A stretch of DNA of 32,532 nucleotides from an uncultured Bacilli bacterium (GTDB lineage Bacteria; Bacillota_I; Bacilli_A; RF39; UBA660): positions 1 through 32,532 of the forward strand of contig CALVQX010000020.1 in NCBI GenBank assembly GCA_944358405.1, read 5' to 3'. Positions within the stretch are counted from its first letter, which is position 1; the number at the start of each line of letters is the position of its first letter. A program made the translations under genes and the position numbers. Below the pieces are notes generated by a model. The model was not told the DNA's origin and searched no databases. It saw nothing but the letters and a program-made list of their open reading frames with translations. This document shows positions 1 through 32,532 of the stretch, one piece after another.

Positions 1-296
1 GGTTGTTCTACTATTTTTTTCTCAGCAGACTGAGTTGGAGTAGCTGTAGGGGTAGCAGGTTTTGGTTGTTCTACTATTTTTTTCTCAGCGGCTTGAGTAG
101 GTGTCGTTGTTGGAGTAACAGGTTGTCCTTGAACTGAGGATGTTGGTCTTGGCGGAGTAATTATTATTTGGCTTGAAGCAGCTGTTGAGGTAGTTGGTTT
201 TGCTTGCATTGCTACTTTTTTCTCAGTGGGCTGAGTTGGGGTAGTAGGTTGATCTTGAGTTGTACTTGCTGGTCTTGGTGGAGTAATTATTATTTG
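1..296. repeat. Coding tandem repeats in the GspE-like tail
   Basis: A 26-base segment starting GGTTGTTCTACTA recurs at 1-26 and 64-89, a 63-bp period (21 codons). A second unit, GGAGTAATTATTATTTG, recurs at 154-170 and 280-296, a 126-bp period (42 codons, twice 63). On the minus strand these encode the AEKKIVEQPKP and IIITPPRP units. The periods are multiples of three, so the reading frame is kept. Confidence 0.85.
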
Positions 297-1784
297 ATTT
301 GGGTTAGTATTTCTTGTTTGTTCGGTAGTAGTTTTGTTTTCGGTATTTTGTGTGACTGCATTTATACGTTGACTATTTTCTTGTGTGGTTGGAGTTTTTA
401 CGACTTCTGTATGTTCCTTTTTTTCTGCTTTTTCTTGGTCTTGTTTGTTTTCTTCTGATTCTTCCGAACTTTCTGAATCGATATCTACTCCTTTAATTGC
501 TTTGGTTAATTCTGCTCCGTAGTCTGAATCGTCATTTCCACTTTCTGTTTCTATTTCAATTACTCTATATACTTCTTCAAAGCTAGTTTCACCTTCTAAT
601 GCTTTTCCAAGAGCATCTTGTAACATGGTAATTGTTTTGTCTGTATAAACCATTTTTGTTAATTCTTCTTTTTCTAGGTTTTCATTATTGATGGCATTTC
701 TAATTTCATCGTCTAATTCCAAAACTTCTTGAATAGCAATACGTCCCTTGTATCCTTTTCTACAGTGGTCACAACCTTTTGGATTTGCGTCCCAAATTTT
801 ATCGACTTGTTTGTTCATAAATTTTTTGAATACTTTCTTTTCATAGGGAGTAGTTTCTCTTTCGAAGCGACAATGAGTACATAGTTTTTTTGCTAGACGT
901 TGAGAAATAATTCCTGTTAAGGCAGTTGATAATAAGTAACGTTCTACATCCATATCTAGTAAACGTTCAATGGTTGACAAAGAGTTGTTTGTATGGATTG
1001 TTGATAAAACTAAGTGTCCAGTAATAGAGGCACGTACAGCAATTTGAGCTGTTTCTGAATCACGAATCTCTCCAATTAGAATTACGTTTGGATCTTGTCG
1101 TAGAATAGATCGTAGGGCAGCGGCAAAGGTCATACCAATTTCAGCATTGACTTGAACTTGATTCATTCCTTCAATGTTCATTTCGATTGGGTCTTCTACT
1201 GTAATAATATTAATTTCTGGTTTGTTTAGTCCTTGTAAAATCGAATAGGTTGTCGTTGATTTACCACTACCAGTAGCTCCAGTAACCAAGATAATTCCAT
1301 TTGGAACTCCCATCATCCTTTTTAGTTTTGCTAAATTCTTTTTATTAAATCCTAGGCTGTCAATTCCTTGTAAACTTCGACTATAGTCTAAGATACGGAT
1401 AACGATTTTTTCTCCTTCATTTAAAGGTAGACAAGATACACGCATATCTAGGTATTGATCTCCAAAATTTCCCTTGATAGCACCATCTTGTGGAAGACGG
1501 GATTCTGTTATATTCATGTTTGCTAATAATTTTAATCTGGTAGTTAAATTCCTTTCATAGGATTTTGGAATAAATGTATAATCTTGTAAATCTCCATCAA
1601 TACGAAATCTTACGACCATGCCATTTTCTCTCGGATCAAAATGAATATCTGATGTGTTCATTTTAGAAGCCGTAATAATGATATAATCAGCAATTTGAGT
1701 GATTGGTGTTTTTACAAAATCAAAGGCAACCATATTTGATTCTGTACCATCTTTTACGTTTCTTACATCCATTTGTTCTACCAT
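1..1784 (-). CDS. Type II secretion / type IV pilus assembly ATPase (GspE/PilB-like), 3' end outside window
   Basis: This would be the hexameric cytoplasmic ATPase that powers assembly of a type IV-like pilus or pseudopilus. Reading the minus strand from ATG at 1784 (SD AAGGGG) gives an N2E-like region, then a Walker A motif GATGSGKST, an Asp-box-like VEDPIE, a Walker B region LIGEIRD, and a four-cysteine zinc site (CTHC ... CDHC). The conserved core ends at about residue 410. It is followed by an acidic stretch and then at least 150 residues rich in T, P, Q and K with repeated IIITPPRP and AEKKIVEQPKP units, running off the window edge. Such a tail is not typical of the family. The large N1 domain of many GspE proteins is missing. 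It is divergent from two prepilin-like genes, which supports a pilus or pseudopilus role. Family is clear; the exact system (competence, adhesion or secretion) is not. Confidence 0.93.
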   Translation of the reverse strand, partial: MVEQMDVRNVKDGTESNMVAFDFVKTPITQIADYIIITASKMNTSDIHFDPRENGMVVRFRIDGDLQDYTFIPKSYERNLTTRLKLLANMNITESRLPQDGAIKGNFGDQYLDMRVSCLPLNEGEKIVIRILDYSRSLQGIDSLGFNKKNLAKLKRMMGVPNGIILVTGATGSGKSTTTYSILQGLNKPEINIITVEDPIEMNIEGMNQVQVNAEIGMTFAAALRSILRQDPNVILIGEIRDSETAQIAVRASITGHLVLSTIHTNNSLSTIERLLDMDVERYLLSTALTGIISQRLAKKLCTHCRFERETTPYEKKVFKKFMNKQVDKIWDANPKGCDHCRKGYKGRIAIQEVLELDDEIRNAINNENLEKEELTKMVYTDKTITMLQDALGKALEGETSFEEVYRVIEIETESGNDDSDYGAELTKAIKGVDIDSESSEESEENKQDQEKAEKKEHTEVVKTPTTQENSQRINAVTQNTENKTTTEQTRNTNPNQIIITPPRPASTTQDQPTTPTQPTEKKVAMQAKPTTSTAASSQIIITPPRPTSSVQGQPVTPTTTPTQAAEKKIVEQPKPATPTATPTQSAEKKIVEQ

Positions 1785-1870
1785 TATTTCAACCCCTTTT
1801 TGTTTACTTTTGTATGGTATTTTACTATATTTTATTATATAATAGTTTTATGAGAATAGCAAGGAGAGAG

Positions 1871-2443
1871 ATGATAAAAATGAGAAAATTAAATCGTAGT
1901 GGGTTCGTGTTGGTCGAAACTTTAGTAGTTTCTGTATTTGTTATGGTCATTTTATCTATTATGTACACAAATTTTTATCCCTTAATGGGTGAGTATGAAA
2001 AGAGAGAAGTTTATGATGATATTGATGGAAAATATGCTGCTTATTGGTTTAAAAGAATTATCCAATCTGATAGTTTTTCTTTCACTGCTGCGATGAATAA
2101 TGCTATTGCAAATCAGAAATACTATCAATTTCGTTGTAGTGATATCAGTGATCTTAGCAGTCAGAATTTGTGCAATAGTTTAATAACGAAATTTAATGTT
2201 TCTACAGATGGAGGTACTCCTCATATTTATTTAATTACATATAATACGGAAGAGTTCAAAAGTGTAGTGGAAGAAAATGAGGGAGAAAAATTTAGTGGCG
2301 GCCTTCAAGACTATATGGTGTTCTTGCCTAAGTATTTGATTCCTTCTTTAAATGATGCTTCCTATCGGATCGTCATTGAGTTTCATCGTACAAAAGACGG
2401 AAATGATTATTTAGCTTATTCTACAATTGAGGTGAAAAAATGA
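1871..2443 (+). CDS. Prepilin-like protein with N-terminal methylation motif
   Basis: A pilin/pseudopilin-type protein of about 190 aa. The start at 1871 is chosen because AAGGAG lies just upstream; the frame extends further back but that part overlaps the divergent ATPase gene. The N-terminus is a short basic leader MIKMRKLNRSG, then FVLVE, which is a type III signal with prepilin peptidase cleavage after Gly and the conserved Glu at +5, then a hydrophobic helix of about 20 residues. The globular part has no motif I recognise. The last four bases overlap the next prepilin gene (ATGA). It probably forms a minor pilin or pseudopilin with the divergent ATPase. Good confidence in the class, none in the exact role. 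Confidence 0.82.
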   Translation: MIKMRKLNRSGFVLVETLVVSVFVMVILSIMYTNFYPLMGEYEKREVYDDIDGKYAAYWFKRIIQSDSFSFTAAMNNAIANQKYYQFRCSDISDLSSQNLCNSLITKFNVSTDGGTPHIYLITYNTEEFKSVVEENEGEKFSGGLQDYMVFLPKYLIPSLNDASYRIVIEFHRTKDGNDYLAYSTIEVKK

Positions 2444-3036
2444 GAAAATTGAATAATAAAGGAATGACAGCAGTAGAAGTCTTGGTTTGTTTTGTCTTAT
2501 TAGTTATTATTGTAGTATCTATGTATACTACAGTATCAGCTTATAAGAATAAACAAAGCATTGAATCTTTTAAAGAAAAGATTTTTACTTACAAAAATTT
2601 GCTTACAAAAGATATCCAAGATGATTTGATTAAGACAGGATTAATTAGTGTTAATATTGTACAAGCCAGTTCTACATCTGAATTATTTGTCGTTGACATG
2701 ATGCTACGTGATGGTACTACAAAGCGTTTAAAAATTGTTCGAGAGCTTGCTTCTGATTATGATGATCCAGTAGATCCCGCAGAGGATCAAGATGATAATT
2801 TCATGATCAGCTATGGTTCAGTTGTAAATGGAACTGAAGATTTAATTGATTATCCAATTCCTGATTTGGGATATGGAGAAAATGCGAATGGTAGAAAAGT
2901 TTATGATTTTCGTATTAATAATGTAGATATTAACACAGACAATGGAATTCTAACTTTATATATTGGTTTTTATCATCCTGATTTTGGTACAAAATACGCA
3001 ATTGACATTATTTGCCCGATTAATGCTGCTTTATAA
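2440..3036 (+). CDS. Second prepilin-like protein
   Basis: A 198-aa protein starting MRKLNNKGMTAVEVLVCF. The basic leader, Gly at the cleavage site, Glu at +5 and a long hydrophobic segment are the class III signal of pilins and pseudopilins. Its start codon overlaps the stop of the previous prepilin gene in an ATGA arrangement, so the two are probably translationally coupled. The C-terminal domain is soluble and not recognised. The last six bases overlap the 3' end of the convergent ylbJ-like gene. Confidence 0.82.
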   Translation: MRKLNNKGMTAVEVLVCFVLLVIIVVSMYTTVSAYKNKQSIESFKEKIFTYKNLLTKDIQDDLIKTGLISVNIVQASSTSELFVVDMMLRDGTTKRLKIVRELASDYDDPVDPAEDQDDNFMISYGSVVNGTEDLIDYPIPDLGYGENANGRKVYDFRINNVDINTDNGILTLYIGFYHPDFGTKYAIDIICPINAAL

Positions 3037-3921
3037 ATGAATAAAAAGAATAAAAAAAATAACAGCTAGAATGGCTTGATAGATTCTTCCAAGAAGATAA
3101 TTATAGTAATGTATAGAAGTATCAGCAATGATACTTTTTACTTGCATGTGAATCGAGATTCCTCCAAAAGATATAAAGATAATAATTAATATGGCTTGAA
3201 GCATGGGATTAGCAATTAGAGGTGTTGAAAAAACTCCTTTAGTGAGATCAAATAATCCATTTAGAATTACATATTGTATGGGTGGTAGTGTCAAATAATG
3301 GTTGATACTTGCTACTATTAAATAAAAGAAAACAGATGTTCCATAAATATTTAGCAGCACTTTTACTGATGTATAAATAGCTTTGGAAAGTGAAGTGGAA
3401 AAATCTAAAGATGGTGTTATTTTAGTGGAGATGCTTTCTTTTCCTTTTGGATTCCAAAAAATACCTAAAATAATATTACTAAGAATCAAAGAAAATAAAA
3501 TTTTTAAAGTAAAAGTAGAATCAGGAAGAATTAAATTTACTGAACCCAAAATAAAAAGAGGATTAGGAAAATGAGTAAATTTAATTAAATAGTTTGCAGT
3601 CTTTTCAGAAATTAAATTTCGATTTAAGAGATCTGCTGTGTATTTTGCTCCACTGGGAAAACCACTAACTAAACTCATAAAAAAAACATAGAATATGCTG
3701 CCATTACAGTGGAATGTCTTCGATATTAGTTCAATTAAACCATAGTCGATTAGTAAATTTGAAAAGACAAAGAAAAGAAAACTAACAGGAAATAGTTTTG
3801 TAAAGAAAAGTTCTGTATATTCTAAAATGCTATTAATTACTAAATTTGAATTTTGTAAATAAATGATTAGCAAGGTTATTAATATAAATAAGATAATGAT
3901 TCTTTGATATTTTTTTTTCAT
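3031..3921 (-). CDS. ylbJ: YlbJ-like integral membrane protein
   Basis: A 296-aa protein with many hydrophobic segments (an N-terminal helix after MKKKYQR, and several more up to the C-terminus). The conserved loop SGFPSGAK and the downstream THFPNPLFILGS are characteristic of the YlbJ family, which is related to nucleoside-recognition (Gate) membrane proteins. In Bacillus, YlbJ is needed for normal sporulation, but family members also occur in lineages not known to sporulate, so it is not proof of sporulation here. The start at 3921 has GGAG upstream on the minus strand. It is divergent from a ylbL-like gene; ylbJ and ylbL are also close in Bacillus, which supports both calls. Confidence 0.8.
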   Translation of the reverse strand: MKKKYQRIIILFILITLLIIYLQNSNLVINSILEYTELFFTKLFPVSFLFFVFSNLLIDYGLIELISKTFHCNGSIFYVFFMSLVSGFPSGAKYTADLLNRNLISEKTANYLIKFTHFPNPLFILGSVNLILPDSTFTLKILFSLILSNIILGIFWNPKGKESISTKITPSLDFSTSLSKAIYTSVKVLLNIYGTSVFFYLIVASINHYLTLPPIQYVILNGLFDLTKGVFSTPLIANPMLQAILIIIFISFGGISIHMQVKSIIADTSIHYYNYLLGRIYQAILAVIFFILFIHL

Positions 3922-3962
3922 AAATCTCCATTTCTTTGTTATAATTAAACAAGGGTGATGCT

Positions 3963-4982
3963 ATGTTTAAAAAATTTTGTAAAGCAATTAAGGAAACGAT
4001 TGTTGAGGAATATAAATTTATTATTTTGCTGCTTGCTTTATATATTGTATTCACTTGGCCAGTAAATTATTATATTGTCATCGGTGGAGGTATCAGTGAT
4101 ATTGATAGTCGCATTGAGATTGTGGATGGCTATGATAGTAAGGGGAGTTTTAACATCTCTTATGTTACAGAATTAGAAGGGAGAGTAGCTACTTATTTAT
4201 TAAGTTATGTGATGCCTGATTGGAAAAGAGTAAATATGGATGATTACAAATATGACGAAAGTGAGAATATCGAAGACATAGAATTTCGAAGTGATCTGGA
4301 TTTAAAATCGGCAAATAGCACTGCTGTGAAACTAGCTTATCAATTGGCAGGAAAACAATATAAGGAGACAAATGTACAAATTTATATTACTTCGATCTTA
4401 GAAAATTTTGATACAAATCTCCAAATTCAAGATCAACTACTTTCAATTAATGATCAAAGTTTTTCTTCTGTAGAGGAGTATCGAACTTATTTACAAACAT
4501 TTAACAATGGAGAGGAAGTTTCAGTAAAGGTATTACGTAACGGGAAAGAAAAGGTCGTTACTTCCAAGTTATCTAAATTACAGGATCGAATAGTTTTGGG
4601 TGTTACTTTAGAAAAAGTTAGCGATTATGAAGTAAAACCAGATATTAACATTCAATTTCGCCCTGAAGAGTCTGGACCTTCTGGAGGGTTAATTACTACT
4701 TTAGATATTTATGATAAACTGACGGAAGAAGATTTAACTCATGGATTGAAAATTGCTGGAACAGGGACAATAGACGAAGAGGGAAACGTTGGGGAAATAG
4801 GAGAAGTAAAATATAAATTATTAGGTGCTGTTAGTGAAGATGCTGATGTTTTCTTAGTTCCTAAAGGAGAAAATTACAAAACATGTATGAAAGTACAAAA
4901 AGAAAAGGATCTAAAAATTCAGATTATTGGTGTTGCTACTTTAGAAGAAGCAATTGAAGCATTAGAAGCGTTAGAATCTTAA
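3963..4982 (+). CDS. ylbL: PDZ-domain Lon-like serine protease (YlbL/SepM family)
   Basis: A 339-aa membrane-anchored protease. One N-terminal membrane segment (FIILLLALYIVFTWPV, about residues 19-34) precedes an extracytoplasmic region, a PDZ-like domain (around residues 140-205) and a C-terminal Lon protease domain. The Lon-type Ser-Lys dyad is visible: Ser in ESGPSGGL and Lys in GEIGEVKYKLLGA, with the typical GLKIAGTGTI between them. The start at 3963 follows AGGGTGAT with a 3-base gap, and TATAAT lies a short distance upstream, so it probably has its own promoter in the 41-bp gap with ylbJ. A terminator hairpin follows. Confidence 0.9.
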   Translation: MFKKFCKAIKETIVEEYKFIILLLALYIVFTWPVNYYIVIGGGISDIDSRIEIVDGYDSKGSFNISYVTELEGRVATYLLSYVMPDWKRVNMDDYKYDESENIEDIEFRSDLDLKSANSTAVKLAYQLAGKQYKETNVQIYITSILENFDTNLQIQDQLLSINDQSFSSVEEYRTYLQTFNNGEEVSVKVLRNGKEKVVTSKLSKLQDRIVLGVTLEKVSDYEVKPDINIQFRPEESGPSGGLITTLDIYDKLTEEDLTHGLKIAGTGTIDEEGNVGEIGEVKYKLLGAVSEDADVFLVPKGENYKTCMKVQKEKDLKIQIIGVATLEEAIEALEALES

Positions 4983-4997
4983 ATACAAAAATAAATG

Positions 4998-5024
4998 AGG
5001 CTACTATAAAGTGGCTTTTTGTTT
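4998..5024 (+). terminator. Terminator after ylbL-like gene
   Basis: AGGCTAC and GTGGCTT pair over 7 bp (two G-U pairs) around a 6-base loop, followed by TTTTTGTTT. Confidence 0.65.
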
Positions 5025-5384
5025 CCCATAATTTCCCATTTTTTCTTAATTTTATTTACACAATTGATTACTAGAATGGAAACAAGAAAGGAAGGAAAAT
5101 AAGAAAGTTAGAATAGTTTATTTTAGCTTTTAGATATTCCCATAATTTCCCATATTGTTTTAATAATATTTACATAATTGATTGTTAGAATGGAATTATG
5201 AAAGGAGGAAAAATATAGAAGAGAGATTAGAAGTAATGTAATGTAAATGATGATAATAGATAAAATATCCCATAATTTCCCATAATTTTATGATTTTTTA
5301 TCAGTAATTATGGGGTATGATGAAGATAGAAAAGGAGGTATGTGTTATAAGATAGAAAAAAGGATACATAATAAAATAACATGA
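5023..5384. repeat. Three diverged modules headed by TCCCA direct repeats in a gene-free stretch
   Basis: The region 4983-5483 has no credible gene. CCCATAATTTCCCAT occurs three times, at 5025-5039, 5139-5153 and 5269-5283 (spacing 114 and 130 bp). In the first two copies it is followed by a conserved block (ATTTACA, AATTGATT, TAGAATGGAA) and all three carry a purine-rich, SD-like GAAAGGA/AAGGAGG about 60-65 bases on. None of the SD-like sites opens a real ORF; the third is followed by an ATG at 5340 with only 14 codons. On the complementary strand each head reads TGGGA-N5-TGGGA. Function unknown. Confidence 0.7.
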
Positions 5385-5483
5385 TAACTTGACATAGATA
5401 TTTACTTATAGGAAGGGAAGCGATAATTATAAGAAAATAGTCAAACGGTTAAAATAGTGTTATACTATTGGTAGGTGATGTTA

Positions 5484-6143
5484 ATGTATACTGTTTGCTT
5501 AGTTGAAGATGAAATTGATCTATCCAATCTTATCAAAACTTATTTAGAAAAGGCTGGCTATCAAGTAGTATGTTTTACTAAAGGAAATGATGCTATTCAA
5601 TATATTGGTAATAAAGTGCATTTATGGATTCTAGATATTATGCTAGGAGATGATGTCAATGGATATGATGTAATCAAAGCGATCCGAGAACAAGATGAAA
5701 ATATTCCGGTAATATTTACATCTGCTAGAGATCAAGATTTAGATAAAATTTTAGGACTAGAGCTTGGAAGCGATGATTACATAACAAAACCTTATTCTAG
5801 TAAAGAGCTTGTTTTAAGAGTAAATAAAATCATAAAACGAGTTTACAAAGACGCAACTAATAATGTGATTAATTATGATGAATATAATGTGGATTTAACA
5901 AGAAGAACTGTAAAAATTGCAGAAAAAGAAATTAAGTTAACTACATTAGAGTTTGATTTGTTAGTATTATTTTTAAATCATAAAGATAAATGCTTTTCCA
6001 GAGAAGAAATTTTGGATGCTGTATGGGGAAATGATTATTTTGGATCTGATAGAGTAGTAGATGACTTGGTACGAAGAATTCGTAAAAAACTTCCTAAATT
6101 ACAGCTTAGTGCCATCTATGGATATGGGTATCGGCTATCATGA
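5484..6143 (+). CDS. OmpR/PhoB-family response regulator
   Basis: A 219-aa two-domain response regulator. The receiver domain (about residues 1-115) has the acidic pair in VEDE, the phosphoacceptor Asp in LWILDIMLG, a conserved T/S site FTSA and Lys in ITKPY. The C-terminal domain (about 130-219) is a winged helix of the OmpR/PhoB type, ending RRIRKKL ... YGYGYRLS. The start at 5484 is favoured because AGGTGAT lies upstream; GTG 5475 and ATG 5478 are in frame but overlap the SD. It overlaps the histidine kinase gene by four bases. Target genes cannot be read from the sequence. Confidence 0.92.
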   Translation: MYTVCLVEDEIDLSNLIKTYLEKAGYQVVCFTKGNDAIQYIGNKVHLWILDIMLGDDVNGYDVIKAIREQDENIPVIFTSARDQDLDKILGLELGSDDYITKPYSSKELVLRVNKIIKRVYKDATNNVINYDEYNVDLTRRTVKIAEKEIKLTTLEFDLLVLFLNHKDKCFSREEILDAVWGNDYFGSDRVVDDLVRRIRKKLPKLQLSAIYGYGYRLS

Positions 6144-7417
6144 AATTTATACAAAGTAAACTTAGCCGTCAATTGATATGGCTTGTTGTATTCGCCTTTG
6201 TTCTCTTATTTATATTCTTAGGTGTAGTGCTACCAAAAATGTTAATACCAGTAGCAGAAAGTAATATTTATAGCTACTTAAGTGAGCCTTTAAAATTGAT
6301 GAATCGTGATGTTGATGATCAACTTTTGAATACAGAAGTCGCTTATATTTACGTTGTAGGCGATGAAGTTGCAGCAAGTGATAATATCAATAAAGTAATT
6401 GCAATTCACGATTTAGATAAATTATTAGAAAAAATTACAGACACTTACGGAAAATTTATATATAATCATAAGACTTATTACTACTATACTATTAAAAATG
6501 ATCAAGTCACCAAGATTGCCATCTCAAATGACAATTATATTAATAAAACGAAAGCAGCAATTCTTAGCGCCATCTTTCCAATAGTTTTAGGAACATGTTT
6601 ATTAATCGGATTGATATTAGTTCTTTGGTCTTCTTTTATAGTCCGGAAGATTGAAAAACTAAAAAATAAAATCGATAATATCGATAATCCTGATTATAAT
6701 CATAATGTTGATTTTGAGATTGATGATGAAATCAGATCTCTTGCTCTAGCTATTGAAGATATGCGAATTTCTCTTATTAATCAAGAGAAATATCGCAATC
6801 AAATGTATCAAAATATATCTCATGATTTTAAAACACCTCTCACCGTTATAAAATCATATATTGAAGCTGTTGAAGATAACGTAGAAGATGAAACGACTGC
6901 GTTGAATGTAATTAAACAGCAAACTTCCAAATTAGAACAAAAAGTACACTCACTTCTTTACTTAAATAAACTTGATTATCTCAAAGATTCCAAAGATATT
7001 AAGATTGTTCCTGTAAACATGGCAGAAATTATTCATTCTGAAGTTGAAAAGTTTAAGTTCCATCGAAAAGAGATTGATTTTATTATCGAAGTTGACAAGA
7101 AATCTAGATATTATGGGACTGTAGAAAATTGGGAAACAATTCTTGATAATCTATTGAGTAATTTTATGAGATATGCTAATACTACGATTAAAATTATTGC
7201 AAAACAGAACAAACTCATTTTATATAATGACGGGGAAAATATTGATAATGATTTTCTTGACGGAATCTTTACTCCGTTCCGTAAGGGAATCAAAGGTGAG
7301 TTTGGACTGGGTCTATCTATTGTAAAAAAGACGTTAAATTTAATGCATTATGATATTAAAATTAAAAATGAAAAAAAAGGCGTATCATTTATCATAACAA
7401 AGGAAATTCATAAATAG
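6140..7417 (+). CDS. Sensor histidine kinase
   Basis: A 425-aa membrane histidine kinase, partner of the upstream regulator (ATGA overlap). Two membrane segments (about residues 13-33 and 140-165) bracket an extracytoplasmic sensor of about 105 residues that matches no family I know. A HAMP-like linker follows, then the H box NISHDFKTPLTVIKSY, N box ETILDNLLSNFMRYA, a G1-like YNDGENI and G2 box GEFGLGLSIV. All core residues for autophosphorylation and ATP binding appear intact. The signal sensed is unknown. Its stop codon lies within the following terminator hairpin. Confidence 0.92.
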   Translation: MKFIQSKLSRQLIWLVVFAFVLLFIFLGVVLPKMLIPVAESNIYSYLSEPLKLMNRDVDDQLLNTEVAYIYVVGDEVAASDNINKVIAIHDLDKLLEKITDTYGKFIYNHKTYYYYTIKNDQVTKIAISNDNYINKTKAAILSAIFPIVLGTCLLIGLILVLWSSFIVRKIEKLKNKIDNIDNPDYNHNVDFEIDDEIRSLALAIEDMRISLINQEKYRNQMYQNISHDFKTPLTVIKSYIEAVEDNVEDETTALNVIKQQTSKLEQKVHSLLYLNKLDYLKDSKDIKIVPVNMAEIIHSEVEKFKFHRKEIDFIIEVDKKSRYYGTVENWETILDNLLSNFMRYANTTIKIIAKQNKLILYNDGENIDNDFLDGIFTPFRKGIKGEFGLGLSIVKKTLNLMHYDIKIKNEKKGVSFIITKEIHK

Positions 7418-7436
7418 AGTTTCCTTTGTTTTTTTT
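7396..7436 (+). terminator. Terminator after the histidine kinase gene
   Basis: AACAAAGGAAA (7396-7406) pairs perfectly with TTTCCTTTGTT (7420-7430), loop 13 bases, followed by a T tract. Confidence 0.85.
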
Positions 7437-7510
7437 CTGGAAAGCTAAAATTAAATTTATGATACATGATTAATTCTTTGTTTCTTGGTTATATTAATAA
7501 TGGTGATATT

Positions 7511-8296
7511 ATGCGTGTTTTAATTACAGGTGCTACTTCTGGAATTGCTTACACATTAGGAGCTCAACTAGCCAAAAGAGGTCATACGGTTTATTTTACA
7601 ACTCATACGGTAAAACAGTTACATACTTTAGAAAATAAGATGAAGAAAGATAAGATATCTGCTTTAGCTTTTAAAATGGATATTACGACAAAAGATGTGG
7701 AACTTGTCGATAAATTACATATTGATTGTTTCATTAATCATGCAGGAGTCGGTTATGGAGGCTCCCTACTTTATATGGATATAGATCATCTTAGAGAAAA
7801 TTATGAGACCAATCTTTTTTCTTCTTTTGATCTATTGAAAAGAGTCTATCATAATATGAAAAAGGAAAAAATTCCTGGAAAAATTTTTGTCATGTCTTCT
7901 ACAGCAGCTTATTTGCCAATTCCTTTTCTGGGTTGCTATACTTCTAGTAAAGCAGCAGTTTCTATGTTGGTTCGAACTATAAAAAAGGAACTAGATTATT
8001 TGAAGAGCGATATTTCTATTTCTTTGATTGAACCTGGAGCTTATCAGACAGGGTTTAATCAAGTTATGATTGAAAACAAGAGTGAATATTTAGATCCAGA
8101 AAGTGTTTTTTATCAGGATTTAGATAAGATTAATCATTATCAAAAAAATCTTTTTGCCATTCTTGAAAAGGAGGATTGGATGGATTTGGTCCAAGCAATT
8201 TTGAAAGAAATAGAAAAAGAACATCCTAAGTTTTTAATTCGTAGACCTTGGTATATGACGTTGTTTTTAAGATTTTCTTTTCTTTTCTTTGGATGA
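7511..8296 (+). CDS. Short-chain dehydrogenase/reductase (SDR)
   Basis: A 261-aa classical SDR. The N-terminal Rossmann motif is TGATSGIAYTLG (TGxxxGhG-like). NHAG corresponds to the NNAG motif with the first Asn kept and the second changed to His. The catalytic set is visible as Ser in VMSSTAAY and YTSSK (YxxxK). Start at 7511 follows GGTGAT; an upstream in-frame ATG at 7466 lacks an SD. It probably oxidises or reduces a small alcohol/ketone with NAD(P); the substrate is not predictable. It ends just before the NAD salvage cluster but has no operator copy of its own. Confidence 0.87.
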   Translation: MRVLITGATSGIAYTLGAQLAKRGHTVYFTTHTVKQLHTLENKMKKDKISALAFKMDITTKDVELVDKLHIDCFINHAGVGYGGSLLYMDIDHLRENYETNLFSSFDLLKRVYHNMKKEKIPGKIFVMSSTAAYLPIPFLGCYTSSKAAVSMLVRTIKKELDYLKSDISISLIEPGAYQTGFNQVMIENKSEYLDPESVFYQDLDKINHYQKNLFAILEKEDWMDLVQAILKEIEKEHPKFLIRRPWYMTLFLRFSFLFFG

Positions 8297-8334
8297 TTCT
8301 TAATTATTTAAATTTGAAATTTTAAAAAAAGATG

Positions 8335-8363
8335 TTGACAAATTCATATGATATTAATATAAT
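8335..8363 (+). promoter_or_regulatory. Sigma-A promoter of pncA
   Basis: Consensus TTGACA at 8335-8340 and TATAAT at 8358-8363 with a 17-bp spacer. The -10 box lies inside the palindrome at 8350-8372, an arrangement typical of repression. Confidence 0.88.
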
Positions 8364-8372
8364 GTTAATAAC
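8350..8372. promoter_or_regulatory. Putative NrtR operator at the pncA promoter
   Basis: GATATTAA-N7-TTAATAAC, an inverted repeat with 7 of 8 arm positions symmetric and the -10 box TATAAT in its centre. A near-identical palindrome sits in the same place at the 17609-17637 promoter. Assignment to NrtR is inferred from the NAD gene context and the nrtR-like gene at 22159. Confidence 0.75.
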
Positions 8373-8392
8373 AAGCGAGGAAAAGCTTGTTA
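8369..8392 (+). promoter_or_regulatory. 5'-terminal hairpin in the pncA leader
   Basis: TAACAAGC pairs with GCTTGTTA (8 bp) around the loop GAGGAAAA. The expected transcription start is near 8370, so the stem would form at the very 5' end of the mRNA. It could stabilise the transcript; no known riboswitch fold is recognised. Confidence 0.5.
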
Positions 8393-8405
8393 AAAAACAC
8401 ATTTT

Positions 8406-8428
8406 GTTATTAATAGAATATAAATAAG
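8406..8428. promoter_or_regulatory. RBS-proximal operator-like element upstream of pncA
   Basis: GTTATTAA-N7-TAAATAAG directly precedes the SD GAGGAG. It has the same 8-7-8 layout as the promoter operator with a weaker right arm. Whether it acts as DNA or RNA is unknown. Confidence 0.5.
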
Positions 8429-8439
8429 AGGAGATAAGT

Positions 8440-9036
8440 ATGAATCAAGTGAAAGATCTAAAAGTTTATGAGGGGATGTTAATTGTTGTTGATATGGTGA
8501 ATGGATTTGTGGAGGAAGGCGTTTTACATGATAAAAATATTAAAAAAATTATTCCAAGGCAGATTGAACTGATTAAAGAAGCTCATGATAAAAATCATTT
8601 AGTTATTTTTGTTAAGGATGCACATGATGAAGATGCAGTGGAATTTCGGCGCTTTGGTAATACAAAACATTGCATCAGAGGTACAAGAGAAGCGGAAGTG
8701 GTTGAGGAATTAAAAACATTTGAAGAAATGGATGATACGATTTCAATTGAAAAAAACTCAACAAGTTTTATGGAATCTTTAGAATTTAGAAGGGTTGCTG
8801 CAAATACACCAAATATAAAAACAGTAGATGTTGTTGGTTGTTGTACAGATATTTGCGATTTTAATGGAATTATGGGACTTGCAAATTACTATGATGAATG
8901 GAATCGAGATGTTGAAATTGCAGTACATGAAGATGCCATCGCAACTTACAATGAAGAAGAAAGAGGCGAATATGTAGAGGCGGCTAAGTTATTGATGAAG
9001 CAACAGGGAATACAGTTAGTAAAGAAAATTTCGTAA
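8440..9036 (+). CDS. pncA: Nicotinamidase / isochorismatase-family cysteine hydrolase
   Basis: Probably converts nicotinamide to nicotinate, the first step of deamidating NAD salvage. The 198-aa protein has the isochorismatase-fold catalytic triad: Asp18 in IVVDMVNGF, Lys in SIEKNSTSF and Cys in VVGCCTDICDF. Length agrees with short bacterial nicotinamidases. SD GAGGAG precedes ATG 8440. It is the first gene after a near-consensus promoter whose -10 box lies in an operator-like palindrome, and pncB follows 54 bp later. That context favours nicotinamidase over other cysteine hydrolases of the family. Cytoplasmic. Confidence 0.88.
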   Translation: MNQVKDLKVYEGMLIVVDMVNGFVEEGVLHDKNIKKIIPRQIELIKEAHDKNHLVIFVKDAHDEDAVEFRRFGNTKHCIRGTREAEVVEELKTFEEMDDTISIEKNSTSFMESLEFRRVAANTPNIKTVDVVGCCTDICDFNGIMGLANYYDEWNRDVEIAVHEDAIATYNEEERGEYVEAAKLLMKQQGIQLVKKIS

Positions 9037-9050
9037 TTTTTTTAAAATAT

Positions 9051-9073
9051 GATATTAATAATTTATTAAAAAG
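9051..9073. promoter_or_regulatory. RBS-proximal operator-like element upstream of pncB
   Basis: GATATTAA-N7-TTAAAAAG, preceded by TTTTTTAAAAT and followed at once by the SD-like AAAGGAAGAG of pncB. Same layout as the other elements in the region; left arm identical to the pncA promoter site. Confidence 0.55.
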
Positions 9074-9089
9074 AAAGGAAGAGATAAAA

Positions 9090-10574
9090 ATGAAAAAGGA
9101 AAATTTAACATTATTAACTGATTTATATGAATTGACTATGATGAAAGGATATCATGATATTAAAAATGAGGAAAGAGTGGTGTTTGATGTCTTTTACCGT
9201 AGTAATCCATCAAAGGGAGGATATGCAATTTGTGCAGGTTTAGAACAGGTCATTGAATATATCAAAAACTTACATTTTGAAAAAGAAGATATTGATTATT
9301 TAAGAGAGTTAGAAATTTTTGATGAGGGATTCTTAAAATATTTAGAAGATTTTAAATTTACAGGGAATATCTATGCGATGGAAGAAGGAACGGTAGTATT
9401 TCCAATGGAACCATTATTAAAGGTAGAAGCACCTATTATAGAGGCTCAATTAGTGGAGACTGCTATCTTAAACATGATTAATCATCAAAGTTTAATAGCA
9501 ACGAAAGCATCTAGGGTTTGCCATGCAGCAGAAGGAGAAGGCGTCATGGAATTTGGATTAAGAAGAGCACAGGGGCCTGATGCTGGAACTCTTGGAGCAA
9601 GAGCTGCAATGATCGGGGGATGTTGTGCTACAAGTAATGTATTATGTGGCAAAGAGTTTGATGTTCCAGTTGCTGGAACTCATGCTCATAGCTGGATTAT
9701 GAGTTTTCCTACAGAATATGAAGCATTTAAAAAATATGCCGAACTTTTTCCAAACAATGCTACACTTTTAGTCGATACTTACGATACATTAAATTCTGGA
9801 GTCCCTAATGCTATAAAAGTATTTAAAGAATTACAAGAACAAGGGAAAATGCCTAAAAAATATGGAATTCGTCTAGATAGTGGAGACCTAGCATATCTTT
9901 CTAAACAAGCAAGGAAGATGTTAGATGAAGCAGGATTTTTCGATGCAACTATTTGTGCCTCTAATGACTTAGATGAATATCTAATTGAATCATTAAAAAG
10001 CCAAGGTGCCAAAATTAATTTATGGGGAGTAGGAACTAGTCTGATTACTTCCCGTGATTGTCCAAGTTTTGGAGGAGTATATAAATTGGCTGCGATTAAA
10101 AAAGAAGGAGAAATAATTCCAAAAATCAAATTAAGCGAAGATCGTGTGAAAATTACGAATCCTGGGGATAAGCAAGTGTATCGTTTTTATGATAAAGAAA
10201 CGGGAAAAATTAAAGGAGATATGATTGGATTTGTTGATGAAGAGTACAAAGAAGATCAAAAAATACTTTTGTTTGATCCTGTAGATACATGGAAAAAGAC
10301 AGAATTAATACCTGGTAGTTATACGGTAAGAAAGTTATTACAACCAATCTTTATTGATGGAAAGTGTATTTATGAAAGTCATCCAGTAATGCAAATTAGA
10401 GATTATTGTACGAAGGAAAAAGGAACATTAAGTGATGAAAATAAGAGATTTTTAAATCCACATCCAGTCCATGTTGACCTAAGTTATCCATTATGGGAGT
10501 TAAAAAATAAAATGATCGAAGAAGAAAGAACAAAAAAGGAAAATAGTAAAGTATTTAGGAAGGAAATACATTAA
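9090..10574 (+). CDS. pncB: Nicotinate phosphoribosyltransferase
   Basis: Joins nicotinate to PRPP, with ATP hydrolysis, to give NaMN. The 494-aa protein starts LLTDLYELTMMKGY, the typical N-terminus of the family, and contains the GTHAHSW segment with the phosphorylated His, plus EFGLRRAQGPDAG and RLDSGDLAYLSKQAR, which form the phosphoribosyl/nicotinate site. Length matches the long bacterial PncB type. It follows pncA by 54 bp containing an operator-like element, and nudF follows two bases after its stop codon, so they form one transcription unit. Confidence 0.96.
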   Translation: MKKENLTLLTDLYELTMMKGYHDIKNEERVVFDVFYRSNPSKGGYAICAGLEQVIEYIKNLHFEKEDIDYLRELEIFDEGFLKYLEDFKFTGNIYAMEEGTVVFPMEPLLKVEAPIIEAQLVETAILNMINHQSLIATKASRVCHAAEGEGVMEFGLRRAQGPDAGTLGARAAMIGGCCATSNVLCGKEFDVPVAGTHAHSWIMSFPTEYEAFKKYAELFPNNATLLVDTYDTLNSGVPNAIKVFKELQEQGKMPKKYGIRLDSGDLAYLSKQARKMLDEAGFFDATICASNDLDEYLIESLKSQGAKINLWGVGTSLITSRDCPSFGGVYKLAAIKKEGEIIPKIKLSEDRVKITNPGDKQVYRFYDKETGKIKGDMIGFVDEEYKEDQKILLFDPVDTWKKTELIPGSYTVRKLLQPIFIDGKCIYESHPVMQIRDYCTKEKGTLSDENKRFLNPHPVHVDLSYPLWELKNKMIEEERTKKENSKVFRKEIH

Positions 10575-10576
10575 AA

Positions 10577-11227
10577 ATGAGAAAAGAAAAATTGGAACAA
10601 TTACAAGATTATATTAGGAAGTTACGAACAGTTAAAAAGACCTTAGTTTCATCGGAATGTGTGTATGACAAGGATAAGAAATTTCTTAAGGAAAAAGAAT
10701 TTATAAATATTGAAAAATATATAGTGGAATTAGGAAATGGAATGATAATTCCAAGAGAAAAGATATTAAAAGGTGGAGGAGATAAGAGTGCCGTAATCAT
10801 TATGGCTGTAACCAAAGATAATAATATAGTTTTAGTAGTACAATCAAGAAGTAGCACTCATGAATCGGTATGTGTAGAATTTCCAGCAGGGTATATAGAA
10901 GAAGGGGAGAGTCCAGAGGATGGAGCGAAAAGAGAAATGCTAGAAGAGACGGGATATGTTCCCAGGGAAATGATTTATTTGGATAAATTTTATCAAGATC
11001 AATCTTGTGGGGTTTGTGCTTATAATTACAGTTATTTGGCATTAGGATGTGAAAAGATGCAAGAACAAAATTTAGATGATAATGAAGCAATTCGATATTT
11101 TGAATGTAGTATAGATGAAGTTATGGAGTTAGTAGAGAAAGGCTATATTACAGATATCCAAACAAAATATACCCTAAATCTTGCAAAAGCATATATCTAT
11201 CAAAGAGAAAAACATGGAAAGATATAA
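10577..11227 (+). CDS. NudF-like Nudix hydrolase (ADP-ribose pyrophosphatase)
   Basis: A 216-aa Nudix protein, likely splitting ADP-ribose into AMP and ribose-5-phosphate. The Nudix box is intact: Gly in FPAGYIEEGE, Glu eight residues on, then REMLEETGY (GX5EX7REUXEEXGU), within about residues 110-135. The N-terminal part (residues 1-70) resembles the dimerisation strand region of ADPR hydrolases. It sits in the pncA-pncB operon, where ribose-5-phosphate recovered from ADP-ribose could feed Prs. In NrtR systems ADP-ribose is also the signal, so the enzyme could help switch the regulon off. Substrate is inferred from similarity and context. SD AGGAAGGA, start ATG 10577. Confidence 0.85.
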   Translation: MRKEKLEQLQDYIRKLRTVKKTLVSSECVYDKDKKFLKEKEFINIEKYIVELGNGMIIPREKILKGGGDKSAVIIMAVTKDNNIVLVVQSRSSTHESVCVEFPAGYIEEGESPEDGAKREMLEETGYVPREMIYLDKFYQDQSCGVCAYNYSYLALGCEKMQEQNLDDNEAIRYFECSIDEVMELVEKGYITDIQTKYTLNLAKAYIYQREKHGKI

Positions 11228-12034
11228 AAATAGAAAAAGAAAAAATCCTAGTTTTGCCAATATTAATTTACAGGGACCATGTAATTATCAATGCTATTTT
11301 TGTTTAGGTAGAGATATTTCTCTTGGAGCTTGTCAAAACTATTTAAATAAACATTTTTCTACTTGGAAGAACTTGGATAAATATTTAGAAAAATGTAAGA
11401 AAGCGGGAATTAAAAAAATATATTTGACAGGTCAAAATACGGATCCATTATTATATAACTATTTACAAGAGTTGATAGATTATTTAAAAGAACAAAATTT
11501 TTTGGTAGGGATAAGAACTAACGGCGTTCTTGCTTTAGAAAAAATGGATATTATCAATAGTTTAAACGATGAAGTGGGATTATCGATTCATAGTTTAACG
11601 AAAGAAATTAATAAAAAGATAACAAATCATAGTATGATTCCTAATTGGGATAAGATTATAAGAAAAATAAAAGTGCCTTTAAGGATAGCAATTGTAATTA
11701 CTAGGCATAATAAAAATGAAATTTTAAATTTGATTAAATTCTTTTCCAAATATAAAAATATTCATTATATTCAATTACGTTGCATTGCAACAGATGAAAG
11801 ATATGATGAATTAAAAGAAGATATTCTTTGTTATCAAGAAGTGACAAATCAAATTATAGAAAAGTTTTCATATATTAGAGATTATTATACGGCATCAATA
11901 TATGATATTTATGGAATAGAAGTATGCCTGTGGCGGACTGTTGCAACACAATTAACAGTTATAATTATTTTACAGATGGAATAATTTCTACAAATTACTT
12001 TGTGGTGGAAGGGTATAAAAGAGAGTCAAAGTGA
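11214..12034 (+). pseudogene. Radical-SAM protein with probable single-base frameshift
   Basis: The 256-aa ORF 11214-11984 overlaps the end of nudF and carries the radical-SAM 4Fe-4S motif as CNYQCYFC, with a TGQNTDPLL region and a typical TIM-barrel pattern. A TTG at 11181 is in frame but ATG 11214 looks better. The C-terminus reads TVATQLTVIIILQME. Losing one base near 11946-11950 is suspected, because the -1 frame continues as INSYNYFTDGIISTNYFVVEGYKRESK to the TGA at 12032-12034, which looks like a natural end of this kind of protein. So the gene is either inactivated, making a truncated product, or affected by a homopolymer-like sequencing error (the local sequence is CAACACAA). Its substrate is unknown; it lies between nudF and nadE in the NAD operon. 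Confidence 0.72.
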
Positions 12035-12069
12035 TAATTTTTTGATAAAATAAAAAAGGAGAGATATAA

Positions 12070-14001
12070 GTGAAAGAATATGGATTTATCAGAGTAGGTG
12101 CTATTGTAAATCAATTGTCATTAGCCAACCCTTTTAAAAATGCGGAAGAAATAATTAAGGAGATCAAAAAAGCAGAACAATTAGGTGTTTCTATTGTAGC
12201 AACCCCAGAATTATCTTTAACTGGATATACTTGTGGTGATTTATTTTTACAAGATAGATTACTAGAAGATAGCCAAAAAGCATTACAAAGAGTATTAGAG
12301 GAAACGAAGAATTTAGATATTACTTCTATTTTGGGGATGCCCGTTCGTTGCGATAATCAATTGTTTAATTGTGCTGTTGTGATCAATCAAGGTAATATTT
12401 TGGGAATTGTTCCAAAAACTTATATTCCAAATTATCAGGAGTTCTATGAAGGAAGATGGTTCTCTTCTTCAGAAAAACTAGTTAGTAAGGAAATTGCTAT
12501 TTTCGGACAGAAAGTACCAATTTCTACGAATTTATTATTTCAAGATCGAAAGATGAAAGAAATTACTTTTGCGATTGATATTTGTGAGGATCTTTGGACG
12601 GTAATTCCGCCAAGTGATTATCACACATTAGCTGGGGCAACGATCGTTTTTAATTTATCTAGTAGTAACGAACTGATCGGAAAACAAGAATATCGCAAAA
12701 ATTTAGTATCGATGCAATCAGCGAAGAGTATTTCTGCTTATGTTTATGTATCTAGTGGCATGATGGAGTCTAGTTCTGATCTTTTATTTGGTGGAGCTAG
12801 TATGATTTATGAAAACGGTTCTATGCTAGCAGAAAATAAACGATTTGCAATAGAAAGTAATATAATTACTGCGGATATTGATGTATTAAAATTGGCAAAT
12901 GATAGAAGAAAAAATCGAAGTTATATGGGCCCTAGCGAGAAGAAGGAGCATCAAACTGTTTCTTTTGATGTCAAAGATACGATTCATACGTTGCAAAGAG
13001 AGTATAAAACATATCCATTCGTGCCAACGAATGAGCAAGAAAGAAAGAAAAGATGCGAAGAGATTATTGAGATTCAATCTAGTGCTCTTGCAAGAAGATT
13101 ACTTCAACTTGGAAATCCGAAGTGTATTATAGGAATGTCAGGAGGTCTAGATTCTACACTTGCTTATCTAGTGATTGTGAGAGCATTTGAAAAATTAAAA
13201 AGAGAGATGAAAGATATTATTGGTATTACTATGCCTGGTTTTGGTACTACAGATAGAACCTATCAAAATGCAATCAATTTAGTGAAAGAATATGGAGCAA
13301 CTTTAAAAGAGGTTAGTATCAAAGAAGCAGCACTACTTCATATGAGGGATATTGGTCTACCGGAAGAGGATCGAAGCATTACTTATGAAAATATTCAAGC
13401 AAGAGAACGTACCCAAATATTAATGGATGTTGCGAATATGGAAGGTGGATTAGTGATTGGTACGGGCGATTTATCAGAACTTGCTCTAGGCTGGTGTACT
13501 TATAATGGAGATCATATGAGTATGTATGCGGTTAATACCTCTATTCCCAAAACATTGGTTCGTTACTTAGTAAGATGGGTTGCAGATACTGCGGATGGAA
13601 AGAAAAAAGAAATTTTAAATGATATTCTAGAAACACCAATCTCTCCAGAACTTTTACCTCCAGATGAGGCAGGTAACATCTTACAGAAGACGGAATCTAG
13701 TATTGGGCCTTATGTATTACATGACTTTTTTCTTTATCATTTCCTACGTTATGGTGCTACACCCAAGAAGATTTATGTATTAGCTAAGCATACGTTTCAA
13801 GACAGTTTTTCTGATTCTGAGATCAAGAAATGGTTGAAAGTATTTATTAGACGGTTCTTTACACAACAATTTAAAAGAAATTGTATTCCAGATGGAGTCA
13901 AAGTTGGTAGTATTAGTCTATCTCCTAGAGGAGATTTACGAATGCCAAGTGATGCTAGCTATGAAATATGGTTGCAAGAATTAGAAGATTTACAAAATTA
14001 G
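12070..14001 (+). CDS. nadE: Glutamine-dependent NAD synthetase
   Basis: Catalyses the last step to NAD, NaAD + glutamine + ATP. At 643 aa it is the two-domain type. The N-terminal carbon-nitrogen hydrolase (about residues 1-280) supplies ammonia and shows Glu in ATPELSLTGY, Lys in VPKTYIPNYQEFYEGR and Cys in AIDICEDLW. The C-terminal synthetase has the PP-loop GMSGGLDSTLAY (about residue 355) and VIGTGDLSELALGW. The start is GTG at 12070 with AAAAGGAGAG upstream. Layout resembles the long bacterial NadE seen in Mycobacterium. It has only a faint AT-rich resemblance to the operator elements upstream and is probably cotranscribed. Confidence 0.96.
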   Translation: MKEYGFIRVGAIVNQLSLANPFKNAEEIIKEIKKAEQLGVSIVATPELSLTGYTCGDLFLQDRLLEDSQKALQRVLEETKNLDITSILGMPVRCDNQLFNCAVVINQGNILGIVPKTYIPNYQEFYEGRWFSSSEKLVSKEIAIFGQKVPISTNLLFQDRKMKEITFAIDICEDLWTVIPPSDYHTLAGATIVFNLSSSNELIGKQEYRKNLVSMQSAKSISAYVYVSSGMMESSSDLLFGGASMIYENGSMLAENKRFAIESNIITADIDVLKLANDRRKNRSYMGPSEKKEHQTVSFDVKDTIHTLQREYKTYPFVPTNEQERKKRCEEIIEIQSSALARRLLQLGNPKCIIGMSGGLDSTLAYLVIVRAFEKLKREMKDIIGITMPGFGTTDRTYQNAINLVKEYGATLKEVSIKEAALLHMRDIGLPEEDRSITYENIQARERTQILMDVANMEGGLVIGTGDLSELALGWCTYNGDHMSMYAVNTSIPKTLVRYLVRWVADTADGKKKEILNDILETPISPELLPPDEAGNILQKTESSIGPYVLHDFFLYHFLRYGATPKKIYVLAKHTFQDSFSDSEIKKWLKVFIRRFFTQQFKRNCIPDGVKVGSISLSPRGDLRMPSDASYEIWLQELEDLQN

Positions 14002-14036
14002 AAATTGCAGTATAATAATAAATCAGGAGGAGTTCT

Positions 14037-14912
14037 ATGGAAGTAAAAGAATATAGTCAATATACTCAAGAAGAAAAAGAAGAGATATTAATGCACTGGT
14101 TTCATTATTATGGAAAAGAGTGTTATTTAGTAGAAGAATTAGAGCAATTTCAAATGCTTGTAAAAGAGCATAACAATGAAGTGTTTATCCTTGCAGTTCT
14201 GAGTTATATTCATGGTGATGCTACTCATTCTATTTTAGAGGCTTTGAGACAAAATAAACTAGATCAATTATTTCAAATGATATCGGATCATACTGGTTCT
14301 ATGAATTCTAACAAAGGGTATGCAGCCATGTTTCATCATGCGATGCATCAGTTTATTGAAGAAGTGGTAGAGAGCTATAATCATCCGAAAGCAGATGTTC
14401 CATTTCGAGAAGAAGAGTTAAAAAAACAGGTTCAAAAAATTCAGACTCTACAAGAAGAAAATAAGAAGTTAAATTCGGAAAGAGTAGTAGATACTTTTAG
14501 AGCATGTTTATTTACAGAAGAAGAAATTCAAGATAATAAGCCAACGGAAGAATATACTAGCGTTACCGGAGTACAAGCAACGGTAATTTTCAATACGGAA
14601 AGATTAAATCAGCATAAAAAGGATATTAATGAAATGGTAGACTTAATAGCCAATATTGAACAAGGATCACATTTTTTTGATTTATGTGTTACAAAGTCAG
14701 GAAGAATTTGGACAGGGGAACATGGGATAGTTGATCAATTAATGATTTTAGGTCTAGCAACAGAAGTGTTAGAAGTTCCATTTCATGTACCAAGAGAATT
14801 ATGGGGATCTGTATTTCCAGAAGGACTACCTTATGTAATTAAAAATCCTACTATGGTAGATAAAAAAGTAGTGGGAAATCTTCCAGAGTATTTTCCGACA
14901 AAAAGAAAATAG
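14037..14912 (+). CDS. Unknown 291-aa protein in NAD operon
   Basis: I do not recognise this family. SD CAGGAGGAG precedes ATG 14037, so it is well translated. It is soluble. The first 110 residues look helical with aromatic and His-rich patches (FHYYG, MFHHAMHQF). A coiled-coil-like segment follows at about 125-150 (EELKKQVQKIQTLQEENKK), then a beta-rich C-terminal half with RIWTGEHGIVDQLMILG and PRELWGSVFPEGLPY. It lies 35 bp after nadE on the same strand and ends 58 bp before the methylthiotransferase-like gene. Its place in the cluster suggests, but does not show, a NAD-linked role. Confidence 0.75.
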   Translation: MEVKEYSQYTQEEKEEILMHWFHYYGKECYLVEELEQFQMLVKEHNNEVFILAVLSYIHGDATHSILEALRQNKLDQLFQMISDHTGSMNSNKGYAAMFHHAMHQFIEEVVESYNHPKADVPFREEELKKQVQKIQTLQEENKKLNSERVVDTFRACLFTEEEIQDNKPTEEYTSVTGVQATVIFNTERLNQHKKDINEMVDLIANIEQGSHFFDLCVTKSGRIWTGEHGIVDQLMILGLATEVLEVPFHVPRELWGSVFPEGLPYVIKNPTMVDKKVVGNLPEYFPTKRK

Positions 14913-14927
14913 GGAGATTTCTTTTTT
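14876..14927 (+). terminator. Weak terminator/attenuator-like hairpin before the methylthiotransferase-like gene
   Basis: GAAATCTTCC (14876-14885) can pair with GGGAGATTTC (14912-14921), one G-U pair, with a 26-base loop and then TTTTTT. The long loop makes it uncertain. Confidence 0.35.
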
Positions 14928-14934
14928 AAAATTA

Positions 14935-14957
14935 GATATTAATATTTTGTTAAAAAG
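14935..14957. promoter_or_regulatory. RBS-proximal operator-like element upstream of the methylthiotransferase-like gene
   Basis: GATATTAA-N7-TTAAAAAG, preceded by TTTTTTAAAAT and followed by AAGGAAGG. Its arms are identical to those of the pncB element. Confidence 0.55.
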
Positions 14958-14970
14958 GAAGGAAAAGAAG

Positions 14971-16023
14971 ATGAAAGAAATAAAAAATATTTTTGGAGAA
15001 GGTATTTTATATGAAGAGGGGGATTTAGAAGGGAAAATTTATGCAACTAGTGCTGCATGCATGTCTGTATGGAGTGATATGCTATCTTTTGCAAATCAGG
15101 ATCCAAAGCGATTTGTCATGGATCCTCAGGATGCGGATACGATTGTAGTTTTAGGATGTCAAGTAACAGATTTAGCAGTTTTAAATGATCTAGAAGTAGC
15201 AAAAAAACTACATGATGCAACGAATAAGAACATATTTATTGGAGGTTGTCTTGCTCAAAGAATGGATATACCACTACCAGAGTATATGAAAAGATTAGAT
15301 GTTGTTAGAGTAGTAGGACAAGAATTAGAAGATAGAAGTTTAGTTCATTATGAAAAGCCATTTTGGGTACCAGATTTTAAAGAAAGCAAAGATAATTTAA
15401 AGGATGGGAATTTATTTAGAAATTATTATCCATTAAAGATTGGCGCTGGGTGTCATGGCAAATGTAAATATTGTACCATTCGGCATACTAGAGGAGATGG
15501 ATATGAGATGGTACCAGAAGAACAAATCGAAGAATTTTTAAATCATGACCATGTTGTTTTAACATCAGATAGTCCTACGGTATCTCAAGTAAAAGCTTGG
15601 TGTAGAATTGCTAAAGAATGTAATAAGGAAATATCAATTCGAAATATAGAGCCACAGAACTTAATTCAATGCAAAGAAGAACTATTAGAGTTAGCAGATA
15701 GGAAATTATTAGATATTGTTCATTGCCCTGTACAAAGTTTTGATCCTGAATTATTAAAAGCAATGAATAGAAATGTATCTAAAACGAAGGAGGCAGTAGA
15801 ATTATTACATGAATTAAAAGAAAAAGAAGTCGTAACTGCAACCAATATCATCATTGACTATACAGTAGATGGAAAACTATATCCAAATTTCGATATAGAA
15901 AAATTAAGAGAAAACTTCGATTATTATTCTTGGAATCCTTATTTTGATGGTAATTTTGATATGGATAGAGCAAAGCAAAGATTTAAAAAATATATTACAA
16001 AGGAAAAAGTAACTCAAAAATAA
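14971..16023 (+). CDS. Methylthiotransferase-like radical-SAM protein without TRAM domain
   Basis: A 350-aa protein with the architecture of MiaB/RimO enzymes. The N-terminal UPF0004-like domain has three Cys in recognisable settings (SAACMS, VVLGCQVTDLA, IGGCLAQRM), which would hold an auxiliary 4Fe-4S cluster. The radical-SAM motif is CHGKCKYC, followed by IRHTRGDGYEMVPEEQIEE, as in MiaB relatives. Canonical family members are longer (about 430-450 aa) and end in a TRAM RNA-binding domain; this one stops after the barrel, so the target may not be tRNA. Start ATG 14971 has GGAAGG upstream; an operator-like element precedes it. A bidirectional terminator overlaps its end. Fold call is firm; the substrate is unknown. 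Confidence 0.82.
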   Translation: MKEIKNIFGEGILYEEGDLEGKIYATSAACMSVWSDMLSFANQDPKRFVMDPQDADTIVVLGCQVTDLAVLNDLEVAKKLHDATNKNIFIGGCLAQRMDIPLPEYMKRLDVVRVVGQELEDRSLVHYEKPFWVPDFKESKDNLKDGNLFRNYYPLKIGAGCHGKCKYCTIRHTRGDGYEMVPEEQIEEFLNHDHVVLTSDSPTVSQVKAWCRIAKECNKEISIRNIEPQNLIQCKEELLELADRKLLDIVHCPVQSFDPELLKAMNRNVSKTKEAVELLHELKEKEVVTATNIIIDYTVDGKLYPNFDIEKLRENFDYYSWNPYFDGNFDMDRAKQRFKKYITKEKVTQK

Positions 16024-16037
16024 TGAGTTACTTTTTC
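16003..16037. terminator. Bidirectional terminator between convergent genes
   Basis: GAAAAAGTAACTC (16003-16015) pairs perfectly with GAGTTACTTTTTC (16025-16037) around a 9-base loop, with A and T tracts on both sides. It overlaps both stop codons. Confidence 0.85.
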
Positions 16038-16540
16038 ATCTGAATTTGATAAACTTTTACTTCTTTTACACGATCGATTTGATATAAAGAAGTATCTTTA
16101 GGAACGATTCCATCATAGATTAAAATTCCACCATTTTTAATAGCAATACGTTGTGAGTAAATATTATCGGGCAAAGTAGATATCAAAATCCCTTCTTTCG
16201 TGGCATGGGAATTTTCTTGTAGTACTTCTTTTAAAAGCGAAAGACTTTGTGTACCGTATCCTAGGTGCCTAAATGAATCATAAATCATGTAATCGACATT
16301 ACCACCATAGAAAAACTCATCATATAGCATTGCTTGAAAACCAATTTCTCCAATCTGTTCTAAAGAATCATTTTTAACAATATCAAAAGATAAAAAAGCG
16401 GAGGTGGTAATATTATCATTTCCATCATTAGGTAACAATCCAATTTTATTATTCGTAATGATAGGATGGTAGTCTTCCTTCATAATTATAGTTGGTTTGC
16501 TTATTGTTTTTTGATTGATATAATCATAAAAGTTTTGCAT
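16028..16540 (-). CDS. GNAT-family acetyltransferase-like protein
   Basis: A 170-aa protein starting MQNFYDYINQK at 16540, with AAGGAGG upstream on the minus strand; the longer frame overlapping the upstream gene has no SD. The middle and C-terminal part fit the GNAT fold: a strand EIGFQAMLYDE, then the acetyl-CoA loop around YDSFRHLGYGTQSLSLL (R/Q-x-x-G-x-G/A-like, HLGYGT), and a strand followed by SQRIAIKNGG resembling the usual S..a..N.GF. Substrate unknown. It is read opposite to the flanking NAD genes and follows the unknown 320-aa gene by 44 bp, so the two may be an operon. Confidence 0.72.
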   Translation of the reverse strand: MQNFYDYINQKTISKPTIIMKEDYHPIITNNKIGLLPNDGNDNITTSAFLSFDIVKNDSLEQIGEIGFQAMLYDEFFYGGNVDYMIYDSFRHLGYGTQSLSLLKEVLQENSHATKEGILISTLPDNIYSQRIAIKNGGILIYDGIVPKDTSLYQIDRVKEVKVYQIQMKK

Positions 16541-16584
16541 GGAAAACCTCCTTTTGTAAAGTTTTATATTATCCTTTTTATTTA

Positions 16585-17547
16585 TTATCTTTTTAGTTGT
16601 AAAAGTTTTTCTTTTTGATGATTTCCAACTAATTTTTGATATTCTTGTTCTGATATTTCGATGATCCATGGAGGATCATTTAAGGTTAAAGTTCTAGATA
16701 GATTTAAACCAGGCGCTCCAAATCTGGAGATACTTTCTATACTTTTTTGATATGCTTCGTTTTCAAAACAGTTTGGCTTCCAGCAAACTGCAAATTGAGT
16801 TTTTTCTTTGGTGGTGCATTTTCCAGCGTATACCTCTTGGATATCTTTGTGATATTTCGCTTGTTGTATTTTTGGACAAAATGATAATAAATTTAATATT
16901 TCAACATTTCCTTCTCCTTTTTGTTGATAGATATTTAAATCGTTAAAATTGATGGATCCAGCAGGTAAAAACTCTTCATGAAAGACGGTTTCTTGTGTTT
17001 TGAAGTTTAATGCTTCTGCTATTCTGGAAAGTTCGTTTCCATTTGGTTCAAAAACAGAAAAGAGAAAACATTTACATGGTGCTTGGGGGTATTTGCCAAG
17101 GGTTGAGTATGTTACTAAAACTTTAGATTTATCTTCATTTAGACTCATTTCTAAATCGTAGATAACAGAAGTATCATTTCGGTTTTTTTCTTTATAAATA
17201 AAGTCAAAAATTCCATGAAATGCTAAGGTGCCATCTTTTCCTAATTGAACTTGCATGCTACGTTTTTCTGTTCTTAGTCCATCTGTAGTAATATATTTTA
17301 CAAATGTAATTAGATCATCATTGTGTTTTCTTGTTTCAAAAGAGATATCAAAATCAGAATGTTTTTTTGCCTCTTTTAAATGTTGAATTGAAAATTCTAT
17401 CATTGCATTAATATCAGCGGTTGCGAATAAAAACCTTTCAAAATAATAATTATGTTTATATTCTTTGGGTATTAAATCATATTGCTTTTTAAAATCGGTT
17501 TTTAATAATTGGTTTACTTTGTCTTGCTGATATTCGTTTAAACTCAT
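16585..17547 (-). CDS. Unknown 320-aa protein
   Basis: Not recognised. SD TTAAGGAGG precedes ATG 17547 on the minus strand, and TATAAT lies a short way upstream, so it probably has its own promoter divergent from the prs operon. The protein is soluble with no signal peptide or membrane segment. The N-terminal 100 residues look helical, the rest mixed alpha/beta. Features include a Cys-containing segment QAPCKCFLFSVFEPNG, FCPKIQQAKYH, and a C-terminal RFGAPGLNLSRTLTLNDPPW. Codon use is like its neighbours. It interrupts the plus-strand NAD genes, but no operator copy is seen on its side. Confidence 0.7.
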   Translation of the reverse strand: MSLNEYQQDKVNQLLKTDFKKQYDLIPKEYKHNYYFERFLFATADINAMIEFSIQHLKEAKKHSDFDISFETRKHNDDLITFVKYITTDGLRTEKRSMQVQLGKDGTLAFHGIFDFIYKEKNRNDTSVIYDLEMSLNEDKSKVLVTYSTLGKYPQAPCKCFLFSVFEPNGNELSRIAEALNFKTQETVFHEEFLPAGSINFNDLNIYQQKGEGNVEILNLLSFCPKIQQAKYHKDIQEVYAGKCTTKEKTQFAVCWKPNCFENEAYQKSIESISRFGAPGLNLSRTLTLNDPPWIIEISEQEYQKLVGNHQKEKLLQLKR

Positions 17548-17608
17548 TCTAAAACCTCCTTAATGATTTTATTATAGCACGTTTTTTAATAAAAAAAGAA
17601 AAAAGTAG

Positions 17609-17637
17609 TTGACAAATTTTATAGTTATTAATATAAT
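17609..17637 (+). promoter_or_regulatory. Sigma-A promoter of the 120-aa gene - prs - nadD operon
   Basis: TTGACA at 17609-17614, 17-bp spacer, TATAAT at 17632-17637, a full consensus. The -10 box lies in the centre of the palindrome at 17624-17646. Confidence 0.88.
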
Positions 17638-17646
17638 GTTAATAAC
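17624..17646. promoter_or_regulatory. Putative NrtR operator at the prs-operon promoter
   Basis: GTTATTAA-N7-TTAATAAC, a perfect 8-bp inverted repeat whose 7-base centre TATAATG contains the -10 box. It is the best copy in the window. The match in layout and sequence to the pncA site argues for one shared repressor. Confidence 0.78.
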
Positions 17647-17677
17647 AGATGAAAAACCTGTATATTTTTTAAAATAT

Positions 17678-17700
17678 GTTACTAACAAAGTGATAAAAAG
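17678..17700. promoter_or_regulatory. RBS-proximal operator-like element upstream of the 120-aa gene
   Basis: GTTACTAA-N7-ATAAAAAG, degenerate, preceded by TTTTTTAAAAT and followed by AAAGAGGAG. Same position relative to the start codon as in pncA and pncB. Confidence 0.42.
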
Positions 17701-17715
17701 AAAGAGGAGATATTT

Positions 17716-18078
17716 ATGGAAATGACAATAAAAAAAGAACAAGTAGAGAGAATTTTAACAGATTATTATAGGACAAAAGAAGATGTGAATGGAACAGTTA
17801 AAATGAAAACGAAGAAAGAGTTACTTGGTTATTATACATGCGAGCAGACTACAGCAACAACAACAATAGAGTTATCTGGAACAACAATACTATTAGGAAA
17901 TACCATCGTTGTAAGAAGAGTGATCCCATTTGAAGAATATGAAGGAATATTTAAAGATCTACTAGGAGAGCAAGGATATGAAGTAGAAAGACTATGGATT
18001 GATAACGGTATAAACACAGAATGGACAGGTTGGGGCCAATGGAACATAAAGAAGATAAAGTTTATTGCAACGGAATAA
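17716..18078 (+). CDS. Unknown 120-aa protein heading the prs-nadD operon
   Basis: Not recognised. A small soluble protein with an N-terminal helix (MTIKKEQVERILTDYY), a central beta-rich region (YYTCEQTTATTTIELSG, TTILLGNTIVVRRVI) and a C-terminal WGQWNIKKIKF strand. SD AGAGGAG precedes ATG 17716. It is the first gene after a consensus promoter carrying the best operator palindrome of the window, and prs follows 92 bp later. Strong expression and NAD-linked regulation are therefore likely. No catalytic motif is visible; a binding or regulatory role is possible but not shown. Confidence 0.75.
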   Translation: MEMTIKKEQVERILTDYYRTKEDVNGTVKMKTKKELLGYYTCEQTTATTTIELSGTTILLGNTIVVRRVIPFEEYEGIFKDLLGEQGYEVERLWIDNGINTEWTGWGQWNIKKIKFIATE

Positions 18079-18137
18079 AAATAGAAGCTAAAAAACAAGT
18101 AAAGGAATTTAGAAGATAATATATTTTTTTAAAATAA

Positions 18138-18160
18138 GATATTAATAAAATATTAATAAG
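18138..18160. promoter_or_regulatory. RBS-proximal operator-like element upstream of prs
   Basis: GATATTAA-N7-TTAATAAG, the strongest of the RBS-proximal copies, preceded by TTTTTTTAAAAT and followed directly by the SD AGAGGTGG. Confidence 0.58.
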
Positions 18161-18170
18161 AGGTGGAATT

Positions 18171-19244
18171 ATGAATAATATTAAAATTATTGCTTTAGAT
18201 AATATCAAAGAAATAGGAAGCGAAGTAAATATTAAATTAAACAAATTAAGAAAGACGGATAAAAACTATATGTTAAACATTACAGCTAGTAGATTTTCTA
18301 ATGGAGAAGGAAAAGTAAAAATAGAAGATTCAGTAAGAGAAAAAGATATTTATCTTTTAGCAGATGTTGGTAATTATGGAATGACATATAATATGCATGG
18401 ATTTACTCATCATATGGCACCTGATGAACATTTTCAGGATATTAAAAGAACAATTTCAGCCATTTCTGGCTATTCAGAAAAAGTAACAGTAATTATGCCA
18501 CTTCTATATCAATCAAGACAACATAAAAGAAAAGGAAGAGAATCAGCTGACTGTGCCTTGGCACTACAAGAATTAGAAAGATTAGGTGTGGATCATATTA
18601 TTACTTTTGATGCACACGATCCAACCATATCGAATGCAATTCCTAATCTACCATTTGAAAATTTCTATCCTACCAACACTATTTTAGAGGACTTATTAAA
18701 AACAGAAAAGTTAAATGAAATCTTAGTAATTAGTCCAGATTTAGGTGCTACAGAACGTGCAAGATATTATGCAGAAATGCTAGATACCAATGTTGGAGCA
18801 TTTTATAAAAGACGCGATTTAACAAAAGTAGTGAATGGAAAAAATCCAATTATTGAACATACTTACATGGGATCATCTGTAGAAGGATGCGATGTCTTAG
18901 TAGTAGACGATATGATAGCAAGCGGTGCTTCTATGTTAGAAGTAGGAAAAAGATTAAAAACAGATGGTGCTAAAAAAGTATATTTTATCGCAACCTTTGC
19001 CTTATTTACAGAAGGAATTGAGGAATTTGATAATGCTTATCAAAATCATTATTTTGATAAATTATACACTACGAATTTATCTTACATTCCTGAAGAATAT
19101 AGAGAAAAAGAATGGTTCCATACGGTAGATTGTTCTGAAAATATTGCAAAAATCATCCATGCCCTACATAACAAAGAATCTCTAAAACCATTATTAAATG
19201 GTAAAGAAAAGATCTTAACATTGCGGAAGGAGAAAGGATTATGA
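18171..19244 (+). CDS. prs: Ribose-phosphate pyrophosphokinase (PRPP synthetase), divergent
   Basis: Makes PRPP from ribose-5-phosphate and ATP. At 357 aa it is longer than the usual 310-320 aa. Recognisable parts are MPLLYQSRQHKRKGRESAD (about residues 107-125), DHIITFDAHDP in place of the usual DLHA segment, and the PRPP-binding loop VLVVDDMIASGASM (about residues 242-255). The first 60 residues and the C-terminus differ from housekeeping Prs. It shares the operator-controlled operon with nadD (four-base ATGA overlap), so it probably supplies PRPP for PncB; a second, housekeeping prs may lie elsewhere. SD AGAGGTGG. Confidence 0.88.
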   Translation: MNNIKIIALDNIKEIGSEVNIKLNKLRKTDKNYMLNITASRFSNGEGKVKIEDSVREKDIYLLADVGNYGMTYNMHGFTHHMAPDEHFQDIKRTISAISGYSEKVTVIMPLLYQSRQHKRKGRESADCALALQELERLGVDHIITFDAHDPTISNAIPNLPFENFYPTNTILEDLLKTEKLNEILVISPDLGATERARYYAEMLDTNVGAFYKRRDLTKVVNGKNPIIEHTYMGSSVEGCDVLVVDDMIASGASMLEVGKRLKTDGAKKVYFIATFALFTEGIEEFDNAYQNHYFDKLYTTNLSYIPEEYREKEWFHTVDCSENIAKIIHALHNKESLKPLLNGKEKILTLRKEKGL

Positions 19245-19864
19245 AAATAGGAATTTTTGGGGGAAGTTTTAATCCTCCGCATCAAATGCATAAGAAAATT
19301 GCAAAAGAATTAATTAAGAAAGGGTATGTAGACAAAGTTATCTTTGTACCAACGGGAATAAAATATGAATATAAAAATAATTTGGTTTCTAATGATGCAA
19401 GATATACTATGTTAACCTTAATGTGTGAAAATGAAAACGATATGATGGTTAGTCGTTATGAGTTTCAAGAAAAGCCAGTCTATACTTATGAGACTTTAGA
19501 TCATTTCAAAAGAAAGTATCCAGAGGATGATATTTACTTTATTTGCGGAACGGATAATTTAAGCTATATGGATCAATGGAAAAAAGGAGACTATATTTTA
19601 GCAAATTATAAACTTTTAATTATTAAAAGAAAAACAGATGACATAGGATCTTTGTTAGAAAAATATAAAAAATACAGAAATAATATTGTAATTACAAACA
19701 TTCGAGAACAAAAGTTATCTTCTACCACAATTAGAGAAAATATAAAAAACCAAAAGAGTATCAAAAGATACGTAGACAAAAAAGTATATCAATATATGAT
19801 GAGAAATCACTTATATGATCAGAAAAAAGATCAGGGATACTATTACGTTATTAAAAGTTATTAA
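19241..19864 (+). CDS. nadD: Nicotinate-nucleotide adenylyltransferase
   Basis: Converts NaMN and ATP to NaAD. The 207-aa protein has the nucleotidyltransferase signature GGSFNPPHQMHKKIA at its N-terminus (GxFxPxHxxH), FICGTDNLSYMDQWK in the middle, and SSTTIRE, the C-terminal SxTxxR motif. Length is standard. It overlaps prs by four bases, so the two are coupled. The last 15 residues after NHLYDQK are slightly longer than usual. The usual Bacillota neighbour yqeK is absent; a degraded stretch follows. Confidence 0.94.
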   Translation: MKIGIFGGSFNPPHQMHKKIAKELIKKGYVDKVIFVPTGIKYEYKNNLVSNDARYTMLTLMCENENDMMVSRYEFQEKPVYTYETLDHFKRKYPEDDIYFICGTDNLSYMDQWKKGDYILANYKLLIIKRKTDDIGSLLEKYKKYRNNIVITNIREQKLSSTTIRENIKNQKSIKRYVDKKVYQYMMRNHLYDQKKDQGYYYVIKSY

Positions 19865-19889
19865 AAAGTTTTCTATAATTCATATTTCT

Positions 19890-20263
19890 AGACATTATTA
19901 TTTAAAAGATAAAATAGAGAAATATTGCATACTCCAATGCTGTAACTACTGATGATATCTTATATTTGCAACAACATTTGACGGATAAAAAAATTATAAA
20001 TATTAATACTATTATAATGAAGGATGAAATTCATTCACTAATAGACATAAAATGTATGCTTAATTATGTAGATACTATTAGCGTTTATAAAACTGAGGTT
20101 ATTTTTGACGAAGTATAATTTCTATGCTAAAGAACAGTTGATTAATTTGAAGCATATTTTCGAAAACTTAGATGCGTTTTTTACAGCCTATCATTGTTAT
20201 AGTCAAGACCATTTAATAAAGTTACTGCAAGATTTAGCAAGAAGATTTTGTACAAATAAATGA
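19890..20263 (+). pseudogene. Degraded coding remnant, unknown
   Basis: The 442 bases between nadD and the next gene hold three overlapping open stretches in successive frames: one with SRHYYLKDKIEKYC (from 19890), one from about 19920 to the stop at 20116-20118 with TTDDILYLQQHLTDKK, and one ending at 20261-20263 with NFYAKEQLINLKHIFENL. Joined through two frameshifts they would give about 120 residues. None has a good start codon or SD. This looks like a decayed gene, but I cannot name the family. Confidence 0.4.
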
Positions 20264-20306
20264 GATATGATAAAATAGGAGAAAATCGAATTTAGAGGTG
20301 AGTTAT

Positions 20307-20894
20307 GTGTTCAAAAACATCGAGATTAATGCCGAATGGTATTATCACCGAATTGATATGTTTTCGATGAAAGGTATTTTTCAATCCAGAGCAATATTAT
20401 CTAAGAGAAAGCAAGGATATCATAAGACAGATACTTGTTCTTGGAACGGATTAGACTACATTTCCGTAGCAAAACGAATTCCACAAATGATTTACGATAG
20501 TTTTTACCAAAAAATAATTAGAGGGCAATATGCTTTTGTGTTGGATAAAATTGATATCATTCCAACAAAGTATAAGAAAAAGCATTATGACTTTTTTCGA
20601 ACTATTTCAACGATTCTTCCGAATCAATGGTATTCTTGCTATCGAGATGAGTATCAAGTAAAAGATAGAATAGTAAAAGATAGAATAACGATAGAAAAAA
20701 TAATAGGAATCAAAATTCCAGAAAAAGATCAAAATATTTTCGTTGGTTATCCAAGCTACATGACAAAGGATTGCTATATTGACTTATATTTAAAAAATAT
20801 GGAAGAATACAAAATAGACTTACCATTCTTTGATATTGAAGAGGGATTACAAATAGATCAAGAAGAAATAAAAAGGTATCTTATAACAAGATAA
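20307..20894 (+). CDS. Possible ADP-ribosyltransferase-like protein (DarT-like pattern)
   Basis: A 195-aa protein of no firmly recognised family. GTG 20307 is chosen because AGGTGAG lies just upstream; GTG 20298 would overlap that SD. The order of motifs resembles DarT/Tpt1-type ADP-ribosyltransferases: YYHRID with His14 followed by a helix MKGIFQSRAILSKR (as in H..d...l..Il..G.l.s), NGLDYISVAKR with Tyr51/Ser53, a strand YAFVLD, then YRDEYQVKDRI with Glu115 followed by IEKIIGIKIP (as in the E-LV...i....I..I.v pattern). That H-Y-E-like layout would bind NAD. It lies between nadD and pncC. The call is inference from pattern only; a housekeeping or structural role is possible. Confidence 0.5.
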   Translation: MFKNIEINAEWYYHRIDMFSMKGIFQSRAILSKRKQGYHKTDTCSWNGLDYISVAKRIPQMIYDSFYQKIIRGQYAFVLDKIDIIPTKYKKKHYDFFRTISTILPNQWYSCYRDEYQVKDRIVKDRITIEKIIGIKIPEKDQNIFVGYPSYMTKDCYIDLYLKNMEEYKIDLPFFDIEEGLQIDQEEIKRYLITR

Positions 20895-20906
20895 AAGGAG
20901 GAAAAT

Positions 20907-21383
20907 ATGGATTTTAAAGAAGTGATACATCTTTTACAATTAGAACAAAAAACGATTTCAACCATGGAATCTTGTACTGGTGGCGGAGTTGCCAATGCGA
21001 TTACTAATTGTGAAGGTGCGAGTGAAATACTAAAATTTAGTGCAGTAACGTATTGTAATGAGTACAAAATAAAGATGGGTGTACCAAAAGAAGTAATTGA
21101 TAAATATACAGTTTACAGTATGGAAACAGCAGATGAAATGAGCCAAAATATTGCAAAGTTTGCTAATAGCGATTATGGAGTAGGGATTACCGGACAATTG
21201 AATAGGCAAGACCCTGCCAACCCAGTTGGCAAAGATAACGTTGTTTATATTAGTATTTATGATAGAGAAAATGATAAGTATTATAGAGAAAAGATGGAAG
21301 TTCATAAAGAAAGTAGAAAATTAAATAAAGATCATGTCATTGACAAAATTATTGAAATGCTAGAAAGTATATTAAATATGTGA
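20907..21383 (+). CDS. pncC: Nicotinamide-nucleotide amidase (stand-alone CinA C-domain)
   Basis: Deamidates NMN to NaMN, returning NMN (for example from DNA ligase) to the NadD/NadE route. The 158-aa protein is the C-terminal CinA domain alone, with the catalytic Ser22 in TMESCTGGGVAN, the AVTYCNEYKIKMGV segment and YGVGITGQ. Family members normally show GITGxAGP here; this one has GITGQLNRQDP, a small departure. SD AAAGGAGG precedes ATG 20907, 12 bp after the ART-like gene, so the two are probably cotranscribed. Confidence 0.88.
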   Translation: MDFKEVIHLLQLEQKTISTMESCTGGGVANAITNCEGASEILKFSAVTYCNEYKIKMGVPKEVIDKYTVYSMETADEMSQNIAKFANSDYGVGITGQLNRQDPANPVGKDNVVYISIYDRENDKYYREKMEVHKESRKLNKDHVIDKIIEMLESILNM

Positions 21384-21407
21384 TAATATAGTGTTGAGGT
21401 GATTTGT

Positions 21408-22109
21408 TTGAGAGATGCTGATTTAGCGAAAGTAAGGGAAGAATTTAGAAAAAACTTAAAGGAAAGTTCGGATTTTTCTTCCTATAAAAAGGAATTAAAA
21501 AGATTAGAGGAAAATGAGTATGTAAAACGATATTTAGAGCTTTTAGAGCTAGTAGATAGAGATGATAAAGAACCAACAGTAGAAGAACTCGTTAGTCTAG
21601 CTTATCAAAATGCGAATGTTTCTATACGGGATGAAGATAGTAATCATATTATGGTATATGTAGGAACGTACTGCAAAGATACAGATATGCATCATGACAA
21701 TGACTCACTGACGCTTAATGATAGTAATGCTAGTTATAAAGCATATTTAGATTTAGAAACACAGCAAGCTTATAATATTGCCATGGACAAAACAGAGGAA
21801 TTTGAACGAGAATTTCTTACGCTATATCTTCCTATAGAAAATAAACTAGATCATCATGACTATATGTCACAATATTTTGAACTGCAAACTTGGTTTAAAA
21901 AAGAATTAATGCAAACACCCCAAGATATGGTAATAAAAAAACTACAGATAATAGGAAAAATAAGAAAAAGTGAAGATGCAAACTCTTTTGATGTTTCGCT
22001 TTTTGTTCGAGCATATGGAGATGACTATTATCTAGAAAAATTTGGGTTATCACACAAAAATAGAGAAAAAGTAAAACGATACAAAGTGGAGCATCCTGAA
22101 TTTTGCTAG
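21408..22109 (+). CDS. Unknown 233-aa protein between pncC and nrtR
   Basis: Not recognised. TTG 21408 is chosen because GAGGTGAT lies upstream; GTG 21399 overlaps that SD. The first 65 residues are charged and helical (VREEFRKNLKES, YKKELKRLEENEYVKRYLELLELV), probably coiled coil. The middle has an alpha/beta part with HIMVYVGTYCKDTDMHHDND, which holds Cys, His and Asp residues that could bind metal. No signal peptide or membrane segment. It starts 24 bp after pncC and ends 49 bp before nrtR. Confidence 0.7.
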   Translation: MRDADLAKVREEFRKNLKESSDFSSYKKELKRLEENEYVKRYLELLELVDRDDKEPTVEELVSLAYQNANVSIRDEDSNHIMVYVGTYCKDTDMHHDNDSLTLNDSNASYKAYLDLETQQAYNIAMDKTEEFEREFLTLYLPIENKLDHHDYMSQYFELQTWFKKELMQTPQDMVIKKLQIIGKIRKSEDANSFDVSLFVRAYGDDYYLEKFGLSHKNREKVKRYKVEHPEFC

Positions 22110-22126
22110 TTTTTTTCTTGAGTTAT

Positions 22127-22149
22127 GTTATAATCAAAGTATAAATAAG
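22127..22149 (+). promoter_or_regulatory. Extended -10 promoter and operator-like sequence upstream of nrtR
   Basis: TGTTATAAT at 22126-22134 is an extended -10 box. GTTATAAT-N7-TAAATAAG (22127-22149) has the 8-7-8 layout and the same right arm as the pncA RBS-proximal element, directly before the SD AGAGGTG. It could be an autoregulatory site, but part of the match may be generic AT-rich leader. Confidence 0.4.
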
Positions 22150-22158
22150 AGGTGTGAT

Positions 22159-22989
22159 ATGAAAAAAGAATATAAAACAGAAGAAGAATTCCTAAAAGAT
22201 TATGATCCAAAAGAATTTGATCAATTATCTATAACTGCTGATATTTTACTTGTTAGTGTATCTGATCAAGAACAGACAAATTATCGAAAAACCAGTAAGA
22301 AAATGATGAGCATTCTACTAGTAAAAAGAAATGATTTTCCATATAAAGGAAAATGGTGCTTGCCAGGAGGATTTTTAAATCCAAAAACGGAAACATTAGA
22401 AGAGTGTGCTAGAAGAGTTTTAAAGAATGAAACGAATTTATCTCATATTTATCTAGAACAATTGTATACTTTTGATGGATTGGATAGAGACCCTAGAACT
22501 AGAGTTGTTTCAACTGCTTATGTTGCTTTGATTGATAAAAATCAATTGACTGAAATGATCAATGAGAATGCTTCATGGTTTGATATTGTTTTGATTGAGG
22601 AAAAAGATGGTATAGTAGATATTACTTTGGATAATGGAAGTGAACTGATTCGTCTTTCTATTCGCAAGGAGTTAAAAGAGGAAACAACAGATCGCTATTT
22701 ATTCACTGATATTGGGAAGGAGTCTTTGGCATTTGATCATTCTGTTGTTTTGTTGTCTGGTTTAGAACGAATTCGTAATAAATTGAATTATACAGATATT
22801 GTTTTTAATATGATGCCAGAATATTTCACTTTAGGGGAACTTCAACAAGTGTATGAAGTTATTTTAGGTAAAAAATTGCTAGATCCAGCATTTCGAAGAA
22901 TTATCGCGGATAAAGTAGAAAAGACCAACAAGATGAAGACAGGGGAAGGTCATCGCCCATCGGCACTATTTCGTTATAGGAGAAAGTAA
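22159..22989 (+). CDS. nrtR: NrtR-type transcriptional regulator (Nudix domain + winged helix)
   Basis: A 276-aa regulator of NAD genes. Residues about 20-165 form a Nudix domain starting ADILLVSVS with PGGFLNPKTETLEECARRVL, and residues about 190-270 a winged-helix domain with MMPEYFTLGELQQVYEVILG and FRRIIADKVEKT, ending HRPSALFRYRR, as in NrtR. The Nudix box is degenerate: RREU is replaced by RRVL and EEXGU by NETNL, so hydrolysis is probably lost and the domain senses ADP-ribose, as established for NrtR repressors. It is followed one base later by nadK. Likely targets are the palindromes at 8350 and 17624. Confidence 0.9.
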   Translation: MKKEYKTEEEFLKDYDPKEFDQLSITADILLVSVSDQEQTNYRKTSKKMMSILLVKRNDFPYKGKWCLPGGFLNPKTETLEECARRVLKNETNLSHIYLEQLYTFDGLDRDPRTRVVSTAYVALIDKNQLTEMINENASWFDIVLIEEKDGIVDITLDNGSELIRLSIRKELKEETTDRYLFTDIGKESLAFDHSVVLLSGLERIRNKLNYTDIVFNMMPEYFTLGELQQVYEVILGKKLLDPAFRRIIADKVEKTNKMKTGEGHRPSALFRYRRK

Positions 22990-22990
22990 T

Positions 22991-23791
22991 ATGAAAGAGA
23001 TTAGGAAGATTAAACTTTTTGCAAATGATAATGAGCCTTCACAAAAAGTTGCGTTGTTTGTTCGGAAAAAATTTGAAGAAAGAGGATTTTTAATTGTTGA
23101 TGATGATTTTGATTTAGGGATTGCGATTGGTGGAGATGGAGCCTTTTTACGAATGATAAAAAACAGTAATTTTTGTAGTGATTGCTACTACATTGGTGTA
23201 AATACTGGTACTTTAGGATTTGCTCAAGAGGTCTCTGTAGAACAGATTGATTCCTTTGTACAAATGGTTTGTGATCGAGATTTTAAAGTAGAGACGATTG
23301 GGATAGAGGAGATCTCTATTACTACTGCAGATAGTATTTCTAAACATTTTGCTTTGAATGAAATGGTTATTCGTGATCAAGAATTAAATACAACGAACAT
23401 AACAGTCAAGATCGATGGAGTGATGTTAGAAGAGTATGCAGGAGATGGATTGTTAATTGCAACTTCTTTTGGTTCTACTGCATACAATCTAAGTTTTGGA
23501 GGCAGTATTGTTTATAATACGTTTCATACGTTGCAAATTACTCCAATTGCTCCATTAAATAACAAGTCTTATCGTAATTTGTTAAATTCTGTAATCATTC
23601 CGGATAATCGTGTGATTACTTTGCTTCCAAGAGATGATAAGAAAAATTTATTAATTACTTTAGATGGAGATAATTATTCTTATTCTAATGTAGAAAAAAT
23701 AGAGACTTTTATTGATCAAAAATTTATCTCTATCCTTCGAATGAAAGATTATGATTTTTCTAAAAAGATTTGTGATAAGTTTTTAAAATAA
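22991..23791 (+). CDS. nadK: NAD kinase
   Basis: Phosphorylates NAD to NADP. The 266-aa protein has GGDGAFLR at residues 47-54, the conserved FALNEMVIRD (NE motif) and the glycine-rich GDGLLIATSFGSTAYNLSFGGSIV. Length is standard for Gram-positive NadK. Start ATG 22991 is one base after the nrtR stop codon, so regulator and kinase are cotranscribed and perhaps coupled. No terminator is evident after it. Confidence 0.95.
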   Translation: MKEIRKIKLFANDNEPSQKVALFVRKKFEERGFLIVDDDFDLGIAIGGDGAFLRMIKNSNFCSDCYYIGVNTGTLGFAQEVSVEQIDSFVQMVCDRDFKVETIGIEEISITTADSISKHFALNEMVIRDQELNTTNITVKIDGVMLEEYAGDGLLIATSFGSTAYNLSFGGSIVYNTFHTLQITPIAPLNNKSYRNLLNSVIIPDNRVITLLPRDDKKNLLITLDGDNYSYSNVEKIETFIDQKFISILRMKDYDFSKKICDKFLK

Positions 23792-23842
23792 TCCAGTACA
23801 TAAATTTCTTCTTGGTGGGTATACTAGAGATGGTGATGTAGG

Positions 23843-24781
23843 GTGCGAATTCGATTAGGGTATGCTTGTATTAGTGAGACATTACATGTAACTTCATCTA
23901 GTAGTTATACTTATCAAAATTTTAGGGAAGAACAAAATTATCAAAAATTAGATGAAGTGATTCAATCTAATTTTTTTGCTTTAGAACAATTGTTGCTTTA
24001 CAATATGAAAAATGGTATCCATTTTTATCGAATGTCTTCTAATTTGATTCCTCTTGCTACAAAAGAAGAGGTGGAATTTGACTATATAGAGCCTTATCAA
24101 AATTGGTATCAGCGACTGGGAGATTTAATTTCTTCTGCTCATATGAGAGTTGATTTTCATCCAAGTGAATATTGTGTTTTAAATAGTATTCATCCAGAGG
24201 TTGTAGAACATAGTAAACTGATTTTAGAGTATCATTATCGCCTTTTGTCTGCTTTTGGTATTGTAGATAAAGTTTTAGTGCTTCATGTGGGTAGTAATGC
24301 CTTTGGTAAGAAGCAATCAATCGCTCGTTTTTGTGCTAATTTTCATCGTTTAGAGAAAAAACTACAGGATGCCATCGTGATTGAAAATGATGATAAAGTT
24401 TTTACTATCGATGACTGTTTAGAAATTCATGAACAATTAAAAATTCCTGTTGTTTTTGATTATCACCATCATTTTTGTAATCCTGGAGAATTAGCGATGG
24501 AGGAATTTTTACCAAAAGTTTTAGCTAGTTGGAAAGATAAAACACCAAAGATGCATTTTTCATCTCCAAAGAGTAAACTAAAAAAAGAGAGGCGTAGTCA
24601 TCATGACTATATCGATAGTTCTAGCTTTCTTTCCTTTCTTTTAGAAGTAAAAAAATATTCTTGTGACGTTGATTTTATGATTGAAGCAAAGAAAAAAGAT
24701 GAAGCATTATTTCGATTAGTACGAGAAATTAAATATCAAACAAATTTCTTTTTTGAAGATGAAACAACTTTTTACCTTTAA
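23843..24781 (+). CDS. uvsE: UV DNA damage endonuclease
   Basis: A 312-aa member of the UVDE/UvsE family, a TIM-barrel metal-dependent endonuclease that nicks 5' of UV photoproducts and some other lesions. Typical segments are IRLGYACIS at the N-terminus, FYRMSSNLIPLA, RVDFHPSEYCVLNS, VLHVGSNAFGKK, VIENDDK, PVVFDYHHHFCN, and HHDYID near the end, which include the His, Glu and Asp metal ligands. Start is GTG 23843, about 8 bases after GGTGAT. Family members occur in Bacillus and Thermus; here it works alongside whatever excision repair the genome has. Confidence 0.93.
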   Translation: MRIRLGYACISETLHVTSSSSYTYQNFREEQNYQKLDEVIQSNFFALEQLLLYNMKNGIHFYRMSSNLIPLATKEEVEFDYIEPYQNWYQRLGDLISSAHMRVDFHPSEYCVLNSIHPEVVEHSKLILEYHYRLLSAFGIVDKVLVLHVGSNAFGKKQSIARFCANFHRLEKKLQDAIVIENDDKVFTIDDCLEIHEQLKIPVVFDYHHHFCNPGELAMEEFLPKVLASWKDKTPKMHFSSPKSKLKKERRSHHDYIDSSSFLSFLLEVKKYSCDVDFMIEAKKKDEALFRLVREIKYQTNFFFEDETTFYL

Positions 24782-24818
24782 GATTGTATGATATAATGGG
24801 TAATGGAGTGTGATATCA

Positions 24819-25538
24819 ATGTCTAGAATTGGTGTTTTTGATTCTGGAATGGGTGGACTTACGGTTTTAGAGGAATTGCAAAAAGTTTTACCGAATGAGA
24901 ATTTTATTTATTACGGGGATCATGAAAATTGCCCATATGGAACAAAAACCAAAGAAGAATTATTTCTAATTACCAGTAGGATCGTGGACTTTTTTGAACG
25001 ATTGGGCTGTTCTGTTATTGTTATTGCTTGTAATACAGCTACAACGTTGTGTATGAAGGATTTAAGAAAAAAATATCCGCATTTAATTTTTGTTGGCACA
25101 GTTCCAGCAATTAAAGTTGCTTATGACAAGGGTTATCATCGTACCTTAATTATGGTAACACCAGCAACGATTGCTTCAGAACGCACCAAGGAATTGCTTC
25201 AAGATTATCATCGGCCAGATCAGGAACTTTATCTTGTTGCTTGTGATGGACTGGCTCAAGCAATTGAGCAAAAAGACGATATACTCATTGAAAAATTATT
25301 AGTAAGAGATCTTTCTAAGTATCGTATGATGGAGATAGATTCTGTAGTATTAGGATGCACTCATTATCCTTGGATTAAAGATAAGATTTTAAAAGTATTA
25401 CCAGGAGTTGCTTTTTTGGATGGGGCAAATGGAGTTGCTAGAGAAGTGAAGCGACAATTGGAGATGCATCATTTAGAAAATGAAGGAGAACCTGTTTATC
25501 CACCTGTGATTTTAGACTCTTTAGATTTTAAAAGATAG
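24819..25538 (+). CDS. murI: Glutamate racemase
   Basis: Interconverts L- and D-glutamate for peptidoglycan, which shows that the organism makes a cell wall and is not a true wall-less mycoplasma. The 239-aa protein has GVFDSGMGG at the N-terminus, the first catalytic Cys in IACNTATT and the second in LGCTHYPW, plus YGDHENCPYG. Start ATG 24819 follows GGAGTGTGAT; GTG 24810 is in frame but inside that region. TATAAT upstream (near 24792) may be its own -10 box. A terminator follows. Confidence 0.94.
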   Translation: MSRIGVFDSGMGGLTVLEELQKVLPNENFIYYGDHENCPYGTKTKEELFLITSRIVDFFERLGCSVIVIACNTATTLCMKDLRKKYPHLIFVGTVPAIKVAYDKGYHRTLIMVTPATIASERTKELLQDYHRPDQELYLVACDGLAQAIEQKDDILIEKLLVRDLSKYRMMEIDSVVLGCTHYPWIKDKILKVLPGVAFLDGANGVAREVKRQLEMHHLENEGEPVYPPVILDSLDFKR

Positions 25539-25544
25539 AATTTA

Positions 25545-25574
25545 TAGTAAATAAAAATATTTATTATTTTTTTT
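25545..25574 (+). terminator. Terminator after murI
   Basis: TAGTAAATA (25545-25553) pairs with TATTTATTA (25558-25566), one G-U pair, 4-base loop, then eight T. AT-only stem, so moderate strength. Confidence 0.6.
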
Positions 25575-25610
25575 GAGCGTATTATAATATGATTAACATA
25601 GGAGAAGAAT

Positions 25611-26201
25611 ATGGAGAGAAAATTTTATCGTTTTGCACGTTTTTTTATTCGTGGGATTTTTTCTTTTTTGTATCGACCGACCATCCTAGGAAAAGAGCAT
25701 CTTTTAGAGCAAGGATCGTTTGTTTTAGCAGGAAACCACACAAAGTGGCTAGATCCTTTTTTACTGATTTCTTCTGTTTCAAGACCAGTTCATTTTTTAG
25801 CAAAAGATTCTTTATTTCATGGAATTACAGGTCCTTTTGTACGTCTTATGGGATGTATTCCTGTCAATCGGAAGATCCATGATAAAGACGCTCTAAAAAA
25901 AGCAAAAGAAGAATTAAAAAAAGGATGCGTGATCGGTATTTTTCCAGAAGGAACCATTAATCGAACAGAACAAGTAGTCCTGCCTTTTAAAATTGGGGCA
26001 GTAAAAATGGCTCAAGGTGAAAATTCTTTTCTAGTTCCTTTTGTAATTACTGGAAAATATCGCCTTTTTCGCAAAAGTATTCAAATTGAGTTTTTACCAA
26101 AGCGTAAAATCTTAAAAAATTTAGATATAGAAAATCAATTGTTAATGCAAGAGATTGGAAAAAGATTGGAGAGTGAACATGAACGTAATTCATTTAATTA
26201 A
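25611..26201 (+). CDS. 1-acyl-glycerol-3-phosphate acyltransferase (PlsC-like)
   Basis: A 196-aa membrane-associated acyltransferase for phospholipid synthesis or remodelling. The catalytic HX4D is NHTKWLD, with FPEGT as the phosphate-binding motif and VPFVITGKYR as a later conserved block. SD AGGAGAAG precedes ATG 25611. It overlaps the following acyl-CoA synthetase gene by 23 bases and is followed further on by a second, related acyltransferase, forming a three-gene lipid operon. Substrate (lysophosphatidic acid or another lysolipid) is not certain. Confidence 0.9.
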   Translation: MERKFYRFARFFIRGIFSFLYRPTILGKEHLLEQGSFVLAGNHTKWLDPFLLISSVSRPVHFLAKDSLFHGITGPFVRLMGCIPVNRKIHDKDALKKAKEELKKGCVIGIFPEGTINRTEQVVLPFKIGAVKMAQGENSFLVPFVITGKYRLFRKSIQIEFLPKRKILKNLDIENQLLMQEIGKRLESEHERNSFN

Positions 26202-27924
26202 GCAAAAAATGCTCAAAGTCCCTTGGAAGAAATTTTACAAAAAAGAAGATTTACGAATTAAAGTAGAAGATATTTCTATTTATGAAATGTTTCGAAGAAG
26301 TGCTACTACTCACGGAGATTTAGTGGCAATTAATTATTATGGAACAACGATTACTTATCGTGAATTTTTGCATAGAGTAGATAGAGTTGCTAACGCATTT
26401 CGCAGTCAAGGAATTCGTCCTGGTGATGTTGTGACTATTTGTATGCCAAACACTCCAGAGGGTATTATTAGTTTTTATGCCGTAAATCAAATTGGAGCAA
26501 TCGCTAATATGATCCATCCTTTATCTGGAGAAGTAGAGATCAAGGAGTATTTGACCAGTACGAAGAGTGTTATGTTAGTCATGATCGATCTGTGTTATGA
26601 AAAAGTGAAAAATATTATCCGACAAACAGATGTTTATAAGACGATCGTTGTCTCTGCTAGAGATTCTATGCCTTTTTTCTTAGGTCTTGGATATCAGTTT
26701 ACGCAAGGATATAAAGTCAAAAAACCGAAGAAAAGTGAAGCTTATTTGTATTGGAAAGATTTTTTGAAAAAAGCCGATCGTTATTCTATGGAAAATCATG
26801 TAGTTATTTCTAAGGATGATCCTGCAGTTATTTTGCATAGTGGAGGAACTACTGGTCGTCCTAAGGGAATTGTTTTATCAAATGGGAATTTTAATGCTTT
26901 AACTCAGCAGGCTAGAGTTGTTTTTCATGATGTTTGCCCTGGAGATAGAGTGTTAGGAATCATGCCGATATTTCATGGATTTGGCTTAGGTGTTTCTATT
27001 AATACACCTTTTGCTTTAGGATGTGAAGTGGTAATGGTTCCTCAGTTTAATGCAAAAAAATTTGATCAGTTATTGCAGAAATATCATCCAAATATTTTAT
27101 TTGGAGTTCCTACGCTTTATGAGGCTTTGACTAATATAGAAAATCCACAATTAGATTTAAGCAATTTAAAATATATTATCAGCGGTGGAGATAGTCTTTC
27201 AACTAGTCTAATGCGACGAATTAATGTTTATTTAATGGAACATGGGGCGAAAGTGAAAATCAGTCAAGGATTTGGAATGACAGAGTCTTTAGCAGCTGTT
27301 GCTTTATCGTTTGGAGATGCTTATCGGGAAGGAACGATTGGTATTCCTTTTCCTGGCAACTATATCAAAATCGTACGACCTGGTACGCAAGAAGAAGTGC
27401 CATACGGAGAAGATGGAGAAATTTGTGTAAGTGGACCAACAGTAATGCTTGGATATTTAGATAATGAAAAAGAGACTAATGAAATGTTACAAATTCATAA
27501 AGATGGATCTTTATGGCTACATACCGGAGATATGGGTATGATGGACGAAGATGGAATTATTACTTATCGTCAACGTCTTAAACGAATGATCATTAGTAGT
27601 GGCTATAATATTTATCCTAGTCATGTAGAAGAAGTAATAGAAGAGCATCCTGCAGTTTTAAAGTGTAGTGTTATTGGGATTCCTCATCCTTATAAAATAG
27701 AAGTTCCAAAAGCATATATTGTCCTAAAAAATGGATATCGTCCACTATCTGTTCGCAAGAGTATCAAAGAACATTGTAAAAAGAACTTAGCTGCTTATTC
27801 GATTCCTTATGACTTTGAATATCGTAAGTCTTTGCCTAAAACATTAATTGGTAAAGTGGATATTAAACGGTTACAGGAAGAAAATCAAGAACGTAGAAAG
27901 AATGAAAAAAATGAAGAAAGATAA
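26179..27924 (+). CDS. AMP-binding acyl-CoA/acyl-ACP synthetase
   Basis: A 581-aa adenylate-forming enzyme that activates a fatty acid. The P-loop-like motif is HSGGTTGRPKG, with QGFGMTES (motif A5), LHTGDMGMMDEDG and RLKRMIISSGYNIYPSHVE (A8/hinge), followed by a C-terminal KTLIGKVD containing the catalytic Lys. The start at 26179 has GGAGAG upstream and lies inside the preceding plsC-like gene; ATG 26155 in the same frame has no SD. Flanked on both sides by acyltransferases, it resembles a separated form of the Aas type (acyl activation plus lysophospholipid acylation). The acyl acceptor (CoA or ACP) is unknown. Confidence 0.9.
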   Translation: MNVIHLIKQKMLKVPWKKFYKKEDLRIKVEDISIYEMFRRSATTHGDLVAINYYGTTITYREFLHRVDRVANAFRSQGIRPGDVVTICMPNTPEGIISFYAVNQIGAIANMIHPLSGEVEIKEYLTSTKSVMLVMIDLCYEKVKNIIRQTDVYKTIVVSARDSMPFFLGLGYQFTQGYKVKKPKKSEAYLYWKDFLKKADRYSMENHVVISKDDPAVILHSGGTTGRPKGIVLSNGNFNALTQQARVVFHDVCPGDRVLGIMPIFHGFGLGVSINTPFALGCEVVMVPQFNAKKFDQLLQKYHPNILFGVPTLYEALTNIENPQLDLSNLKYIISGGDSLSTSLMRRINVYLMEHGAKVKISQGFGMTESLAAVALSFGDAYREGTIGIPFPGNYIKIVRPGTQEEVPYGEDGEICVSGPTVMLGYLDNEKETNEMLQIHKDGSLWLHTGDMGMMDEDGIITYRQRLKRMIISSGYNIYPSHVEEVIEEHPAVLKCSVIGIPHPYKIEVPKAYIVLKNGYRPLSVRKSIKEHCKKNLAAYSIPYDFEYRKSLPKTLIGKVDIKRLQEENQERRKNEKNEER

Positions 27925-28507
27925 AATGTATTTTTACAGGATTTTAAAACCATTCTTAGGATTGCTATTTCGTCTTTATTATCATCCACAAATCATTGGA
28001 AAAGAAAATATTCCTAAGGATGGAGCAGTTCTTATTGTTGGGAATCATAAACATTTGTATGATCAATGTTTAGCAATTTTAGCGACAAAAAGACCAATAC
28101 ATTACTTAGCTAAGAAAGAATACTTCGACGGTAAGATGGCTTGGTTTTTTAAAATGGCTGGTTGTATTCCTGTTGATCGAAGTAAAAAAGATTCCAAAGC
28201 TACCCAATTGGCACTTGATGTTTTGAAGCAGGGATTTGTCTTAGGACTTTTTCCAGAAGGGACTAGGAATCGTACAAATGAGTTTTTGTTACCATTTAAA
28301 TTTGGGGCAGTTTCTATGGCAAAGAAGACGAATGCTAAAATTGTACCATTTGGACTTACTGGGGATTATCGATTTCGTAGTAAAAATTTAATGATTCGCT
28401 TCGGAGAGCCAATTCAAGTTACTGCTGATTTAGAGAAAGAGAATGAGAGATTAATGCAAGCGGTAAAAGATTTGATGTTAGAAAATTTGAAAAATAGTGG
28501 TAAATAG
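27911..28507 (+). CDS. Second 1-acyl-glycerol-3-phosphate acyltransferase (PlsC-like)
   Basis: A roughly 198-aa acyltransferase related to the one at 25611. HX4D appears as NHKHLYD, FPEGT as FPEGTRNRT, and KIVPFGLTGDYRF as the later block. The start could be ATG 27902, 27911 or 27926; 27911 is taken for its spacing to GAAAG. It overlaps the end of the synthetase gene, so it is cotranscribed. A strong terminator follows. Two paralogous acyltransferases in one operon may differ in acceptor or acyl preference. Confidence 0.88.
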   Translation: MKKDKMYFYRILKPFLGLLFRLYYHPQIIGKENIPKDGAVLIVGNHKHLYDQCLAILATKRPIHYLAKKEYFDGKMAWFFKMAGCIPVDRSKKDSKATQLALDVLKQGFVLGLFPEGTRNRTNEFLLPFKFGAVSMAKKTNAKIVPFGLTGDYRFRSKNLMIRFGEPIQVTADLEKENERLMQAVKDLMLENLKNSGK

Positions 28508-28515
28508 TGTCAACC

Positions 28516-28549
28516 AAAGAAAGTTTGCCAAGGTGCAAGCTTTCTTTTT
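28516..28549 (+). terminator. Strong terminator of the lipid operon
   Basis: AAAGAAAGTTTGC (28516-28528) pairs with GCAAGCTTTCTTT (28535-28547) over 13 bp with one G-U pair and a 6-base loop, then T residues. Confidence 0.88.
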
Positions 28550-28574
28550 ATGATATGATGAAGATGGTGATGCT

Positions 28575-29456
28575 ATGAAAAGTGGAGAAAAAAACAGCTT
28601 TGAAGAGGAGCCAAAATATAAATTATATCGGACTGTTTATGAGATTATTCATCCAACGATCTCTAAGAAAAATATTTCCAATTATCGAATTGTATTACAG
28701 GAAGGACTACTTCCTTTAAGAGTATTTTATCCAAAGAAGGTTTCCAATCTTACTTCTATTATTCTTTTTATCCATGGAGATCCTTCCGTAACAGGTTGTG
28801 GTACTAAGTATGCGGATATCTGTATGAAATTAGCGATGGATTTAGAACAGTTGGTTATTGCTATAGATTACGATGATATTTTGGATAGTTTTCTTTTGGA
28901 TTTATATCAACAGTGTTATCAGGTGATAGAGTATTTCTATCAAGAAGTTGCAAAATTAGGAGTAGACACAGATAAGATTACTTTGATGGGAGATTCTACA
29001 GGAGCAAGTATTGCTATCGGAGTAGAAATGATGGCAAAAGAAAAGGGGACATTTTCTATTCGCCGTAAGATCCTTTTTTATCCTCCTTTGAGTGGGGAAT
29101 ACTTTGGAAGGACTCATTATGATTCCATTCAGAAAAATAGTGAGTTTGATCTTTTGACCATTCTAAGATTACAGAATTATTTCAATTTGCGAATTACTAA
29201 GAAGAAGCAATGGAAAAATCCTCTTTTTTTTCCATTGTTAGAAAAAGATCCTGATATTTCTTGTGCATCTTTATTTGTCGTTGGCAATATGGATCCGTTA
29301 AGGGATGAGATAAATGCTTATTATCAGTGTGGAAAAGAAAAAAATAATTCTTTTCAGTTTCTGGAATTAGAATTTGTTGGTCATGGTTTTTTGAAAATGG
29401 TAGATATAGAACTTCAGGTTTCTCTTTTTGATACAATGAAGAAGTTTTTAAAATAA
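28575..29456 (+). CDS. Alpha/beta-hydrolase (esterase/lipase, HSL-like)
   Basis: A 293-aa alpha/beta-hydrolase. The oxyanion-hole region is FIHGDPSVTGCG (HGG of the hormone-sensitive lipase family changed to HGD), the nucleophile Ser lies in LMGDSTGASIA (GDSAG-like), the acid is probably Asp in GNMDPLRDE and the His is in FVGHGF. It has no signal peptide and is likely cytoplasmic. SD GGTGAT precedes ATG 28575, and TATGAT-like sequence upstream may be a -10 box. It lies after the lipid operon terminator, so it is expressed separately. Substrate unknown. Confidence 0.85.
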   Translation: MKSGEKNSFEEEPKYKLYRTVYEIIHPTISKKNISNYRIVLQEGLLPLRVFYPKKVSNLTSIILFIHGDPSVTGCGTKYADICMKLAMDLEQLVIAIDYDDILDSFLLDLYQQCYQVIEYFYQEVAKLGVDTDKITLMGDSTGASIAIGVEMMAKEKGTFSIRRKILFYPPLSGEYFGRTHYDSIQKNSEFDLLTILRLQNYFNLRITKKKQWKNPLFFPLLEKDPDISCASLFVVGNMDPLRDEINAYYQCGKEKNNSFQFLELEFVGHGFLKMVDIELQVSLFDTMKKFLK

Positions 29457-29524
29457 TTCTTGGATTTTTAATTTAAAGTAGCATTTAAAACTATTTTATG
29501 ATATAGTAAGAGAAGGTGATTTTC

Positions 29525-30055
29525 ATGGAGAAAAGAAAGACCAAAAAAGAAATTGTTAAGATGTTACTTCGAGATAATAAATTAGCAGAACAAGATGAAG
29601 AAGAACTGTTGAATTTATTATTTGATCAACCAATTTCTATTGATGTGGATAAACAAGAAGAATCGAAAATGACGCGTGGAGATCGGATTGCTGATAAAGT
29701 TAGTGCAATTGCTGGTAGTTGGACCTTTATTTTACTTTTTTTAGTTTTTCTTATCGGGTGGATTGTTTTAAATACAGTTATTTTAGTAGATGGCAAAAAA
29801 ATTGATCCGTATCCATTTATTTTACTTAATTTGTTATTATCTTGTATTGCAGCAATTCAGGCTCCTATTATTATGATGAGTCAGAATCGGCAAGCGGAAA
29901 AAGATAGCCTTCGAAATCAAAACGATTATCGTACGGATTTAAAAAGTGAATTGATCTTGGAAGCATTACATGATCAGATGACAGAGATTATTAAAAATCA
30001 AAAAAAGATTATGAAACAATTGGGAGAAAGTGGTGATAGTGATGAAGGCAAGTAA
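29525..30055 (+). CDS. DUF1003 membrane protein
   Basis: A 176-aa protein with the DUF1003 core: GDRIADKVSAIAGSWTFI, then a membrane helix, DPYPFILLNLLLSCIAA and QAPIIMMSQNRQAEKD. Two membrane segments at about residues 66-90 and 101-120; both ends are charged and probably cytoplasmic. The C-terminal 50 residues look like coiled coil. Function of the family is unknown. Start ATG 29525 follows AAGGTGAT; GTG 29516 overlaps the SD. It overlaps the lipoprotein gene by 14 bases. Confidence 0.88.
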   Translation: MEKRKTKKEIVKMLLRDNKLAEQDEEELLNLLFDQPISIDVDKQEESKMTRGDRIADKVSAIAGSWTFILLFLVFLIGWIVLNTVILVDGKKIDPYPFILLNLLLSCIAAIQAPIIMMSQNRQAEKDSLRNQNDYRTDLKSELILEALHDQMTEIIKNQKKIMKQLGESGDSDEGK

Positions 30056-30560
30056 AACGATAGGTTTTTTTTTACTTATTGTTGTATGCACATTTTTTGT
30101 ATCAGGCTGTAATAGTGAACAGAAAGTGCAAACGAACGGTTCAAATACAACAAAATTGGATGTAGATACTTCTGATATGGAAGTGTTACAATGTAGTCGA
30201 GATGGAGAGGTGGATAATGCTACGACGGATTTACAATATGAAGTTTTCTACCAAGGAGATTATATCCAGATTCTTCATTCTACTGAGAAAATCATCTCAG
30301 GGGATCAAGATATTTTAGATCAGTATGAAGCTGCTTATCAAGGAATATTTGCTAATTATGAAGGTTTAGAGTATTATGATAATGTAGTTACCCGAGAAGA
30401 AGATTCTGTTACAAGTGATACAGTTATTAACTATGCTAAGATTGATACGGATAGATTGCTAGAAATTGAAGGGGAAGAGGATAATGTAATTGAGGATGGC
30501 AAAGTTAAATTAGATACTTGGCTTGAATTTGCTGAACAGTTTGGAGTTACTTGCGAATAG
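30042..30560 (+). CDS. Lipoprotein, possibly YehR/DUF1307-like
   Basis: A 172-aa secreted lipoprotein. The N-terminus MKASKTIGFFLLIVV is a signal peptide and VSGC is the lipobox, with lipidation at Cys23. The mature part is acidic, soluble and shows a faint likeness to YehR/DUF1307 lipoproteins (YEGLEYYDNVV, then a VTSDTVINYAKID strand). Start ATG 30042 follows GGTGAT within the end of the DUF1003 gene, so the two are coupled. Role unknown. Confidence 0.8.
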   Translation: MKASKTIGFFLLIVVCTFFVSGCNSEQKVQTNGSNTTKLDVDTSDMEVLQCSRDGEVDNATTDLQYEVFYQGDYIQILHSTEKIISGDQDILDQYEAAYQGIFANYEGLEYYDNVVTREEDSVTSDTVINYAKIDTDRLLEIEGEEDNVIEDGKVKLDTWLEFAEQFGVTCE

Positions 30561-30575
30561 ATCTTTCTTTCTTTT

Positions 30576-30650
30576 GTTCGAGTAGTATAATGGATAGAAT
30601 ATTTCCCTCCGACGGAAAAGATATGGGTTCGATTCCCATCTCGAACACCA
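30576..30650 (+). tRNA. tRNA-Arg (anticodon CCG)
   Basis: Acceptor GTTCGAG pairs with CTCGAAC; the anticodon stem TTTCC/GGAAA encloses the loop CTCCGAC with anticodon CCG; the T arm is ATGGG-TTCGATT-CCCAT; discriminator A and an encoded CCA end at 30650. The D stem (GTAT/GAAT) is weak, with one A-A mismatch and two G-U pairs. The tRNA reads CGG, a rare codon in such AT-rich DNA. Confidence 0.92.
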
Positions 30651-30659
30651 TAGGATAAT

Positions 30660-30687
30660 AAAAAAGTAGGACATCCTACTTTTTTTA
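30660..30687. terminator. Bidirectional terminator between tRNA-Arg and corA
   Basis: AAAAAAGTAGG (30660-30670) pairs with CCTACTTTTTT (30675-30685), 4-base loop. It serves both strands and contains the corA stop codon. Confidence 0.87.
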
Positions 30688-31629
30688 TAACATATTTTTC
30701 TTTTTTAACCAACGTGCTAGGATAAAGGAAATGATAAAAGAAACGATGCAAACTAATAGGAAAGATAGTTCGCTTTTTCCTATAATTCCTAATGGAACGT
30801 TCATTCCTAAGAAGGAAGCGATCATTGTTGGGATAGAAAATACAATAGTAATTCCTGCTAAAAACTTCATAATGACATTAAGATTGTTAGAAATGATAGT
30901 ACCATAGGCATCGATCGTGGAAGAGAGTATTTCTCTGTAGACGGTACTCATTTCAATACATTGCTTATTTTCAATAATAGCATCTTCTAATAAGGATTTG
31001 TCCTCTTTGTCCATGGATAATATGTCTTCTTTTTGTAATTTTTCTAGAACAATGCTATTGGCTTGTAGTGATGTAATAAAATATACTAATGTTTTTTGGA
31101 TATTTAAGAAGTTGATTAGTTGTTTATTATTAGTAGAGTAATAAGTACTTTTTTCCATCTTTTGAATGTCTTCATCGATGGCATTTAAGGTAAAAAGATA
31201 TGCTTCGGATGCTTTTAAGAAGATTTGAATTAGAAATCTATTTCGTTTGTAAGTAAAAAAGTTTTCTACTTCTTCTTGTCTAAAGTCTTTTAAAAATTCA
31301 TGTTCTATTAGAGAAACAGTAATTAGATGGGAACTATTACAGATAATGATGCCCAAAGGATGAGTGATATATTTATTTTTAATGTTTTTATCTTTCATAT
31401 AAGGAATATCAATTACAACTAATGTGGCTTCTTCCGTTTTTTTGATTCGTGGTAATTCTTTTTCCACTAATACTTGAGAAATTATTGATGGGTTAATATT
31501 TGTCTCTTCTGCAACTTTATTAATTTCTTCTGGAGTGGGATTAATTAAATTAATCCAAGAATCCTTTTCCATTGCTTCACAAGAACGTATTTTTTTATTG
31601 TTTTGTTCATTTTTCAATATTTTAATCAT
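30685..31629 (-). CDS. corA: CorA-family magnesium/divalent cation transporter
   Basis: A 314-aa CorA-type channel. The N-terminal cytoplasmic domain (to about residue 240) ends in long helices; two C-terminal membrane segments (about 252-271 and 284-305) flank the signature GMN in SFLGMNVPLG. The C-terminus KKKNML is basic, as usual. ATG 31629 follows AAGAGGTG on the minus strand, under its own consensus promoter. It is convergent with the tRNA. Mg2+ is the most likely substrate, but Co2+ or Ni2+ cannot be excluded. Confidence 0.92.
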   Translation of the reverse strand: MIKILKNEQNNKKIRSCEAMEKDSWINLINPTPEEINKVAEETNINPSIISQVLVEKELPRIKKTEEATLVVIDIPYMKDKNIKNKYITHPLGIIICNSSHLITVSLIEHEFLKDFRQEEVENFFTYKRNRFLIQIFLKASEAYLFTLNAIDEDIQKMEKSTYYSTNNKQLINFLNIQKTLVYFITSLQANSIVLEKLQKEDILSMDKEDKSLLEDAIIENKQCIEMSTVYREILSSTIDAYGTIISNNLNVIMKFLAGITIVFSIPTMIASFLGMNVPLGIIGKSELSFLLVCIVSFIISFILARWLKKKNML

Positions 31630-31661
31630 ATGACACCTCTTATTTTCTATTGTACGTGCTA

Positions 31662-31690
31662 ACTATAATATAAAAGTCTGTGGTTGTCAA
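31662..31690 (-). promoter_or_regulatory. Sigma-A promoter of corA
   Basis: On the minus strand TTGACA (31685-31690), 17-bp spacer, TATAGT (31662-31667), about 33 bases before the start codon. No palindrome overlaps it. Confidence 0.8.
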
Positions 31691-31745
31691 TAAGAATGGA
31701 ATTCATAATGTTTTTTTTTCTACATAAAATATAGGGGAGGATTTT

Positions 31746-32364
31746 ATGTATCAATTACCAATATTACCTTATTTATTTCAAGATTTGGAGCCATATATAG
31801 ATACTCATACCCTAGGATTACATTATCATAAACATCAACAAAATTATCTAAATCGTCTAAATGAGTTGCTAGTAAAACATGGATATGATTATCGCTATCC
31901 TTTGGAAGAGTTGTTTTATCATATTAATGAGTTTCCTGTGGGGGATCAAAAAGATATTTTATATTATTTAGGTGGTGTTTTAAACCATAATTTATATTTT
32001 CAAAGTATGAGCCCTAAGATGGAAAAACCAAGGGGAAAACTATTGGAAAATTTAGAGAGAAATTATGGCAGTTTGGATGTTTTTTTTTGAGGAATTTAAA
32101 AAGATGGCTATGAAAATAAAAGGTTCTGGTTATACTTTTTTAGTAATCGATCGGTTTGGAAATTTAGAGATTATTAATGTGGCTAATCAAGAGATGCCAA
32201 TTTCTTTTGGCTATGTTCCTTTGTTTGCAATAGATATGTGGTAACATGCTTATTATTTAAATTATGAAAACAAAAAAGAAGAGTATATAAATAATTTTAA
32301 GGAAGTTGCGGATTTTTCTAGTGCTAATAGGATTTATCATCAAGTGATTGGCAATTTTGTATGA
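31746..32364 (+). pseudogene. Iron/manganese superoxide dismutase, disrupted
   Basis: The N-terminal part is a clear Fe/Mn superoxide dismutase: LPYLFQDLEPYIDTHTLGLHYHKHQQNY (two of the four metal ligands: His in the HYHKH region and His in GGVLNHNLYF). The frame stops at TGA 32088-32090 because of an extra T in a run of nine T (32080-32088). In the +1 frame the protein continues MAMKIKGSGYTFLVID to FAIDMW, meets TAA at 32242-32244, then continues HAYYLNYENKKEEY to the TGA at 32362-32364. The normal motif is D-x-W-E-H-A-Y, so GAA changed to TAA by one substitution. Two separate lesions make a sequencing error unlikely as the sole cause. SD GGGGAGG, start ATG 31746. Confidence 0.85.
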
Positions 32365-32462
32365 TCATAGTTTGGCGTGTTTTTCTGTTTCCTTTGTTGG
32401 AAAAGATGACATTCTAAGATTTGTCAACTATTAATTTTTATGATATATTAATACACGCTAAA

Positions 32463-32522
32463 AACACACGAAATTTGATATTTTTTAAAAATTATCAAAT
32501 AATGTGTTATTTGGTATATAAT
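32463..32522. promoter_or_regulatory. Palindrome and possible promoter at the window end
   Basis: ATTTGATA (32473-32480) and TATCAAAT (32493-32500) form a perfect inverted repeat, framed by AACACA (32463-32468) and TGTGTT (32503-32508). A TATAAT at 32517-32522 follows. It may be an operator over the -35 region of the next gene, which lies outside the window; no clear -35 box is seen. Confidence 0.4.
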
Positions 32523-32532
32523 ATAAGTGTAG

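Follow-up and report, generated by a model that had tools for sequence, protein, structure and literature searches.

A TRAM-less methylthiotransferase-like radical-SAM protein encoded in NAD-salvage clusters of uncultured Bacilli and Woesearchaeota-group archaea

In this work, we analysed a radical-SAM protein with the architecture of methylthiotransferases (MTTases), whose gene location and predicted operator point to an undescribed step of sulfur or radical chemistry in NAD metabolism. The window, i.e. the whole 32,532-nucleotide stretch analysed, is a contig of the 1.32-Mb genome of a Bacilli-like uncultured bacterium, and the protein, hereafter T, is the TRAM-less UPF0004 and radical-SAM protein encoded at 14971-16023 (+). 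MTTase-fold radical-SAM enzymes are already known and it is the NAD-regulon clade formed by T that is new; in the literature searched, mostly without subscription papers, neither NAD metabolism nor the NrtR regulon was reported to include an MTTase-like or radical-SAM protein.

Gene T is a 350-amino-acid open reading frame starting at ATG 14971, which is preceded by a purine-rich ribosome-binding site, and ending with the stop codon at 16021-16023; a TTG at 14947 is merely upstream of this start. Using Pfam, Radical_SAM was detected at residues 156-293 (4.6e-16) and UPF0004 weakly (6e-6). PF04055 was present in 23/23 aligned T members and in both further archaeal ones, and UPF0004 was found in 23/23 members at E<=0.01, near the cutoff (26.6 vs 27 bits for T). 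With its motif and barrel, T belongs to the radical-SAM superfamily, and the association of UPF0004 with radical SAM gives it the architecture of the MTTase superfamily.

Six cysteines, which an earlier note on this DNA had counted as the ligands of two 4Fe-4S clusters, are indeed present and were invariant across all aligned members, including three archaeal ones. They comprise the auxiliary-cluster residues C30, C63 and C93 (codons at 15058, 15157 and 15247, i.e. 15058-15249, +), which align with C12/C49/C83 of MiaB and C17/C53/C82 of RimO, and C161, C165 and C168 of the CxxxCxxC radical-SAM motif (15451-15474, +). Judged by these conserved ligands, T is a predicted two-cluster radical-SAM protein. 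The same note had reported TRAM as missing, and this held for the family, as none of the 25 T proteins submitted to the profile scan gave a TRAM match, the positive controls scoring 74.8 (Escherichia coli MiaB), 76.8 (E. coli RimO) and 45 bits (MiaB of the window genome). Since the Pfam profile misses the TRAM of the window genome's own MtaB, stronger evidence for TRAM loss is provided by the 350-residue length and by the structural model, which stops where the barrel does, at a point corresponding to MiaB residue ~383 of 441. Surface charge was considered as a clue to RNA binding and was uninformative (pI 5.4 vs 5.7 for MiaB).

None of the NCBIfam cutoffs for known MTTases was reached. T scored 81 bits against TIGR00089 (MiaB/RimO family methylthiotransferase, cutoff 251), and 39, 48, 56 and 58 bits against the MiaB, MtaB, RimO and archaeal MtaB-like equivalogs (cutoffs 315-357), the thresholds being 355-357 for MtaB and MiaB (TIGR01579 and TIGR01574) and 357 for the S12 methylthiotransferase RimO (TIGR01125). 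The structural model, built from 23 sequences with a mean pLDDT of 85.8, predicts an MTTase fold without TRAM. Its best solved matches, over 272-289 residues, were MtaB (Z 18.6; 3.9 Å over 287 residues), MiaB (Z 18.3) and RimO (Z 17.4; 23 % identity); this ranking was obtained after realignment, B12 radical-SAM enzymes being top by Foldseek E-value.

To the two domains and six matching cysteines shared with MtaB and MiaB, a comparison of 24 T members with 41 canonical MTTases added the RG, HxPxQ and MxR motifs, which are all kept. Other MTTase-invariant positions are replaced in 24/24 T members: (i) the asparagine of GCxxN (Asn15) is a valine (V33 in T); (ii) the asparagine of NTC (Asn47) is a leucine (L61 in T); (iii) the GFPGET motif has IDY where MTTases have VGF; (iv) the YSxRxGT stretch is missing; and (v) the serine of SR (Ser175) is not kept. 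These replacements affect the surroundings of the auxiliary cysteines as well as the barrel, and methylthiolation may therefore have been lost. T also possesses fixed motifs of its own, e.g. WNPYFDG close to the C-terminus. RimO has the same two-domain core and illustrates that the fold can act on a non-RNA target; unlike RimO, T has no TRAM_2.

Phylogenetic analysis against MiaB, MtaB and RimO, which the earlier note had proposed as a check, grouped all T members in one clade (100/100 support; branch length, 5.6 changes per column) that lies outside MiaB, MtaB, e-MtaB and RimO in the best tree. The AU test, limited here by long branches, rejected none of the alternative attachments tried (MtaB, p 0.30; MiaB, p 0.18; e-MtaB, p 0.18), and T and RimO were already on one side of the tree (82/75 support). 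Other TRAM-less MTTase-like proteins of ~370 amino acids, encoded in T-bearing genomes (locus L085, 634-1749, -; locus L088, 1471-2582, +), formed a separate long-branched pair in this tree.

These data bear on the possibility that T is a MiaB or MtaB relative that lost TRAM and acts on tRNA or another RNA, its synthesis being tied to NAD status. The fold, closest to MtaB and MiaB, and the AU test are compatible with such a role, as is chimera work indicating that the choice between i6A and t6A resides outside TRAM (PMC10702137). However, TRAM is absent, T falls outside the MiaB and MtaB clades in the best tree, a site in NAD operons of both archaea and bacteria is unexpected for a tRNA enzyme, and one or more canonical MTTases remain in 15/15 T genomes searched. 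We thus regard an RNA target as quite improbable. The presence of canonical enzymes in these 15 genomes also led us to reject T as a replacement for a missing MTTase.

In the window, T is surrounded by genes of NAD salvage, all on the + strand. Upstream are a pncA-like gene encoding an isochorismatase-family hydrolase, a nicotinamidase by context (8440-9036; PF00857, 5.9e-23), pncB for nicotinate phosphoribosyltransferase (9090-10574; NF006695, 694 bits, above cutoff), a Nudix hydrolase gene of the ADP-ribose/ADP-compound type (10577-11227; PF00293; NudE-like at 53 bits, below cutoff) and nadE for glutamine-dependent NAD synthase (12070-14001; NF002730, 893 bits). Between nadE and T, a protein with no significant family is encoded at 14037-14912, partial homologues of which adjoin T in loci L030 and L031. 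Downstream are a gene for a small protein of ~120-140 amino acids belonging to no known family (17716-18078), prs for ribose-phosphate diphosphokinase (18171-19244; NF005299, 461 bits), nadD for nicotinate-nucleotide adenylyltransferase (19241-19864; TIGR00482, 164 bits), and nrtR for the Nudix-related NAD repressor (22159-22989; NrtR_WHD 63 bits, NUDIX 51 bits). Two further genes were read from sequence and context, i.e. pncC of the CinA C-terminal type, a putative NMN deamidase and conserved neighbour of T (20907-21383), and nadK, a putative NAD kinase gene and conserved member of the cluster (22991-23791).

Several features of this cluster were noted in passing. A second radical-SAM gene with MoaA/viperin-like scores (11181-11984, +) lies between the Nudix gene and nadE; its typical C-terminus runs on in another frame, a frameshift due to mutation or to an error in sequencing, and the listed open reading frame of its relative in L030 is likewise short. 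Relatives of the small 17716-18078 protein recur in the NAD clusters of L030, L031, L033 and L034. The window pncB shares 86-88 % identity with those of L029 and L030 and about 50 % with that of L031, unlike nadE, T, prs and nrtR of L031, which are more than 80 % identical to those of the window; pncB seems to have been replaced.

A 22-bp element is common to the leaders of five genes of this cluster, i.e. T (GATATTAATATTTTGTTAAAAA, 14935-14956), pncA (8350-8371), pncB (9051-9072), the small gene at 17716-18078 (17624-17645) and prs (18138-18159), all on the + strand. The earlier note had seen it before T and pncB, and the genome-wide search bore this out: across the 1.32-Mb genome, the consensus GWTATTAATAWWWTRTTAAWAA was matched exactly at five places, all within the window, and the reversed-pattern control at none. 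When the T site was left out and a weight matrix built from the other four sites only (pncA, pncB, prs and the small gene), the T site scored 26.4 bits, fourth among 65,010 window positions (trained sites, 25.7-32.1), a score reached by 0 of 2 million simulated positions under either null. The best sites in related loci read GTTATTAA-TATAATG-TTAATAAC, an 8-N7-8 palindrome with the same layout as that of Mycobacterium smegmatis NrtR, GTTTTCGA-N7-TCGAAAAC (PMC6800001). We infer that NrtR binds this element. By sharing a predicted operator with NAD genes in a genome that encodes nrtR, T is placed in the putative NrtR regulon. The window resembles known NrtR regulons in combining nrtR with pncA, pncB, nadE, nadD, prs and nadK, and differs from those in the literature searched by its radical-SAM member, and also by its half-site, GTTATTAA.

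Inspection by eye indicated a TTGACA-17-TATAAT promoter at pncA and at 17716, its -10 box (TATAAT) falling within the 7-bp spacer of the operator. T also has an operator of its own in L031, L036 and L037; at most of the remaining bacterial loci, operator-led NAD genes precede it. A second operator is often found ~48-67 bp downstream of the promoter-proximal one, right before the ribosome-binding site (window, 8350 and 8400; L031, L033, L034, L035, L037, L038, L039 and L043); the internal sites of pncB, T and prs resemble this second type and are preceded by TTTTTTAAAAT. Riboswitch control of the T leader was discarded, no Rfam family reaching gathering level in 8000-24000.

Orthologs of T were found in 6/386 genomes of the family of the window organism, the five others at 59-72 % identity, and weaker matches among these genomes were MtaB-like. 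A scan of the genomes of 84,980 species yielded 23 loci (L029-L051). Searching the phylum to which the Woesearchaeota record belongs (279 genomes) added two members, and the order to which the Clostridia record belongs (238 genomes) contained no T beyond the two already known. Beyond the window, 25 members were thus gathered, from uncultured Bacilli, two Clostridia and three Woesearchaeota-group archaea. As the peptide patterns of the scan would overlook variants of the kind seen in the two added archaea, the family is under-sampled. L052 (Sphingopyxis; 27 % identity over 154 residues) was not counted as a member.

T is located inside an NAD-salvage cluster in 24/26 loci, which are related by descent and not independent, i.e. 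21/21 Bacilli-type loci (window included) and 3/3 archaeal ones. The immediate neighbours differ by genome (nadE, nadD, pncC, prs, nadK, nadM, pncB or pncA), giving at least seven gene orders, among them nadE-T-prs, nadE-T-nadD, nadD-T-pncC, nadK-T-..nrtR, pncB-T-pncA, nadM-T-nadK and nadE-T-nadD-nudix. The archaeal arrangements are nrtR-pncB-T-pncA-pnuC-nadR-like-nadE (L050), pncB-pncA-nadE-nadM-T-nadK (L059) and pncB-pncA-nadE-T-nadD-nadK (L060). In the two Clostridia loci (L048 and L051), which speak against an NAD role, T stands alone with no NAD genes nearby. Because gene order changes and two domains of life are involved, shared history is insufficient to explain the linkage. The genome-context survey suggested by the earlier note therefore returned a recurring NAD linkage in bacteria and archaea; together with the position of T in the best tree, to which the AU test allows alternatives, this departs from the picture that the note had set against its own reading, of a protein inside an RNA-modifying clade with no such linkage.

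One might still suppose that T is a passenger whose place in NAD clusters and operator are functionally meaningless, which would suit a gene so rare and absent from most relatives. Yet the linkage survives at least seven arrangements and two domains of life, several genomes provide T with an operator of its own, and its dN/dS of 0.06-0.17 indicates purifying selection, so that we find a passenger status barely credible.

Other observations were made on these loci. In L029 (Candidatus Faecimonas gallistercoris, 10001-11047), T has one in-frame stop after residue 116 and is otherwise open, and may be a pseudogene or reflect a sequence error. In L049, a short stretch between prs and T (9657-10001), at the place of nadD in relatives, resembles a decayed nadD. 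Radical-SAM genes of other families occur in the T-bearing NAD clusters of L033 (14238-15125 and 4465-5772) and L035 (11060-11791), the L033 gene at 14238 being preceded, at a distance of 38 bp, by an operator-like site (17.7 bits). Genes of the ADP-ribosylglycohydrolase type are found in such clusters in bacteria and an archaeon (L033, 12169-13002; L046, 11672-12541, a call from sequence only; L050, 14692-15696). A phage or plasmid origin of T was rejected: there were no plasmid matches, two scans of viral contigs with T, and a third with the unknown protein next to it, revealed no relative encoded there, and the only phage match was a full RimO on an unverified contig labelled Bacteriophage sp. 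(L053, MT836040.1, 5986-7347), whose bacterial-looking neighbours suggest that it is probably a mislabelled bacterial contig. A defence role was likewise dismissed, with no PADLOC match.

Among 20 fetched NrtR loci without T, several with a fully covered cluster have the full NAD gene set. As these T-less nrtR clusters of the same family are otherwise complete, T is accessory and not needed for the known route, and it was rejected as a missing step of the ordinary NAD pathway. Our best overall explanation, of T as an enzyme that plays an accessory part in the NAD-salvage regulon, has an even chance of being right, and roughly the same holds for the broader proposal that it acts on a small molecule of the NAD pathway.

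NadA was detected in 0/16 T genomes tested, so these organisms rely on salvage for NAD. T might accordingly serve salvage entry, its radical chemistry turning an alternative pyridine vitamer (e.g. a nicotinate or nicotinamide that is N-methylated or modified on the ring) into the nicotinate or nicotinamide used by PncA and PncB, with the auxiliary cluster binding the substrate as in MoaA and delivering no sulfur. Besides this salvage dependence, the presumed co-expression of T with pncA and pncB and the altered MTTase residues close to its auxiliary cysteines are consistent with the idea, and in MoaA and TYW1, which like T are radical-SAM proteins, a three-cysteine auxiliary [4Fe-4S] cluster can bind substrate or co-substrate (PMC5352715). 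The auxiliary cysteines of T are nevertheless located elsewhere than in MoaA, i.e. in the N-terminal UPF0004 domain. T-bearing Clostridia genomes have no detectable PncB, making nicotinate useless there, and no vitamer transporter recurs with T. On balance, a role at salvage entry seems unlikely.

In the Clostridia genome G764 (1.81 Mb read), PnuC and NMN-adenylyltransferase-like genes were present, and PncA, PncB, NadE, PncC, NrtR and NadK gave no match; given that even NadK was not found, limited sensitivity or gaps may account for some of these negatives. Should T have one and the same function in all its hosts, the G764 gene set would imply that nicotinate and NaAD are not required substrates, and that NMN, NAD and NADP are possible ones.

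Alternatively, T could resemble RimO, an MTTase with a protein target, and methylthiolate or otherwise modify a residue of an NAD-cluster enzyme or of NrtR. Its linkage to many NAD genes with no single fixed partner could be read this way, but no one partner adjoins T in every locus, and the clusters contain non-orthologous enzymes (nadD or nadM, two nadE types), leaving no obvious protein substrate. Moreover, the TRAM of RimO is suited to binding its substrate S12 (PMC5352715), and T has none. Protein modification is accordingly judged distinctly unlikely.

The leading guess, tentative as it is, remains methylthiolation or thiolation of NAD(P) or of a direct precursor. On NAD turnover, ADP-ribose would accumulate and NrtR would leave its operators, so that T would be produced alongside the salvage enzymes. 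One [4Fe-4S] cluster would cleave SAM to give a 5'-deoxyadenosyl radical, which would take a hydrogen from a small molecule of the pyridine-nucleotide pathway. With three cysteine ligands, the auxiliary cluster would keep one iron open and could deliver sulfur or methylthio, as in MiaB and RimO, or anchor the substrate, as in MoaA. As substrate, NAD(P) or a close relative may be guessed, since among the metabolites of the pathway only NAD(P) and NMN are expected to occur in all lineages with T. MiaB and MtaB act on C2 of adenosine (PMC10702137), a moiety that the dinucleotide also carries, and an adenine dinucleotide would thus demand the least departure from known chemistry.

Sulfur or methylthio transfer connected to NAD, as the earlier note had envisaged, stands in part. 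The NAD tie is upheld by the operator shared with pncA, pncB and prs and by the 24/26 loci, whereas the chemistry is not borne out, MTTase-invariant residues being replaced and the nickel-pincer nucleotide (NPN, LarA) version being unsupported. In the LarB/LarC/LarE pathway to this cofactor, sulfur is added to a nicotinate-derived nucleotide by a non-radical-SAM route. LarA (PF09861) was found in 0/14 T genomes, with control genomes positive, and an NPN route for T was rejected for want of a LarA client. It is a doubtful prospect that T is the first MTTase-fold enzyme to act on a free metabolite, placing sulfur or methylthio on NAD(P) or a direct precursor and so forming an undescribed modified pyridine nucleotide used by some gut Bacilli and Woesearchaeota-group archaea.

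NAD salvage is usually seen as a well-mapped set of hydrolases, transferases and ligases. A radical-SAM protein kept in the salvage cluster of bacteria and archaea, with the operator of the regulon, suggests an as yet unassigned step or branch. The T family is also a natural experiment on the MTTase fold once the macromolecule-binding TRAM is gone. As the organisms that encode T depend on salvage for NAD, such a step may be of importance for host-associated organisms living where vitamin B3 is scarce.

What the first reader, a model, noticed from the sequence alone, without database searches (positions are those of the whole stretch)
20307..20894. Possible DarT-like ADP-ribosyltransferase encoded beside NAD salvage genes
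The protein has, in order, a His in YYHRID before a helix of the ART type, NGLDYISVAK, and Glu in YRDEYQVKDRI followed by IIGIKIP. This matches the general H-Y-E arrangement of DarT/Tpt1-type NAD-using enzymes. Next to pncC and nadD it could be a NAD-consuming toxin, a modifying enzyme or a NAD+-linked repair factor. No obvious macrodomain antitoxin is seen nearby.
Basis: inference. Interest (0 to 1): 0.68.

Follow-up and report, generated by a model that had tools for sequence, protein, structure and literature searches.

The report
ADP-ribosyltransferase gene in NAD salvage operon
A gut bacterium carries, inside the gene set that recycles the coenzyme NAD, an enzyme predicted to use NAD up by attaching part of it to another molecule, and in close relatives the same spot holds an enzyme predicted to remove that mark, which suggests a small reversible tagging system tied to NAD supply.

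Summary
The ORF at 20307-20894 (195 aa) is real and belongs to an uncatalogued protein family. AlphaFold2 models match solved ADP-ribosyltransferases (ARTs), DarT first, then Tpt1. His14 (49/50 homologues), an aromatic residue at Tyr51 (46/50) and Glu115 (50/50) are conserved, as an H-Y-E ART requires. It is not a member of the DarT or KptA families by profile, and the own genome shows no macrodomain, NADAR or ADP-ribosylglycohydrolase (ARH). The gene is part of a NAD salvage operon: PRPP synthetase, nadD, ART, pncC, NrtR-type repressor, NAD kinase. The operon starts at a perfect promoter overlapped by a palindrome (GTTATTAA-N7-TTAATAAC). Its other close copies in the genome, bar one, lie before pncA-pncB-NUDIX or the PRPP synthetase gene. 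The new point: in relatives the same nadD-pncC slot holds an ARH alone, or ARH plus ART side by side; in one relative the ARH has lost its TDD motif, and in another only its ends remain. I read this as a reversible, or once reversible, ADP-ribosylation module inside an ADP-ribose-responsive NAD regulon. ART fold: near certain. Catalysis: likely. Regulatory rather than toxic role: inferred. Substrate unknown.

The parts
20307..20894 (+). H-Y-E ADP-ribosyltransferase-like protein, 195 aa, GTG start
20346..20348 (+). codon of His14 (predicted NAD-binding His on strand 1)
   Evidence: position computed from the 20307 start; 49/50 conserved
20457..20459 (+). codon of Tyr51 (predicted nicotinamide-stacking aromatic)
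   Evidence: position computed from the 20307 start; Y/F/W in 46/50
20649..20651 (+). codon of Glu115 (predicted catalytic Glu)
   Evidence: position computed from the 20307 start; 50/50 conserved
17609..17637 (+). consensus promoter TTGACA-17-TATAAT of the NAD operon
   Evidence: 12/12 match; conserved upstream of the operon in relatives
17624..17646 (.). palindrome GTTATTAATATAATGTTAATAAC overlapping the -10 box, predicted NrtR operator
   Evidence: the only perfect copy in the 1.32 Mb genome
18138..18160 (.). second, weaker copy of the palindrome before the PRPP synthetase gene
   Evidence: 2 mismatches
17716..18078 (+). first ORF of the operon, 120 aa, unknown family, also in L222 and L223
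18171..19244 (+). PRPP synthetase (NF005299)
19241..19864 (+). nadD, nicotinate-nucleotide adenylyltransferase (TIGR00482)
19865..20306 (+). 442-bp stretch without a convincing gene, at the place where relatives carry the ADP-ribosylglycohydrolase gene
   Evidence: no ARH match found in it here
20907..21383 (+). pncC, NMN amidohydrolase (PF02464, TIGR00199)
21399..22109 (+). accessory ORF, 236 aa, unknown, also in L222 and L223 (about 52% identity)
22159..22989 (+). NrtR-type Nudix repressor (PF21906 NrtR_WHD + NUDIX)
22991..23791 (+). NAD kinase
8350..8428 (.). two further copies of the palindrome (8350-8372, 8406-8428) before the pncA-pncB genes
8440..9036 (+). pncA-like nicotinamidase (isochorismatase family)
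9090..10574 (+). pncB, nicotinate phosphoribosyltransferase
10577..11227 (+). NUDIX hydrolase, ADP-compound or ADP-ribose pyrophosphatase type

Best explanation
The protein is an ADP-ribosyltransferase of the H-Y-E type. It cleaves NAD+ and moves ADP-ribose to a cellular macromolecule, releasing nicotinamide. It is made together with the NAD salvage enzymes under an NrtR-type repressor that ADP-ribose is expected to lift. It formed, or still forms in some relatives, a pair with an ADP-ribosylglycohydrolase (ARH/DraG family) encoded in the same operon slot, so the modification can be undone and ADP-ribose set free. Released nicotinamide would return through PncA/PncB; released ADP-ribose would signal to the repressor and be broken down by the NUDIX enzyme. 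Shown by computation: fold, conserved residues, operon, shared palindrome, ART/ARH exchange and pairing in the slot. Inferred: catalysis, target, and the feedback through ADP-ribose.
For: Fold search: DarT E 9.8e-4, probability 1.00, then Tpt1; most of the top 23 PDB matches are ARTs. The widened family profile finds DarT1 as best PDB sequence (whole-sequence E 0.003), with the His strand-helix in register. H14 49/50, aromatic at 51 46/50, E115 50/50. Operon order kept in Candidatus Onthousia and close relatives. In 17 loci (the window's own among them) where nadD and pncC are both visible, the slot is empty in 12, ART in 2, ARH in 3, and nothing else. ARH confirmed as PF03747 (E 3e-37; 7e-36). 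L223 and L224 carry nadD-ARH-ART-pncC. The palindrome overlaps the -10 box, is conserved, and in the own genome has one perfect copy; the 1- and 2-mismatch copies, bar one, precede NAD genes in this window. NrtR regulators respond to ADP-ribose (PMC6800001).
Against: No activity is shown. The own genome (90% complete) has no detectable ARH, so reversal is not shown here. ARH and ART occur singly more often than together, so a functional pair rests on two relatives, in one of which (L223) the ARH has lost its TDD motif. Pairwise sequence comparison with any known ART family is not significant. The window copy is only 43-46% identical to its nearest relatives while PncC is 89% identical, so its role may have shifted or it may have been replaced. 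It also has a 15-bp duplication just after the Glu115 strand.
Confidence: 0.55

Rival explanations
1. It is a growth-arresting or anti-phage NAD-consuming toxin (DarT-type or NADase) lodged in a NAD operon, with ARH as its antitoxin where present.
For: DarT is the nearest fold. Paired ART-ARH genes in L223 and L224 look like toxin-antitoxin pairs. The window copy diverged fast compared with the operon. Family members are patchy, tandem or fused to other domains. Decayed copies occur (L219 frameshift, L225 deletion).
Against: The ART stays intact where ARH is decayed or deleted (L223, L222) and in the own genome without macrodomain, NADAR or ARH. It sits inside an essential biosynthetic operon with core genes on both sides. 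No viral or plasmid relatives were found by sequence.
Confidence: 0.25
2. It is a housekeeping enzyme of NAD-linked repair, for example Tpt1-like removal of 2'-phosphates or handling of damaged nucleotides, not a transferase to macromolecules.
For: Tpt1/KptA structures are the second-best fold group; pncC operons elsewhere contain RNA repair genes (PMC3680494).
Against: Tpt1/KptA has the H-H-h motif (PMC9967889) with no catalytic Glu, whereas Glu115 is invariant here. No KptA profile hit. Patchy presence does not suit housekeeping.
Confidence: 0.12
3. It has the ART fold but is not catalytic in this species; it may bind NAD or ADP-ribose as a sensor, or be a decaying gene.
For: The 15-bp duplication next to the catalytic strand, strong divergence, and decayed orthologues in L219 and L225.
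Against: All catalytic residues are kept, the reading frame is full length, and dN/dS is well below 1 among orthologues.
Confidence: 0.08

Closest known systems
DarT (DarTG toxin-antitoxin, PF14487)
   Same: Closest solved fold, similar length, H-Y-E layout (His on the first strand, Tyr near strand 3, Glu on a late strand).
   Different: No PF14487 hit for the window protein; no DarG macrodomain or NADAR in the own genome; relatives pair it with an ARH; DarT2's special Arg51, Met78 and His119 could not be matched; located in a NAD operon.
DraT-DraG reversible ADP-ribosylation pair
   Same: An ART gene beside an ADP-ribosylglycohydrolase gene (L223, L224), with the ARH distantly related to DraG (TIGR02662 E 1e-12, below cut-off).
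   Different: DraT is of the R-S-E class; here H-Y-E. The context is NAD salvage rather than nitrogen fixation, and the own genome lacks the hydrolase.
ARG-centred systems with Nudix transcription factors (PMC9503650)
   Same: An ADP-ribosylglycohydrolase in an operon with a Nudix repressor expected to sense ADP-ribose.
   Different: Those were chosen for lacking an ART; here an ART occupies or shares the slot, and the rest of the operon is NAD salvage.
Tpt1/KptA RNA 2'-phosphotransferase
   Same: Second-best fold group; NAD-using.
   Different: Lacks the catalytic Glu that is invariant here.

Membership tests
H-Y-E (ARTD) class of the ART superfamily | ART fold | tested here: met
   AF2 model pLDDT 87; DarT probability 1.00, E 9.8e-4; Tpt1 probability 0.98
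H-Y-E (ARTD) class of the ART superfamily | conserved His, aromatic (Tyr) and Glu in order | tested here: met
   49/50, 46/50 (Y in 33) and 50/50
H-Y-E (ARTD) class of the ART superfamily | the three residues share one NAD pocket; NAD-dependent activity | not testable with these tools
   model coordinates and bench assays not available
DarT (PF14487) | profile match above cut-off | tested here: not met
   no hit for the window protein; one of 50 relatives at E 0.026 and one at E 0.008 in PADLOC
DarT (PF14487) | linked macrodomain (DarG) or NADAR antitoxin | tested here: not met
   no PF01661 or PF08719 in the own genome, which is about 90% complete
DarT (PF14487) | Arg51, Met78 and base-coordinating His119 | tested here: inconclusive
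   no structural superposition available; R34 is conserved only in the operon subfamily
Tpt1/KptA | H-H-h motif, no catalytic Glu, KptA profile match | tested here: not met
   Glu115 invariant; no KptA profile hit
DraT-DraG type pair | ART gene next to an ARH (PF03747) gene | tested here: inconclusive
   met in L223 and L224; no ARH found in the window's own genome
DraT-DraG type pair | DraT family ART (R-S-E) | tested here: not met
   no DraT profile hit; H-Y-E residues
NrtR regulon | NrtR-type repressor and a shared palindrome before NAD genes | tested here: met
   PF21906; palindrome at 17624, 8350, 8406 and 18138; binding not tested

The most novel reading that the evidence does not exclude
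Some uncultured gut Bacilli use a reversible ADP-ribosylation switch that is part of the NAD salvage regulon itself: an ART and an ADP-ribosylglycohydrolase in the nadD-pncC slot modify and unmodify a target (perhaps a salvage enzyme or nucleic acid), and the ADP-ribose set free lifts NrtR repression, so NAD use and NAD synthesis are coupled in one operon.
Probability: 0.3. Interest if true: 0.78.

Novelty: new variant of a known kind. Interest (0 to 1): 0.57.

Why it matters
Bacterial NAD-consuming modifications are mostly known as toxins and defence systems. A chromosomal ART and its eraser alternating in, or sharing, one slot of an ADP-ribose-responsive NAD operon would be a rare case of physiological ADP-ribosylation in bacteria, with the feedback loop readable from the operon. 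The family is not in Pfam, NCBIfam, PHROGs or PADLOC, is spread over about a sixth of the sampled genomes of its order, and has fusions with HD domains and long repeat-associated proteins, so it opens a set of testable enzymes.

Tried and rejected
Single-protein searches in Pfam, NCBIfam, PADLOC and PHROGs gave only chance hits. Searches of viral contigs, phages and plasmids by sequence found no relatives. PF14487 in 120 genomes of the class: none, so no DarT alignment could be built for a profile-profile test. Weak hits of the first search in HerA ATPases, a YqeH-type GTPase and a secreted protein were read as chance, as was a lipoprotein in G491 from the profile search. The 442-bp stretch between nadD and the ART was tested as an ARH remnant: no protein match, so it is left unexplained in the window, although L222 keeps recognisable ends of ARH. 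Operator as a chance palindrome judged unlikely: the same arms and spacing appear once in 525 kb of other loci.

Full report
Observation. The ORF at 20307-20894 encodes 195 residues from a GTG with a good ribosome-binding site. No curated family recognises the protein.

Family. A search of the order found close relatives (40-45% identity) and distant ones; a profile found matches in 62 of 385 genomes and 35 of 118 genera, a few of them weak and probably chance. Class and phylum samples gave no credible match outside the window's own taxonomic family (the G491 hit is a lipoprotein). Relatives with named records include Candidatus Onthousia faecipullorum and other uncultured Bacilli/Tenericutes. 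In 50 diverse members His14 is kept in 49, position 51 is Y/F/W in 46, and Glu115 is kept in all.

Fold. AlphaFold2 with 13 and 50 sequences gave confident models (pLDDT 82.5 and 87.4). The best PDB matches are DarT with and without NAD or DNA, then Tpt1, and most of the top 23 are ARTs. TM-scores are modest (about 0.44), as expected for distant ART relatives. DarT1 is also the best PDB sequence for the wide profile (E 0.003). This makes the ART fold near certain. DarT membership fails on profile and on the partner gene.

Operon. The gene lies between nadD and pncC in a unit with PRPP synthetase, an NrtR-type repressor and NAD kinase. The unit starts at a perfect -35/-10 promoter overlapped by GTTATTAATATAATGTTAATAAC, conserved in relatives. 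In the own genome this palindrome has one perfect copy, and the 1- and 2-mismatch copies lie before pncA-pncB-NUDIX (8350, 8406) and PRPP synthetase (18138), plus one elsewhere; the reversed control pattern was as frequent overall (7 against 5), so it is the placement and the cross-species conservation, not the count, that argue for an operator. NrtR proteins elsewhere bind such 23-bp palindromes and are released by ADP-ribose (PMC6800001).

The slot. In 17 loci (the window's own and 16 relatives) where nadD and pncC can both be seen, 12 have nothing between them, two have the ART (the window and G076) and three have an ADP-ribosylglycohydrolase; a fourth ARH case, G029, follows from coordinates. 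Three further near relatives found in the named genome collection settle the link: L224 has nadD-ARH-ART-pncC with an ARH that keeps its TDD and GGDTDT motifs; L223 has the same order but its ARH lost TDD and has GGDSST; L222 keeps only the flanks of the ARH. In the window a 442-bp stretch without a convincing gene lies at that place. The hydrolase is therefore lost while the ART stays intact, which speaks against a strict toxin-antitoxin dependence.

Mechanism. From established ART chemistry, the protein should bind NAD with His14 and Tyr51, use Glu115 to activate the ribose, transfer ADP-ribose and release nicotinamide. Nicotinamide re-enters through PncA and PncB. Where ARH is present, ADP-ribose is released, can lift NrtR repression, and is likely degraded by the NUDIX enzyme at 10577. 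The target is unknown. The transfer, the reversal and the feedback are inferences.

Comparison. The closest idea in print is the ARG-centred operon with a Nudix regulator, proposed to counter viral ADP-ribosylation (PMC9503650); those were chosen for lacking an ART. DraT-DraG is the classical ART-hydrolase pair, but of the R-S-E class. The present case joins an H-Y-E ART, an ARH and NAD salvage under one regulator. I found no paper in the held library that describes this, which is not proof of absence.

Uncertainty. All genomes are metagenome-assembled as far as their titles show. The window copy is divergent (43-46% identity to near relatives against 89% for PncC) and has a 15-bp duplication after the Glu115 strand, so its function may have shifted.

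Noticed in passing
L029:8728-10290, L073:4831-6699, L098:4704-6362, L104:103-1707: The same ART domain follows an N-terminal region with a weak HD-domain match (not detected in L073) in proteins of 521-623 aa; in five genomes a leucine-rich-repeat-like protein is the preceding gene.
   Followed up: partly
L083:6715-9852, L092, L094, L096, L097, L108: Proteins of about 1000-1100 aa carry the ART domain at the C-terminus, each preceded by an ankyrin-repeat-like protein of about 500 aa.
   Followed up: partly
L025:9685-11462: Three tandem ART genes in one genome (G137).
   Followed up: no
L024:4007-5832: An ART gene followed by a NUDIX hydrolase and a DUF488 protein, another ADP-ribose-flavoured neighbourhood.
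   Followed up: partly
window 20658-20687: Tandem 15-bp duplication (VKDRI twice) right after the Glu115 strand, absent from relatives.
   Followed up: partly
L225:8001-8375 and L219:5912-6456: Orthologues with an in-frame loss of residues 89-157 (including the catalytic Glu) and with a frameshift after about residue 20, suggesting repeated loss or assembly error.
   Followed up: partly
window 19865-20306: 442 bp with short, broken reading frames between nadD and the ART; possible remains of a gene, no match found.
   Followed up: partly
L021:6962-7669, L022:3728-4513, L132:2042-2779: Other accessory genes inserted in the same operon at other junctions: radical SAM, CHC2 zinc-finger, transglutaminase-like.
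   Followed up: no
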